DNA of 55,509 bases from positions 64,713-120,221 of the forward strand of contig PACG01000111.1 of NCBI GenBank assembly GCA_002699335.1. Direction: 5' to 3'. The notes under the pieces were generated by a model. The model was given only the letters and a program-made list of their open reading frames with translations. It was not told the origin of the DNA and did not search any database. Both the position numbers and the translations under genes were made by a program. This document shows, one piece after another, positions 1-55,509 of the stretch (positions are counted from its first letter, which is position 1; each line of letters starts with the position of its first letter). This DNA is from Candidatus Poribacteria bacterium (lineage in GTDB: Bacteria > Poribacteria > WGA-4E > UBA9662).

Positions 1-1
1 T

Positions 2-329
2 TCGTTGGCACTAGAGTTCGAAGAAACACACCATCATGGATCTGAACAACTTCTAGACCTGAATATGAGCGCTCGAATTATGCGCTTCAGTTGAATCCCT
101 ACTACTTATTGCCTGAATCATGCAGCGGAGGATGCTCCATCTGGACTCTGGTTGAGGAACTGGGGATGCCACTATGACGTTTACAGGACAGCAGTTCGGC
201 TTCAGTCTACTGCGGAAGAATGGTATTGTCGGCGAGTTACAGTGGCATCCTGTTCGGCAAGATCCACAAATGGTTGCAGACGCTGTTGATCAGGCTCTCG
301 ATATCCTGGGAAACAATACCTGTCGCTAA
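2..329 (+). pseudogene. Decayed gene fragment, C-terminal part of an unknown protein
   Basis: Three reading frames each carry protein-like sequence in turn. Bases 2-112 read LALEFEETHHHGSEQLLDLN and end at TGA. A second frame then gives NPYYLLPESCSGG and LVEELGMPL up to a TGA near 174. A third frame, opening at ATG 174, gives 51 residues including GIVGELQWHPVRQDP and a normal-looking end at TAA 327-329. The simplest reading is one gene broken by two frameshifts and cut by the window edge. I do not recognise the family. The alternative is a true 51-residue gene at 174-329, but no good ribosome binding site precedes it. Confidence 0.35.
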
Positions 330-394
330 TCCCGGTTGCCATTTCTATCAGCAATCGGTTTTTGACTTTGAGAATTATTGAGTCGATCTCTTCA

Positions 395-416
395 TTAATT
401 ACCCCTAAGTAATTAA
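395..416. promoter_or_regulatory. 8-bp inverted repeat just upstream of the WD40 gene
   Basis: TTAATTAC at 395-402 is exactly complementary to GTAATTAA at 409-416, with a 6-base spacer. It ends a few bases before the purine-rich ribosome binding site (AGGAAG, about 421-426) of the gene at 432. It could be an operator or a small leader hairpin. No convincing -35/-10 pair was found beside it. Confidence 0.4.
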
Positions 417-431
417 AGTAAGGAAGTTTTT

Positions 432-2828
432 ATGACATCTTGGTTGACAGACAGATTTCGGCGGCAGATTTTCTGTTTCTCCTATCTCATTCTTGGATTG
501 ATTTTGCCACTGGTGGTTGTCGCCCAGCAACACCATCCCAAAGCCTTGCCAACTATTGCCTTATCAGGGCACGATGGATGGGTGACGTCTATCGATCACT
601 CGCCCGACGGTCGATTTTTAGTTTCTGGTTCGAGTGATAAGACAGTCAAAGTCTGGTCAATAGAGGATAAAAAAGAGATTGCAACTTTTATTGGCCATAC
701 GCAGATGGTCAATGCGGTCGAGTTTGCGCCCAACGGTGAGTTGATAGCTTCTGCCTCAAGCGACGCCACGGTCCGTTTGTGGTCCTTACCTCGACAGCAG
801 GAAGTCGACACTATTCAGGCACACAAGTATGGGATCAACGATGTTACTTTCTCACCAGACGGAAAATTGTTGGCCACTGCGTCCAGAGACTATACCGTCA
901 AACTATGGTCTGTCGAAACCCTGGAGTTGATTGCAGAATTAGACCGACAACAAAACTTGATGCAATCAATCGAGTTTTCGCCTGATGGAAAGCAGTTAGC
1001 TACTGGTTCAGATAGTAGCCGCTTATGGAATGTCGAAGATTTTCGTCAGATCGCCGCTTGGAATACGACTGAGGGCTGGATCTGGTCGATCGATTTTTCA
1101 CCCAGTGGAGAGATGATTCTGACAGCCCAGAGCAGTGGGCAAATCAGATTATGGAACACCGCCGACCGCAAGGAGATCAAGTCACTGGTTGGACACCAAT
1201 CTGACGTTTCAGAAGCTAAATTCTCACCCGACGGTCTGTTGATAGCTTCTGCTTCACGAGAGATTAGACTCTGGTCGGTCGTCGGGATGGCACCTATAAC
1301 ACGATTGAAGGACGGCGAAAACTACGTTCACACTGTCGATTTTGCACCTAATGGCCTTTCGATCGCTACGGGCATGCATAATCGAACTATTTTGATTTGG
1401 GATATTCGCCCTTACTTGGATCCAACGATTGTGCAGGCAGAAGTGGTCGAAGCAACTTTTGAAGAGGTCATCGTCGATCTCAATGTTGAAAACTCCTTAA
1501 ACCTGTACGGGTTTCAGTTCGATCTCAAATTCGATCCTGAAATCCTGATTGCCAAGCAGGTTCAAGAAGGCAACTTTCTAAAGAAGGCCGGTGACAACAC
1601 CTACTGGATGCCTGGCGTGATCAATAATGAAACAGGGACGATCCATGATATTCTGAGTATACGCTTAGTTCCAGGTGAAGTAGTAGGGCAAGGGAACTTA
1701 GCTCGCTTGATTTTTGCCCCCAAACAGACCTTAGACAACCATATCGAATTTACCCGTTTCCAGTTATCGAACGCTAAAAGTGAATCCATAGTCACCTACG
1801 TCAACGGCATAGAAGTAAAAATGCCGATCCGAGTCTCAGCGGATATTTTTGTCAATGCCTGGACAGAAGGCTCTAATGTTTTAGCTGAAGTCCAACTTGG
1901 TTTCCCCGTCAATGTTCACGGCTTTCAGGTTGATCTCAACTACCCGCCTGCACTAGAACTCTTACCTGTCAGCAATCAATCCTTAAAATTTGATCTGAAC
2001 AAAGTTCGTGGGATTACAGAGAACACACTGTTTAAGTTTCACATCTATCAAGGCGGAAAACTTAAGTTCACGCTGTCAGATGGATTGCTCAATGGCCCCT
2101 TAGAAACGACGGCTCTACCCATCCTCTATTCCAAGCAGATCGAGATTACGTCTTCACCAACTTGGGATATCAATCGGGACTATACAGTGGATCTATTTGA
2201 TCTGGTGATTCTCGCCAATCATTTAGGACTGCCGATTTCAGGCAACCCGAGACCCAATCCCGATGTGAATCGAGACGGGCGAGTAGATCTATTTGATTTC
2301 GTGAAAGTTGGTGCCAACTTCAACCAAACTTATTCACCGAATCCAAGGGAGACTGTAGCCGCACCAACTACTGTTGCAAAACTCTCCGTCGACCTCGGTC
2401 TGGTCACATCCAACTTAAGACAGATAGCAGTTGAGTTGGAAAGACATCCAATGGCGAATCGATTAGACTTTTCACAGACGAGGCAACTGCTTGCCAGCCT
2501 GATTTCCCCGATGGAAACAATTCTCTATCCCAATTATCCAAACCCGTTTAATCCTGAAACTTGGCTTCCCTTTCAACTAGCACAAGACGCAGGTGTTCGA
2601 ATCGTGATCTACAACGTTGAAGGGTCTCGAGTTCGTCAACTGGATATAGGTCGGTGTCCCGCTGGCCTATATCTGACTAAAGATCGAGCTGCTTATTGGG
2701 ATGGTAAAAACGATCAAGGCGAAGGTCTATCGAGCGGGATATATTACTACCAACTGCTGGAGACGCCAACCAGTAGGGCCAATTCATCAGAGATTACCCC
2801 AGTACAAACCATGATTTTACTGAAATAG
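432..2828 (+). CDS. Secreted WD40 / cohesin-like / dockerin protein with FlgD-like C-terminal tail
   Basis: A signal peptide (about residues 1-32, ending ...VVVAQQ) suggests export. Residues about 38-330 form seven WD40 blades with repeated HxxxVxxxxFSPDG and LWS/LWN motifs, the usual protein-binding propeller. Two cohesin-like beta-sandwich domains follow (about 335-470 and 473-575; NLYGFQFDLKFDPE and NVHGFQVDLNYPP). A dockerin-type pair of EF-hand-like repeats (DINRDYTVDLFD, DVNRDGRVDLFD) lies near 577-640. The last 100 residues start with YPNYPNPFNPETW and end ...GIYYYQLL...MILLK, the FlgD-Ig/sorting-type tail frequent in Poribacteria and FCB bacteria. Start ATG has AGGAAG in front. The second protein with this tail lies at 7065-9329. 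Having both cohesin and dockerin modules is not evidence of a cellulosome; a cell-surface scaffold or adhesion role is inferred. Confidence 0.85.
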   Translation: MTSWLTDRFRRQIFCFSYLILGLILPLVVVAQQHHPKALPTIALSGHDGWVTSIDHSPDGRFLVSGSSDKTVKVWSIEDKKEIATFIGHTQMVNAVEFAPNGELIASASSDATVRLWSLPRQQEVDTIQAHKYGINDVTFSPDGKLLATASRDYTVKLWSVETLELIAELDRQQNLMQSIEFSPDGKQLATGSDSSRLWNVEDFRQIAAWNTTEGWIWSIDFSPSGEMILTAQSSGQIRLWNTADRKEIKSLVGHQSDVSEAKFSPDGLLIASASREIRLWSVVGMAPITRLKDGENYVHTVDFAPNGLSIATGMHNRTILIWDIRPYLDPTIVQAEVVEATFEEVIVDLNVENSLNLYGFQFDLKFDPEILIAKQVQEGNFLKKAGDNTYWMPGVINNETGTIHDILSIRLVPGEVVGQGNLARLIFAPKQTLDNHIEFTRFQLSNAKSESIVTYVNGIEVKMPIRVSADIFVNAWTEGSNVLAEVQLGFPVNVHGFQVDLNYPPALELLPVSNQSLKFDLNKVRGITENTLFKFHIYQGGKLKFTLSDGLLNGPLETTALPILYSKQIEITSSPTWDINRDYTVDLFDLVILANHLGLPISGNPRPNPDVNRDGRVDLFDFVKVGANFNQTYSPNPRETVAAPTTVAKLSVDLGLVTSNLRQIAVELERHPMANRLDFSQTRQLLASLISPMETILYPNYPNPFNPETWLPFQLAQDAGVRIVIYNVEGSRVRQLDIGRCPAGLYLTKDRAAYWDGKNDQGEGLSSGIYYYQLLETPTSRANSSEITPVQTMILLK

Positions 2829-2952
2829 TAGATCCAGCTAAGGTTAATCTTCAGGTCCAGAGAAATTCTGGGACGAGAAATCTAAAGTGTAGACGTAACT
2901 AATTTGGCCAATATTAGCAATACTTGGATTCGAAAACCAAGCGCAGATGTGC

Positions 2953-2958
2953 TATAAT
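2953..2958 (+). promoter_or_regulatory. Extended -10 promoter for the CBS-domain gene
   Basis: TGCTATAAT at 2950-2958 is an extended -10 element (TGn plus the full TATAAT consensus). A weak -35 (TTCGAA) lies 18 bases upstream. Transcription would start near 2965, about 50 bases before the TTG start at 3016. Confidence 0.55.
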
Positions 2959-3015
2959 CGCCGCTAGATTTGTCAACAGCAATTTACAGACTATCCGACG
3001 GGAGAATTCGAGAAA

Positions 3016-3924
3016 TTGAAATCTGCACCAAAAAGCAATTTCGAGAACCAGCCAAGTAAATCGAACGCGCTCGTAACTTATAATCAGCCATCTCCTCCGG
3101 TTGAATCTCAACCTAAAAAGGAGGGAATGTTCGGACGACGAAAGAAGAAAGAGGCGAGTAATTTAGTCTCAAGAGAGCAAGTCAAAGAATTGCTGTTTCA
3201 GTCGATCAATGACCTACCCGAGCAGGAAGCCCGGATGTTGCGCGGTATTTTTTCTTTGTCGGCCACCACGGTTCGGGAATTGATGGTCCCGTTATCCGAG
3301 TTAATGGCCGCTCATGTCACAACTCCGACTGAGCAAGTCAAGTTGATGGTCAAAGACACCAATTATCAATATCTGCCAGTTTATGAACAACGCATTGACC
3401 GCTTAACCGGCATCGTTAGTATAACCGACATTCTCTATGCTCCCAGTGAAGAGACCGAACTAACAAGCTTCATCCGCCCAGCCTACTACGTTCCTGAAAC
3501 CAAATTAGCCAGTGAATTACTCGAAGATCTCCGGGCGGCTGAAAATCCAGTGGCCATTATTATTGATGAACACGGTGGTTGTGTCGGTTTCATCAGCTTT
3601 TACGATGTTGTGGAGTTAATTGTCGGCAACATCATCCATACCCAACATCGTCACAATTTGCAGGTCGAAGCCTTGGGCAATGGGACCTGGGTGATTGATG
3701 CCAGAGCACCAATCGATATTGTCAATATACAACTCAACGTTCAGATTCCGAAAGATCGCTGTGACACGATCGGTGGCTTCATCCTAAAACTTCTTGGTGA
3801 ATTGCCAGCACAAGGCGTTAAAATCGGCTTTGACGGGATTGAGTTTGAAGTCGAGGAAGTTTTTAGCTACGGGATTACTGTTCTACACGCTAGAAAGCCA
3901 GCCTTGCCAGCCACCACGAAGTAA
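3016..3924 (+). CDS. CBS-pair / CorC-HlyC domain protein (soluble CorC-like)
   Basis: 302 residues from a TTG start preceded by GGGAG. The N-terminus (1-55) is basic and low-complexity (GRRKKKEA). A CBS pair spans about 85-210: VRELMVPLSEL opens CBS1, with YQYLPVYEQRIDRLTGIVSITDIL, and AIIIDEHGGCVGFISFYDVVELIVG closes CBS2. The C-terminal 80 residues match the transporter-associated CorC_HlyC domain (DTIGGFILKLLGELP). There is no DUF21 membrane domain, so it resembles soluble CorC/YbeX rather than full-length HlyC/CNNM proteins; proteins of this kind are linked to Mg/Co efflux and adenosyl-ligand sensing. It is followed within 13 bases by a tiny membrane protein and then a solute-binding protein, suggesting one transcript. 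Confidence 0.85.
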   Translation: MKSAPKSNFENQPSKSNALVTYNQPSPPVESQPKKEGMFGRRKKKEASNLVSREQVKELLFQSINDLPEQEARMLRGIFSLSATTVRELMVPLSELMAAHVTTPTEQVKLMVKDTNYQYLPVYEQRIDRLTGIVSITDILYAPSEETELTSFIRPAYYVPETKLASELLEDLRAAENPVAIIIDEHGGCVGFISFYDVVELIVGNIIHTQHRHNLQVEALGNGTWVIDARAPIDIVNIQLNVQIPKDRCDTIGGFILKLLGELPAQGVKIGFDGIEFEVEEVFSYGITVLHARKPALPATTK

Positions 3925-3937
3925 AAACCCAAAAACT

Positions 3938-4060
3938 ATGATGTTGCGTCGCCATAATCGTCGTGTTCCTGGCTGGGGGCGCGTAATCTGGTACGTAATT
4001 TTACTGATTGCTATTGTGGTGGCAATGTGGAAGATGCCCTCCATCACCAAGCATTTCTAA
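3938..4060 (+). CDS. Small single-span membrane protein (40 residues)
   Basis: The reading frame is open further upstream, but that part overlaps the CBS gene. The ATG at 3938 gives a compact product: an Arg-rich N-terminus (MMLRRHNRRVPGWGR), one hydrophobic helix (VIWYVILLIAIVVAMW, about 16-31) and a short basic tail. The positive N-terminus predicts N-in orientation. It lies 13 bases after the CorC-like gene and 42 before the solute-binding protein. No clear Shine-Dalgarno is visible, so translation may be coupled to the upstream stop. Function unknown; partnership with the soluble CBS protein is a guess from position. Confidence 0.5.
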   Translation: MMLRRHNRRVPGWGRVIWYVILLIAIVVAMWKMPSITKHF

Positions 4061-4102
4061 GTATAGGCGTTCCAAACGCACAATTCAAGGGGATTAGATT
4101 CG

Positions 4103-5458
4103 ATGTTATGCTGTTTTCGACCGGCCGTTCAACTGGCATCTGTATTTTACCTTAGTTTTTTTCTATTTGTGACCAGCCTTTGTTGGGCAACGGATGATAA
4201 GCTGGTCATTATTTCGCCCCACTGGGAAGGGATCGAAGAGGAATTCACCCGAGGATTCAAAACCTGGTATCAATCTCGGACTGGACGCCAGGTCGAATTA
4301 GAATGGTTGGACCAGGGTGGTACCTCTTCTGATATGCGGTTTATTGAAGCAGAATTCAGGCGATTGGTAGACGGTATCAACATTGATCTATTGTTTGGCG
4401 GAGGAACAGACGCTTTTATTAAACTGGCGGAAAAGGGGCTTTTAGAATCCTATAAACTACCGGATGAACAATTAAAGCAGATCCCCAAAGATATGTATGG
4501 AATACCTGTCTACGATAGCCAGTACAGATGGTATGGGGCTGCTTTATCTAGCTTTGGTATTATGCACAACGAAGTTCTGCGGTCACGGCTTAAATTGCCT
4601 ACAGTCCATCAATGGAAAGATTTGACCAACCCGAAATTGATTGGTCGAGTCGGTGGGGCGGATCCTCGAGAGAGTGGTAGTGCCCACATGATCTATGAAA
4701 TTATCCTGCAGGGATATGGATGGGAAGAGGGATTTTCCATTCTAACTCAGCTGGGAGCCAACGTACGTGGGTTTTCAGCCGGTTCAAATGCAATTCCCAA
4801 AGATGTAGTAGCAGGCCAAGTCATCTATGGTATGGCGATTGACTTCTACGCTTACGGTGCGATCGCGCAACAGGATGATCCCAATAAGATTCAGTTTACT
4901 CTGCCACCGGATGCAACTGTAATTGCGCCCGATTCGATTGCAATTCTAAAAGGTGCTCCTAACCGGGCAGTGGCTAAAAAGTTTGTCACTTACGTTCTGT
5001 CGAAAGAGGCACAAAAATTGTGGGTTCTTCGTGATTCCGACCCGGAGGGACCCAAGCGTAAAGGTGGTCTGAATCGAGCTAGTGTTCTGCCTGCACTTTA
5101 CGACGAACTTGGTGACCGATCAGTGGTTGACAATCCTTTTAAAAGCAACCTATCGCCGATACAATATGATCCCGCCAAGGGTGGGTCACGCGCCAAAGTG
5201 TTGAACGACCTAATGGGAACGCTACTGATCGATCGGCATAAAGAGTTGGTAAAAACCTGGCGTACGATCCATAAGTCGAAGAATCAGGCCAAACGAGAGA
5301 AGGCGATTGCCATTCTTTGTGAATTGCCATTGACAGAGACTGAGGCAATCGCCTTGGAAAATCAGTTTTCAGATCCAGTCCTGCGAAACCGTAAGCTCAA
5401 AGTGTGGAGTAAATTTGCGGGTGATAAATACAAGCGAGCCAGAAACGCCTTAAAGTAG
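4103..5458 (+). CDS. ABC transporter periplasmic solute-binding protein (iron/putrescine-like type)
   Basis: 451 residues with a signal peptide (about 1-29, ...FLFVTSLCWA). The body matches the class of extracellular solute-binding proteins that includes AfuA/FbpA and thiamine or spermidine binders: DKLVIISPHWEG at the start, LLFGGGTDAFIKLAEKGLLE, GIMHNEVL, KDLTNPKLIGRVGGADP, and AKKFVTYVLSKEAQKLW. A C-terminal extension of about 90 residues (from near 365) is longer than usual and rich in Lys/Arg. The start is preceded by AAGGGG. No permease or ATPase gene lies beside it, so it is an orphan binding protein or works with a transporter encoded elsewhere. Ligand not predictable from sequence. 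Confidence 0.8.
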   Translation: MLCCFRPAVQLASVFYLSFFLFVTSLCWATDDKLVIISPHWEGIEEEFTRGFKTWYQSRTGRQVELEWLDQGGTSSDMRFIEAEFRRLVDGINIDLLFGGGTDAFIKLAEKGLLESYKLPDEQLKQIPKDMYGIPVYDSQYRWYGAALSSFGIMHNEVLRSRLKLPTVHQWKDLTNPKLIGRVGGADPRESGSAHMIYEIILQGYGWEEGFSILTQLGANVRGFSAGSNAIPKDVVAGQVIYGMAIDFYAYGAIAQQDDPNKIQFTLPPDATVIAPDSIAILKGAPNRAVAKKFVTYVLSKEAQKLWVLRDSDPEGPKRKGGLNRASVLPALYDELGDRSVVDNPFKSNLSPIQYDPAKGGSRAKVLNDLMGTLLIDRHKELVKTWRTIHKSKNQAKREKAIAILCELPLTETEAIALENQFSDPVLRNRKLKVWSKFAGDKYKRARNALK

Positions 5459-5539
5459 CTATCAGCTAAAGCCGGTGATAGTGAAAGCGGATACGTCTGT
5501 ATTGCCTCTATAGCGAGGCGGCGCAAAGGAGTCGCCCTC
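5459..5539 (+). ncRNA. Structured leader before the comF pseudogene
   Basis: Between two genes, four short stems can be drawn in sequence: CTATCA/TGATAG, GGATAC/GTATT-type with wobble pairs, GCCTC/GAGGC, and GGCG/CGCC, whose loop holds the AAAGGAG ribosome binding site of the gene starting at 5540. Sequestering the ribosome site in a loop or stem is typical of cis-regulatory RNA. It does not match a riboswitch class I can name. It could also be a terminator-like spacer without a U-tract. Confidence 0.3.
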
Positions 5540-6209
5540 ATGGCATTGCTAATACCAACCTCTTGGTTAAAGGGTCTGGTCACTTTTTGTATCCAGCCCA
5601 ATGTCGCATTTGCCAAGGTTCGTTGATCTTGGGGGCTCGGCCTTACATCTGCGACCAATGTTGGGAGCAGATTGTGTTTTGTGGAACTCAAGACACCGCA
5701 TCCAGTTGGCCGGGCTGTCGTCGGTCGAGGTTTGTTACCTTTTATCTTCCGATACTGCGTGAAGCTATCCTCCTGTTGAAGTATGAGAAAAAGCAGGTGA
5801 TGGCCAAACACTTGGCAGATCTACATCTTCAGCATCCACCATCCGACTTCAATTTTGCGGATTACGACCTCTGCGTACCAATTCCCCTGCACAAAAAAGA
5901 CAGAGACAGCGGGGCTTCAATCAAGCGGAATTAATCCTGAAGGCAGTTGCGAAAACAAGATTTCTGCCAATTCGTACAGATTTGCTGACTCGTATCAAAA
6001 ACACGACTCCGTTAAGTCAGCTGACCTCTGTAGATAAGCGCATCGGCAACATCTCTAGCGCTTTCCGACTTCGCTATCCAGAGCAGATCAAAGACCAACG
6101 GGTCCTAGTCTTTGACGACATTTTGACTACAGGCACGATCCTCAAAGAGGCGGTTCATGTTTTGGTACAGGGGAAGCCCTAATACATCGAGGTTTTGACG
6201 TTCATCTAA
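5540..6209 (+). pseudogene. comF: comF-family phosphoribosyltransferase, frameshifted
   Basis: The product would be a ComF-like protein (competence/DNA-uptake-linked, zinc ribbon plus phosphoribosyltransferase domain). Zinc-ribbon cysteines are visible (CRICQG, CDQC), then LKYEKKQVMAKHLADL and PIPLHKK, and the PRPP motif VLVFDDILTTGTIL near 6101-6142. Lesions: from ATG 5540 (good AAAGGAG) the frame is lost at a run of five T near 5583; at a run of six A near 5892-5897 it shifts again, the next frame continuing RQRQRGFNQAEL and TRIKNTTPLSQLTS; and an in-frame TAA (6180-6182) splits VLVQGKP from YIEVLTF. Two homopolymer shifts could be assembly errors, but the nonsense codon points to decay. 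The 200 bases after it are remnant-like. Confidence 0.75.
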
Positions 6210-6413
6210 GACCTCGCCGACCAAGGTTGGACTCCTCATGCTACTAAGCTAGATCCAGCTGTTAGCCATGCCCTCAACTAGATTGGGGAAAGCGGTACCC
6301 ATTAGGAGTTAAGGTATGAGCTGTTTCGCTAACCTTGTCTCGACCCAACCGGAGAAAGCCTGATTGGGGGTAGTGCCTTCGATCTGTTCGGGGGAATTCC
6401 AGGTTTGATTAAC

Positions 6414-7049
6414 CTAAGTAACAGCTACTCTATAAAGAGTATGCTGAAAGACCACTACCGACTTCCTAACCACATCTAACCGTATCTTGATCTCGTAGTC
6501 GCTAAACCAGTCAAGGTGTCCGGTAAAGACGTCCCCAGTACGGGTGACCAAGGTCATCATCCGTTTTTCCTTAAAACAGCGGACTAACATCTCCTCGTCA
6601 ATTTCGTAACGCTCCCTTTTCTGGCGAGCCGGCCCCAGCGCCAGCTGCTGGATACTTGTATCGGTTTGGATGTTGGGTTCGATTTCAAATCGATCCTCAA
6701 CCTTGTACATATACTTCAGGTTAATCTTTTCCACCCGTAGTCTTTCTTCTTTTGCGACTAGCAGATCGAGGATGTAAGTATAGCCACGTAAGATTCGTCC
6801 TTCGGCAACTCGTAAGGAGGGGGTCGCGGATAAGCCGTAAAGGCCGAAGACCATTGGTGTTTTGTACTGGATCTGCTTTTTAATATAGGCTGGACCGAAC
6901 CCCTCAGCACGCATCTGTTTCAGTTGTCCAGCAGGTCGGTGTTGAATCGCAGATCTTCTCTTTTTAGAACTGGGTCTTTCTGGTTTTTCTAGTTGTATTT
7001 GTTCGGCATTTTGGTCGCTTCGCCAAGCCAATACTTTTCCCTTTTGCAT
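6414..7049 (-). CDS. Protein with C-terminal Hfq/Sm-like domain
   Basis: 211 residues. The C-terminal third (about 145-211) resembles Hfq in layout: EEMLVRCFKEKRMMTLVTRTGDVFTGHLDWFSDYEIKIRL matches the Sm1 pattern (helix, strand, LxxG, GxhxxFDxxxhxL), and SVVVFQHTLYRVAV matches Sm2, where Hfq has VYKHAISTV. The middle (about 60-130; YIKKQIQYKTPMVFGLYG, LRGYTYILDLLVAK, INLKYMYKVE) has a similar rhythm and may be a second, degenerate Sm fold. The N-terminus is basic and probably disordered. A role in RNA binding is inferred. It starts 15 bases after the stop of the upstream dockerin protein (7065-9329), with AGGGGA in front, so the two are likely co-transcribed. An ordinary Hfq is only 70-100 residues, so this is an unusual long form if correct. 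Confidence 0.6.
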   Translation of the reverse strand: MQKGKVLAWRSDQNAEQIQLEKPERPSSKKRRSAIQHRPAGQLKQMRAEGFGPAYIKKQIQYKTPMVFGLYGLSATPSLRVAEGRILRGYTYILDLLVAKEERLRVEKINLKYMYKVEDRFEIEPNIQTDTSIQQLALGPARQKRERYEIDEEMLVRCFKEKRMMTLVTRTGDVFTGHLDWFSDYEIKIRLDVVRKSVVVFQHTLYRVAVT

Positions 7050-7064
7050 CGTACGTCCCCTGGT

Positions 7065-9329
7065 CTATTTTAGAATAATCATTTTTTTGGTCTGGGAGAA
7101 ATGATCGGTTTGTAATCGATAAAAGTAGGTGCCGCTTGCAACCCTTTCACCGCTTTGGTTGCGCCCATCCCAGTAGATGGCTTGACCTTTTTCAGAATAG
7201 TTGCCGGCTTCGACGAATCCCAGGTCTATTTCTCGAATCTTGAGACCGGCTGTATCGTAGATCTTCATCCTAACAGTAGTGGCTTCCGATAAAGTGAAAG
7301 GAATCCATGTTTCAGGGTTGAACGGGTTGGGATAATTTTGTTTAACTGCGGTTATGAAGGCTGGTGGCTGGATGGCAGTTAAATCTATTTCAGGGTTTAA
7401 GAAAACAGGAATTGCCCTTCCTTGAGTATCAGATAATAAGATACGGTCTATAGTCAGTTGCTGTAATGCTTGGTTCAAGTCGCCGGTAACATTGAGTTTC
7501 GCTTCGAGCAACAGGGAATCTCCACCAATTTCCCGGTCGATGGAAGTAAGTCTTGTCGCTGTGCCGTAAGCGACTGCACCAACAGTCAAGCGGTTCTGGT
7601 TTCGGTGTGCAGACATCACATATGTCTTCCTAGGTGAAAAGACCTGATCTGCATTGATGATAACGAGATCGGCAATAGGACTATCAAAGGAGAGTTGATA
7701 TCCAGCCAGTAGATCTAGATCAGCGGTATTGTCTAGTATAATTTGTAAGTTGACCTGTATGGGATTGTCCATCGGGATGGCCTTCACGCTAAGTCGCCAA
7801 CGCGGGTTTATCGATTGAACAATTGATGGGGCAGCAGGAGTACCATAGGTTTCACCGAAATGGCTGGCGACCAATACCAGATCAAAGATATCGACGCTAC
7901 TATCACCGTTGATGTCGCCTTCTAGATTCCCCCCACTCTTGCCGAACTCGCTGGCAACCAATACTAGGTCAAAGATATTGATGCTATTATCACCGTTGAC
8001 ATCCCAAGGTCGATCCGTTGGTTCAACAGTCTCTAAAACAACTGAGGCAAGTCGATAGATGCCAGATCCGGTGATGTCTGCGGTAACCGTATTCTTTTCT
8101 GTGTCTACCTGTTGATCCAATAATCGAATCCATTGATTACCTTGTAGGGCATAGATCTGCGGTGTCAATGTTGCATCAGCAGCAGTAGAACTGTAGCTGA
8201 GGGTCAAACTCACTACTGGATTGAACGATTTCACCAGGGCATTGTTTTGATCCAGAACCGAAATTGCATGCGCATGATCTGAAATTGCTTGGTCGAGTTG
8301 AACCATCAACTGTTCAGGTACTATGTCTAGGCTTCCGATAAAAACTACTACAGGTTGGCTGGAAATCGCGTCTTGCTGAAATATAATTTGTGTTCCGTCG
8401 GCATATTTAGCAGCCCCGCCATTCTCGTTGGTTAACAGGATACCGTTAGGGGAATCGATAGCGGTTTCCCGGACTTCGTCGCCCGCTCCGACGGCGGTAA
8501 CAGCATAATAGTACACTGTGTTTAAATCAGCCTCTTGGTCGATAAAAGTCGTACTCTCGACACCCATCGCAATTGGTACTAACCCTTTAACGTCAGTGAT
8601 AGCTGAGGCGGAACGATAGACTTGATAAGAGACGGCATCTTCCATTTCGACCCAACTGACCTGTATGCCACTATTGGGGCTGAGACCGAGGTGAACCTCT
8701 GGCGTCATTAACGGACGACTGCTGATTTTCGTCTCTGAAGCTGCATAAGCTGAAAATTCAGCCTGGTATAAGATATCTTTGCCACTCTTCAATTTCCGTG
8801 TACTGCGAAATGGAACAGTGACCTTGGTTCCAACTGTTTCACGAATACGAGTATCACCTTCAAAGTCACCCAACACTTTGGCTCTCAGGTTGTAAACGGT
8901 AGTTGCCAGCTCGATTTCATACTCGGTTAGTGTCTGTACCGATAGTGGTCGTTCAATAAAAATTTCAGGAATTTCAAGCGGTGGCATTGGAATTAAGGTC
9001 CTAGTCGCTCCAACTTGACCGTAGTATTTCTCCTTCAAGACATAATCGCCGGGCGCTAACGTTACGACGAAAGGAGTACTGGTTATGGTTCCACTCTTGG
9101 CTTCGACCACGGCCTGGAAATCGGTCTCTGAAATGGTCAGTTCAGCCACTATAGTGATATCATTAAAGGTAATAGAGATGGCGAACCCTTTGCCAATGGT
9201 CAGTGGCGCATTAAACTTTCCCTCGCCGTTAGCAGTGATTTTTTTCGAAATCCGTTGGCTAAAGGCCGGAAAAACGGAGGATAAAAGGATCAGAAATGTT
9301 AGGGCAATAAAGAAGCGGGTCTGTTGCAT
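7065..9329 (-). CDS. Secreted FN3 / dockerin / cohesin-like protein with FlgD-like C-terminal tail
   Basis: 754 residues with a signal peptide (about 1-24, ...LLSSVFPAFSQ). Residues about 205-295 form a fibronectin type III domain (GIQVSWVEMEDAVSYQVYRS, TVYYYAVTAVG). A dockerin pair lies near 438-497 (DVNGDNSINIFDLVLVASEFG and DINGDSSVDIFDLVLVAS), with canonical DxNxDxxxxxxD calcium loops. A cohesin-like region follows (about 510-650). The tail (about 660-754) begins KQNYPNPFNPETWIPF and ends TYFYRLQT...KKMIILK, the same sorting-type module as in the protein at 432-2828. A surface or extracellular role is inferred. It is divergent from bioA and precedes the Hfq-like gene. Confidence 0.85.
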   Translation of the reverse strand: MQQTRFFIALTFLILLSSVFPAFSQRISKKITANGEGKFNAPLTIGKGFAISITFNDITIVAELTISETDFQAVVEAKSGTITSTPFVVTLAPGDYVLKEKYYGQVGATRTLIPMPPLEIPEIFIERPLSVQTLTEYEIELATTVYNLRAKVLGDFEGDTRIRETVGTKVTVPFRSTRKLKSGKDILYQAEFSAYAASETKISSRPLMTPEVHLGLSPNSGIQVSWVEMEDAVSYQVYRSASAITDVKGLVPIAMGVESTTFIDQEADLNTVYYYAVTAVGAGDEVRETAIDSPNGILLTNENGGAAKYADGTQIIFQQDAISSQPVVVFIGSLDIVPEQLMVQLDQAISDHAHAISVLDQNNALVKSFNPVVSLTLSYSSTAADATLTPQIYALQGNQWIRLLDQQVDTEKNTVTADITGSGIYRLASVVLETVEPTDRPWDVNGDNSINIFDLVLVASEFGKSGGNLEGDINGDSSVDIFDLVLVASHFGETYGTPAAPSIVQSINPRWRLSVKAIPMDNPIQVNLQIILDNTADLDLLAGYQLSFDSPIADLVIINADQVFSPRKTYVMSAHRNQNRLTVGAVAYGTATRLTSIDREIGGDSLLLEAKLNVTGDLNQALQQLTIDRILLSDTQGRAIPVFLNPEIDLTAIQPPAFITAVKQNYPNPFNPETWIPFTLSEATTVRMKIYDTAGLKIREIDLGFVEAGNYSEKGQAIYWDGRNQSGERVASGTYFYRLQTDHFSQTKKMIILK

Positions 9330-9457
9330 GGGAGAATCACAAGCTCCTTATTTGAGACAGGAATGATATAATTCCACATTATATTTATTCTATTCTACTC
9401 CTTATAAACAGGAAATGACAGCCAAAGTTTACCAATTTGAATCACATCGGTATCCAA

Positions 9458-10828
9458 ATGCAAAAGCAACTTGAAAACTGGGATAAATCCTTTTTATGGC
9501 ATCCTTTCACCCAGATGAAGGATTGGGAAAAGGAATCCATTTGTGTGATTGCGCGTGGTCAAGGTGTTTACTTGATCGATACTGACGGCAACCGTTATCT
9601 GGACGGCATCTCGTCTATGTGGACCAACGTTCACGGCCATAATCATCCTCGATTAAATGCTGCCTTGACCGCACAGATTGAAAAGATTTCACACTCGACC
9701 CTGCTTGGATTTTCCAATATACCCGCTATCCAATTGGCCAAAAGGCTGGTCGAGATAACCCCACCCGGACTAAACCGAACCTTCTTTTCCGACAATGGAT
9801 CAACGGCGGTGGAAATTGCGCTCAAAATTGCCCATCAGTATTGGCAACATTGTGGTCAAGAAAATCGATCAAAGTTCGTTCATCTGGATCAGGCTTACCA
9901 CGGGGACACACTCGGGGCAGTTAGTGTTGGTGGGATTGATCTCTTCCATCAGACATTTGCACCACTGACTTTCTCCTCGATCTCAACACCAACACCTAAC
10001 GCCTACAAAGGCCATTCAGCAGAGGAAGATCGAGATAGGTGCTTAGATCTACTCGATCAAATATTGACTCGTCATCAAGGCCAAATTTCAGGGATCATTG
10101 TAGAACCGTTAGTGCAAGGGGCTGGTGGAATGATTATTCATCCAGCAGGCTTTCTAAAAGGGGTTGAGCAACTTGCGCGAAAATACGATGTCCTATTGAT
10201 CGTGGATGAAGTGATGACCGGCTTAGGACGTACAGGCCAAATGTGGGCTTGTCAACAGGAACAGGTGGAACCCGATATACTCTGTTCGGCTAAAGGACTG
10301 ACCGCCGGTTATTTGCCCTTAGCGGCTACTTTAACCACAGAGAAGATTTACACCGCTTTTTTAGGCGAGTATGCAGAACTAAAAACCTTTTTCCACGGAC
10401 ACAGCTTTACTGGCAATCAACTTGGAGCTACTGTGGCACTGGCTAATTTGGAGCTTTTTGACTCTCCAGATTTTTTCTCACAACTCGAAAATAAAATTGC
10501 CTATTTTCAACAGCGACTGCAAGATTTCCATACCCTTGACTACGTCGGGAATCTTCGCTCTATCGGCCTAATTGGTGCTTTTGAGTTGATGTCAGACAAG
10601 CGCAAGCAAATCGAGTTTCCATTTGAGCAAAAGGCCGGCATTCGCGTTTGCCGATCAGCCCTCAAAAAAGGTGTCGTACTCCGTCCACTGGTCAATACAA
10701 TTGTGCTGATGCCCCCACTCTCGATCACTACATCTGAGATAGACTTACTGATAGATGGTGTCCGGTCAGCAGTAAATCAAACTGGTCGGGAACTGGTAGC
10801 GGAGACCCAATTGCTGCGCCATAATTAA
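9458..10828 (+). CDS. bioA: Adenosylmethionine-8-amino-7-oxononanoate aminotransferase (BioA)
   Basis: Class III PLP-dependent aminotransferase that converts 8-amino-7-oxononanoate to 7,8-diaminononanoate in biotin synthesis, with S-adenosylmethionine as amino donor. Signatures: WHPFTQMKDW at the N-terminus (BioA-typical), SDNGSTAVEIALKIAHQYW, VDEVMTGLGRTGQMWACQ (PLP-binding Asp) and SAKGLTAGYLPLAATL (PLP Lys). About 456 residues from ATG 9458, as usual for the family. An in-frame TTG at 9437 would add seven residues; the ATG is preferred because the family normally begins just before the WHPFTQM motif, though its Shine-Dalgarno is weak. No other biotin gene lies in the window. Confidence 0.93.
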   Translation: MQKQLENWDKSFLWHPFTQMKDWEKESICVIARGQGVYLIDTDGNRYLDGISSMWTNVHGHNHPRLNAALTAQIEKISHSTLLGFSNIPAIQLAKRLVEITPPGLNRTFFSDNGSTAVEIALKIAHQYWQHCGQENRSKFVHLDQAYHGDTLGAVSVGGIDLFHQTFAPLTFSSISTPTPNAYKGHSAEEDRDRCLDLLDQILTRHQGQISGIIVEPLVQGAGGMIIHPAGFLKGVEQLARKYDVLLIVDEVMTGLGRTGQMWACQQEQVEPDILCSAKGLTAGYLPLAATLTTEKIYTAFLGEYAELKTFFHGHSFTGNQLGATVALANLELFDSPDFFSQLENKIAYFQQRLQDFHTLDYVGNLRSIGLIGAFELMSDKRKQIEFPFEQKAGIRVCRSALKKGVVLRPLVNTIVLMPPLSITTSEIDLLIDGVRSAVNQTGRELVAETQLLRHN

Positions 10829-10862
10829 TCGAGGACTATAACAAGGGACTAAAATACGACCT

Positions 10863-12203
10863 CTAGTACGGTTTAGGTAGTAATCCGCCACGATTTCCGG
10901 CTTCGACAAATTGGTTGTAGACGTGAGGCCGTCGTTGCATCCAGTTGATACTACGATAACATCCTTTGCTAGCTGGTAGATGACCATCAACGGTTTGAAC
11001 AGTAGCGGAGATGAAAGCCTGATCTCCATTATTCCAAGCTAAGACTGTACCCAGTCGATCGATGATACAGCTGCCTTCGGCCCGGTTAACAGCCACTACC
11101 ACACAAAGTTGATTGTCCATAGCACGGGTTTTCATGATGCCACGGAATCGATCAGAATCAAATACGCGAACACCTGGATACCAGGCTCGGTGGTCGCCCA
11201 TAATTGGTAGGAGTAGAAAGTCGGCACCGTTCAGGCCAATCATGCGCGACGATTCGGTTGCCGAACTGTCCATACAAATATTGCAGCCTATCCGCCCGAG
11301 TTCCGTCTGAAACACAGGAAAAGTATTACCAGGTAAAATTCCACTCTCAATTTCACCGCCAACCGCCAGATGTACTTTGCGGTACCGACCTTCTATTTTT
11401 CCCGCCGGGTCGATTAAAACAGCACTATTGTGAACGGCATCACCATCACGTTCCAACAAACCGAGCAGGATGCGGGTCTGATATCGCTGGGCGATTTCGG
11501 CAAAGACCTCGGTTTCAGGACCTGGTGCTGGAACCGCCAGATCTATTGGACTCCCTTTTAATCCCCACTGCAAAGCGATCTCTGGTAACACGATTAAAGA
11601 GGGATTCTCCCGGCAAGCGGCCTCACACAACGGTGTATAGTAAGCAGCATTATCTTGGATCGTTTGATAGGGGCCCTGACGGTCGCTTCGTTTGCCTGTG
11701 ACGACAGCGATTTTGACGTTAGGAGGAATTTCTGCCACCTCACTTTCGTCTGAAACGGCTTCTATTTGTGGAAGACACCAGTTAGCGGATCCCGTTGGTG
11801 ACCAACGAAAAGTATAGCGGAGGGTGAGTGATGTGCCATCGGTTGGAGGTGTCAGACATCGTTGAAATTGCAAAGTCTGTGGGTCTACTACCTCCGGCAG
11901 TAGATAGTCCCAAGCCACGACATCGGGGTGTCCCGTATTAATCTCGTCTGGTGGGAAGTCTCCCCAATAGGCTGTACAGCGAAGCGTATCCCGCAAATTA
12001 TCGATTTGGTCAGCCTTAACCTCGGTAGTAATCCGGTAACTTTGGGCAGTAGAAGCACCAGAGAAGGTCAGTTGCCATCCTCCGATACAGGTTCGTGTAC
12101 CGTTGGCTTGAGTGGTCAGTACTTGGTCTTCTTGCCGCATGACCGGTGCTGCTGTTGAATGTGGTGACCATGGTTGTATCTGAGTCAGTGCGAGTTTTGT
12201 CAT
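10863..12203 (-). CDS. Carbon-nitrogen hydrolase (nitrilase superfamily) with N-terminal beta-sandwich
   Basis: 446 residues from ATG 12203, which has GGAG six bases upstream; a TTG four codons earlier is less likely. The C-terminal 280 residues hold the nitrilase fold with its Glu-Lys-Cys triad: E in SLIVLPEIALQWG, K in GRYRKVHLA and C in GCNICMDSS. The N-terminal 165 residues (TRTCIGGWQLTFSG, YRITTEVKAD, LRYTFRW) look like a jelly-roll/carbohydrate-binding-type domain seen in some nitrilases of uncultured marine bacteria. Likely an amidase acting on a C-N bond; substrate unknown. Convergent with bioA, with 34 bases between them. Confidence 0.85.
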   Translation of the reverse strand: MTKLALTQIQPWSPHSTAAPVMRQEDQVLTTQANGTRTCIGGWQLTFSGASTAQSYRITTEVKADQIDNLRDTLRCTAYWGDFPPDEINTGHPDVVAWDYLLPEVVDPQTLQFQRCLTPPTDGTSLTLRYTFRWSPTGSANWCLPQIEAVSDESEVAEIPPNVKIAVVTGKRSDRQGPYQTIQDNAAYYTPLCEAACRENPSLIVLPEIALQWGLKGSPIDLAVPAPGPETEVFAEIAQRYQTRILLGLLERDGDAVHNSAVLIDPAGKIEGRYRKVHLAVGGEIESGILPGNTFPVFQTELGRIGCNICMDSSATESSRMIGLNGADFLLLPIMGDHRAWYPGVRVFDSDRFRGIMKTRAMDNQLCVVVAVNRAEGSCIIDRLGTVLAWNNGDQAFISATVQTVDGHLPASKGCYRSINWMQRRPHVYNQFVEAGNRGGLLPKPY

Positions 12204-12355
12204 ATAGATCTCCAATTTGAGTTAAGAAAGCCATTGTAGTGTCAGTCATCTTTTTACCAAAACGCTCTGTTTAGAGTAGCACGATCTGCTTGCCCAAGCA
12301 ATAACCGGGTTGCAATCAAATCCAGTAAGTGCAGTGAAATCAGAACATTTTGGCA

Positions 12356-12385
12356 TTGACATCTTTGGAGAAGGTTTCTTATACT
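12356..12385 (+). promoter_or_regulatory. Sigma-70-type promoter of the ether-lipid operon
   Basis: TTGACA at 12356-12361 is a perfect -35 hexamer; TATACT at 12380-12385 is a good -10; the spacer is 18 bases. Transcription is expected to start about 12391-12393, giving a 65-base leader before the ATG at 12458. Confidence 0.7.
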
Positions 12386-12390
12386 AGCTT

Positions 12391-12404
12391 CTGAATATAT
12401 TCAG
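12391..12404. promoter_or_regulatory. 14-bp perfect palindrome at the predicted transcription start (candidate operator)
   Basis: CTGAATATATTCAG is its own reverse complement and begins five bases after the -10 hexamer, so it would cover +1. This is a classic position for a repressor dimer site. No cognate regulator is identified; the NtrC-like protein at 19726 is not expected to bind here as a sigma-54 activator. Confidence 0.55.
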
Positions 12405-12457
12405 ATCGTCGACTCATTGGCTTAGTACCCCTGCGAGTCAGTAACTCCCCCTAGTAA

Positions 12458-15400
12458 ATGCAAACAATCCGTCATACCTTTCGAGACAAAGTCATACTGA
12501 TTACAGGAGCAACCGGGTTTGTCGGTCAGCCGCTGGTGGCTAAGATATTAACTCATCTATCCAACATTAAAAAGATTTACCTCCTGATTCGAAGAAAAAC
12601 TGGTAGAAACGGTTCGACGATCTCAGCTCATGAGCGGTTAGAGTCGAAATTTTTCCCCTCTGATGTATTTAATCATCTGCGACAAGTCCACGGAGAGAAC
12701 TTTGATTCTTGGATTCGAGGTAAGGTCTTTGCAGTTGAAGGTGATCTCAATCAGGATCGATTGGGCCTTTCTGATAGTGATTATCAGCGTTTGACTGAAG
12801 AGGTACAGATCCTTATCAACAGTGCTGCCATTGTTGAGTTCGATTCACCGATTGATGATGCTGTACAGATGAACGTCATTTCGGCACAGCGGGGAGTCGA
12901 ATTAGCAAAAAGCTGTCCTAATGCGGTGTTTGTTCACATTTCAACGGCTTACTCCTGCGGTAGTACCCCCGGTAAAGTACCTGAAGAACTGCACCTCTCC
13001 TATGCTGATATTGCGAAACAGCTAAAGGCGGAAGGGAAAAATGCACCCGCGACAATCGGAGAAGAACTGGACCAGATGTTGTCTGCCGGGGCAGAGATTC
13101 GCAGTCGGACTGAATGGTCCAGTCCTGAACTCAAATCGGAACTGGTCGAATCAGGGCTCAATCACGCCAAGTCACGGGGTTGGAATGACATCTACACGTA
13201 TACCAAGTACCTGGGAGAGCAGATCGTTACCCAAACCTGTGATGGCTTGTCAGTTGCGATCGTTCGTCCCTCAATCATCGAGAGTAGCCTGAAAGAACCT
13301 GAACCCGGGTGGCTAGACGGATTGCGGATGGCAGACCCACTGATAATAGGCTACGGTAAAGGGCGGTTACTCGACTTCCCAGCCAAACGAGATATCCTCT
13401 TGGATGTGATTCCGGTGGATCTGGTAGTCAACGCAATTATTGCGGCGGCCTCCCAAGCAATAGCATCCCCTTCGGTTCAAGTGTACCATGTTTCTAGTGG
13501 AGCCACTAATCCGCTCTTTTTTCAGTTTCTTTATGATACCACTAAAGCCTATTTCCATCAGCATCCGATGGAGGACCGAGATGGCCAATCAATCGTCCCC
13601 CATGAATGGAAATTTAGAGATCTAGCTGCTTTTAACCGTTATTTCGCAAGTAAGCAAAACCAAATCGAATCCACCAAACGGTGGTTGAAGATGGCTCCGT
13701 TCAAATGGGCCAGCCGGAAAAGTCGGCAACTGTCGGTCGTTCAAAACTCCTTAGAACGGCTACTTTACTATGTCAAGATCTATGGAGCTTACGTTCGACT
13801 GAGCTACGAATTTGAAACGGGTAAGACTCAGGCGCTTCATCAATCTCTAACAGCAGAAGAGCAGCAACTATTCAATTTTGATGCTTCCAATTTCGATTGG
13901 AAGCACTATTTACAACAAGTTCACATTCCAGGTATTAAGCGTTTTGTGTTGCGGATGGAAGGCAGTTCTCAAATAGAGAAACAAACAGTTGAGACTGGTC
14001 CCCCGATCAAGGGCAAAGGTAAACGTAAAAAGGCGATTCCAGAGTCGTTCCAAACTATTCCAGATCTACTCTCTTACCAAACACAAAAGGCTCCCAATCA
14101 TGTTGCGTTACAGATCAAGCGGAACGATAAATGGATCCGCTATACCTATCAGCAGTTTGACCAACTCTCTAAAAAAATCGCCCAACAACTTTGGAACAGT
14201 GGCTACCGTCATGGTGACCGTATCTTACTTTGGGCTGATAACCAACCTGAATGGGGTATCGCTTACTTTGCTTGTGCTCGAATCGGCGTGATCGTAGTAC
14301 CGGTTGACCGCCAAACCCCAGTCACTGAAGCCTATGCTTTGGCGAAATTTACGGACGCTAAAGCCATCTTTACCACCTCGGATATAGCGGATGGCCTCAA
14401 CGAAATCGAAAGTAAAGCTATAGAGTACAGCCAACATAACAATAGTTTAGTGGAAATGCTCGAGATCGAAGTCCGTGATATTGGATCTGAATGCCGGTTA
14501 GTCGGTACTGAAGAGGATACTGCTTCGCCAGCAAGGTCACCTGAGTCAGCGGCCATTCCTCCAGCCGAGATTAAGCCAGAGACAATAGCCTCGATTATCT
14601 TTACCTCTGGTACCGCTTACGATCCGAAAGGCGTTATGCTATCACACCGAAACTTTATCGCCAATGTGCTATCGGTAGCCGAAGCCTTACCTCCCCAACC
14701 CGGAGAACGGTTCCTCTCGGTTTTACCGCTTTATCATGCTTTGGAGTTTACCTGTGGTTTCCTGATGTCGATCTATAGCGGTTCAACGGTGACTTACCTC
14801 AACTCTATGCGACCAAATGCGATTTTGGACACCATGCGAGAAACAGAGACAACGGTTATGATTGGTGTTCCCCGCTTGTTCAAGCTGATTTACGACAGTT
14901 TGATGCGCTACGTAGTGAAGGTCCGACCTGATGTGTCACAGAATCAACTGACAACGGACCAAATTGAACAGATCCACCAAGCATTGGGAGGAAAACTGCG
15001 GATCTTGGTTAGTGGAGGATCAGCACTTCCAGATACGGTTTACGACAATTATCTTCAACTCGGTATCACTCTCTACCAAGGCTACGGGTTGACCGAGACA
15101 GCTCCTGTCGTTAGTGTCAACCCTTACCAAAAGAGCAGAAGATCTTCTGTTGGGACAGCTTTGAACGATGTCCAGATTGAGATTGATCAACTAAACGCTG
15201 ATGGAATTGGTGAGGTGATAATTCGATCACCTAGCCTAATGTCTGGATACTTCAATAATCCCAAAGCCACTGAGAAAGTTTTGCTATCCGATACACTCTA
15301 TAGCGGGGATCTGGGCTACTTCGATAGTGATGGTTATCTATACCTGACAGGGCGCAGTAAAGATGTTATTGTTTCTGGAGCCGGTAAGAACATCTATCCA

Positions 15401-16885
15401 GGGGAACTAGAAGTTTTGTACGGTGACCACAATAACATCCAAGAGATTTGTATCATCGGCCAGTCAACTGACGACGAGATTGGCGAAGAGGTTCACGCCG
15501 TAGTTTTACCGACAAGTCTAGATGCTGAACCCAAAATTAGACAGCACATACGGTCTCGTGCCAACGCTCTCCCTTCCTACCAACGGGTTCATAAAATACA
15601 TACTTGGCCGATCACCACATTGCATACAGAGTATAACAATCATTCGGCGGAGGAGTTGCCGAAAACCGAAGCGGGGCAAATTGATCGAGAGTTGGTTAAA
15701 TTAGTTTTGGCGTCACAACTCACCGATCAGGCCAACCCCCGATTTCCCGGATCAAGGGCTGTTCACTACCAAGTTGCAGACAAGCCGAATCGAGAATACT
15801 ACCCTTCGGTCGAGGCTCCTCAGTTGGGTCAAGATGTAGTAGATTTGGCGCAGTTGTCAGAGCCAGAACGTTTATCGCCTCCCACTGTCTCTGTAGATCC
15901 AGGTGTTCCACAAACGCAAGTTGATCGAATTGTGGCTGAACTGGCCAGGATCGCTCGCCTCCCGGTCAATCAGATTCAGCCATCAACAGATCTAGATGCA
16001 GATCTGGGATTGGACTCCTTAATGAAGATTGAGCTATTGCTGTTGCTGGAAGGTGAATTGGGTCAGCCATTACCAGATGAGTTGGTTGTTGGAATTAAGA
16101 CCGTAGACGACATTATTCGAGTAACAGAAACGGTTAAACAGTTAAATTCGGAAACAGAAAGTCCTTCCTCTACTCAGCAGTTGGGCGATCAAGCTCCAAC
16201 TGAGTTTTCTTTTGAGGCCGAAATGCCAGAAACGGTGGATCTCTCGATTGCCAAAATCTTTCGCTTTGGGATGCGTGTGGTTTACGACCAAGTTTTTTCT
16301 ATTCAGTGCCGTGGATTGGAAAATATCCCCAAGGGGGAAAAATACATCATCGCGGCTAACCATTCAAGCCACCTGGACACAGGGGCGATTATGACTGTTT
16401 TGGAGAAAGAATCACAACGGCTTAAAGTTCTCGGCGCTCGAGACTACTTCTTTACCAATCCTTTTAAGTCTTGGTTCTTTGGCCAGTTAATGAACGTACT
16501 TCCACTGGATCGGACGGAGAATTTCTTGCAGGGTGTCCGGACTGCGCAGGAAGCACTCGATCAGGGCTATGCTTTGCTAATCTATCCTGAGGGGACACGT
16601 TCTATGACCGGCGAACTTCAGGAGTTTCGAGCTGGTTTAGGGCTGCTAGCCTGTGAAGCAAAGGCGCCTATTATCCCAGCCTGCATTAAAGGCACCTATC
16701 AAGCATTGCCAAAGGGACAAAATTTTCCTCATCCGAATCAGATTCAGGTGACCTTTGGAAATCAGGTGCAACCGATAATAAACACCAGTAGTAGTGCACA
16801 CGAGCAGTATAAGGAAATTGCCAATCATGTTCGGGCGGCAATTGTTAAATTGCAAGAAGTAGATGATAAACTAAGATCCGACTGA
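12458..16885 (+). CDS. Four-domain enzyme: fatty acyl reductase - AMP ligase - acyl carrier protein - PlsC acyltransferase (ether-lipid synthesis, ElbD-like)
   Basis: 1475 residues. Residues about 10-480: fatty acyl-CoA/ACP reductase of the FAR type, with GATGFVGQPL for NADPH and YTYTKYLGE holding the YxxxK pair. About 530-1100: AMP-dependent acyl ligase with FTSGTAYDPKGVMLSH, YQGYGLTETAP and SGDLGYFDSDGYLYLTGR; the usual A10 lysine is Gln (KTEAGQIDRE). About 1140-1215: acyl carrier protein, with LGLDSLMKIE carrying the phosphopantetheine Ser at about 1187. About 1270-1460: PlsC-type acyltransferase with NHSSHLD and YPEGTRS. In eukaryotes FAR1 makes the fatty alcohol and GNPAT acylates dihydroxyacetone phosphate; both jobs are united here with acyl activation and a carrier. 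The layout recalls ElbD of Myxococcus ether-lipid synthesis (from memory). The genes that follow complete the pathway. No good Shine-Dalgarno precedes the ATG, so the start is less certain. Confidence 0.87.
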   Translation: MQTIRHTFRDKVILITGATGFVGQPLVAKILTHLSNIKKIYLLIRRKTGRNGSTISAHERLESKFFPSDVFNHLRQVHGENFDSWIRGKVFAVEGDLNQDRLGLSDSDYQRLTEEVQILINSAAIVEFDSPIDDAVQMNVISAQRGVELAKSCPNAVFVHISTAYSCGSTPGKVPEELHLSYADIAKQLKAEGKNAPATIGEELDQMLSAGAEIRSRTEWSSPELKSELVESGLNHAKSRGWNDIYTYTKYLGEQIVTQTCDGLSVAIVRPSIIESSLKEPEPGWLDGLRMADPLIIGYGKGRLLDFPAKRDILLDVIPVDLVVNAIIAAASQAIASPSVQVYHVSSGATNPLFFQFLYDTTKAYFHQHPMEDRDGQSIVPHEWKFRDLAAFNRYFASKQNQIESTKRWLKMAPFKWASRKSRQLSVVQNSLERLLYYVKIYGAYVRLSYEFETGKTQALHQSLTAEEQQLFNFDASNFDWKHYLQQVHIPGIKRFVLRMEGSSQIEKQTVETGPPIKGKGKRKKAIPESFQTIPDLLSYQTQKAPNHVALQIKRNDKWIRYTYQQFDQLSKKIAQQLWNSGYRHGDRILLWADNQPEWGIAYFACARIGVIVVPVDRQTPVTEAYALAKFTDAKAIFTTSDIADGLNEIESKAIEYSQHNNSLVEMLEIEVRDIGSECRLVGTEEDTASPARSPESAAIPPAEIKPETIASIIFTSGTAYDPKGVMLSHRNFIANVLSVAEALPPQPGERFLSVLPLYHALEFTCGFLMSIYSGSTVTYLNSMRPNAILDTMRETETTVMIGVPRLFKLIYDSLMRYVVKVRPDVSQNQLTTDQIEQIHQALGGKLRILVSGGSALPDTVYDNYLQLGITLYQGYGLTETAPVVSVNPYQKSRRSSVGTALNDVQIEIDQLNADGIGEVIIRSPSLMSGYFNNPKATEKVLLSDTLYSGDLGYFDSDGYLYLTGRSKDVIVSGAGKNIYPGELEVLYGDHNNIQEICIIGQSTDDEIGEEVHAVVLPTSLDAEPKIRQHIRSRANALPSYQRVHKIHTWPITTLHTEYNNHSAEELPKTEAGQIDRELVKLVLASQLTDQANPRFPGSRAVHYQVADKPNREYYPSVEAPQLGQDVVDLAQLSEPERLSPPTVSVDPGVPQTQVDRIVAELARIARLPVNQIQPSTDLDADLGLDSLMKIELLLLLEGELGQPLPDELVVGIKTVDDIIRVTETVKQLNSETESPSSTQQLGDQAPTEFSFEAEMPETVDLSIAKIFRFGMRVVYDQVFSIQCRGLENIPKGEKYIIAANHSSHLDTGAIMTVLEKESQRLKVLGARDYFFTNPFKSWFFGQLMNVLPLDRTENFLQGVRTAQEALDQGYALLIYPEGTRSMTGELQEFRAGLGLLACEAKAPIIPACIKGTYQALPKGQNFPHPNQIQVTFGNQVQPIINTSSSAHEQYKEIANHVRAAIVKLQEVDDKLRSD

Positions 16886-16890
16886 AGATG

Positions 16891-16918
16891 GTAGAGACGT
16901 CGCACGCAACGCCTCTAC
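16891..16918. repeat. REP-like palindromic hairpin
   Basis: GTAGAGACGT at 16891-16900 pairs with ACGCCTCTAC at 16909-16918 over ten positions with one A-C mismatch, leaving an 8-base loop. Its form resembles the short GTAGAGACGT...ACGTCTCTAC palindromes dispersed in many bacterial genomes. It lies in the 67-base gap inside the ether-lipid operon, where it could also act as an intercistronic hairpin. Only one copy was noticed in the window. Confidence 0.5.
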
Positions 16919-16952
16919 TTCTCAATTCTTAATCGTCATGCAAGGATGAGAT

Positions 16953-18707
16953 ATGGCTGAACAGAAATTCTTCGCTACGAAAGATGAGACTTGGGGGCAC
17001 AGATGGGGCTTTCAGGACTCACAATTCATTTTGCATCCGGACCGAACCATCACCCTTTCGGGAAATCGGTACGAACTCTGTGGCGTAGTTATGCCCGATT
17101 TTATTCCTTACGTAGAAGAATCACTACAAATCAGATTAGACCCAGACGACATTCTACCCGAAATTGAACGAAAGCCAGTCCAACCGCCTAGATCCAACCC
17201 CGCTTTCATCGACGCTGTCGTAGCCACTTTCCCCGAAGATCGTTACACGCTTGATGATACTGAACGACTGCTTCATAGTCACGGGCAAACCACCTCTGAG
17301 GAGGTTTATAAAATCCTCTATAATCGAGTCGACAAAACTACTGACATGGTGTTTTACGTCGAATCGGAAGAGGAGGTAACAGAACTAATTCGATTGGCAG
17401 AGGAATACGATGTTTGCCTGATTCCTTTTGGTGGTGGAACCAGCGTTAGTAGTGCTTTAAAATTGCCTGATTTAGAAACAAGAATGATTGTGGCTGTGGA
17501 TATCCGCCGCATGAATAAGATCGAGTGGATCAATGTGGATGACCGTCGAGCCTGCATTCAAGCTGGAATCACCGGCAAGCAGATGGAAGAAGAATTAGCC
17601 CAACATGGTTATATGGTTGGCCATGAGCCTGACAGCGTTGAGTTTTCGACCCTGGGGGGTTGGATTGCTACCCAAGCTAGCGGCATGAAGAAAAATCGAT
17701 ATGGAAATATCGAGGATATCATCGAAAATATAACAGTGATCACACCTCGAGGTATATTAGAACAGACAGAACCAACAACCAGGGTTTCGATGGGCATGCG
17801 ACCTCAAAATCTGCTGTTTGGTAGCGAAGGCAATCTGGGGATTATCACTAAAGCCGTGGTTAGGATTCACCAATTACCGGAGGTGCAGGAATACGCTTCA
17901 GCAGTCTTTCCAACCTGGGATCGAGGGGTTGACTTTCTCCATGATCTTTCTCGAACCAACTATGTACCGGCCAGTGTCCGTCTGGTAGACAATATCCAAT
18001 TCCGCTTCGGGCAGGCATTGAAACCACATCCTGAAGGCCTGAAAAAGGTCATGGCCAGCCTTCAGAAATTTGTCGTTTTGAACTTGAAAGGGTTAGATCC
18101 GTATAAAATGTGTGCGGCCACTTTTGTTATGGAAGGTGAAGCCCGGGAGGTAGCTTACCAAAAACAGAACCTATTGCAATTGGCCAAACAGCATCAAGGT
18201 ATCGCGGCCGGTCCCGAAAACGGCAAGAGGGGCTACATGCTGACCTTTGCCATCGCCTATATCCGTGATTTCTTATCCAATTACCACATTATTGGCGAAA
18301 CGATGGAGACTTCAGTTCCATGGAGCAAAATCTCCGAAGTTTGCCAGGTTGCGACTGATAAGCTGCTTGAGTTGCACGATAAGCACAATATTCCTGGTAG
18401 ACCTTACCTCTCTTGTCGTATTCCTCAGATCTATCACACGGGCGTCTGTATCTACTTTATGTTTGGTATGTATATGAAAGGGATTGATCAACCAGAAGAT
18501 GTCTTTGGGGGTATTGAACATGCTATGCGTCAGGTAATCATGGATCATGGCGGATCGATTTCTCATCATCACGGTGTTGGCAAACTACGAAAAGACTTTT
18601 TACCCAAAATACATTCACCGGCTAGTATTGAATTGCTGAAAAAAGTTAAGGCTTTCCACGATCCAAATAACGTTTTCGGTGTCCGAAACAACGTTTTCGC
18701 TGAATGA
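16953..18707 (+). CDS. Alkyldihydroxyacetonephosphate synthase (FAD-dependent, AGPS-like)
   Basis: 584 residues. The family swaps the acyl chain of acyl-DHAP for a fatty alcohol, creating the ether bond. FAD-binding region about 125-310: PFGGGTSVSSAL, then GHEPDSVEFSTLGGW and SGMKKNRYGNIEDI, a stretch close to eukaryotic AGPS, and LLFGSEGNLGIITKAV. The C-terminal half keeps PASVRLVDN, FRFGQALKP, the Tyr-bearing VCIYFMFG and the HHHGVGKLR triple-His motif that is functionally important in mammalian AGPS. Length fits the core enzyme without a peroxisomal targeting extension. Ordinary FAD oxidases such as GlcD lack the SGMKKN motif, so AGPS is favoured. Shine-Dalgarno AAGGATGAG precedes the ATG. 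It sits 67 bases after the multidomain enzyme and overlaps the next gene. Confidence 0.88.
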   Translation: MAEQKFFATKDETWGHRWGFQDSQFILHPDRTITLSGNRYELCGVVMPDFIPYVEESLQIRLDPDDILPEIERKPVQPPRSNPAFIDAVVATFPEDRYTLDDTERLLHSHGQTTSEEVYKILYNRVDKTTDMVFYVESEEEVTELIRLAEEYDVCLIPFGGGTSVSSALKLPDLETRMIVAVDIRRMNKIEWINVDDRRACIQAGITGKQMEEELAQHGYMVGHEPDSVEFSTLGGWIATQASGMKKNRYGNIEDIIENITVITPRGILEQTEPTTRVSMGMRPQNLLFGSEGNLGIITKAVVRIHQLPEVQEYASAVFPTWDRGVDFLHDLSRTNYVPASVRLVDNIQFRFGQALKPHPEGLKKVMASLQKFVVLNLKGLDPYKMCAATFVMEGEAREVAYQKQNLLQLAKQHQGIAAGPENGKRGYMLTFAIAYIRDFLSNYHIIGETMETSVPWSKISEVCQVATDKLLELHDKHNIPGRPYLSCRIPQIYHTGVCIYFMFGMYMKGIDQPEDVFGGIEHAMRQVIMDHGGSISHHHGVGKLRKDFLPKIHSPASIELLKKVKAFHDPNNVFGVRNNVFAE

Positions 18708-19521
18708 GATACTGACTGTGGACCTAAAGCAGAAAACAATTATCATTACAGGAGCCTCGTCGGGTATTGGTGCAACCTTAGCCCAAAAAGCTGGGCAGCG
18801 GGGAGCGAAAGTGGTTCTGGCTGCTAGAACTGAATCTAAGTTGGATGTACTGGCAAAAACGATGTCAGATTCAGGTAGTAAAGCTCTGGCTGTCGTCACC
18901 GATATTACAGATCCATCCCAATGTCGTGACCTAGTACGGCAAACAGTTGAAACTTTTGGTGGTGTAGACATCTTAATTCTGAATGCAGGGGTCAGTATGT
19001 GGGCTGCGTTTGAGGAGATTGAGGACGTCTCTTTTTTTAAAGACCTAATGGATGTTAATTATATGGGAGCAGTATACTGCGTGCAATCTGCACTCCCTCA
19101 CTTGAAAAAAAATCGAGGGTTGATTGCTCAGATGTCAACTGCTCAAGCTTTAATGGGTTTCCCTCATCATGCTGGTTATGCCGCATCAAAACATGCTTTG
19201 CAAGGATTTCTAACTTCACTGGAAATTGAGATGCAGGAGTCTGTACGATTCTTACACATCTATCTGGGCTGGATTCGAGATACAAATTTGCGGCGAAACG
19301 CTTTTAGTCTACAAGGCCAGCCAATGGGAGAACAAAAGCGGTCGCATAACAGTGAGTCTATCGGTTTGGAGGTGTGTACAGACGCCATTTTAGAGGCAAT
19401 TGCGGTCGGCAAAAGGAAAATTTACTTGCCAGCTAAATTGGGTTTTATTCCTTTCTTAAACGCTGTTTATCCCAGTTTCCTACAACGAAGAGTTTCTAAA
19501 GCGGTGCAAACTCAAACATAG
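18679..19521 (+). CDS. Short-chain dehydrogenase, candidate acyl/alkyl-DHAP reductase
   Basis: 280 residues. Classical SDR: GASSGIGATLAQKAG for the cofactor, NAGVSMWA, catalytic Ser in QMSTAQALMG, and GYAASKHAL with Tyr and Lys. The C-terminal LGFIPFLNAVYPSFLQRRV is hydrophobic, as in membrane-associated DHRS7-type reductases. Mammalian DHRS7B (PexRAP) reduces alkyl-DHAP to alkyl-glycerol-3-phosphate, the step after AGPS. The GTG start lies inside the AGPS gene (29-base overlap), implying translational coupling and shared function; GTG 18718 is a possible later start. Function is inferred from context, since SDR substrate cannot be read from sequence. Confidence 0.75.
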   Translation: MSETTFSLNEILTVDLKQKTIIITGASSGIGATLAQKAGQRGAKVVLAARTESKLDVLAKTMSDSGSKALAVVTDITDPSQCRDLVRQTVETFGGVDILILNAGVSMWAAFEEIEDVSFFKDLMDVNYMGAVYCVQSALPHLKKNRGLIAQMSTAQALMGFPHHAGYAASKHALQGFLTSLEIEMQESVRFLHIYLGWIRDTNLRRNAFSLQGQPMGEQKRSHNSESIGLEVCTDAILEAIAVGKRKIYLPAKLGFIPFLNAVYPSFLQRRVSKAVQTQT

Positions 19522-19551
19522 CAGTGTTGGATTAGCCTGGATTTGTACTAG

Positions 19552-19650
19552 CAGAAGCAATACCTAGAGAACGACTACAATTCCACCAAAGAACGTCTTC
19601 AGTTGATACTAAAAAAACTGGATGATAAGACTGCCGCTTCGCCGGTTTAA
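19552..19650 (+). pseudogene. Remnant of a small coiled-coil protein
   Basis: A 33-codon stretch (QKQYLENDYNSTKERLQLIL, then KKLDDK) ends at TAA 19648-19650 and is preceded in frame by stops at 19549-19551 and further upstream. The heptad-like, charged composition and the ending (ERLQLILKKLD) recall the C-termini of small ZapB-like coiled-coil proteins. It has no start codon or ribosome site, so it is probably a dead fragment. Confidence 0.3.
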
Positions 19651-19725
19651 ATACCTGTGATCAAGTGAATTTATGTCTGTCAACTCGCTGAACTAAAGGA
19701 TCACTAAACCAAAGAATAAGCCAGA

Positions 19726-21288
19726 ATGACTGCACCAACCAAAGTTCTGATTATTGAAGACGAAGTCGCTTTTTGGAGTCATTACCAACGTAAGCTCTCA
19801 CCACTAGGCTTAACTTTCGAAACGGCGGCTTCCCCAATGGAGGCCGCTGAAAAACTAACGATATTTGTTCCCGACATTGTATTGTTGGATCTTTCCTTTG
19901 AAGTTCCCAAAGGCCACAATTCAATGCAGGAAACAGAACAAGCAACCAAGGCCGAACATGCATCCATCGTTAACGTCCCTTCGAGTCCTATTCACGACAC
20001 GACGCTTGTTTGGGAGAACGGGGCATCTGCTTCAGAGGGGCTTACTTTTCTGTCTTATATTCGACGCCAATGTCCGGGGTCCAAAGTGATCGTAGTCACC
20101 GGAAATAGCGAGGTGGAGAATGCACTCGAAGCGGTTAGGCGGGGAGCTGCGGATTTCATCGAAAAAGGAAGCGGTTTCTTGGATGCCCTGCTGTTTCGAG
20201 TTCAAGCCATCAATGAGCGGTTACAACTGGAGAAACAACTTCGTCATCAGCAAGACTATGCCATTGACCGAATTGGCGGTTATCCTTATGGAACAGGGCA
20301 AATTATCGTTGGCACGTCAGAAGCGATGCACCGAGTTTTCCACCAGATCGACCGTTTAGCCAAGATCGAAGAAACGATTTTAGTTAGTGGTGCGACCGGT
20401 ACTGGCAAAGAGCTAGTTGCCCAGGCGATCCATTATCATAGTCATCGCTCAACTCAACCGTTCTTGCCGCTCAATTGCGCGGCCTTTCCCGAGGACTTAA
20501 TTGAAGATGAGCTTTTCGGTCATAAACGAGGTGCTTTTAGCGGAGCGACTAGCGATCGTTTGGGTGCTTTTGAAGCTGCTGATGGAGGGACGATTTTCCT
20601 GGATGAGATAGGTGAAATGCCGTTGACGATGCAACCCCGTTTATTACGAGTGTTGCAAGAAAAACAGGTCAAACGAATTGGTGAAAATCAAGAAAGGCCG
20701 ATCAATGTAAGGATTGTTGCTGCAACTAATCGAGATCTCAAACAATCGGTTTCTGGCGGCAATTTTCGGCAAGATTTATACTACCGCTTGAGTTCCCTAC
20801 CAATTGAACTTCCACCTTTGCGAGAGCGCGAAGGTGATATCCGGCTGCTGGTTCAACATTTCACCAACATCTTCTGCCAGCAATACCAGATCGACCGATA
20901 TTTCACGGCAGAAGCGATGAGTTACTTAACCTCTCAGGTTTGGGATGGCAATGTGCGAGAGTTGAGAGACTCTATCCAACGGAGTATTCTTTTTTCCAAT
21001 AGTGAACCAATTTCCATCGGGGATATAGAGCCAGAATCATCAATGGCTGGTAAGAGACGGAATATAGATAATACTACCTCTGGTTCAGGTAAGAGCTCAT
21101 CTCAGATTAAGGGGGATCTAAGTGAACTGAATGACCTCTTGCAGATTAAGTCTTATGCTGAAGCTCGGCGTGCGTTTGAAGATTGGTACGTTAGGAAGGT
21201 CTACGAGTCCACTGACGGGAATCAATCCCAGACGGCTCGCTTACTTGATATCGATCGCAATACAGTTCGACGGATTTTAAGTCGTTAG
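19726..21288 (+). CDS. NtrC-family sigma-54-dependent response regulator with altered receiver domain
   Basis: 520 residues: receiver (1-150), AAA+ domain (about 195-435) and Fis-type helix-turn-helix (about 490-520, SQTARLLDIDRNTVRRIL). The receiver keeps the acidic pair (EDE), phospho-acceptor Asp55 (IVLLDLSF), Thr125 (VVTGNSEVENAL) and Lys147, but has about 45 extra residues (about 60-104) after Asp55. The AAA+ part has Walker A GATGTGKE, Walker B GGTIFLDEIGEM, the arginine-finger region and GAFSGA where the sigma-54-contacting loop normally reads GAFTGA; Thr-to-Ser is mild. No histidine kinase lies beside it. It follows the ether-lipid genes by about 200 bases and may regulate them, but no -24/-12 promoter was seen there. 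Confidence 0.88.
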   Translation: MTAPTKVLIIEDEVAFWSHYQRKLSPLGLTFETAASPMEAAEKLTIFVPDIVLLDLSFEVPKGHNSMQETEQATKAEHASIVNVPSSPIHDTTLVWENGASASEGLTFLSYIRRQCPGSKVIVVTGNSEVENALEAVRRGAADFIEKGSGFLDALLFRVQAINERLQLEKQLRHQQDYAIDRIGGYPYGTGQIIVGTSEAMHRVFHQIDRLAKIEETILVSGATGTGKELVAQAIHYHSHRSTQPFLPLNCAAFPEDLIEDELFGHKRGAFSGATSDRLGAFEAADGGTIFLDEIGEMPLTMQPRLLRVLQEKQVKRIGENQERPINVRIVAATNRDLKQSVSGGNFRQDLYYRLSSLPIELPPLREREGDIRLLVQHFTNIFCQQYQIDRYFTAEAMSYLTSQVWDGNVRELRDSIQRSILFSNSEPISIGDIEPESSMAGKRRNIDNTTSGSGKSSSQIKGDLSELNDLLQIKSYAEARRAFEDWYVRKVYESTDGNQSQTARLLDIDRNTVRRILSR

Positions 21289-21317
21289 CTAGCAATCGGC
21301 AACGGGGTTCTGCCAGA

Positions 21318-22565
21318 TTAGAAGTATTCGCTGAACCATTCTTTCATCCGTTGGGTAATTTGTCCAAACAGGTTATCTCCTGGTTTCATGAACTGTCGGC
21401 CGCTTTCTGTTGACTGACGAACCACGGATCCGTACATCACCAACCCAACACCAGTGGCGTAGATTGGACTATTGACACGGTCGCTCAGACCTTTTAGCGG
21501 CCTTGGGTAGCCAATTCGGACAGGATATGGCAATCGGTCCTGTACCAATTCCAGTAAACCGCTAACTAAGGAGGTCCCACCCGTTAAAACCAACCCGGCC
21601 GGGGTTGAAGTCCCATAAGATGCAATTTCGTTGTGAATAAGGTCAATTGTCTCTTCCATGCGACATTGGATAATCTCCGCTAAATGTTGCCGCGGAATTA
21701 GACGGGGGCGTTGAAATCCTCCCACTGTTGGTGGTTGGATTTTTTCATGCGCCTCGATCAGTTCGACCAGCGCACACCCACGACGATGTTTCAGAATCTC
21801 AGCATCGTATGGCGTCATCTTTAACAATTGGGCGATGTCGTTAGTGACATGATCCCCACCAACTGCAATAACCTTGGTATGACGGAGGGCGTCATCTTTG
21901 TAGATCACAATGTCGGTGGTGCCACCACCCATGTCAGCTAGTGTTACACCCACCGCTCGTTCATCCGATGTCAAAATTGAGTCGGCTGAAGCAATCGGCT
22001 CCAAGACAATATCTTCTACCGATAGACCTGCATTATTAATACTCTTAAGCAGATTTTGTACTGATGCCACTGCTCCTGTAATAATATGGACATAAGCTTC
22101 GAGCCGAATACCTGACATGCCAACGGGATGTTTAATCCCATCTTGATCATCCACGACAAAGTCTTGTGAAATCACATGTAGCACCTCTCGATCAACAGGG
22201 GTTGCGGTAGCTTTTGCAGTGTTAATAGCACGGTCAACATCAGTTTGTATAATCTGATGGCCTTCTCCAGACACCGCTACTACTCCATGCGATGTCTGCC
22301 CCAGAATGTGTCCACCGGCAATACCAGCATAAACCGATCCAACCTGAACACCGGCCATCATTTCGGCCACCTTAACGGACTCCCGGATCGAGGCAGTTGT
22401 CTTTTCAATGTCTACTACTACCCCTTTCCGGAGGCCTTCGGATGGGGCTGTACCAACACCGACAATCTCGATTTTCTCTGGATCTGATTGCCACGTATTC
22501 CCAATGATCGTGGCAATTTTACTCGTACCGATATCTAAACCAACAACGATATCACCGCTGGCCAT
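21318..22565 (-). CDS. ftsA: Cell division protein FtsA
   Basis: 415 residues, actin-like ATPase that tethers FtsZ to the membrane. N-terminal phosphate-1 motif VGLDIGTSKIATIIG, SHUT region ALSDERA-like IEDIVLEPIASADSILTSDERAVG written in parts: VLEPIASAD and VTLADMGGGTTDI (phosphate 2), and LVLTGGTSLVSGL (adenosine motif). The end, FGQITQRMKEWFSEYF, is the amphipathic membrane-targeting helix typical of FtsA. AAGGAAA lies just before the ATG; the gene overlaps ftsQ by 14 bases. It is the last gene of the division cluster: the next gene is convergent and is not ftsZ. Confidence 0.95.
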   Translation of the reverse strand: MASGDIVVGLDIGTSKIATIIGNTWQSDPEKIEIVGVGTAPSEGLRKGVVVDIEKTTASIRESVKVAEMMAGVQVGSVYAGIAGGHILGQTSHGVVAVSGEGHQIIQTDVDRAINTAKATATPVDREVLHVISQDFVVDDQDGIKHPVGMSGIRLEAYVHIITGAVASVQNLLKSINNAGLSVEDIVLEPIASADSILTSDERAVGVTLADMGGGTTDIVIYKDDALRHTKVIAVGGDHVTNDIAQLLKMTPYDAEILKHRRGCALVELIEAHEKIQPPTVGGFQRPRLIPRQHLAEIIQCRMEETIDLIHNEIASYGTSTPAGLVLTGGTSLVSGLLELVQDRLPYPVRIGYPRPLKGLSDRVNSPIYATGVGLVMYGSVVRQSTESGRQFMKPGDNLFGQITQRMKEWFSEYF

Positions 22566-23535
22566 TTTCCTTATCTCCCCAATACATAACGTTTTCGAAT
22601 CTAAAATCTAAGTACTCGCCAACCAACGGTTGGGTACCAACTTTCAGTTGTTTTCGTTCGGAGGTGCGAGAGAATCTGTATTTTTCTGAGGCCATTGACC
22701 TCAGAAAAATCCCGACATTCTGAAGTCCACCTTTGATTAGATCGGCAGATAGCCATATCTTTGGCAAATTATCACAGTATAGGACAACTGAATCGCCGTG
22801 GTGGGACGGTCGAGTGGCAAAAGTCTCGATTGTTCTCAATTTGGTTAAGAGTTCTGGTCTCTTTTCTTTAATGAGCTCGATTACTAGCCTACATAACAAA
22901 AAGTCGCTGAGCCGGCGACTATCAATCTGTGTTCCAACCTGCTGAGCCCGCATGTCTGGATTGAGGTTACCATGTTCCGCTAAAATAAAATGATGTATGG
23001 TATCTGTAGACTCGAAGCCTTCTGCTAGCCGCCTAGCCTCGAAGGCCTCAAGCCCTTTAATGGTATCCGCGTATTCTAACACAAACCCCTCAACGTCAAC
23101 TAGGATGAATTGTTCATTCAAACGCGATTGATCCTGAACAATGGCAAAGGGTTTTCGTTCAGTAACCTCAATGTTCAAGGACCGAGCAAAGTTGTGTTTT
23201 GCAATCTGAACGCCCTTAACATAACTCAAGTTTCTCCGGATTTGCTGTTTCAAGTCCCCTAACGAAATTTGAAGCATTAAATCTTGGCCCGGATTGAGTC
23301 CAGAAGCATAGAAAATTTCTGCTTCAGAATACCTCTCACCACCCGAAATAGAGACGTGTTGCAAATCAAAGTAATCTACCGCCAATCGACCTAATGTCAG
23401 TAAACTGAATAGACCAATGCAGATTTGTATTAGCAGTTTTGACACTGATAGTTGCGACAATCGGTTAGAACCAGGTCTATAATCTGCAACAGTTGCCTTA
23501 AAGATGCGGTGGTTAGCAACCGTATTAGTTTGCAT
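22552..23535 (-). CDS. ftsQ: Cell division protein FtsQ/DivIB
   Basis: 327 residues. A cytoplasmic N-terminus of about 30 residues, one membrane helix (LLIQICIGLFSLLTLG, about 34-49), a POTRA domain (DLQHVSISGGERYSEAEIFYAS and LSYVKGVQIAKHNFARSLNI, ending VTERKPFAIV), then the FtsQ beta domain. Only weak sequence identity is expected for this family; position between murC and ftsA supports the call. It overlaps murC by 11 bases and ftsA by 14, so the three are translationally coupled. It is somewhat longer than E. coli FtsQ, with an insertion around 150-200. Confidence 0.9.
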   Translation of the reverse strand: MQTNTVANHRIFKATVADYRPGSNRLSQLSVSKLLIQICIGLFSLLTLGRLAVDYFDLQHVSISGGERYSEAEIFYASGLNPGQDLMLQISLGDLKQQIRRNLSYVKGVQIAKHNFARSLNIEVTERKPFAIVQDQSRLNEQFILVDVEGFVLEYADTIKGLEAFEARRLAEGFESTDTIHHFILAEHGNLNPDMRAQQVGTQIDSRRLSDFLLCRLVIELIKEKRPELLTKLRTIETFATRPSHHGDSVVLYCDNLPKIWLSADLIKGGLQNVGIFLRSMASEKYRFSRTSERKQLKVGTQPLVGEYLDFRFENVMYWGDKENGQR

Positions 23536-24952
23536 CTTTAAGGTATTTTAGTAATTTCCATCCCACTTGCCAAATATCGCCGGCACCAGCAGTAATGACA
23601 ATATCATTGGGTTGAAGTAGGTCTACAATCTGTTCGACTACCAGATGGGACATATAGATGACGTTTGGATGTCCTTGAGCGCGAATCGAATCAGCCAGCA
23701 TTTTGCCGGAAACGCCGTCCAACGGTGTTTCCTCAGCCGCATAAATGGGAGTCAGCAGCAGGAGATCTGTATCTGAAAAAGAGACAGCAAACTCGTCGGC
23801 TAACGATTGAACCCGTTGGTAACGATGCGGTTGGACAATTCCAACTACCCGCCGGTTGTAGCCGGTTTTAGCGGCTCGGAAAACAGCACGTAATTTGGCC
23901 GGATTATGCGCGTAATCATCGACAACCATTATTCCCTTCACTTCGCCCAAAATCTCGAACCGACGATGAATGCCCTGAAAGTTTGCTAATGCCTCTTGAA
24001 TTTGCTGAAAAGAGAGTAGCGTTGGATAGTCTCGCCCAAAAGCCGAGGATATGGTTAGACCTACGGTAATAGCTGCCAGTGCATTTGAAACGTTGTGTAG
24101 TCCTGGCATATTAAGCTCGATCTGTCCCAACGAGTTTCCGTTCTGAGAAACACGAAAAGAACTCCGAGTGTTTTCAAATCGGATTTGATCAGCCTTAATC
24201 TCAGCCTCTGTCTCTACACCGTAGGTGACATAGCGCTTATGTACCTGCGGTAAAATCTGTCGGATATTCTCTTGATCCAAACATAATACCACCGAACCAT
24301 AAAATGACACTTTGTTAATGAAGTTAAGAAACGCGCTACGGATTTCGGCGAGATCGTGATAATAGTCCAGGTGATCTACGTCAATTGAAGTCACAACCGC
24401 TAAGCCGGGCGTGTAATGTTTAAACGAACCATAAGCTTCATCCGCCTCAACCACTATTAAGTCACTCTGGCCGATCCGAGCGTGGCTACCGATGCTGATC
24501 AATTTCCCCCCAACAACCACCGTTGGATCCAGTCGTTCTAGCACGGCTGCGGTCATAGCGGTAGTGGTTGTTTTGCCATGCGTACCGCTGATGGCAATAC
24601 TGTAATATGACCGCATAATTTCGGCCAGCATTTCAGCCCCCCTGATAACGGGGATTTTCCTTGCAACTGCAAGTTGAACTTCAGGGTTATCATTCGGTAC
24701 CGCGGGTGAAGTCACAACAACATCTGCGGTACCAACTTGCTCAGCCAAATGACCTTGGAAAATTATCAGTCCCAGCTCTATCAGCCGTTGTGTCGATTCG
24801 TTCCGTCGTTGGTCAGAGCCTGTGATCTGGAATCCGTGATGGGCTAAAATCTCAGCAATTCCGCTCAGCCCTGCGCCACCAATACCGACGAAGTGAATAT
24901 GTTGAGTTCGGCCTAACAGGTGAAGTTCAGATTGTTTCAAGATGGTTTTCAA
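23525..24952 (-). CDS. murC: UDP-N-acetylmuramate--L-alanine ligase (MurC)
   Basis: 475 residues. Adds L-Ala to UDP-MurNAc in peptidoglycan precursor synthesis. Rossmann start HFVGIGGAGLSGIAEIL with GSD; ATP site GTHGKTTTTAM; VVEADEAYGSFKHY; VDHLDYYHD; and the C-terminal VVDDYAHNPAKLRA and IVQPHRYQR motifs specific to MurC. Full length. Followed by ftsQ with overlap; 125 bases separate it from murG upstream. Confidence 0.96.
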   Translation of the reverse strand: MKTILKQSELHLLGRTQHIHFVGIGGAGLSGIAEILAHHGFQITGSDQRRNESTQRLIELGLIIFQGHLAEQVGTADVVVTSPAVPNDNPEVQLAVARKIPVIRGAEMLAEIMRSYYSIAISGTHGKTTTTAMTAAVLERLDPTVVVGGKLISIGSHARIGQSDLIVVEADEAYGSFKHYTPGLAVVTSIDVDHLDYYHDLAEIRSAFLNFINKVSFYGSVVLCLDQENIRQILPQVHKRYVTYGVETEAEIKADQIRFENTRSSFRVSQNGNSLGQIELNMPGLHNVSNALAAITVGLTISSAFGRDYPTLLSFQQIQEALANFQGIHRRFEILGEVKGIMVVDDYAHNPAKLRAVFRAAKTGYNRRVVGIVQPHRYQRVQSLADEFAVSFSDTDLLLLTPIYAAEETPLDGVSGKMLADSIRAQGHPNVIYMSHLVVEQIVDLLQPNDIVITAGAGDIWQVGWKLLKYLKDAN

Positions 24953-25077
24953 CCCGGTTATTTTTTGAATTAGAAATCTCTCAACTTGTTAGCCCCTAGT
25001 CAGAAGCTAATCTGACGCCGGCAAGTAACTGGGGACTGACTTTCCAGACCAGACGAAAGATGGAGTTACTTAGGTTC

Positions 25078-26247
25078 TTAGAAGTGCCCCCCGGAGTCCT
25101 GTTCACGACATGTCGTATGTTTGGAACGAAGGGACAGCGACTTCAGAATAGAACAAGCAATTTCTTGGCTGGAATTGGGTTGCCCCAGACTACGACTACT
25201 CATCGCCATCTGAGATAATTGACCATCGTCGGTAAGCAGATCTATTACCAGGTCTGCTAGATCGGCAGCAGTAGTTCGGTCTTGCGGACAGATTGCGGCA
25301 GCTCCAGCGCGAGCTAACGCCTCAGCGTTATGATATTGATGGTTATCCGCAGAATTACGTGGAATCAAAATAGCTGGAATACCACAAGCCGTTATTTCGG
25401 AGATGGTCGATCCACCCGATCGGCAGATCATCAAGTCTGTCAGGGCATAAATCTCCTCTACGTGATCAAAATAGGGCTCAACTAACGACAGTAAATCTGG
25501 CTTTTGACCGTAAAAGTGGCGGATCTGGTCAGACTTATGTTTGCCCGTTTGATGAATGATCTGAAAACGACGTTCATCCGGGGTGGATGAGATCTGGTCA
25601 ATCATCCCCAGGACTAATTGGTTGATAGCTGTTGCACCTTGACTCCCCCCCATGACAAAAATCGTTTTTAAGTCGGGTGATAGCCCATATTTTTGAAAAA
25701 GTTCGGGAGTCCCTGGTAATTGTTGACCGATTTCGGGACGGATTGGATTGCCCGTCACTTTACCAACTTCTGGTGGAAAATAAGAATTGGCTGCCGGTAA
25801 CGCCAGATAAGCCTCTCGTACCCAGGTGGCTAAAATACGGTTGGTCAAGCCGGGGACTGCGTTTTGCTCTTGTAAGACGGTCGGAATCCGGTTTAGAAGA
25901 GCCGCACAGAGAACCGGCCCAGAGACATAACCACCAGTTCCGACCACGACCAATGGTTTAATTTGCTGTAACAGTTGAATCGCTTGAATTAGGCCGGCAA
26001 TGACTTTAAGCATGACGGGAATCCACTGCAAAGTCAGCCGTCTTGGAAAGCCAGCTACAGAAATTGGGAAGAACTGGAATCCGTATTGCGGCACAATTTG
26101 AGACTCCAATCGGTCTCGAGCGCCAATAAAGGCGATCCGGAGTTCGGGGTCAATCTTCTGTAGCGCATTAGCAATGCTGATAGCTGGATAAATATGTCCT
26201 CCAGTTCCACCACCCGAAATAATGATCTGGATTTTAGAAGGTGACAT
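25078..26247 (-). CDS. murG: UDP-GlcNAc--lipid I N-acetylglucosaminyltransferase (MurG)
   Basis: 389 residues, GT28 glycosyltransferase that makes lipid II at the inner membrane face. N-terminal IISGGGTGGHIYPAISIA glycine-rich loop, VVGTGGYVSGPVLCAAL, GNPIRPEI, VMGGSQGATAINQLV, and the donor-binding CRSGGSTISEITACGIPAIL with NHQYHNAEAL. The tail beyond about 365 (RSKHTTCREQDSGGHF) is a short nonconserved extension. It follows ftsW with a 2-base gap, so the two are surely co-translated. Confidence 0.95.
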   Translation of the reverse strand: MSPSKIQIIISGGGTGGHIYPAISIANALQKIDPELRIAFIGARDRLESQIVPQYGFQFFPISVAGFPRRLTLQWIPVMLKVIAGLIQAIQLLQQIKPLVVVGTGGYVSGPVLCAALLNRIPTVLQEQNAVPGLTNRILATWVREAYLALPAANSYFPPEVGKVTGNPIRPEIGQQLPGTPELFQKYGLSPDLKTIFVMGGSQGATAINQLVLGMIDQISSTPDERRFQIIHQTGKHKSDQIRHFYGQKPDLLSLVEPYFDHVEEIYALTDLMICRSGGSTISEITACGIPAILIPRNSADNHQYHNAEALARAGAAAICPQDRTTAADLADLVIDLLTDDGQLSQMAMSSRSLGQPNSSQEIACSILKSLSLRSKHTTCREQDSGGHF

Positions 26248-26249
26248 AT

Positions 26250-27521
26250 TTAGTGAGTATAGCCTGTTCTATCGAATAATCCCGTTTGACGGAAACGAGA
26301 AATGTTAAGTAGAATACCAATACTGATTAGACTCATCAGTAATGACGATCCACCATAGCTAATAAACGGTAAAGTGATCCCTTTCGTTGGAAGTGCACCG
26401 AGTGCCACACCAATATTGATAAAAGCCTGTAGCCCAATTTGAGCTGTGATTCCGAAGGCGACCAAACTGGCAAACTTGGTCTCACCAACAACATTGGTGG
26501 ATTGGGTGGGGGCCGATTCTTTGTGTTCACCCTGCGAGCTACTGACTTGAAGAACAATCTGGATCCCACGCCAGACTAGCAGTATGTAGAGGAAGACCAA
26601 CCCCATTGCACCAAACAGCCCTAATTCTTCGGCCACGACAGCGAAAACAAAGTCGGTATCAGCATGTGGCAATCGACCTAATTTGTGAACACTATTACCG
26701 ATGCCAGTACCGAATAATCCACCAGAGGCGATGGCATTTAGCGACTGTTCAACCTGATAATGAGTATCGAAAGGCGATTTCAAAGACCGAAGATAATCGG
26801 TGATCCGCTGCATTTTGTAGGTGTCATCTTGAACCCAACCATAAATCAAGACCCCAGCACTACCCATGACTAACAAAATTTGCGTCAACCTAGCACCACC
26901 GATAAAAAGTAGTCCGAGTACGACGGCACTGATCAGAACCGCTGAACCAAAGTCAGGCTGAATATACAATAGAGTGAAGACGATAGCTAATACTAGGATA
27001 GATGGGAAAACACCTCGCCTCAAACTGTGGATATGTTGACGTTTAGCAACTAAAAAACGAGCCGTATAGATAACTAGCCCTAGCTTTGCTAGTTCAGCTG
27101 GCTGGAAATGAACGCCTGAAATTTGAATCCAGCGGTAGAATTTCCGTTCAGCAGAACCCACCCGGTAACCGAGTGGTGTAAAAACCAGTATGAGGGCAAT
27201 AATTGTGCCGATTAACAGATGGTAAGCGTATTTTTGGTAAATTTGGAACGGGATCAGTGAGACAACCCACATGCCGGCGCCACCTAAAAGGCAGGCAAAC
27301 ACTTGCCAATAAAATCGAGACAGGTTTCCGTTACTGTAAACCATCACCAGCCCAAAAGCTGTCAGACAAACGGCGATGAAAAGTAATTGATGGTCAATAC
27401 TATTGTTAATCTTAACAGTAGGGATTATATTGTTCGGTGCCTCCCGGTTTCCGCCTTCTCGGAGACGGTCGAGGGTCAGATTGGTTGGGCTAGGGAATTT
27501 GGAATCCTGGCTTCTCATCAC
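26250..27521 (-). CDS. ftsW: Lipid II glycosyltransferase FtsW (SEDS family)
   Basis: 423 residues with about ten membrane segments. SEDS signatures: FQPAELAKLGLVIY, LIYIQPDFGSA-like LLYIQPDFGSAVLI, and ADTDFVFAVVAEELGLFGA, then the family signature KGITLPFISYGGSSL. A 40-residue cytoplasmic N-terminus precedes the first helix. Its place between murD and murG marks it as FtsW rather than RodA. A 171-base gap separates it from murD. Confidence 0.93.
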   Translation of the reverse strand: MMRSQDSKFPSPTNLTLDRLREGGNREAPNNIIPTVKINNSIDHQLLFIAVCLTAFGLVMVYSNGNLSRFYWQVFACLLGGAGMWVVSLIPFQIYQKYAYHLLIGTIIALILVFTPLGYRVGSAERKFYRWIQISGVHFQPAELAKLGLVIYTARFLVAKRQHIHSLRRGVFPSILVLAIVFTLLYIQPDFGSAVLISAVVLGLLFIGGARLTQILLVMGSAGVLIYGWVQDDTYKMQRITDYLRSLKSPFDTHYQVEQSLNAIASGGLFGTGIGNSVHKLGRLPHADTDFVFAVVAEELGLFGAMGLVFLYILLVWRGIQIVLQVSSSQGEHKESAPTQSTNVVGETKFASLVAFGITAQIGLQAFINIGVALGALPTKGITLPFISYGGSSLLMSLISIGILLNISRFRQTGLFDRTGYTH

Positions 27522-27692
27522 TGTACTCTAGGTCTTGCTAACGAAGCAACCCCCTTCCTTCGCACCTTTGATTAAGATCACGCCAACTGAACTTTTGGTG
27601 TAATGCAACGTTTCTACTTCCGCTGAGTCGAAGGCAAGCTTTGACTCCCTATGCCGGATTCTTCATTTCTAATGTTTATCTGAGGAACAGAT

Positions 27693-29171
27693 TTATTCCT
27701 CTAGTTGGGCGATAGCTTGTTGGAAAGCGAAGGCACGATCTTTGTAGTCAGTAAACATGTCGTAACTAGCGTTGGCCGGTGACAGCAAAACAGTATCACC
27801 TGAAACCGCAGTTTGGAAAGCCTGCTTAACAGCCAATTCCATTGTTGGCGTGTTCAAAGTAACGACACAGTCTGAAAGTGCGTTTCGGATTGTTTGTGTC
27901 TGTTGCCCCAATAAAATTAGGACTTTGACACGAGACTTGACCAATTCAATGAGTGGGGTATAATCGTTGCCTTTGTCGTATCCTCCCATGATCAGCAAGA
28001 TCTGTCTACCGGTGGTTGGAACAGATCTTAACGCTGCCCGAGTAGCGGCAACATTGGTAGCCTTAGAATCGTCGATGAAGTCGATTCCGTTGATCTGCTG
28101 AACTAACTCGAAAGCGTGTCGGAGTGGGACATGATCTGTCGCTTCAAAATTGTAGAGTGCTTGACGAATCTTCAGAATAGGTATCCGACAGATCCGACCA
28201 ATAGCGACGGCCGACAGAATATTATCTAAGTTATGATTACCAGTTAAGGAGATTAGCTCTCGGTCACAGACATAGGATTGCTTTCTCGGTCCCACGTCAG
28301 ACGACTGCTTGGCGGCATAGTTCGGAGCATAAATCTGTCCATTTTGTCTGTAAACCATAGCCTTGTCGACTATGGTTTGAGAAAAAAAAACAGGTTGTAC
28401 AAAAGTTCCCACTTGGTTCAAGTCAGCGAGACCAGCGGTGTATGGATCGTCAGCATTGAGGACAATCCAGTCATCGGCGGTTTGATTGGCATAGACCTTC
28501 TGTTTGGCCTGTTGATAAGCTTTCAGGGTTCGGTGACGATCTAGATGGTCCGGCGATAAATTTAGAATGGCACTGATGGCTGGATGAAAACTAACAGTAG
28601 TCTCCAGCTGGAAACTGCTAACTTCAGCTACCACAATATCTTCAGCAGTTAATTCCAGCACAACATTAGAGAATGGCTCCCCAATATTACCGGCCACGCA
28701 AACTCGACGAAAGTTGCTCTGTTTTAAGATCTCACCTGTCAGAAGGGCAGTAGTGGTTTTGCCTTTGGTACCGGTAATTGCGATGATCGGAGCCAGACAG
28801 ACAGAACTGGCAACCTCAAGTTCACTCACTATTGGAATTCCCTGTTGTTTGGCTTCGGACAAGATCGGGACCTGGTCAACGGGAACGCCGGGAGAAACGA
28901 CAATTAGATCAGCCTTCTCAATACAGCGATAGTTATGTTGGCCCAAAACATAATCGATCGGATATTGGGGCGGCATCGACGTGTCAGTAAGATCGTCAAC
29001 GGCAGATCGTAGTTGGTCTATAGGTCGAATATCGGTACAGAGAACAGCTGCTCCTAATTGAGATAGCATCGCAGCTGCTGCTGTTCCACTCCGACTGAGG
29101 CCAAAAACAGTAATGCGTTGGCCTGAAAAATTTGGACGTCGGATCTGTCTTGATAGGCCGGTAACTTTCAT
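27693..29171 (-). CDS. murD: UDP-N-acetylmuramoylalanine--D-glutamate ligase (MurD)
   Basis: 492 residues. N-terminal ITVFGLSRSGTAAAAML, DLIVVSPGVPVDQVP, the ATP loop ITGTKGKTTTALL, VAEVSSFQLETT (the SSFQL motif marks MurD), LNLSPDHLDRH, DFIDDSKATNVAATRAAL and LIMGGYDKGNDY, with LLSPANASYDMF at the C-terminus. All catalytic motifs are intact. First peptidoglycan gene in the transcription direction; upstream by 37 bases is the dsRNA-binding-domain gene. Confidence 0.95.
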   Translation of the reverse strand: MKVTGLSRQIRRPNFSGQRITVFGLSRSGTAAAAMLSQLGAAVLCTDIRPIDQLRSAVDDLTDTSMPPQYPIDYVLGQHNYRCIEKADLIVVSPGVPVDQVPILSEAKQQGIPIVSELEVASSVCLAPIIAITGTKGKTTTALLTGEILKQSNFRRVCVAGNIGEPFSNVVLELTAEDIVVAEVSSFQLETTVSFHPAISAILNLSPDHLDRHRTLKAYQQAKQKVYANQTADDWIVLNADDPYTAGLADLNQVGTFVQPVFFSQTIVDKAMVYRQNGQIYAPNYAAKQSSDVGPRKQSYVCDRELISLTGNHNLDNILSAVAIGRICRIPILKIRQALYNFEATDHVPLRHAFELVQQINGIDFIDDSKATNVAATRAALRSVPTTGRQILLIMGGYDKGNDYTPLIELVKSRVKVLILLGQQTQTIRNALSDCVVTLNTPTMELAVKQAFQTAVSGDTVLLSPANASYDMFTDYKDRAFAFQQAIAQLEE

Positions 29172-29208
29172 CAGACCGGTTGAACTGAGTAGATCTACTC
29201 AGTTGGAT

Positions 29209-29832
29209 TTAGCCAATTTGTTCCGAGCAAACCTGTGAGGTCATCCCACCGTCTGAATCTTTGTCCAGGTTTGACTGGCCAAAGTCAACCTTTCCCGATT
29301 CGTAGGAAGCTTCGACCACGGACCGTACAATTTGGATGGTCAATCGGCCTACATCGCGGACGAAGTCCTGGTGAACGTTGTTCGCAGGTGATAGCTGTCG
29401 ATAAGGGCCTTTTCGAGAAGGCTGACTTGTAGCTAAGAGTTGCTGGCTAGCGACCTGAAGGGCAGTTGTAACCAGTTCAGATGGCACTGAAATTGGAGCC
29501 GCTGTCTCTTGTGACCCATCATCTATCTTTGCTGCAGGAAAGGATTGATCTGTATCCGAGGGGAAATCTTCACCGCTCAGAAAGGCATTTTGCTTGGATT
29601 CGATTTCGGCCATCAGTAGTTTTGCTGCTTCCTGCTCAGCCTGCTTTTTCGTGCCAGCAAGGGCGTATGGAGTTTCAAAAGTCTGCTTGGCATATTTAAT
29701 CTGCACCATCCATTGAGTTTTTCCTTCAGCTGTTGCAATTTCTGCCTGGCTTGTTTCGTAAATCGGGGGGGAAGGATAGCGTCCTAAACAGTATTGTTGC
29801 AACAGCCCTTTGTAATTTATCTCTTCCGACAT
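29209..29832 (-). CDS. Stand-alone double-stranded-RNA-binding-domain protein
   Basis: 207 residues. The N-terminal 75 residues fit a dsRBD like that of RNase III: NYKGLLQQYCLGRYPSPPIY, then a central strand region (WMVQIKYAKQTFE) and the GTKKQAEQEAAKLLM helix carrying the Lys-Lys and Ala-Ala positions. The remainder is low-complexity and probably disordered. No RNase III catalytic domain is present. Bacterial proteins with only a dsRBD are uncommon. It sits between argC (24 bases) and murD (37 bases) and starts with a good GGAGAG site, so it is likely part of the argC-division transcript. Function unknown. Confidence 0.75.
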   Translation of the reverse strand: MSEEINYKGLLQQYCLGRYPSPPIYETSQAEIATAEGKTQWMVQIKYAKQTFETPYALAGTKKQAEQEAAKLLMAEIESKQNAFLSGEDFPSDTDQSFPAAKIDDGSQETAAPISVPSELVTTALQVASQQLLATSQPSRKGPYRQLSPANNVHQDFVRDVGRLTIQIVRSVVEASYESGKVDFGQSNLDKDSDGGMTSQVCSEQIG

Positions 29833-29856
29833 TCTCTCTCCTTTGAAAACTAACTA

Positions 29857-30900
29857 TTAAGGCATTAGGCCTGGTGACATCAGACCTGCCGTTTCTGTCA
29901 ATCCGTACATCAAGTTCAGGTTTTGTACCACTGCTCCAGCTGCACCCTTTACCAGATTGTCTATAGTGGACATTACGATCACCCGGTTAGTACGCGGGTC
30001 CACCTCTAAACCCACATGACAGAAATTGCTGCCCAGTACCGCTTTAGTTTGCGGGTACTCACCAATATCTAGAACTTGGACAAATGGCTCTTCAGCATAG
30101 GTACAGCAATAGTGATCGAGGATATCTGCTGTCGTGGTCGATACGGCAAGATTAGCGTAGGTAGTGGTCAGTATCCCACGTGTCATCGGAACGAGGTGAG
30201 GAGTGAAATTGACCATTACCGTTTCGCCTGCTATTGCACTCAGTTCTTGCTCAATTTCGGGTGTATGCCGATGTGTGACCAGGCCGTAGGCGGTAGAGTT
30301 AGATTCCCGGTTGGGATAGTGTGTTACCTCTTTGGCTTTGCTACCGGCGCCAGAAATTCCTGACTTAGAGTCGATGATGATGCTTTTGTTGTCGATCAAA
30401 TGCGTTTTGACCAGCGGGGCAAGTGCTAAAATGGAACCGGTCGGATAACAACCGGGATTAGCGACCAATTGCGCAGACGGGATCCGGTCCCTATACTGCT
30501 CTGGTATCCCGTAGACAGCCTTAGTCATTCGTTCAGCGTCTGTGTGCTCAACTTGATACCACTCTTCATACACTTCAGCCTCATTCAGGCGGTAGTCAGC
30601 ACTGAAGTCAACCACCCTTAGATCTTGATCTAGGATTCTCGGCACAAAGTCCATAGCAACCTTATGCGGCACGGCCAGTACTACTACATTTACTCGATCT
30701 TTAAGCTTTTCGATTTCGAGTTTCTCAAAGTAGAGATCCACAAGGCCTCGCAAATTGGGCAGGACCCGGTCGACTCTTTGCCCCGTATAAGTTTCGGAGG
30801 TGACTAACGTCAGTTCGAAGCCTGCCGGATGTTGTATCAATAGTCGCATCAGTTCACTGCTGGTATAACCCGATGCCCCGACAATTCCTACTCCAACCAT
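29857..30900 (-). CDS. argC: N-acetyl-gamma-glutamyl-phosphate reductase (ArgC)
   Basis: 347 residues; third step of arginine synthesis. GIVGASGYTSSELMRLLIQHP at the NADP site (split by family usage), catalytic Cys in VANPGCYPTGSILAL, KSGISGAGSKA, and NSTAYGLVTHRHTPEIEQEL with the catalytic His. Full length, Shine-Dalgarno AGGA just before the ATG. Divergent from murB and first gene of the minus-strand cluster; no other arg gene is in the window. Confidence 0.95.
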   Translation of the reverse strand: MVGVGIVGASGYTSSELMRLLIQHPAGFELTLVTSETYTGQRVDRVLPNLRGLVDLYFEKLEIEKLKDRVNVVVLAVPHKVAMDFVPRILDQDLRVVDFSADYRLNEAEVYEEWYQVEHTDAERMTKAVYGIPEQYRDRIPSAQLVANPGCYPTGSILALAPLVKTHLIDNKSIIIDSKSGISGAGSKAKEVTHYPNRESNSTAYGLVTHRHTPEIEQELSAIAGETVMVNFTPHLVPMTRGILTTTYANLAVSTTTADILDHYCCTYAEEPFVQVLDIGEYPQTKAVLGSNFCHVGLEVDPRTNRVIVMSTIDNLVKGAAGAVVQNLNLMYGLTETAGLMSPGLMP

Positions 30901-30934
30901 CTATTTTTCCTGTTAATCTACGCGGTTAGCGACC

Positions 30935-30964
30935 TTGCATCTCGTCATGCCAATTTGCTATGAT
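30935..30964 (+). promoter_or_regulatory. Promoter of murB
   Basis: TTGCAT (30935-30940), an 18-base spacer and TATGAT (30959-30964), with TG one base before the -10 (extended -10). Start of transcription is expected near 30971. This places the upstream ATG at 30960 inside the -10 and rules it out as the murB start. Confidence 0.6.
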
Positions 30965-31007
30965 TGTGGCAATAATAGCACATTCCTTTCGAATGATACA
31001 AAGGATA

Positions 31008-31937
31008 ATGCCCGTTGCTGAACAACTGACAACTTGGAAAATAGAGCTGGCTCGACTCTGCCAACCATACACTAACTCGAAAGTTTGTTTTGATATACCA
31101 CTCAGTAAACAAACCTATTTCGGTATCGGCGGTCGAGCCTCAGCTTATCTGGAAGTTGGGGAGATAGATTTGCTAGTAGCAGTTGCCCGATTCAAGAATG
31201 ACTATCGGTTAGACACCTTTATTCTAGGGCGTGGATCGAACCTCTTAGTTAGCGATGATGGATTCGATGGTCTGGTGATTCGCTTGGTTGGCCAACTGGA
31301 TTGGCTAACCTTTGAAGGCACCTCAGTTCGTGCTGGTGCAGGAGTTTCCCAACCCAAGCTGTCCAAAGCGGCTGCCCGTCAAGGATTGAGCGGGGTTGAG
31401 TTTGTGCTTGGTATTCCCGGCTCAGTTGGTGGTGGATTAATGATGAATGCCGGGGCTTGGGGGAGTTGCTTCAGCGATTTGGTGACTCAGATTCGTGTGG
31501 TGACAGAGTTGGGTGAGATCACCGAAATTAGTGCCGATCAAGCTAAATTTCAGTATCGCCAAAGTTGTTTGAACGACTACTTTTGTATCATTGAGGCGGA
31601 AATGCGGCTGACGGAATCTGAGATAAATGTAGTCACTCAACAAATGCAGCAGTTATACCAGCAGAAGATGGAAACCCAACCCTTCGTGGTGGGAAGTGCT
31701 GGCTGTATGTTCAAAAATCCAGAAGGTCGCTCAGCCGGGCGATCGATAGATCTATGTGGTCTCAAAGGAACGCGCATCGGTGATGCCGAGGTTTCTCAGA
31801 TCCACGGAAACTTTATTGTTAATCATGGAAATGCGAGTGCCAAAGACGTTTTAGACTTAGTGGAATTGATCCAACTCGAGGTTAAAAAACAACAGGGTAT
31901 TGATCTTCATCTCGAAGTGAAGCTACTCGGTTTTTAG
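31008..31937 (+). CDS. murB: UDP-N-acetylenolpyruvoylglucosamine reductase (MurB)
   Basis: About 309 residues from ATG 31008 (AAAGGA close in front, spacing short); ATG 30993 is possible, ATG 30960 lies within the promoter. FAD-dependent reduction of UDP-GlcNAc-enolpyruvate. Motifs: TYFGIGGRASAYLEV, ILGRGSNLLVSDDGFDG, GVEFVLGIPGSVGGGLMMNA, SAGCMFKNPEGRSAG and IHGNFIVNHG. The SAGCMFKNP motif has Cys where E. coli has its catalytic Ser, a change also common in type II MurB. Usually murB lies between murC and ftsQ; here it is divergent upstream of argC. Confidence 0.94.
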   Translation: MPVAEQLTTWKIELARLCQPYTNSKVCFDIPLSKQTYFGIGGRASAYLEVGEIDLLVAVARFKNDYRLDTFILGRGSNLLVSDDGFDGLVIRLVGQLDWLTFEGTSVRAGAGVSQPKLSKAAARQGLSGVEFVLGIPGSVGGGLMMNAGAWGSCFSDLVTQIRVVTELGEITEISADQAKFQYRQSCLNDYFCIIEAEMRLTESEINVVTQQMQQLYQQKMETQPFVVGSAGCMFKNPEGRSAGRSIDLCGLKGTRIGDAEVSQIHGNFIVNHGNASAKDVLDLVELIQLEVKKQQGIDLHLEVKLLGF

Positions 31938-31960
31938 AAATTAGGATTTTTAGGAGTCAA

Positions 31961-32950
31961 ATGATGAAGTGTTTGAAGTGGGGAGTCATTGGGCCTGGTA
32001 GTGTGGCACAACGCCGGGCCATGCCGGCCATTCAAAAAGCTGAAAATGCTGAACTACATGCAATTTTGTCCAGAGATATCGATCGGGGGCAACGGCTGGC
32101 TCAGGAATACGGAGCCGAAATACCTTATACAGACACAGAAGCGTTTCTAGCCGATCCACAACTTGATGCTGTGTACATTGCGACACCTGTTTTTCTGCAT
32201 AAAGAACAGGCGGTTGCTGCCGCTCAAAAAGGGTTACATGTTCTGTGCGACAAACCGCTGTCTCTAAACCCCAGCCAATCCCAGAAAATCCTGGATGTAT
32301 GCCAAGCCAACAATGTCCATCTACAAATCTGTTTTCTATTCCGGTTTCACTCCTGTTTTCAGCAGATCCGACAGTGGCTGCAAGAAAAGCGTTTTGGCAC
32401 AATTGTTCACGCCCGGATGCCGTTCATGAAACATGCTCCCAAAGACAGCAACGACTGGCATATCGACCCTGCAAAAAGTGGCGGTGGCAGTATTATGGAT
32501 CTCGGGGCCCATAGCATCGACCTCTTCCGTTGGTTGTTGGGTGAAGTCACTGCCGTCAGTGCTTTCTGCTCCAGCTTTATTTTCCAACATCCAGTCGAAG
32601 AAACCGGGCTGGTAATGTTGCGTTTTGAGAACGGTGCACAAGCGGTAACGGAAACTAGTTTTAGTGGCCAACTCTCAGCCCAGATTTTAGAGATCTACGG
32701 TACCAGCGGATCCGTTGTAGTCTACAATGACAACGGATGGAAAATTAAAACTACCATTGATGATCAAACCGAGATTATTGACGCCCAATTTGAAGATCTC
32801 TTCCAATCCCAATTTGAGCATTTTGGCCGTTGTGTGGAGGGGCAAGAATCCCCGATAGTGGTTGGATTGGATGGATTGCGTAATAACCAGATCATCTCTG
32901 CCGCCTACCGATCAGCAACCTCGAAAAAGGTTGTGGATTTGGAAAATTAA
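31961..32950 (+). CDS. Gfo/Idh/MocA-family NAD(P)-dependent oxidoreductase
   Basis: 329 residues. N-terminal Rossmann domain (WGVIGPGSVAQRRAMPAI), AVYIATPVFLHKEQAVAA, the lysine motif LCDKPLS (family EKP), and the C-terminal GGGSIMDLGAHSIDLFRWLLG with the catalytic-type His. Acts on a sugar or inositol derivative; substrate not readable. Preceded by AGGAGTCAA and 23 bases after murB, so possibly co-transcribed. It ends one base before the groES promoter. Confidence 0.88.
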   Translation: MMKCLKWGVIGPGSVAQRRAMPAIQKAENAELHAILSRDIDRGQRLAQEYGAEIPYTDTEAFLADPQLDAVYIATPVFLHKEQAVAAAQKGLHVLCDKPLSLNPSQSQKILDVCQANNVHLQICFLFRFHSCFQQIRQWLQEKRFGTIVHARMPFMKHAPKDSNDWHIDPAKSGGGSIMDLGAHSIDLFRWLLGEVTAVSAFCSSFIFQHPVEETGLVMLRFENGAQAVTETSFSGQLSAQILEIYGTSGSVVVYNDNGWKIKTTIDDQTEIIDAQFEDLFQSQFEHFGRCVEGQESPIVVGLDGLRNNQIISAAYRSATSKKVVDLEN

Positions 32951-32951
32951 C

Positions 32952-32980
32952 TTGAAAGCCATCGGCATGGAGTGTAAAAT
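32952..32980 (+). promoter_or_regulatory. Sigma-70-type promoter of groES-groEL
   Basis: TTGAAA (32952-32957), a 17-base spacer and TAAAAT (32975-32980). Expected start near 32987, giving a leader of about 135 bases. There is no CIRCE element (TTAGCACTC-N9-GAGTGCTAA) in the leader. Confidence 0.65.
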
Positions 32981-32981
32981 A

Positions 32982-33030
32982 GGCACGGTCATTGGTCATG
33001 GCGTTTTAGGGGTGACTATTTGGCACGGTC
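32982..33030 (+). repeat. Direct repeat GGCACGGTC in the groES leader
   Basis: GGCACGGTC occurs at 32982-32990 and again at 33022-33030, start to start 40 bases, near four helical turns. The first copy covers the predicted start of transcription. This could be a regulator site replacing CIRCE, or chance. Confidence 0.4.
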
Positions 33031-33120
33031 GCCCATCAATTTGCCAGAACCAATTGACGAACCGTTTTATTTTTCAGCTAATGCTTGAGATATTTAAAAG
33101 TTTAAGAAGGAGAACGCCAC

Positions 33121-33414
33121 ATGGCATTAACACCGCTTGGTGACCGTGTTTTGGTCCAACGTCCTAGCGAAGAAGAACAAACAACTAGTGGGGGGATTAT
33201 TATTCCCGACACCGCTCAAGAAAAACCGCAAGAAGGGGAAGTCGTCGCTGTTGGTGATGGACGTTTGCTCGACAACGGGGATCGTCAGGCACTGAACGTC
33301 GAAGCTGGCGACAAAGTACTGTTCGGCAAATTTGGTGGGACAGAAGTAGAGTACGAAGGTACTGAATATCTGATTCTACGCGAAGATGACATCCTCGCTA
33401 AAATTACCTCATAA
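33121..33414 (+). CDS. groES: Co-chaperonin GroES
   Basis: 97 residues, standard length. [28 protein letters not shown] contains the mobile loop (written here in family order: PLGDRVLVQ, then [15 protein letters not shown]), followed by [28 protein letters not shown] and the [11 protein letters not shown] end. AGAAGGAG stands seven bases before the ATG. Caps the GroEL ring. First gene of the groESL operon. Confidence 0.97.
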
Positions 33415-33429
33415 GGAGAGATAAAGTAA

Positions 33430-35070
<1,641 letters not shown>

Positions 35071-35094
35071 CCCCATTCACAAACTGGGGTAAAC

Positions 35095-35130
35095 AAAAAA
35101 GAGCCAGTTGTAATAACTGGCTCTTTTTTT
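35095..35130 (+). terminator. Rho-independent terminator of groESL
   Basis: A 9-bp perfect stem, GAGCCAGTT (35101-35109) with AACTGGCTC (35115-35123), a 5-base loop and seven T after it. A run of A before the stem can extend pairing with the T-tract, so it may also work for the convergent minus-strand gene at 35174-36475. Confidence 0.93.
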
Positions 35131-35173
35131 ATGCCGAGGCTTTTTAGTTTTTCAATTTTTAGACCAAGATCGA

Positions 35174-36475
35174 CTATTTTTTCTGGGCTGTGGAACCGAT
35201 GTTGATCTGCGTTGAAAGTGGACAGGGTTGCCCGTCAACCATAAACACATATTCCCCAAAAAGGGCGACATATTGCTGCTGGTGAATCTCGACTTGACCG
35301 CTGAATTCCCCTCCCCCTTTTTCTTGGATAGGAACCGCAACCCAACTGGCAGATCTAAAGTCACGTTTCGGGGACGCTGTAACCCACAAGCGAGTTTGAG
35401 CCGGTTTTTGGTCAGCACTAAACTGAAGGTGTAGACTGTCATCATCTTGACGGTGCGACCACTCTAACTTGGGAAGCGGCTGATCTGAAGCAATATAGCG
35501 ATAAAATCCTGTTATGCCTGCAAAGGTGCGTTCACGATCGTCTAAACCGTGCCCAGAGTTGGGTACATAAAGAACAAAGTTAGGTTGCGCTAAATCATCC
35601 CAATAAAGGTTGAGGGCATCCAAAACCCAATAAGGATCGTTAGTACCAATGACCGACAATTTGGGCATGGTCAACAGTGAACGATAACTGTATGGGTCAA
35701 CGAGTGCCGACAACGATTTCCCTTCTTCCTCCTCGAGTTTTTCCTGCAACCCACGTACAGTATAATCATTAATCTGTTCACTGTACTGCCCCCACGTTGC
35801 TTTTTGATATTCCATCTGTGCTGGCATGTTGAGAACGTCAATTACCAAAGGGATGCTGGCTTTGATGCGAGGGTCAACTGCCGCCGTCAGCCAACTGGTC
35901 CAACCGCGTTTGGAGGCCCCGGTAATGACAAATTTCTCGATCTTACCCTTCAATTCCTGCTCGGTGAATTGAGTCAGTGCGGTCATGGCTTGGGCAGCAC
36001 TTTTGACCATTGGAAATAGAAGCAACCAACTGCTGTCTTTGGTTTCTAGGTACTTCTCGAAAGTGTGGGCGATCAGGTCGTCCTCCTTCCGGCCATCGTA
36101 GAGCGGTTGGTTAGGTACTTGATGCAAAATAGCAAAAGCCGAGCCGGTCATCTGAGCCAGTTTAAGCCCCATCTCATTATCTTTGTCAGAGGGCTGACTG
36201 TCGGTCGAGCCACCTGAAACTAGGAGCAACATGGTATCCGGATAGTGAACAGATTTGGGTACAAACACCTGCAAATTGTGTTCCCACTGAATCTTTTTCC
36301 ATGTTTGTGAAACTAAACTCAAGTTATAGATTTGACCGTTATCATGCTGAATGTGATCGATCTGTTGCCAAGAAAAAGTGGGTTCTACCCTCTCCATATA
36401 TTCAGCTAGATCCGGTTCAGGTGTGCCGATTACCATGGTCATATAAAGTGAAAGCCAACAAAGTTGCATAATCAT
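35174..36475 (-). CDS. PhoPQ-activated pathogenicity-related (PqaA-like) alpha/beta hydrolase
   Basis: 433 residues, short signal peptide (MIMQLCWLSLYMTMVIG). It matches the PhoPQ_related family: SWLLLFPMVKSAAQAMTAL, VITGASKRGWTSWLTAAVD with the nucleophile-type Ser, DPRIKASIPLVIDVLN, VIGTNDPYWVLDALN and YVPNSGHGLDDRE with the likely catalytic His. The C-terminal 110 residues are a beta domain. Known family members are secreted or envelope proteins of unknown substrate; no PhoPQ system is implied here. Convergent with groEL across the terminator. Confidence 0.85.
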   Translation of the reverse strand: MIMQLCWLSLYMTMVIGTPEPDLAEYMERVEPTFSWQQIDHIQHDNGQIYNLSLVSQTWKKIQWEHNLQVFVPKSVHYPDTMLLLVSGGSTDSQPSDKDNEMGLKLAQMTGSAFAILHQVPNQPLYDGRKEDDLIAHTFEKYLETKDSSWLLLFPMVKSAAQAMTALTQFTEQELKGKIEKFVITGASKRGWTSWLTAAVDPRIKASIPLVIDVLNMPAQMEYQKATWGQYSEQINDYTVRGLQEKLEEEEGKSLSALVDPYSYRSLLTMPKLSVIGTNDPYWVLDALNLYWDDLAQPNFVLYVPNSGHGLDDRERTFAGITGFYRYIASDQPLPKLEWSHRQDDDSLHLQFSADQKPAQTRLWVTASPKRDFRSASWVAVPIQEKGGGEFSGQVEIHQQQYVALFGEYVFMVDGQPCPLSTQINIGSTAQKK

Positions 36476-36675
36476 CTTCCTTAATTTTTAAGTATGGGAA
36501 ATAATTAAACGGGATTGCTGATTCTGATTGGATTTTAAGTATAGCAATTCATTGCAATTTGAAACAGAAAGAACCAGCGGTGGATAGGATACGTTAGTTA
36601 CTCAGCAATGTCAAGAATCAGGAATGTTATTGACCTGATACAGCGTAAAAGTTCATCCTTGACAGAGGGGTGATT

Positions 36676-36897
36676 ATGGAAACGGCGGCCGAACCAATCA
36701 TTGACGCTGAAGGGATCCACTGGTACTATACTGGCGTACGACACACTCACGATCTGGATCTCAACGTGAGATACAAAGCCATCGGTCGTATGACCTGGTG
36801 ATTGGGTGGCTTCGCTCTGCTGAACGCAGGTCAGGCCGAAGGCGTGGTCGAAATCGTCCCATTGCGTATTTCAGAACCTTCAAGTCCATGCAGATGA
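36676..36897 (+). pseudogene. Fragment of a glycosidase-like beta-propeller protein
   Basis: The frame reads EPIIDAEGIHWYYTGVRHTH, DLNVRYKAIGRMTW, a TGA stop (36799-36801), then LGGFALLNAGQAEGVVEIVP and stops at 36895-36897. WYYTG and the G-F-A-L-x-A-x-x-x-E-G pattern occur in the late part of five-bladed glycosidase-like proteins such as the pseudogene at 51027-52561. Only about 73 codons remain, with a GAGGGG site in front. The 200 bases upstream and 150 downstream show nothing recognisable. Confidence 0.6.
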
Positions 36898-37049
36898 CAG
36901 AGATGGCTCGATAGGCGTTGAAGTACTATCGGGTAATGGACAAATTCAACTCGGCTTTTCAATTGACAATTGTGTTCCACTAACTGGCGACCATGTCTGA
37001 TCTCCGAGCTGGTGGAAGTAACCATAACAGCCCATTACGAAAAGAGGAG

Positions 37050-37674
37050 ATGAATAGTTACATGAATCCTATACAAAAAGAAGGAATTTAGTGGGTACTT
37101 CATCGGCTTGAGGCGGAAGACGCCGAAGATCACCGAGCTCTCAGTAGACCGAGAGAAGAACGCATGTTAACCCTTCATCCTGATACCTCGCGCCTTGTCC
37201 ACATTATGATTCAATCCGCGGGATGAAAGCAACTGGTGGAAATTGGCGGAGCATACGGCTATTCTGCCATCTGGCATGGCACATGTTGCGCGTATCACTG
37301 GTGGACGCGACTAACCTCGCTGGAGATCGACCCAAAGTTGATTGAAATTGCCCAGCAGAATGTGGAGGAGGCCGGGTTGGTTGATATGGTCGAGTTTGTA
37401 CCAGGAGATGCTCGAGAGACATTAGGCACTATAAAAACTCCCTTTGACTTTGTCTTACTTGACTGCCGGGAATGGCTCTATGTCGAGATGCTGGATATGC
37501 TTGCGGCGAAGTTTATGGCCGGGAGGTATCTTAGTGGCTGATAACATTGAGCCTGAAAAGGAGGAATCAGACCTGTATATTCAGGCACTACACAATCATC
37601 CTCTAATGGAACCCGTCAGTGTCCCCATTGGTCGGGGTATTGAAGTGAGTACGGGAAGGTTGGCCGCCACCTAA
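37050..37674 (+). pseudogene. SAM-dependent O-methyltransferase, multiply broken
   Basis: Would be a class I methyltransferase of the caffeoyl-CoA O-MT type. Start ATG 37050 or 37062 with GAGGAG. Read-through gives WVLHRLEAEDAEDH, ERMLTLHPDTSRLVHIMIQS, LVEIGGAYGYSAIW (SAM motif I), LTSLEIDPKLIEIAQQNVEE, FDFVLLDCREWLY, LVADNIEPEKEE and PVSVPIGRGIEVS. Lesions: TAG at 37089-37091, TGA at 37224-37226, a double shift between about 37262 and 37312, and a frameshift near 37530 before LVADNIEP. Several independent lesions make assembly error an unlikely full explanation. Confidence 0.85.
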
Positions 37675-37916
37675 ATCTAATGGTCTGTCGTCGCTACTCA
37701 ATCGCATAATTTGGATTAAATCGCGTGGACAGGCTGGTAGATTCAACTAATAAGTGCGACCTTTCTGTTGGTTAAAGATGTAAACTCTTCCCCACGGTTT
37801 TCTTCTTGGCTAACCTCTGGTAAGGAGCATTGATAAAATCTTATTGCCAATTGCCACCAGCACAATGCCATAAAATTGATGTCCTGCCAAAAGAAATCCA
37901 TAATTATAGTTAGATT

Positions 37917-38245
37917 GGACAGCCCGTTTTGATCCCCGGCGATATGGGAACAGCTTCTTATGTGTTGGTGGGTAGCCCCGATGCCGTGGCACAGACCTGG
38001 GGTACCACCTGTCATGGAGCCGGTCGGGTTTATCTCGGCGAAAAGCCCTCGAATTAACTAAAGGACACGTTATCTACCTAGACCTTGAAAATCAAGGAAT
38101 TTTCGTTAAGTCCGAAGAGCGGAACTCGCTACGTGAGGAAGTACCGTAGGCCTACAAGGATATGGGACCAGGTAGTAGAGGTAGCTGATGGAGCTAGATT
38201 TCACGGCGAGTAGTTCAGCTTAAACCAATCGGCGTGATTAAGGAT
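37917..38245 (+). pseudogene. rtcB: C-terminal remnant of RtcB RNA ligase
   Basis: RtcB joins 2',3'-cyclic phosphate and 5'-OH RNA ends. The fragment keeps [19 protein letters not shown] and [10 protein letters not shown], a signature found only in RtcB, then in other frames YLDLENQGIFVKSEERNSL, REEVP-stop-AYKDMG, and VVQLKPIGVIK, which is the usual RtcB end. At least two frameshifts and two in-frame stops lie between. The N-terminal two thirds are absent: 37675-37916 holds no RtcB sequence. Its last codons overlap an upstream extension of the next gene's frame. Confidence 0.85.
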
Positions 38246-38272
38246 TGGGCGTTGCCCGTTTTTGGAGAACCG

Positions 38273-39967
38273 ATGAAACACCTATTTATGTTCACTTTAA
38301 TGGCTTTAATTTACGTTAACCCAGTTAATGGACAACCGGGAGCGGTTGCTCGCGGCACCGTCTTTCTGGATCAGAATCAGAATGGGAATCTGGATCAGGG
38401 AGAGAGAGGAATCTCCAATGTGGCTGTTACCAATGGTCTCGATGTCGTTTTAACCGACACTAACGGGAATTATCAACTATCCGTCACCACAGATACTATC
38501 ATTGCCGTGATCAAGCCAACAGGTTATATGACGCCGCTAAACCGGGATCATTTGCCCCAGTTTTATTATATCCATAAACCGGATGGTTCGCCGAAGGATT
38601 TGAAGTATCCCGGCTTGGCTCCGACAGGCGACTTACCAGACCGGATTGATTTTCCGCTCTATGCTCAAGGCGAACCCGAGACTTTCAAACTGTTGCTGTT
38701 TGGCGATACGCAACCCTACAATATGCAACAAGTTGAGTGGGTTGCACACGATGTAGTTGGGGAAGTTATCGGTACTGAAGCCGTGCTGGGGCTTAGCCTT
38801 GGAGATCTGGTTGGCGACAACCTATCGTTGTTCCAACCGCTAACTGAGGTCTTATCACAAATCAATATTCCCTGGTATAACGTACTTGGTAACCACGACC
38901 AAAATTATGATGCCAAGGATGAGGCCTATTCGGATGAAACTTTTGAACAGGTCTTTGGCCCGACCTCTTATGCCTTTAACTGGGGGAAGGTCCACTTCAT
39001 TGTAATTGATAATGTCTATCATCTGATGAGGGGCGGTCAACGTAGTTATAAAGAGTTGATTGGCGAAAAGCAACTCCGGTTCATTGAAAATGACTTGAAG
39101 CATGTGCCAAAAGACTATTTGATCGTGGCTTCAATGCATGCCCCTTTAACCTCTACAAAAGATGGCAAGGAATTGATCTCACTGTTAAGCGATTTTCCGC
39201 ATACGCTCTCTTTCTCGGCGCACACGCACTATCAGCGCGACGATTTTATCCCGCCTCTCGATCCAGTTGGTACATCCGCTCTGGCTGAAGACCCAATTCG
39301 CGACCAGATCAGCGATACGTCTAACCGGGAAGAAAAGGTTCAGGAACCAGCACATCATCATCACAACCACGCGACGGTTTCGGGAAGTTGGTGGAGCGGT
39401 GAGAAAGACGAACTCGGTATCCCACACACCGTTATGAGCGACGGTGCTCCCAATGGATACAGTATTGTTACTTTTGCCGGTAGCCAGTACAAGATTCGGT
39501 TCAAAGTTGCTCGAAGGCCAGCGGATTATCAGATGAACATCTACACTCCCTGGGAGGTCAGTACAGATCGACTATTGGAAACTCCGGTGATCGTCAATGT
39601 TTTTGCCGGCAATAAACGGACCAGAGTCGAAATGCGGATTGGTACTGATGGGCCCTGGACTGAAATGAAATGGGTCGAGCGAAAAGACCCCTACTACGAA
39701 GACCTGAGAGCGCGGGAAGAAGTTGAAACCTTACAAAATCAGCTTTATGACCGCCTCCATGAGTTGATGGGGAGGCCGAAGGTGCAACACGATTTTACGC
39801 TAGAGGAAGCTATACTCTCACAACATATCTGGCAGGCTAAGATGCCAACTGATATACCTGTTGGAACACATACTATCCATATCAAGGCCACAGACAATTA
39901 TAGTCAGGCCCATCACGGTCGACGGATCGTCCGTGTCGTTGAACTAGCAGATTCAACCGGGGAGTAG
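38273..39967 (+). CDS. Secreted calcineurin-like metallophosphoesterase
   Basis: 564 residues from ATG 38273 (TTGGAGAA in front). The open frame extends upstream to 38234, but those codons (VIKDWALPVFGEP) derive from the rtcB remnant. Signal peptide MKHLFMFTLMALIYVNPVNG. Residues 25-110 form an SdrD B-like/Metallophos_N beta domain (FLDQNQNGNLDQGERGISNV). The metallophosphatase core shows all motifs: FGDTQ, LGDLVGD, LGNHDQ, MHAPL and SAHTHYQ, so two metal ions can be bound. The C-terminal 150 residues match the Metallophos_C domain. Likely a periplasmic phosphodiesterase; substrate unknown. A His-rich stretch (AHHHHNHA, about 375) may bind metal. Confidence 0.9.
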   Translation: MKHLFMFTLMALIYVNPVNGQPGAVARGTVFLDQNQNGNLDQGERGISNVAVTNGLDVVLTDTNGNYQLSVTTDTIIAVIKPTGYMTPLNRDHLPQFYYIHKPDGSPKDLKYPGLAPTGDLPDRIDFPLYAQGEPETFKLLLFGDTQPYNMQQVEWVAHDVVGEVIGTEAVLGLSLGDLVGDNLSLFQPLTEVLSQINIPWYNVLGNHDQNYDAKDEAYSDETFEQVFGPTSYAFNWGKVHFIVIDNVYHLMRGGQRSYKELIGEKQLRFIENDLKHVPKDYLIVASMHAPLTSTKDGKELISLLSDFPHTLSFSAHTHYQRDDFIPPLDPVGTSALAEDPIRDQISDTSNREEKVQEPAHHHHNHATVSGSWWSGEKDELGIPHTVMSDGAPNGYSIVTFAGSQYKIRFKVARRPADYQMNIYTPWEVSTDRLLETPVIVNVFAGNKRTRVEMRIGTDGPWTEMKWVERKDPYYEDLRAREEVETLQNQLYDRLHELMGRPKVQHDFTLEEAILSQHIWQAKMPTDIPVGTHTIHIKATDNYSQAHHGRRIVRVVELADSTGE

Positions 39968-40056
39968 ATCTAATCATAGTCCCTCAATCATCCCCAATCC
40001 AAGGCCGATTCCCCCTGATTTAGTCGCTAAGAATTGAGAATTCGCTAGCACGAAAC

Positions 40057-40819
40057 TCAATCCTTATCCATCACCGCCTGAATCATAGCTTTGATGTAAC
40101 CGAACTCGAAGGCAAATGCCTGCCGTCCGCTCTCCGGATCTTTATGCCCGGGTGCATGGTCCGGAACAACCATGTGTTCGTACTCGACCTTTTTGAGTAC
40201 CTGCATGTTCCGGTGCATGTTATCACCCCTTCGTCCGGCCACACCTCCTGAAACTTGTTACGATCACCGACGATGTTGCGGAAGTGAATCAGGAAAATTT
40301 TCTTCCGCTCACCGAAGTAGCGGATAATCTCGGGTTCCTCCTTTCTAGGAGTCTCCGAACCCTCCGCCATGCAGCTCAGGCAAAGATTGACACCATGATA
40401 AGGGCTTTCACAGATCTCAAGTACTGTAGACAGAACCCCCACGTCCGGGCGGCTTACTCTCAGGGCGTTGGTTCTCCATCTCGCAGAGGTAGTATTTGAC
40501 CGCTGGTATTCCCGCTTCTGCTGCCTGTCGAACCATGTTGCAAAATAGTTCAATCTCTTTGTTGCCCTCGGTATAATTGCCGAGCATGAAGTTGGGAACA
40601 CCACGACCATCGACGTTGAGTTGGGCGACAGGTATCGCTGCCATCTCCATGTCGCTGCCAAATTGGGTACACTTCTCTTTTCTGCGCTAGTTCTTCGACA
40701 TCCCAATCGTACTCTCGATGAAAGGTGATAAAGTTTTCGTTCTTGTTGAACACACCGTGTCTGGCTAGATACTCCAGATCTTTATCTGACGCGTTGAACT
40801 GTTGTGTGCCGACGTGCAT
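40057..40819 (-). pseudogene. uxuA: Mannonate dehydratase (UxuA-like), multiply frameshifted
   Basis: Would convert D-mannonate to 2-keto-3-deoxygluconate in hexuronate breakdown. The start (AAGGAA then ATG) gives MHVGTQQFNASDKDLEYLAR and FITFHREYDWDVEELAQ. Other frames continue with PVAQLNVDGRGVPNFMLG, AEAGIPAVKYYLCEMEN, FLIHFRNIVGDRNKFQEV, VEYEHMVVPDHAPG and QAFAFEFGYIKAMIQAV. These follow family order, so the gene was whole. At least three frameshifts break it. The DHxPG motif is kept as DHAPG. Part of a minus-strand run with no close partner. Confidence 0.85.
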
Positions 40820-41066
40820 TGGGTTTTCCTTAAGTTTATAGTGCGTGCCATCGGGTTAGTTTTTTCTTCAGCACTTTCTAGCTTCCTGTACCTTACCCTT
40901 TACACCGGATCCGGTTTACTCTCCTGTTATAGCGCAGTCTACCATAAGATTCCTTGGGAATCTCTTGGCCAATTTCCCTATAAGGAAACCTTGTTTTGCA
41001 GGTTTTCTCGGTTTGGACTCTTATGCTACCATAGATTCTGCTTCGATTTAGCTGAGAGGAAAACCG

Positions 41067-41891
41067 ATGTTTTTTTCACCTGATATTGTAACGCGGAGTG
41101 GTGACCCAGTCTGTCGACTCGGACTCGCCACTCGCGGCAACACACACCTGGCATCTCAGGATGTAGCCCACGCTATTGGTCGAGGTATTAACTATCTCAA
41201 TTGGTGTGGCCATCCGGACGGAATGAGCCAGGCGATTCGACAACTCTCGAACGACCAAAGAGGCCAAATCGTTATCGCCACTCAATTCTCTGCCCGTCGT
41301 CAGGATCAAGCCAGAAGAGAATTGGATCAACTGTTGGATAGATTGGGTACCAGTTGGATTGACGTTTTGACGTTTTATTATGTAGAGACGGAAGAGGAGT
41401 GGGAAACCATCAGCGGAAAGGACGGTGCGTTAGGTGTAATCCAGCAAGCCAGGGATGAAGGGGTCGTCAGATTGATCGGCTTAACGACACATCAGAGAAA
41501 ATTGGCCGCTCGACGGGCAGAACGGCAAGAGGCGTCGTTATTGATGATCCGCTACAATGCCGCCCACCGCGGGGCGGAACAGGAGGTGTTTCCTGTGACG
41601 GCTTCGCTGAAGATACCGGTTGTTACCTTTACCGGACTTCGTTGGGGCGCGCTGCTGAAAAGCACAGCGGAGGATCCCCCACAGACAATACCTCCGACAG
41701 CCCAGGATTGCTATCGGTTTGTGCTCTCCAACAGCGCGGTCTCGGTTGGACTCACTGCTCCCAACGACCGGATCGAATTAGAAGAAACTCTCAACTTGTT
41801 CAACGACTGGCGTCCCTTAACCGAGCAGGAAATGAAACAACTCCGTGACCACGGAGATCGTGTTCATCGGACATCGGGACAGTTTCTATAA
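41067..41891 (+). CDS. Aldo/keto-reductase-fold protein lacking the usual catalytic residues
   Basis: 274 residues with the aldo/keto reductase fold: PVCRLGLATRGNTHL, AIGRGINYLNWCG, LDQLLDRLGTSWIDVLTFYY, EGVVRLIGLTTHQR and TAPNDRIELEETLN, fitting the short AKR form. The usual tetrad is Asp, Tyr, Lys and His. The Asp-Tyr segment (normally GINYIDTAxxYG) reads GINYLNWCGHPDG; the Lys site (IVIATQFS) has Gln; the His site (usually LLxHxxD) reads LTFYYVETE. All four seem replaced, so normal reduction is doubtful. The frame is intact, so it may be under selection for another role or may be an early pseudogene. Region 40820-41066 upstream holds only short inverted repeats, with AGAGGAAAACC as ribosome site. 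Confidence 0.8.
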   Translation: MFFSPDIVTRSGDPVCRLGLATRGNTHLASQDVAHAIGRGINYLNWCGHPDGMSQAIRQLSNDQRGQIVIATQFSARRQDQARRELDQLLDRLGTSWIDVLTFYYVETEEEWETISGKDGALGVIQQARDEGVVRLIGLTTHQRKLAARRAERQEASLLMIRYNAAHRGAEQEVFPVTASLKIPVVTFTGLRWGALLKSTAEDPPQTIPPTAQDCYRFVLSNSAVSVGLTAPNDRIELEETLNLFNDWRPLTEQEMKQLRDHGDRVHRTSGQFL

Positions 41892-42065
41892 GGGGAGAGC
41901 AGGAATGTCATAGAAAAAGGCCTTTTTTGAAAATAAAATCAAAAGGCTAAATCGTGGAATAGAAACACATACCGCCATAGCCTATTACTATCGTGTGTCA
42001 CTTTCCGCCATCGCTAGTCGAAGTTGGATAGATAGAGCCGGTTAATCTTGCCTTTTAAGCCGGGC

Positions 42066-42285
42066 TCAAGTTGTTGTTAGTTTATCGGCTGGTTCGGCTG
42101 TCAGGAACTCTGAATTCTCAGCCAGATAGGTCAAAACATTATCCGTCAGCTTTCTCAAATTATTGCTCTCTTTTGACTTCTTATCAGTATGACGTCATTA
42201 TGATGACCCAGAGTTAGAATTCTTCCTTTTCCAACCTCATATTCAACTATCGGTCGTTCCTCACTCAATTCGCTCAGAACTAGCT
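42066..42285 (-). pseudogene. Remnant of an unknown protein in the 41.9-42.5 kb gap
   Basis: Minus-strand reading gives LVLSELSEERPIVEYEVGKG, then RILTLGHHNDVILIRSQKR, one frameshift, then NNLRKLTDNVLTYLAENSEF and a stop (42066-42068). The phrase VGKGRILTLGHHND followed by NNLR..L..NVLTYLAE resembles the end of glutamine-amidotransferase-fold (ThuA/DUF4350-like) proteins, but I cannot fix the family. The rest of 41892-42485 shows only a TGACGTCA-type palindrome and no other gene. Confidence 0.5.
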
Positions 42286-42485
42286 AATGTCCCCTTTCAC
42301 CTGATCTAATCTGGACGGCAAAGAACAAATCTCACCCAAATATAGCCCAGAATCCATTCACCTCAAATAATTTCTTGGCTTAAAAACTATTCATCACCGA
42401 AGACGAATCAACAAATAACTTCCCCCAAATTGCTAACCATATTACTCTGATGACTAGACAATAGTAGTTTAAAAACGAATTAGAC

Positions 42486-42842
42486 TTAGCCCTCAAATTT
42501 GAATTTACTAGATAACCATCGTTCGATGGCAATGGATAAAGATAGTCGCTTAGAAGTAGATAGAGTCAAGCAAATAGTCATTATTACGGCCGAAACTATA
42601 AATACCTTTAAATTTAGTCGAAAAAATAACGCTACAATTAATGGAAATAAAAAGACTGACCGATCAATAAATATCAGAAATGCCCAGCTATCACCACTGT
42701 TTCTTTCAACTTTGCTGCCACAAGCCTGACAATATTCTTTGAGTCTAAAACGGCCGTCGGTTATATTTCCTTGTTGGCAATCCAAGCATAAGCCTTTTAA
42801 GCTTATCAGTATATAATTTAGTAGTGAAGATTTAGGTGTCAT
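42486..42842 (-). CDS. Membrane protein with zinc-ribbon-like cysteines (DUF983-like)
   Basis: 118 residues. N-terminal CLDCQQG and YCQACGSKV give two CxxC pairs (about 18-21 and 38-41), followed by DSWAFLIFIDRSVFLFPLIV and a second hydrophobic stretch (VFIVSAVIMTICLTL): two membrane helices. This is the DUF983 layout, proteins often near cytochrome oxidase genes, but no such genes are near. Base composition is more A+T-rich than the neighbours. Start ATG has only a weak site. Divergent from the small acidic gene at 42882. Confidence 0.65.
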   Translation of the reverse strand: MTPKSSLLNYILISLKGLCLDCQQGNITDGRFRLKEYCQACGSKVERNSGDSWAFLIFIDRSVFLFPLIVALFFRLNLKVFIVSAVIMTICLTLSTSKRLSLSIAIERWLSSKFKFEG

Positions 42843-42881
42843 CGGTCAACGATTCACCAGCACCGTCAAGATTTAGAAAAG

Positions 42882-43088
42882 TTGGGTGCGTTGGAGTCGC
42901 AAAGTGTAACATCTGATTCAAATGAATCAAGTGTTATAAATGCCACTCAGGGTGATCTGTTCGATACGGAAGAAGAAACGTCAACCGATGAATCTGAATC
43001 CGAAACGGGTCAACCTACTGACGAAGCCAATCCAAAACAGAAAGAGATCTTGGAAACCCTTCCCGGTCTATTCCACCATACTGACTGA
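42882..43088 (+). CDS. Small acidic protein or fragment, unknown
   Basis: 68 residues from a TTG; the frame is open a little further upstream (HQHRQDLEKLGALESQ) without a start codon. The product is rich in Asp, Glu, Ser and Thr (EEETSTDESESETGQPTDEA) and has no recognised domain. It could be the acidic C-terminal tail of a lost gene. A few bases later another coding-like scrap (NEMVLGGACFANYGLRLF, 43100-43180) appears in a different frame, in favour of decay. Confidence 0.3.
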   Translation: MGALESQSVTSDSNESSVINATQGDLFDTEEETSTDESESETGQPTDEANPKQKEILETLPGLFHHTD

Positions 43089-43218
43089 CATTTACACGCA
43101 ATGAAATGGTCCTAGGTGGAGCCTGCTTCGCTAATTACGGCTTACGTCTCTTTCAGGTCTATTTTGAGGCCGTGTGAATATACCCTGACAACCGTTAATT
43201 CTAAGGAAAATACCAGTA

Positions 43219-43293
43219 ATGAAAAATCATGAGAAGGAAAGTGAGAATCTCGCTTCATTGAAAGAAGCATTTAATCGAAGTATGGAGAGATGA
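43219..43293 (+). CDS. Possible 24-residue peptide
   Basis: ATG 43219 with TAAGGAAA in front gives MKNHEKESENLASLKEAFNR plus SMER and a TGA. It is charged and could form a single helix. Only the ribosome site supports it. The rest of 43089-43394 has no recognisable gene. Confidence 0.2.
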   Translation: MKNHEKESENLASLKEAFNRSMER

Positions 43294-43394
43294 TAGCTTC
43301 TTCCCCTTTTTCAATTTAATCAACCCTCACCAAAATAGATTTTAAACCCTTGTTTTATCATTCCGTTCAGATTTCAGTAGAAAGATATGAAGAT

Positions 43395-43643
43395 CTACTT
43401 GTAGGGATTGGTAGCTTTAATATTGGCGATTGTTTGGTTGATAATATTTTCTAGTGATTGTCGGGGTCGACCAGAAGTCCGAAACGCCACTACCAATGCG
43501 TCAATCAGATCAAATTCAAGTGATTCTAGTTTGTCAGATAGTTGTTGATCCAGAAAAGCAATATCGGCTTTATTGAGTATAGTAGAAAGCCTTTTTTCGA
43601 TTTTCTCAATTGGAATATTAATGTTGGCTTTAATTTTTCGCAT
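43395..43643 (-). CDS. Hypothetical small helical protein (82 residues)
   Basis: A strong site (AAGGAG, nine bases before the ATG) supports expression. The product is mostly helical by composition, Ile/Leu/Lys rich, with IEKIEKRLSTILNKADIAFL and SGRPRQSLENIINQTIANIK. No signal peptide, cysteines or known domain. No close partner genes. I do not recognise it. Confidence 0.5.
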   Translation of the reverse strand: MRKIKANINIPIEKIEKRLSTILNKADIAFLDQQLSDKLESLEFDLIDALVVAFRTSGRPRQSLENIINQTIANIKATNPYK

Positions 43644-43851
43644 TATTTGATACTCCTTACTTCTGATAGTAGGTCTATGCTGTGTAGATACCCCATTGTC
43701 AGATGTTTTTTAGGACTTGACCTTTTTGTGTGATAGTTATATAGTATCGTCTGCTAGCAATGGTGTGGAGACAATGACACCGATCTCTTATCGGTAGATG
43801 GGATAGAAAAGTTTAGCTTCAGATAACAAGGAATGGAGGTTTAAACCGGAC

Positions 43852-44628
43852 GTGTTACTAAAGAATCGAATTGCACTTGTAACTGGAGCTAGTTCAGGAA
43901 TTGGGCGAGGGATTGCACTAGAGTTTGCGCGGGAGGGGGCAAAAGTTGTCGTAGCGGATATTCAAGCTGAACCTAGCCGTGGGAAATACCACCAGCAGGA
44001 TGTGTTCACTCTTACGGTTCAAGAAATCGAGACACTTGGCAGTGCAGGCTTGTTTGTGCAGATCGATATCGCCGACGACAGCGCAGTGGACTCACTGATC
44101 CAGCAAACAATCGACAGATTCGGACAACTCGATATTCTGGTTAATAATGCCGGTATTTACATTCCGGGACAGAGCCAAGACCTCTCTATTAAAGATTGGG
44201 ATAAAATGACTGCCGTAAATTTGAGGTCTATTTTTGTCACCACCAAAAAATCCATTCCACATCTGAGAAAATCGAAGTGTGGGCGCATCATCCATATTGC
44301 CTCGGTGCATGCGGTTGGTGGTGGGGCCGGGCCAGCCTATACAGCCGCCAAGGCCGGTGTCGTTAATCTGGCACGCGATACCGCACTGGAAGTGGCCTCT
44401 GACTGTATCACGGTTAATGCCATCTGCCCCGGCTATATCGAAACGGCGATACAGGATTATTTGACACCAGCAGAAATAGAAACCAGTCGACAAAAAACGC
44501 CACTACCGAGATTCGGTCTTCCCCGCGATATCGGGCGAGCGGCCGTCTTCTTGGCTTCAGACGATGCCGAATGGATCACCGGGACAACGCTGGTCGTCGA
44601 TGGTGGGTTAACGGCCAGCGCAATCTAA
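43852..44628 (+). CDS. Short-chain dehydrogenase/reductase (glucose/3-oxoacyl reductase-like)
   Basis: 258 residues from GTG 43852, with GGAGG about 14 bases upstream. Classical SDR motifs: TGASSGIGRGIALEFAREGA, VNNAGIYIPGQ, catalytic Ser in IHIASVHAVGG, YTAAKAG with Tyr and Lys, NAICPGYIETA and the end GTTLVVDGGLTAS. An insert of about 12 residues (EPSRGKYHQQDV) after the adenine-binding loop is unusual. Sugar or polyol oxidation is likely given the neighbours. Convergent with the enolase-superfamily gene, 38 bases apart. Confidence 0.9.
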   Translation: MLLKNRIALVTGASSGIGRGIALEFAREGAKVVVADIQAEPSRGKYHQQDVFTLTVQEIETLGSAGLFVQIDIADDSAVDSLIQQTIDRFGQLDILVNNAGIYIPGQSQDLSIKDWDKMTAVNLRSIFVTTKKSIPHLRKSKCGRIIHIASVHAVGGGAGPAYTAAKAGVVNLARDTALEVASDCITVNAICPGYIETAIQDYLTPAEIETSRQKTPLPRFGLPRDIGRAAVFLASDDAEWITGTTLVVDGGLTASAI

Positions 44629-44666
44629 CCTGAATCCGCGCCGCAGGAATCTATCAGTTTTACAAC

Positions 44667-45935
44667 TTAACTCCAGAGCCGGTCGTGAGACCGCTCTAGA
44701 TCCCACTCTGTGGTGGGTAGGAAATATCCAGTTTCGTTGGGATGTAGATGTGCCTTGATGGCCTCCTCATTAAGGCTAATTCCCAGGCCGGGTGAAGTGG
44801 GGACCGTTATGTATCCGTCTTGAATGATCGGATGAGGTAATCCTGTTACCAGTTGATCCCACCAAGGCGTATCTACAGAATGATTCTCCAGAACCAGGAA
44901 ATTCTCCGTAGCCGCCGCACAGTGAACGCTGGCCATGGCACAGATCGGTGTACCCGCCATGTGCATGGCCATGACGATACCGTGTTCCTGTGCCAGATCA
45001 CCAATTTTCTTGGTCTCCAGAATACCACCAGAAGTGGCGATATCGGGGTGGCTAATGGCGATGGCTTTAGCCTCAAACAGTTTGACAAATTCTTCTTTGC
45101 AGTAGATGTCTTCGCCGGTACAGATCGGAGTAGTACAGGCATTAGAGAGTCGAACATATTGATCGGTAAATTGCCAAGGGATCATGTCTTCCAGCCAAGC
45201 TAGATTGTACTGATCCAGTTCTCGCGCCAGTCGGATACAGTCCTCCACACCGATATGCCCAAAGTGGTCCAGTGCTAGCGGAACCTCATAACCGATGATC
45301 TCTCTCACTGCGCCGACATATTCTGACAACATTTGAAGCCCTTTATCGGTAATCCGGATACCGGTGAAGGGGTGCATCAAATTATGATTATCGAGGTGAC
45401 CTGAAGGGACAGACAGCGTCCCTGATATCCCTCTCAGATGTCCGATGCCGACATCCATCTTCAAGAAGGTGAACCCCGAATCCATTCGCTCTTTCAGCTT
45501 TTGACCCATCTCAACTGGATCGTGCAAAGTAGGTGTATCAGAATAGCAGCGGATCCGGTCCCGAAACTTACCGCCAGCTAACTGGTAACACGGTACACCG
45601 TAGGCTTTACCCGTCAGATCCATCAAGGCCATCTCAATACCACAGACTCCGCCCCCCTGCCTGGCGTGATGCCCAAATTGTTTGATCTGACGAAAGATCT
45701 TATCGATGTTGCATGGGTTCTCTTCTATAATCCGGCTTTTGAGCATCAAAGCATAGGTGCCGCTAGCTCCGTCCCGTACCTCACCCAATCCATAGATGCC
45801 TTGATTAGTATCCAACTTGAGGATCGGCCCTCCTGATGCCACGCGTACTAAGCGCATATCGGTAATCTTTAGTTGAGAGGGTGAAGATTGGGTGTTTACG
45901 TTTGAGAGAATTTGCTCTCCCTTGTCAGGTGTCAT
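44667..45935 (-). CDS. Mandelate racemase / muconate lactonizing enzyme family protein
   Basis: 422 residues, enolase superfamily. N-terminal capping domain, then the barrel with metal ligands Asp in PLALDHFGH, Glu in AWLEDMIPW and Glu in CTGEDIYC. A lysine on strand two lies in FTFLKMDVG (KxD instead of KxK), and the late strand has AISHPDIATSGG and MAMHMAGTP with a His. This fits sugar-acid dehydratases or cycloisomerases such as D-galactonate or galactarate enzymes. Probably co-transcribed with the epimerase upstream (59 bases). GGAGG lies before the ATG. Confidence 0.88.
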   Translation of the reverse strand: MTPDKGEQILSNVNTQSSPSQLKITDMRLVRVASGGPILKLDTNQGIYGLGEVRDGASGTYALMLKSRIIEENPCNIDKIFRQIKQFGHHARQGGGVCGIEMALMDLTGKAYGVPCYQLAGGKFRDRIRCYSDTPTLHDPVEMGQKLKERMDSGFTFLKMDVGIGHLRGISGTLSVPSGHLDNHNLMHPFTGIRITDKGLQMLSEYVGAVREIIGYEVPLALDHFGHIGVEDCIRLARELDQYNLAWLEDMIPWQFTDQYVRLSNACTTPICTGEDIYCKEEFVKLFEAKAIAISHPDIATSGGILETKKIGDLAQEHGIVMAMHMAGTPICAMASVHCAAATENFLVLENHSVDTPWWDQLVTGLPHPIIQDGYITVPTSPGLGISLNEEAIKAHLHPNETGYFLPTTEWDLERSHDRLWS

Positions 45936-45994
45936 CGGTTTACCTCCTGAAAATGAATTCCAAAGTAGGTTCTAAAAGTTAATAGGTAGAAGAG

Positions 45995-46951
45995 TCAAGT
46001 CTTAACAATACCCTGTGCGATCAACCAATTGACAGCTTCGTAAACCGCCTGAAATGAGGTATAACGAGGCTGATAATTGAGCAACTGTTGTGCTTTGGCG
46101 ATACTGCAGTTGGGGCTATGAGCAATGTGACTCCAGGTTTGAGTTGCCTCCGCTTCAGAATGCGTACTGCGCCATGCTTCCCAAGGTAGAAAACGCAACT
46201 GTGCTTCCTGTCCAAACCAGCTTGCAACTGTCTCCGCATAGCCCCTTAGAGAGACTGCGGCCGATGAAACGGCGTGGAAACTCTCACCAATGGCATTACT
46301 CCAGTTAGCGATAGCCTGCATAAATAACTGAGCAACATCATCGGCGTGGACGTGATGAACTGTTTCTAACCCGATATTCGGTAGCGTGAGCTCTTCCCCT
46401 TGAGCGAGTTTGCTAAAAACATCTGGATTAAAGTTACCCGCCGGATTGAGTGGCATCCAGCCTGGGCCAACAATATGACCGGGATGTAAGGCTGTGGCTG
46501 GAAACCCTTTTCGCCGCGCTTCATCTAACAAATATGCTTCAATGGCCGCCTTCTGAATCCCATACTCGTCAAAAGGACAGCGGGGCTGCATTTCGGTCGT
46601 CGGAACTTCAACGCTCGGACCATGGACCCAAATCGTGCCAGTGTGTAGAAAATGCCGAACCTGTCCCTGTAATGACTCTACCAGATGTTGGGCACTCTTG
46701 AGATTAAAACAGATCATATCGATAACGATATCGGGATTCAGTTTACGAATTCTCTGCCCAAATGTGCCCAGTTCCTCTTCAGTGGTACGCTCTAATCGTA
46801 CTCTTTGGACAGCATTCCAGGCGGCATGAGGTTGATAGGGGTCACGTTGGCCCCGGCTAACAACGATGACCTCGTAGCCAGCCTCAACTAAACGCGGAAC
46901 TAAATATGTTCCAACGTGACCACTTCCACCAATGACGGCAACACGTGCCAT
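45995..46951 (-). CDS. NAD-dependent epimerase/dehydratase
   Basis: About 318 residues from ATG 46951, which has AGGAGG at good spacing; an ATG six bases earlier is too close to it. Extended SDR: VAVIGGSGHVGTYLVPRL (GxxGxxG), VSRGQRDPY, DEYGIQKAAIEAYL with the YxxxK pair, and LHPGHIVGPGW. Nucleotide-sugar or sugar-lactone oxidoreductase likely. Promoter region upstream not clear. First gene of a minus-strand pair with the enolase-superfamily enzyme. Confidence 0.88.
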   Translation of the reverse strand: MARVAVIGGSGHVGTYLVPRLVEAGYEVIVVSRGQRDPYQPHAAWNAVQRVRLERTTEEELGTFGQRIRKLNPDIVIDMICFNLKSAQHLVESLQGQVRHFLHTGTIWVHGPSVEVPTTEMQPRCPFDEYGIQKAAIEAYLLDEARRKGFPATALHPGHIVGPGWMPLNPAGNFNPDVFSKLAQGEELTLPNIGLETVHHVHADDVAQLFMQAIANWSNAIGESFHAVSSAAVSLRGYAETVASWFGQEAQLRFLPWEAWRSTHSEAEATQTWSHIAHSPNCSIAKAQQLLNYQPRYTSFQAVYEAVNWLIAQGIVKT

Positions 46952-47241
46952 TAACATATCCTCCTACAATCGAGATATTTAGCGAGTCAAATCGCTTCTA
47001 ATTCTAAATCCTCCACTACACTACCTGTACGGTCCCAGTAGATTTAGGCGGCAAAAGACACCCGTTCTCCCATTCGGGTTGTACAGGTATGACATTGGTC
47101 ATCGTCGCCAGGCTTGCGAGGTTTCTCGTGAAGGCCAACGACCAGTCCACGATCATCCCATCGGTCCGGCAGTTACAATTCGGCGGATATTCTCATTCGC
47201 ACGCAGTACCTATGACGTGTTATGCTCAGACCAGTCCGTAC

Positions 47242-47470
47242 TCAACTCTCTTGATTGTGGGGTCGCTGCTGTTCCGAGCCCCGTACGACAAAGTAGGTTG
47301 ACGAGTCTCCCATACGTACTCCCAGGCGCTGGTAGTTCTCAAGTTCCTCCATTACACCCTTCAGATTGTCGATGGAGACCTTTCCTGTTATCGCTACAAA
47401 AGGAAAGATCTTTCGTAGTGTAGCTCTCTTTCTTGCTAGTCTAAGTGAGGATATACATTGGAGGTTTCTG
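47242..47470 (-). pseudogene. Coding-like remnant, unknown family
   Basis: An open minus-strand frame of about 75 codons without a convincing start reads KIFPFVAITGKVSIDNLKGV, then MEELENYQRLGVRMGDSSTY and FVVRG before a stop at 47242-47244. The composition looks like real protein. I do not recognise it. The rest of 46958-47625 shows only a GAAAGATCTTTC palindrome near 47403 and no other gene. Confidence 0.35.
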
Positions 47471-47625
47471 AGGTCTAAAATCGAAAGCCGCTTGGATTTC
47501 TAGAGGAGTCGTCTGGACATAATTGAAATGGGAATGACCCGATATCATCTACCCTACGGGAAGGAAATAGTATGAGCAAATTCTTTGACACCTGAAAAAT
47601 CACCTCCTGATGAAGAGGCATTGTA

Positions 47626-48556
47626 TCAAAAAACAGACGCATTGTCTATCATTTTTTTAGGCGAATTTCCCGGTATTGGCAGGTACGATACAACACACCG
47701 AAAACCGAAATGATCGTCTGGGTTCGATGGCCTTTTACCATCACGGAGAGCCACTCTTAGTCGGTTTTCTTAGTGTACCATGAGCCACCTCTTACTACAC
47801 GGTAGCTACCATTAACTGGACCTCTGGGGTGTTGTCGTGGCGATTGGCTATAGTACTCTGGATCATACCAATCAGCACACCATTCCCAAGCGTTACTTAC
47901 CATATCATATAGTCCGTAACCGTTGTCTTTGTTTGATCCAACTGAGCTTGGTTTGCCATTTCCTCCTTGATCATAACACGCTTGGCTAGTATCAATTACG
48001 TCTTGCCTGACAACCCTCCCTGTGTGCTCTTCTCCCATTCGGCTTCAGTCGAAAGCTTCTTTTTTGCCCAGACAGCGTAGGTGGTGGCATCAAACCAATT
48101 GACTCCAACTACAGGTTGCTGCGGAGAATTGAATCTTGGGTTACTCCAATAGGCTGGTTGCCTGTGACCAGTATCTCGAACGAATTGCTGATATTGAGCA
48201 TTGGTCACTTCATAGCTATCCATGTAGAAGGCATCGAGATAGACAGTATGCATCGGTTTTTCATCATCTGCTCCATCAGTAGAACCCATTAGGGAACCAC
48301 CTTCAGGAACCAGCACCATCTTGGCTGCGTCTTTCTTCCAGGTTATCTTTCTCGCCGTAATCCCCTTCAGGTCCTTATCACTCCCAACAACCATCTCTTT
48401 TTCATCTTTAGCATAGACCAAACCTGCCCAACCAAACGGTCTAGTCAATCACACCAATCGCATCAATTTTAATCGGTTTACTTCAGCCTGAGCCGAACCT
48501 ATTAAGCCAACCAACACGAACAACCAAACGCCGACTACAGCCAGATACTTTTTCAT
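47626..48556 (-). pseudogene. Formylglycine-generating enzyme (FGE-sulfatase domain), broken
   Basis: FGE-fold protein of the sulfatase-modifying-factor type. ATG 48556 (AGGAAAG in front) starts a signal peptide (MKKYLAVVGVWLFVLVGLIG), then a TGA at 48449-48451 interrupts the same frame. Next come MVLVPEGGSLMGSTDGADDE, FYMDSYEVTNAQYQQFVRDT and TYAVWAKKKLSTEAEWEKST; a frameshift (47996-48038, with loss of the PWG segment); then NGYGLYDMVSNAWEWCADWY and RVVRGGSW; a further shift at about 47757; and RVALRDGKRPSNPDDHFGFR near the end. The family's WEWCADW and GGSW motifs are clear. It faces the sulfatase pseudogene at 49005. It could also be a generic SUMF1-domain protein, not a true sulfatase activator. 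Confidence 0.88.
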
Positions 48557-49004
48557 TTCAACTTTCCTGTTTTTACCAGATCGCTCAAATTATAGCCGAA
48601 TAGGTTTCTAGGTGATAAGTGTCTCTGGGACTTCTGCAGGTTTTTCCATCTTGGATATTCCCCCTGTCTTTGACATCGATTAGCTAGCCTGTTATTCTGG
48701 CTTCTCTCTGCTGGAATGATAGCTTTTTGCCTGGAGGCAGAGAGAATTCACTCAAGTTCAAAGGCGCTTTAAGATGAGGTTACCAGAGAGTGCACCAGTA
48801 CCCATATAAATCAAAACCGGCAAGCGCTGGCGAGGACACTATGTGTAAAGCCATGCTCTTTGCTAGCACGAAGAAAATGAAGATTTATTATGGTCGCAAT
48901 CTGATTAAAGAAGTGGATTTCTTTATCCGTGGATAAGAGGAAGATATAACCCATGCCTAGACGGTTAGCAACTAACCCTTAACATTACCTGTTGACGCTC
49001 CAAG
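48557..49004. other. Gap between the divergent FGE and sulfatase pseudogenes, no gene
   Basis: 450 bases. One short plus-strand frame from ATG 48840 (MCKAMLFASTKKMKIYYGRN) ends at 48936 and has no ribosome site; it may be a scrap. No promoter pair or terminator was convincing. Confidence 0.4.
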
Positions 49005-50732
49005 ATGAAACCAAACCAACGCCCAAATTTCTTGTGGATCAATACCCACGATCTAAGTGTCCGGCATCTCGGATGTTATGGCCATCTCTATGCCAAGACG
49101 CCGAACCTGGATAGACTAGCGGTTGAAGGCCTCCGCTACACAAACGCCTTTACCGCCGGGCCGATCTGCTCGCCGTCGTGTACCAGCATCTTTACAGGTA
49201 TGCACCCCGCTACACTCGGCACTCACCACCACCGCAGTTTCGCAATCCGACCGGACCGCGTCAGGTTTTTGCCGCAATACCTCATGGAAGCCGGTTACAT
49301 CAGCACGCAGCTAAATATGGATATCAACACCTATATCGACTCGGATGAATGGGCGCAGTACCTCAAATCGGAAGATCTCTGGCAGAAATGCCCCAAAGAC
49401 AAACCGTTCTTCGCTGTCTTCAGCTTTGGGGAATCTCATGCCAGTACTTTCTAGATGACGCCTAAGGAGGTTCGGCTTCAGCGTTCGAATCTGCTGCAAG
49501 AGGCGGAATCGCATGATCCGGCCAAAGCGCCGTTTCCGATTTTTGTGCCTGACGCAACACTTTTTCGGGAAAGAATGGCGTTCTTCTACGACCCGGTAAC
49601 CCAGGTCGATTACCGGGTAGGAGACGTACTGGAAAAGCTCGAGTAGCATGATCTGGCCGACGATACGATCGTGTTCTTCTGGGCCGATCACGGCTCAGGC
49701 TATCCTCGCACGGAAACATACGTCTACGACGACGGACTGCGTGTGCCCTTGATTGTCAGGTTCCCCGATAAATATCAACATCTCGCCCCGAGCCGTCCTG
49801 GAACCGCGGTGGATGATCTGGTGATGCATATGGACTTGAGGCCGTCGATGCTTAGCCTAGCCGGGATGCCCGGTCCGGAGCACTTCCAGGGACGAGTGTT
49901 GTTTGGACCACAGAAGAACCAACCGCGAGATTATGTATGCAGCGCCAGAGATCGTCTGGATAATTGTAACGAAGTCATTCGGACGATTCGAACTGAAAAA
50001 TACCGCTACATCCGGGATTTCCTCCCTCACCGTCCTTACGCCCCGCTCTATCCGGATGGAGGATTCTTCAGGGAAGTGCCTCCCGAGGGCCCGTCTGCAC
50101 GCGATTTCTGGGAGACTTCATGTCTTCTCTGGGAGCAAAAAATCCATGACCCTGATGGTGTCTTTCTAATGCCGATCTCTGAGGACTTCAAGCAATACCT
50201 GGTACGGCAAGATTCGAAATCGTGTGAAGAGTTGCATGATATTGAAAATGACCCGGAAGAGATCCATAACCTGGCCAACGCCCCTGAGTTTCATCCAATC
50301 AAAGAGCAACTCCGTAAAAAGCATTTCGATCGGATGGTTGAGACTCACGATCTGAGGCATCTTGACGAGACGGAAATCGTTGCCAGGACGGTAGTAGAGC
50401 GCGGCAGCGTCAACTACGAGGTCGGCGTCCATTGCGACAACATCGAGCGTGTTCTGGAGACCGCAGACCTTGCAAGGTTAGGAGAGAAGGGGAAGAGAGG
50501 GTTGGTTGAGTGCCTGGATGATCCCGATAGCGTGGTACGCTACTGGGCCGTTACTGGACTGATGTCTTTTGATTGGAACGACGGTACTACGCAAAAACTG
50601 GTAGATTTGCTGGAGGGCGAGTCCATCGCCGTCAGCCCGGCTGCCGCTGACGCCCTGGCCCGGACAGGGCAGGCGGCTATAACCACATCCGCGCTGTGTA
50701 GAGTGCTTGAAATCGATCTGCACTGGGGCTAG
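49005..50732 (+). pseudogene. Sulfatase (S1 family) with two amber stops and a ruined active-site motif
   Basis: One frame of 576 codons is interrupted only by TAG at 49452-49454 (after ESHASTF) and TAG at 49644-49646 (between EKLE and HDLADDT, where Gln is expected). Sulfatase features: NFLWINTHDLSVRHLGCYGH, NLDRLAVEGLRYTNAF, and the formylglycine site reading CSPSC where CxPSR is required, so Arg has become Cys (CGT to TGT type change). Later: FFWADHGSGYP with metal-binding Asp-His, VPLIVRFPD, IRTEKYRYIRDF and C-terminal HEAT-like repeats (VECLDDPDSVVRYWAVTGLM). No frameshift is visible, so decay is recent. The neighbouring FGE gene is also broken. Confidence 0.9.
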
Positions 50733-51026
50733 TCTCCGGGCGGCTGCGTCCCATGAAGCCGCTTATTCCTCCTTTGCAGAATTCCACTTGCTTTGGCCTT
50801 GAACATTCGTCCCATATAGAATCAATATTCTCGATGGGAATGTTTAACAGCCAGAGAGATATGATCGATCGCCAACCGATGGGTAATCGACCGTGTAATG
50901 AGGTGGATTGAGCTGGCGTGAGATTCACAATGATGAAAACATTCACGAGAAATCACTTACGGTGTCGCTATGTCTCTTCTCTATCTGTATCTTTTCCTAT
51001 GTCTTTACGAATGGAGCTGCTTGCCA

Positions 51027-52561
51027 ATGCAACGAATAATCCTCTTTGTAGACGATAACGATATTCTCTATCGGTCCGGAACCAGGCGTATCCTCAGTCA
51101 ACCAAACGGCATCCTTCTAATCCGTTGATTAAAGCCAATCGACCGTGGGAGGTGGCAATTGGATGGACCAGCATACATCGCGACCCGAAAACGGGTAAAT
51201 GCCAGCTTTGGTACCAAGCCTTTGCCGGTGACCGGGCAGAGCAAAAAAACGCATCGCTGTGTGGTCTTCTATGCAATCTCGGACGATGGCATCCACTTTA
51301 ACAAACCCAACCTCAACCAATTCGCTTTTAACGATATCGAACATACCAATATTGTCCTGGTCGGAAACGGCGGATACTCCCTGCGTTATGCGAACTCGGT
51401 TATTTATGACCCGAAAGAGGCCGAGTCACAAAAGCGATACAAAATGGCCTACTTCGACTTTGCCAAAAACAACGGGGTTGAAACTCCCGGCCTGTGTGTC
51501 GCTGTTTCGCCTGATGGTATCACCTGGACCAAGCATCCACAAGCTCCCCTTCTAAAAGTCTCTTATGGCGATTATGGTACACCTGTACCGTTGGCCGACC
51601 ATGAATCGGAGGCTACGAACAATCGATCGTGGGATGTGCCGTTGTCAATTTCTGACGCGGTCGACGTACTATATGATCCCAAAAGCGATCTGTTCGTAAT
51701 CTATGGTAAAATGTGGATTGACGCGCCTGATGGCGGCATGTACTGGAAACATGGGATGGGAAGAACGACCAGTAAAAACTTTATCGATTGGTCTAAACCA
51801 GAGCTGCTTTGTGTTCCCGATGAATTCGATCCACCGCATCTTGGGTTCCATACAACGCCCGTCTTCTTTTACCAGGATGTCTATTTTTGCCTGAACCAGG
51901 TCCTGAATCGGGCGGAAGGGGGTGGTATAATCGATATCGAATTCGGCCTCAGCCGGAATGGCATCGACTGGCGTCGTCCGCTCAGAGAATCGTTTTTTAT
52001 TCCACGCCCAAGCACAGGAGGCAAAAATAGAACGGGCCAAGCCGAGAAGGATCAATTCGATAGCGGCTCGATCTTCACCAATTCCACTCCAGTCTTTTTG
52101 GAGGATGAGATCCGATTTTATTATGGCGGTTACTCAAAGGGGGCGACCGGTGCAGATGATTACACGCATATCAGCGGCGTTGGCATGGTGACGCTACCGA
52201 CAGATCGGTTCGCTGGAATTACACCCTTACTGTTAGTAACCAGTCAACTTTGAAATCCCGCCTGCAAAACGTAGGACAGATGACACTCAAGCCGATTTCA
52301 TTTTCTAATGTTACCCAGATTCTGTTGAACGCTGATGCTTCGGCGGGAGAAATACGGGTGGGACTGCTGGATCGAAACGGGCGACGTGTACAGGGATTTA
52401 CCAAAGAGGAATCGTATGTCATTACAGGCGATTCTCTGGTTCATCAAGTTAAATGGACAGAAAGCCGCTTGTTCGATCTCGACAGTGACGCCTACCTGCT
52501 GCGATTGCATCTGTATAGTGCGACAGTATACGCACTAACCCTAGTTTCAGCGGAAAAATAG
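51027..52561 (+). pseudogene. Glycosidase-like five-bladed propeller protein, frameshifted
   Basis: Begins at ATG 51027 with ILFVDDNDILYRSGTRRIL. The frame shifts near 51100 to HPSNPLIKANRPWEVAIGWT and GKCQLWYQAFAGDRAEQ, then at seven A near 51243-51249 to THRCVVFYAISDDGIHFNKP. A long open frame follows (51250-52230: YAISDDGIHF, YDPKEAESQKRYKMAYFDF, SPDGITWTKHP), and near 52230 it shifts once more to ILLNADASAGEIRVGLLDRN and the true end at 52561. Repeated SxDGIxW blades mark the family. Three indels, two at or near homopolymers. The 300 bases before it (50733-51026) hold nothing clear, perhaps a continuation of the sulfatase. Confidence 0.8.
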
Positions 52562-52707
52562 GCTGAAGGAGGGACTTGAAATGCGCATTTTAAGTCTATC
52601 AGAGATGAAAGATCTAGCTGGGGCTGTTGGGTACAGGTAACTGAGGGTGATCCGAGGTATACAGAAGCACGACAACTGTATCCGCAGAGATTACAGAGGT
52701 GTCACTA

Positions 52708-53697
52708 ATGTCAACAAAGGTGCCGATTGCGCTACTGGTGGACGACAGTTGTCCGCTGATTCACGTTTTTCGCAACCACTAGGAAGATGTACATCACAAT
52801 TAACCTCTAACAGCAGATGGCAGACAACTTTTGGAGACGATTCCAAACGCTTTTCTGGACCGGTTCTGTCAAGTGGTAGAGGCCTATCAAATAGCGGGCA
52901 AGTTTTCGATTGTTCCGGCTCCGGCCGGGAAAAGGGATATCATGACCAGAATTGCGGGTTACAGTCCGCTCTTGACAAGACAATGGTTGGATACCGCTAA
53001 CCATCGGTTATCGGCTCGGTTCGATTTCTGCCCGGAGGGAATTACGCATAATCTAGCGGTCGATCTGAGTACCGGATCGTATTTGGATCAAGGCGAATCT
53101 GCATGGTCACAGGAGCAGGACCGATACAGTTTGACACCTATATCAAAAAGTCGCTCGAATATCTGAAATCAGCGGGTATTGAAGCCCCAGGGGTTACCTC
53201 TCCCTGGGTATTTGGGATCGAAGTTGAGCAGGAATATATCCATGCAATCACTACAGCTCAATATGAGGTCTACAATGCAAAATCGTCCTGGGATTTCCTT
53301 CAAATGTTACACCAAAACAGCGCTGCCAGACCTGGGTCGCATATCAACAGGGGGACAGTAAACCCTGGTCGCGATTCCATCCACAGTCGACGACTTCTGG
53401 TGGTAGACCATTGATACTCCACGTACCGATCGCGATTTTATCAATAGTGTTGCCGATCATATTCTGACAGCAGATGGTCAGAGAGGAAAAGTTCGTCAGG
53501 TACTCGATTCGGGGGGATGGCCAATTCTGCTTACACATTGGCAGTCCCTTTTCTCTAATGGCTTGGAGACCGGACTGGCTGTTCTGGAAGAGGTCGGCCA
53601 ACGGGTAAGGAATCATCTGGTGGATGAAGCCAAGTGGAAAACGTGCTCAGAGATCAAGGTACTGACGCTAGAATTTACTGAGAATAGGGCATCTTAA
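52708..53697 (+). pseudogene. Polysaccharide-deacetylase-like protein, broken
   Basis: ATG 52708 (AGAGGTG in front) gives STKVPIALLVDDSCPLIHVF, then TAG and TAA in frame (near 52780 and 52802, at RNH-stop-EDVHHN-stop-PLTADGRQL). Next: DRFCQVVEAYQIAGKFSIVP, PAPAGKRDIMTRIAG, RFDFCPEGITHNLAVDL, then a frameshift near 53100 to YIKKSLEYLKSAGIEAPGVT and SPWVFGIEVEQEYIHAIT, more shifts, and RDFINSVADHILTADGQR, GWPILLTHWQSLFSNGLE and a stop at 53695-53697. DDSCPLIH and THWQS are family-like metal-site phrases. The family (NodB-like fold of unknown substrate) is assigned by resemblance only. Confidence 0.65.
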
Positions 53698-53765
53698 TGA
53701 CATCTCATCACCATACAACTATTTCTTACAATTTAAATTTTATCACAAATGGAGAAGTACTTAAG

Positions 53766-54863
53766 ATGAATAACTATCGCGTTGGTATCATCGGTTGCGG
53801 TCGTATTGCCAGTACGATGGAAGATGAATCGGATGTCCATCCTATTTCCATCGCCGGCGCATTCGACACCTTACCGAATACGACCATGGTTTCAGCTTGT
53901 AACCGGAGTCGAGACAAATTGGAGGCCTTCGGTCAACGGTGGGGCGTCGATAGCCTCTATCAGGACTACACTCAAATGTTAGCTGGCGAGAATCTAGACA
54001 TTGTCTGCGTGGCTACGCATCCCCCTTTGCATCAGGAGATGGTGGTTGCCGCTGCTCAATCAGGCATAAAAGGGGTTTTCTGCGAAAAACCGATGGCTTT
54101 GGACCTGGCCGCTTGTGAAGCGATGATTCAGGCCTGCGAGAGGGCGGATATTCCCCTGCTTATCAACTGCTCTCGTCGTTGGTCTGACGAATATCAGGCC
54201 GCCAAAGACTTATTGGATTCCGGAGCCCTGGGACCGTTGCTACATCTGGTTGGCCACTGTCAAGGATGTAAACCCTCTCCCGACTGGGTAGCAGATACCG
54301 AAGGCCCGCTTCTTCACGACGCCGTTCACACTTTTGACATTTTGCGCTTCTTCGCTGGGGAGGTCACCTCCGTCCTGGGTACGGCGAAGCGCCGCAAGCG
54401 TCACCAATTTCCAGTTGAGGATACCAGCTATTGTTTACTCCAGTTTGAAAATGGGGGCGATGGCGTCGTTATCAGTAATGAACTCACCCAATATGAGCGG
54501 TGGGATATTGAATTACAATGTGAAAAAGGGGTCTTGAGGTTGGGATTCGGCCGGGGATTGTGGGTTGCCGAACCCATCGAGTTCGAGTCCGGATCCTGGT
54601 GGAATCTAACGCCCCAAAAATTTCCAGAACCAGCCCACTCTGCCGATAGGTCCGAAACTTCGGTGTTACAGGCTGCAAAAGACCTGATCGAATCTATCGA
54701 GAATCAATCGCAACCCCGCTGTAACGGAGATGACGGCTACAAGGCAGTGGAGATTATTATGGCCATCTACGAGTCTGAACGACGAGGAAACAGTTGGGTC
54801 AATCTCCCACTCGGTGTCAAAGACTCATTGGTTGAAATTCTGCAAAGAGAGGGTAAACTATGA
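53766..54863 (+). CDS. Gfo/Idh/MocA-family oxidoreductase
   Basis: 365 residues from ATG 53766, with AATGGAGAAG upstream; the open frame begins 23 codons earlier but those residues (SHHHTTISYNLNF) look untranslated. Motifs: VGIIGCGRIAST, VCVATHPPLHQEMVV, GVFCEKPMALDLAACEAM, CSRRWSDEYQAA and LLHDAVHTFDILRFFAG with the Asp-His pair. NAD(P)-dependent oxidation of a sugar or inositol. It is intact although it follows three pseudogenes, and is 119 bases from a PHP-domain gene. Paralogue of the gene at 31961, but not close. Confidence 0.9.
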   Translation: MNNYRVGIIGCGRIASTMEDESDVHPISIAGAFDTLPNTTMVSACNRSRDKLEAFGQRWGVDSLYQDYTQMLAGENLDIVCVATHPPLHQEMVVAAAQSGIKGVFCEKPMALDLAACEAMIQACERADIPLLINCSRRWSDEYQAAKDLLDSGALGPLLHLVGHCQGCKPSPDWVADTEGPLLHDAVHTFDILRFFAGEVTSVLGTAKRRKRHQFPVEDTSYCLLQFENGGDGVVISNELTQYERWDIELQCEKGVLRLGFGRGLWVAEPIEFESGSWWNLTPQKFPEPAHSADRSETSVLQAAKDLIESIENQSQPRCNGDDGYKAVEIIMAIYESERRGNSWVNLPLGVKDSLVEILQREGKL

Positions 54864-54982
54864 AACCTGTGCAGTAGCCAACCCGCATACCGAACACGAG
54901 AGTCCGGATAAAATCAAAGTTGACGTATAAACCTTCAATTGGAATTTTGTAAATATGTTGCAAATAACTAGGAGATAAGCCG

Positions 54983-55509
54983 ATGAAGACAAACCCCTTC
55001 AAATCACCGGGACAATGGTACCGAGGTAACACCCATAGCCATAGCACGGAGTCGGACGGACGGCTGCCAATGGATGAACGTTTCGCCGCCTATCGTGAAC
55101 ACAGTTACGACTTTCTGGTCTTAACCGATCATCGTACCGTCAACGATGTTTCCAGCTTTAGCACGGATGGTTTCTTAGCCATTTCCGGCAGTGAAGTCCA
55201 CCCTTCAAATCCCTATGGTGGTGATACTTACCATATTGTGGCCATCGACGTTCACGAACGGATCAATTGTACGGAACTTCATCCCAATGACGTGATTCAG
55301 GAGATCAAGAGTCAGGGGGGCGAAGCGGTGCTGTGCCATCCCTACTGGTGTGGACACACGCTGCTGGACTATCTACCCTTGCACGACTATTTCGCTGTTG
55401 AAGTCTATAACGATACTTGCATGGGTATTGGGAAGGGGTTCTCTGAGCAGGCCTGGGATGAACTGCTGGATAAGGCCGGCCGTGTATACGGTATCTCAGC
55501 AGACGATTC
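54983..55509 (+). CDS. PHP-domain metal-dependent phosphoesterase, partial (cut by window end)
   Basis: ATG 54983 with AGGAGA at good spacing; open to the window edge, 175 codons visible. PHP motifs: RGNTHSHSTESDGRLP (two metal-binding His and Asp), FLVLTDHRTVND, and GGEAVLCHPYWCG (His). It is probably a secreted or cytoplasmic phosphoesterase acting on a small phosphate ester. No signal peptide seen. Part of a plus-strand pair with the oxidoreductase upstream. Confidence 0.88.
   Translation, partial: MKTNPFKSPGQWYRGNTHSHSTESDGRLPMDERFAAYREHSYDFLVLTDHRTVNDVSSFSTDGFLAISGSEVHPSNPYGGDTYHIVAIDVHERINCTELHPNDVIQEIKSQGGEAVLCHPYWCGHTLLDYLPLHDYFAVEVYNDTCMGIGKGFSEQAWDELLDKAGRVYGISADD

Follow-up and report, generated by a model that had tools for sequence, protein, structure and literature searches.

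A predicted ether lipid operon joining an ElbD-type fusion protein to an alkyl-DHAP synthase in pelagic Candidatus Poribacteria

Three consecutive genes of a pelagic Candidatus Poribacteria, encoding an ElbD-type fusion protein, an alkylglycerone-phosphate (alkyl-DHAP) synthase (AGPS) and an SDR, probably form one operon for 1-O-alkyl-glycerol-3-phosphate, an ether phospholipid precursor. What is new here is the arrangement, with AGPS and SDR joined behind ElbD in the slot of a HAD gene; poribacterial ElbD and a myxobacterial AGPS operon are already in print. The reductase and acyltransferase domains of ElbD have resisted assay, and the ElbD-AGPS-reductase operon indicates what both domains most likely supply.

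Gene organization and conservation of the locus

All positions refer to the analysed 55,509-nucleotide stretch of DNA (hereafter, the window), in which the locus has the following features.

10863-12215, divergent: carbon-nitrogen-hydrolase gene, upstream of elbD
12356..12385, + strand: promoter-like site, sigma-70-like (TTGACA-18-TATACT), 11/12 consensus, about 70 bp 5' of the elbD start codon
12458..16885, + strand: ElbD-type fusion, fatty acyl reductase (FAR) - acyl ligase - acyl carrier (ACP) - PlsC-type acyltransferase, 1475 aa (Pfam)
12500..13438, + strand: FAR NAD-binding domain PF07993 (Pfam; TGATGFVG and YTYTK)
13751..13954, + strand: FAR C-terminal 'Sterile' domain PF03015 (Pfam)
14078..15253, + strand: AMP-binding acyl ligase domain PF00501 (Pfam and signature stretches)
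15923..16120, + strand: acyl carrier domain PF00550 (Pfam; attachment serine in LGLDSL)
16301..16690, + strand: PlsC-type acyltransferase domain PF01553 (Pfam; NHSSHLD and YPEGTRS)
16953..18707, + strand: AGPS, 584 aa (similarity, tree, conserved residues)
18679..19521 (or start 18718), + strand: SDR, putative 1-acyl/alkyl-DHAP reductase, 280 aa (family and context)
19726-21288: sigma-54-activator-type regulator gene, 204 bp downstream of the SDR

Just 67 bp separate elbD from AGPS, with no terminator-like site between them, and an AAGGA stretch lies shortly 5' of the AGPS ATG. The SDR gene starts at GTG 18679, overlapping AGPS by 29 bp, or, also plausibly, at GTG 18718, 10 bp past it. The promoter-like site, with which the initial annotation had begun its interval (12356), is the best of 17 such sites in 10800-21400, where shuffles led us to expect 14.2, and it is kept in the DNA of a close relative.

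That relative, Candidatus Poribacteria Arabian9_MAG_50 (G040; locus L027), has the nearest of the 80 AGPS loci kept from a scan of GTDB species genomes, with an AGPS 96% identical and an ElbD 92% identical to those of the window. It is collinear with the window at 92% DNA identity over 12272-37951, and two more pieces reach 42431. G040 carries the same operon under purifying selection (dN/dS of 0.32 for elbD, 0.14 for AGPS and 0.25 for the SDR), and these values indicate that the three genes are real and under constraint. A protein database search also returned a 97% identical copy of ElbD (P0121) and a 99% identical copy of AGPS (P0001). More distant relatives are P0122 and P0123 for ElbD (61-64%) and P0002 and P0003 for AGPS (79%).

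Domain content and protein identity

The first protein has the ElbD architecture, with FAR, ACS, ACP and acyltransferase in one chain (E-values of 6e-66 for NAD_binding_4, 1e-12 for Sterile/FAR_C, 2e-75 for AMP-binding, 2e-10 for PP-binding and 4e-25 for Acyltransferase). ORFs and Pfam thus bear out the initial annotation in its three consecutive genes, their domain content and the four-part fusion; it had also named unrelated families for the PlsC and FAR domains as the case against it, and Pfam scores NAD_binding_4, FAR_C and Acyltransferase. The best solved relative of the FAR part (residues 11-502) is the fatty acyl-CoA reductase 7eoz (252 bits), and that of the acyltransferase domain is the PlsC 5kym (70 bits), which makes the domain PlsC-like and not specifically GNPAT. 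Nine signature stretches, for which we assumed the family consensus (ligase, ACP and acyltransferase included) and used the window's own letters for placement, are broadly conserved across 24 ElbD proteins; one row, cut by a contig end, is without the first stretch. The window ElbD has full-length homologues and groups with poribacterial ElbD in the tree, which marks these proteins as orthologues.

By homology, the second gene encodes a true AGPS, for which alkyl-DHAP synthase activity is predicted. The protein matches guinea-pig AGPS (4bby) with 491 bits over residues 16-579 (6e-146; 226 of 552 aligned residues identical) and the Dictyostelium enzyme (2uuu) with 297 bits, and its best non-AGPS match is a D-lactate dehydrogenase at 80 bits (1e-21). 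Guinea-pig H300, D303, R419, R515, Y578 and H615-617, which we take to be the active-site residues, are all kept in the alignment; in the numbering of the window protein, they include HHH 538-540, Y501, R438 and R343. The initial annotation had set an AGPS-like protein against a place in the GlcD/vanillyl-oxidase branch. In a tree of 95 rows the protein sits with AGPS, and a GlcD-like outgroup of three short rows, filling 41-46% of the columns, is far removed from the remaining 92. A GlcD-type oxidase is ruled out by the 491 versus 80 bits, the tree position and the kept residues.

The third protein matches adh_short (2e-47) and NF004825 (258.6 bits, above the curated cut-off of 215). Its best solved relatives are functionally unrelated, in a broad SDR family.

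Predicted route to 1-O-alkyl-glycerol-3-phosphate

Gene order, domains, AGPS identity, conservation and selection were observed directly, and for the pathway we infer all substrates, the sequence of reactions and the end product. In the most likely scheme, the two substrates of AGPS both come from ElbD, and alkyl-DHAP is reduced by the SDR. The ligase domain of ElbD would activate a fatty acid and transfer it to CoA or to the ACP domain of the same protein. One activated chain would be reduced to a fatty alcohol by the FAR domain, and another would be attached to dihydroxyacetone phosphate by the acyltransferase domain, forming acyl-DHAP. AGPS would exchange the acyl chain for the fatty alcohol, giving alkyl-DHAP and a free fatty acid that the ElbD ligase may re-activate, and the SDR would reduce the ketone of alkyl-DHAP to 1-O-alkyl-glycerol-3-phosphate. 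An alcohol, versus an aldehyde, is the predicted product of the FAR domain, and DHAP is predicted from context as the acceptor of the acyltransferase domain. The initial annotation had equated the PlsC-type domain with acyl-DHAP synthase and the SDR with ketone reduction; both are softened here to readings of context, since families do not prove substrates.

To the SDR we assign a putative role as 1-acyl/alkyl-DHAP reductase. There is a modest chance that it instead reduces another ketone (e.g., 3-ketosphinganine or a ketoacyl group) while a general enzyme reduces the DHAP ketone. SDRs are a promiscuous family, the NF004825 model gives no functional name, and an SDR was found in just 1 of 18 Chloroflexota AGPS loci; this phylum contributes 17 of the 30 loci (out of 80) without such an SDR downstream, four of the 30 ending within 700 bp. 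The association with AGPS argues against another ketone: an SDR directly follows AGPS in 50/80 loci, among them 31/31 from Fidelibacterota (Marinimicrobia) and 5/5 from Latescibacterota, and the groups of the SDR tree follow those of the AGPS tree in outline. A full-text literature search found no paper on a bacterial acyl-dihydroxyacetone phosphate reductase tied to ether lipids. The SDR recurring beside AGPS is a candidate bacterial alkyl-DHAP reductase.

The same activities recur beside AGPS elsewhere, unfused or differently fused. An acyltransferase adjoins AGPS in 40 of the 80 loci and both an acyltransferase and the SDR in 37; in Fidelibacterota a PlsC-type gene lies upstream of AGPS in all 31 loci. 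The order FAR, acyltransferase-fold protein, AGPS, SDR was found in 11 of 20 sampled Latescibacterota loci (the SDR of one being distant, 28%). In a Planktothrix (L033), a ligase-ACP-reductase, PlsC, AGPS, SDR and two phospholipid head-group-type genes stand in a row, and a Dulcicalothrix (L032) has a ligase-ACP-acyltransferase fusion equivalent to ElbD without FAR.

It is unlikely, on this evidence, that ElbD works apart from AGPS, forming an aldehyde- or acyl-carrier-derived product, with AGPS-SDR using the shared promoter and the alcohol and acyl-DHAP of other enzymes. AGPS was below threshold in 65 of the 68 Poribacteria genomes with ElbD, which suggests that ElbD has an AGPS-independent job, and most ElbD function in Myxococcus xanthus seems AGPS-independent in the data presented in PMC9131029. 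The short terminator-free gap behind a shared, conserved promoter argues for a link in the window, as do the activity sets that adjoin AGPS elsewhere. Moreover, AGPS-SDR came without the acyltransferase gene present in all 31 Fidelibacterota loci, which makes the ElbD acyltransferase domain a candidate for the acyl-DHAP step. Since the pair landed behind a protein with acyltransferase, reductase, ligase and carrier domains, a supply of both substrates by ElbD fits the arrangement.

Plasmalogen-type (vinyl ether) lipids are an improbable end product of the operon. The known aerobic bacterial system does end in plasmalogen via CarF, as described in PMC9131029; against this, the operon contains no desaturase. 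A CarF-type desaturase (PF10520) was not found in G040, in a search that gave no control match either.

ElbD, HAD and AGPS across Poribacteria

A survey of 84 Poribacteria genomes (E <= 1e-150 for ElbD, E <= 1e-80 for AGPS and for HAD) detected ElbD in 68 and AGPS in three, G040, G041 and G073. AGPS directly follows ElbD solely in G040; in G041 and G073 it lies with its own SDR on another contig. The HAD companion of ElbD is a 226-aa protein (PF12710), and a close HAD occurs in 65/65 ElbD genomes without AGPS, in 64 of them downstream of ElbD, same strand, and no more than 3 kb from the matched piece (G064 has HAD and ElbD on separate contigs). The 68 ElbD genomes thus split into 65 with HAD and three with AGPS, with none having both or neither. 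The only HAD of G040, G041 and G073 is a paralogue at 30-31% identity (E about 1e-25), such as other Poribacteria genomes have as a second copy, and no HAD gene was found beside elbD in the window or in G040, so that AGPS-SDR occupies the slot filled by HAD in other Poribacteria. The link between HAD and ElbD has exceptions: among the 16 genomes without ElbD at threshold two have a close HAD (G074, G075) and six a 42-45% HAD (G055-G060).

Tentatively, AGPS-SDR and the ElbB-type HAD phosphatase could be two interchangeable finishing modules of ElbD, the HAD having been lost where AGPS entered. If true, ElbD-HAD would be, in the 65 Poribacteria and by analogy in myxobacteria, an AGPS-independent route to an ether or related lipid in which HAD does one step, and the job of ElbD itself would be the supply of activated acyl, alcohol and acylated backbone. 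The HAD-for-AGPS exchange may help to work out what ElbB does, and the three-gene set is compact enough for a test in Escherichia coli.

The exchange was seen in one clade. HAD and AGPS adjoin in two other phyla (L180, L032).

Phylogeny and origin of the operon

By its sequence, the contig is one of a pelagic Candidatus Poribacteria. Over 277 residues, at a contig edge, the window GroEL shares 87% identity with that of Poribacteria SP142 (G041), and the Gfo/Idh protein beside it is 64% identical to the G041 counterpart, in the same order. In the RpoB tree (24 genomes, two of them outgroups, five rows partial), G040, G041 and G073 form a single clade (99/98). The ElbD tree, with the window and P0121-P0123 included, agrees at 99/96. 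From this agreement and the contig kinship, elbD appears to be native to Poribacteria.

The AGPS tree gives a different picture. The window and G040 fall inside a Marinimicrobia (Fidelibacterota) set (100/100) and G041 and G073 inside a Latescibacterota set (100/98) that also holds a bin labelled Gammaproteobacteria; a single poribacterial AGPS clade is rejected (cost 332 log units, AU p 5.5e-6). The window SDR likewise falls inside the Marinimicrobia set (32 rows, 100), suggesting that AGPS-SDR entered as a pair of Marinimicrobia type. The direction of transfer was likely into Poribacteria, because AGPS is rare in the phylum. In the history we favour, the pelagic clade would have lost HAD and received AGPS-SDR in two separate arrivals, one landing behind elbD.

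An assembly or binning artefact, in which the end of a Marinimicrobia contig was joined to a poribacterial contig, would account for Marinimicrobia-like AGPS-SDR next to poribacterial ElbD, and binning errors seem to occur (G001 holds a 9,830-base contig 99% like the window), but it is very improbable given the same junction in the separate, collinear G040 assembly, the G041-like GroEL on the same contig and a window AGPS at most 67% identical to any AGPS named as Marinimicrobia.

Relation to known systems

The parallel with the eukaryotic peroxisomal pathway (FAR1, GNPAT, AGPS, acyl/alkyl-DHAP reductase) drawn in the initial annotation is supported by domain and gene content and by AGPS identity: the same four activities are predicted, and the AGPS homology spans almost the whole protein. 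Unlike that pathway, the window fuses FAR and acyltransferase with ligase and ACP, and its acyltransferase is closer to PlsC. In the cyanobacterial clusters (L033, L032), too, acyl ligase, ACP, reductase, PlsC and AGPS are neighbours, with an SDR in L033, but in another domain order, with a separate PlsC and, in L033, an acyl-CoA dehydrogenase domain.

Compared by description, the elb operon of M. xanthus (elbA-E) has the FAR, ACS, ACP and acyltransferase set of the window (PMC9131029). There, elbD sits with elbB (HAD), elbC and elbE, not with AGPS; in the window, AGPS-SDR is in the HAD place. The account in PMC9131029 ties ElbD to ether lipids through elbD mutants, with an aldehyde lost, reports neither fatty alcohol nor acyltransferase activity as detected for ElbD, and states that the steps by which aerobic myxobacteria turn a fatty acid into an alkyl ether lipid are unknown. 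Disruption of the AGPS gene only slightly reduced ether lipids. The initial annotation had spoken of ElbB-type homologues of AGPS, which is not supported: ElbB is a HAD-type phosphohydrolase of the HAD superfamily, and in M. xanthus AGPS is encoded by MXAN_1676, in an operon other than elb (PMC9131029). MXAN_1676 adjoins a FAR-GNPAT fusion, so compact AGPS operons have a precedent (PMC9131029). As in the window, the MXAN_1676-1675-1674 operon places AGPS beside a fusion protein, there with FAR1-like and GNPAT-like parts. Its fusion is without ligase and ACP, its gene order differs, and its third gene is an NAD-dependent epimerase/dehydratase, whereas that of the window is a classical SDR.

The 65 HAD-type Poribacteria genomes differ from the window in their HAD phosphatase companion and the absence of AGPS. 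A search of the open-access literature found no description of ElbD joined to AGPS. The wider statement of the initial annotation, that it knew of no description in this kind of organism, does not stand as a claim of novelty: a poribacterial elbD homologue was identified by Lorenzen et al. 2014, as told in PMC9426513. For sponge Poribacteria and Acidobacteriota, that source reports elbD clusters encoding the same four ElbD domains as the window, in which hydrolases/dehydratases, oxidoreductases and genes of fatty acid metabolism are the neighbours of elbD. Homologues are no guarantee of ether lipids, because in Pontiella ElbD homologues are present and no ether lipids were found, according to PMC11868695. 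The same source counts AGPS and ElbD homologues over many Black Sea phyla, with AGPS in 49/134 Marinisomatota and 67/92 Latescibacterota bins.

The A3 motif of ElbD and the flanks of the operon

The A3 motif lies at residues 716-725 of ElbD, the FAR-ligase-ACP-acyltransferase fusion (window 14603-14632). In the alignment it reads TSGT throughout the AGPS-bearing clade (seven ElbD rows, with the partner gene known for all but P0122 and P0123), and TMGT or TAGT in each of the 12 poribacterial rows with a HAD phosphatase partner. PlsY (PF02660) was detected in none of six Poribacteria genomes (G040, G041, G073, G066, G070 and G126), with the same search positive in 8 of 14 control genomes.

Collinearity between the window and the contig of the related genome G040 ends at 12272, just upstream of the elbD promoter, and the 12 kb to the left have no match on that contig. 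Downstream of the operon, both share the following gene:

window 19726-21288, sigma-54-activator-type regulator

Its receiver domain was matched in two pieces, and the protein reads GAFSGA in place of the usual GAFTGA.

AGPS neighborhoods in other lineages

The AGPS neighborhoods of Latescibacterota and Cyanobacteria include these loci:

L083:7851-9872, L069:7841-9799 and L072:6039-8096, protein between FAR and AGPS, Latescibacterota
L033:4231-14113, AGPS cluster, Planktothrix
L032:3608-12469, AGPS cluster, Dulcicalothrix

The Latescibacterota protein is 650-685 aa long in the three loci, and a Pfam search with it returned nothing over the cut-off. Because it has the motif HQSxxD/EH, and because its structure model (medium confidence) shows a fold like that of PlsC/GPAT, it is likely to represent a divergent DHAP/glycerophosphate acyltransferase. 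In both cyanobacterial clusters, AGPS is accompanied by a ligase, an ACP, a reductase and an acyltransferase; the Planktothrix cluster has an additional SDR and CDP-alcohol-type head-group genes, and that of Dulcicalothrix an additional HAD-family gene.

Binning and other sequence features

Window 29536-39366 shares 99% identity with the whole of a 9,830-base contig in genome G001, and no AGPS was shown in the genus of G001; this contig was probably misbinned. The AGPS of loci L037 and L039 are near-identical, with one bin assigned to 'Anaerolineae' and the other to Neomarinimicrobiota; misbinning is probable for one or the other.

GC content is low (0.39) at window 42-44 kb. By eye, the formylglycine-generating-enzyme-like and sulfatase-like reading frames at 47757-50732 seem fragmented.

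In five genomes (G105, G126, G128, G129 and G131; loci L168-L172, L176 and L177), the RpoB domain match is interrupted by 1.0-1.25 kb of in-frame sequence, and the open frames reach 1756-1772 aa, a pattern that an intein or a large insert specific to the lineage would produce.
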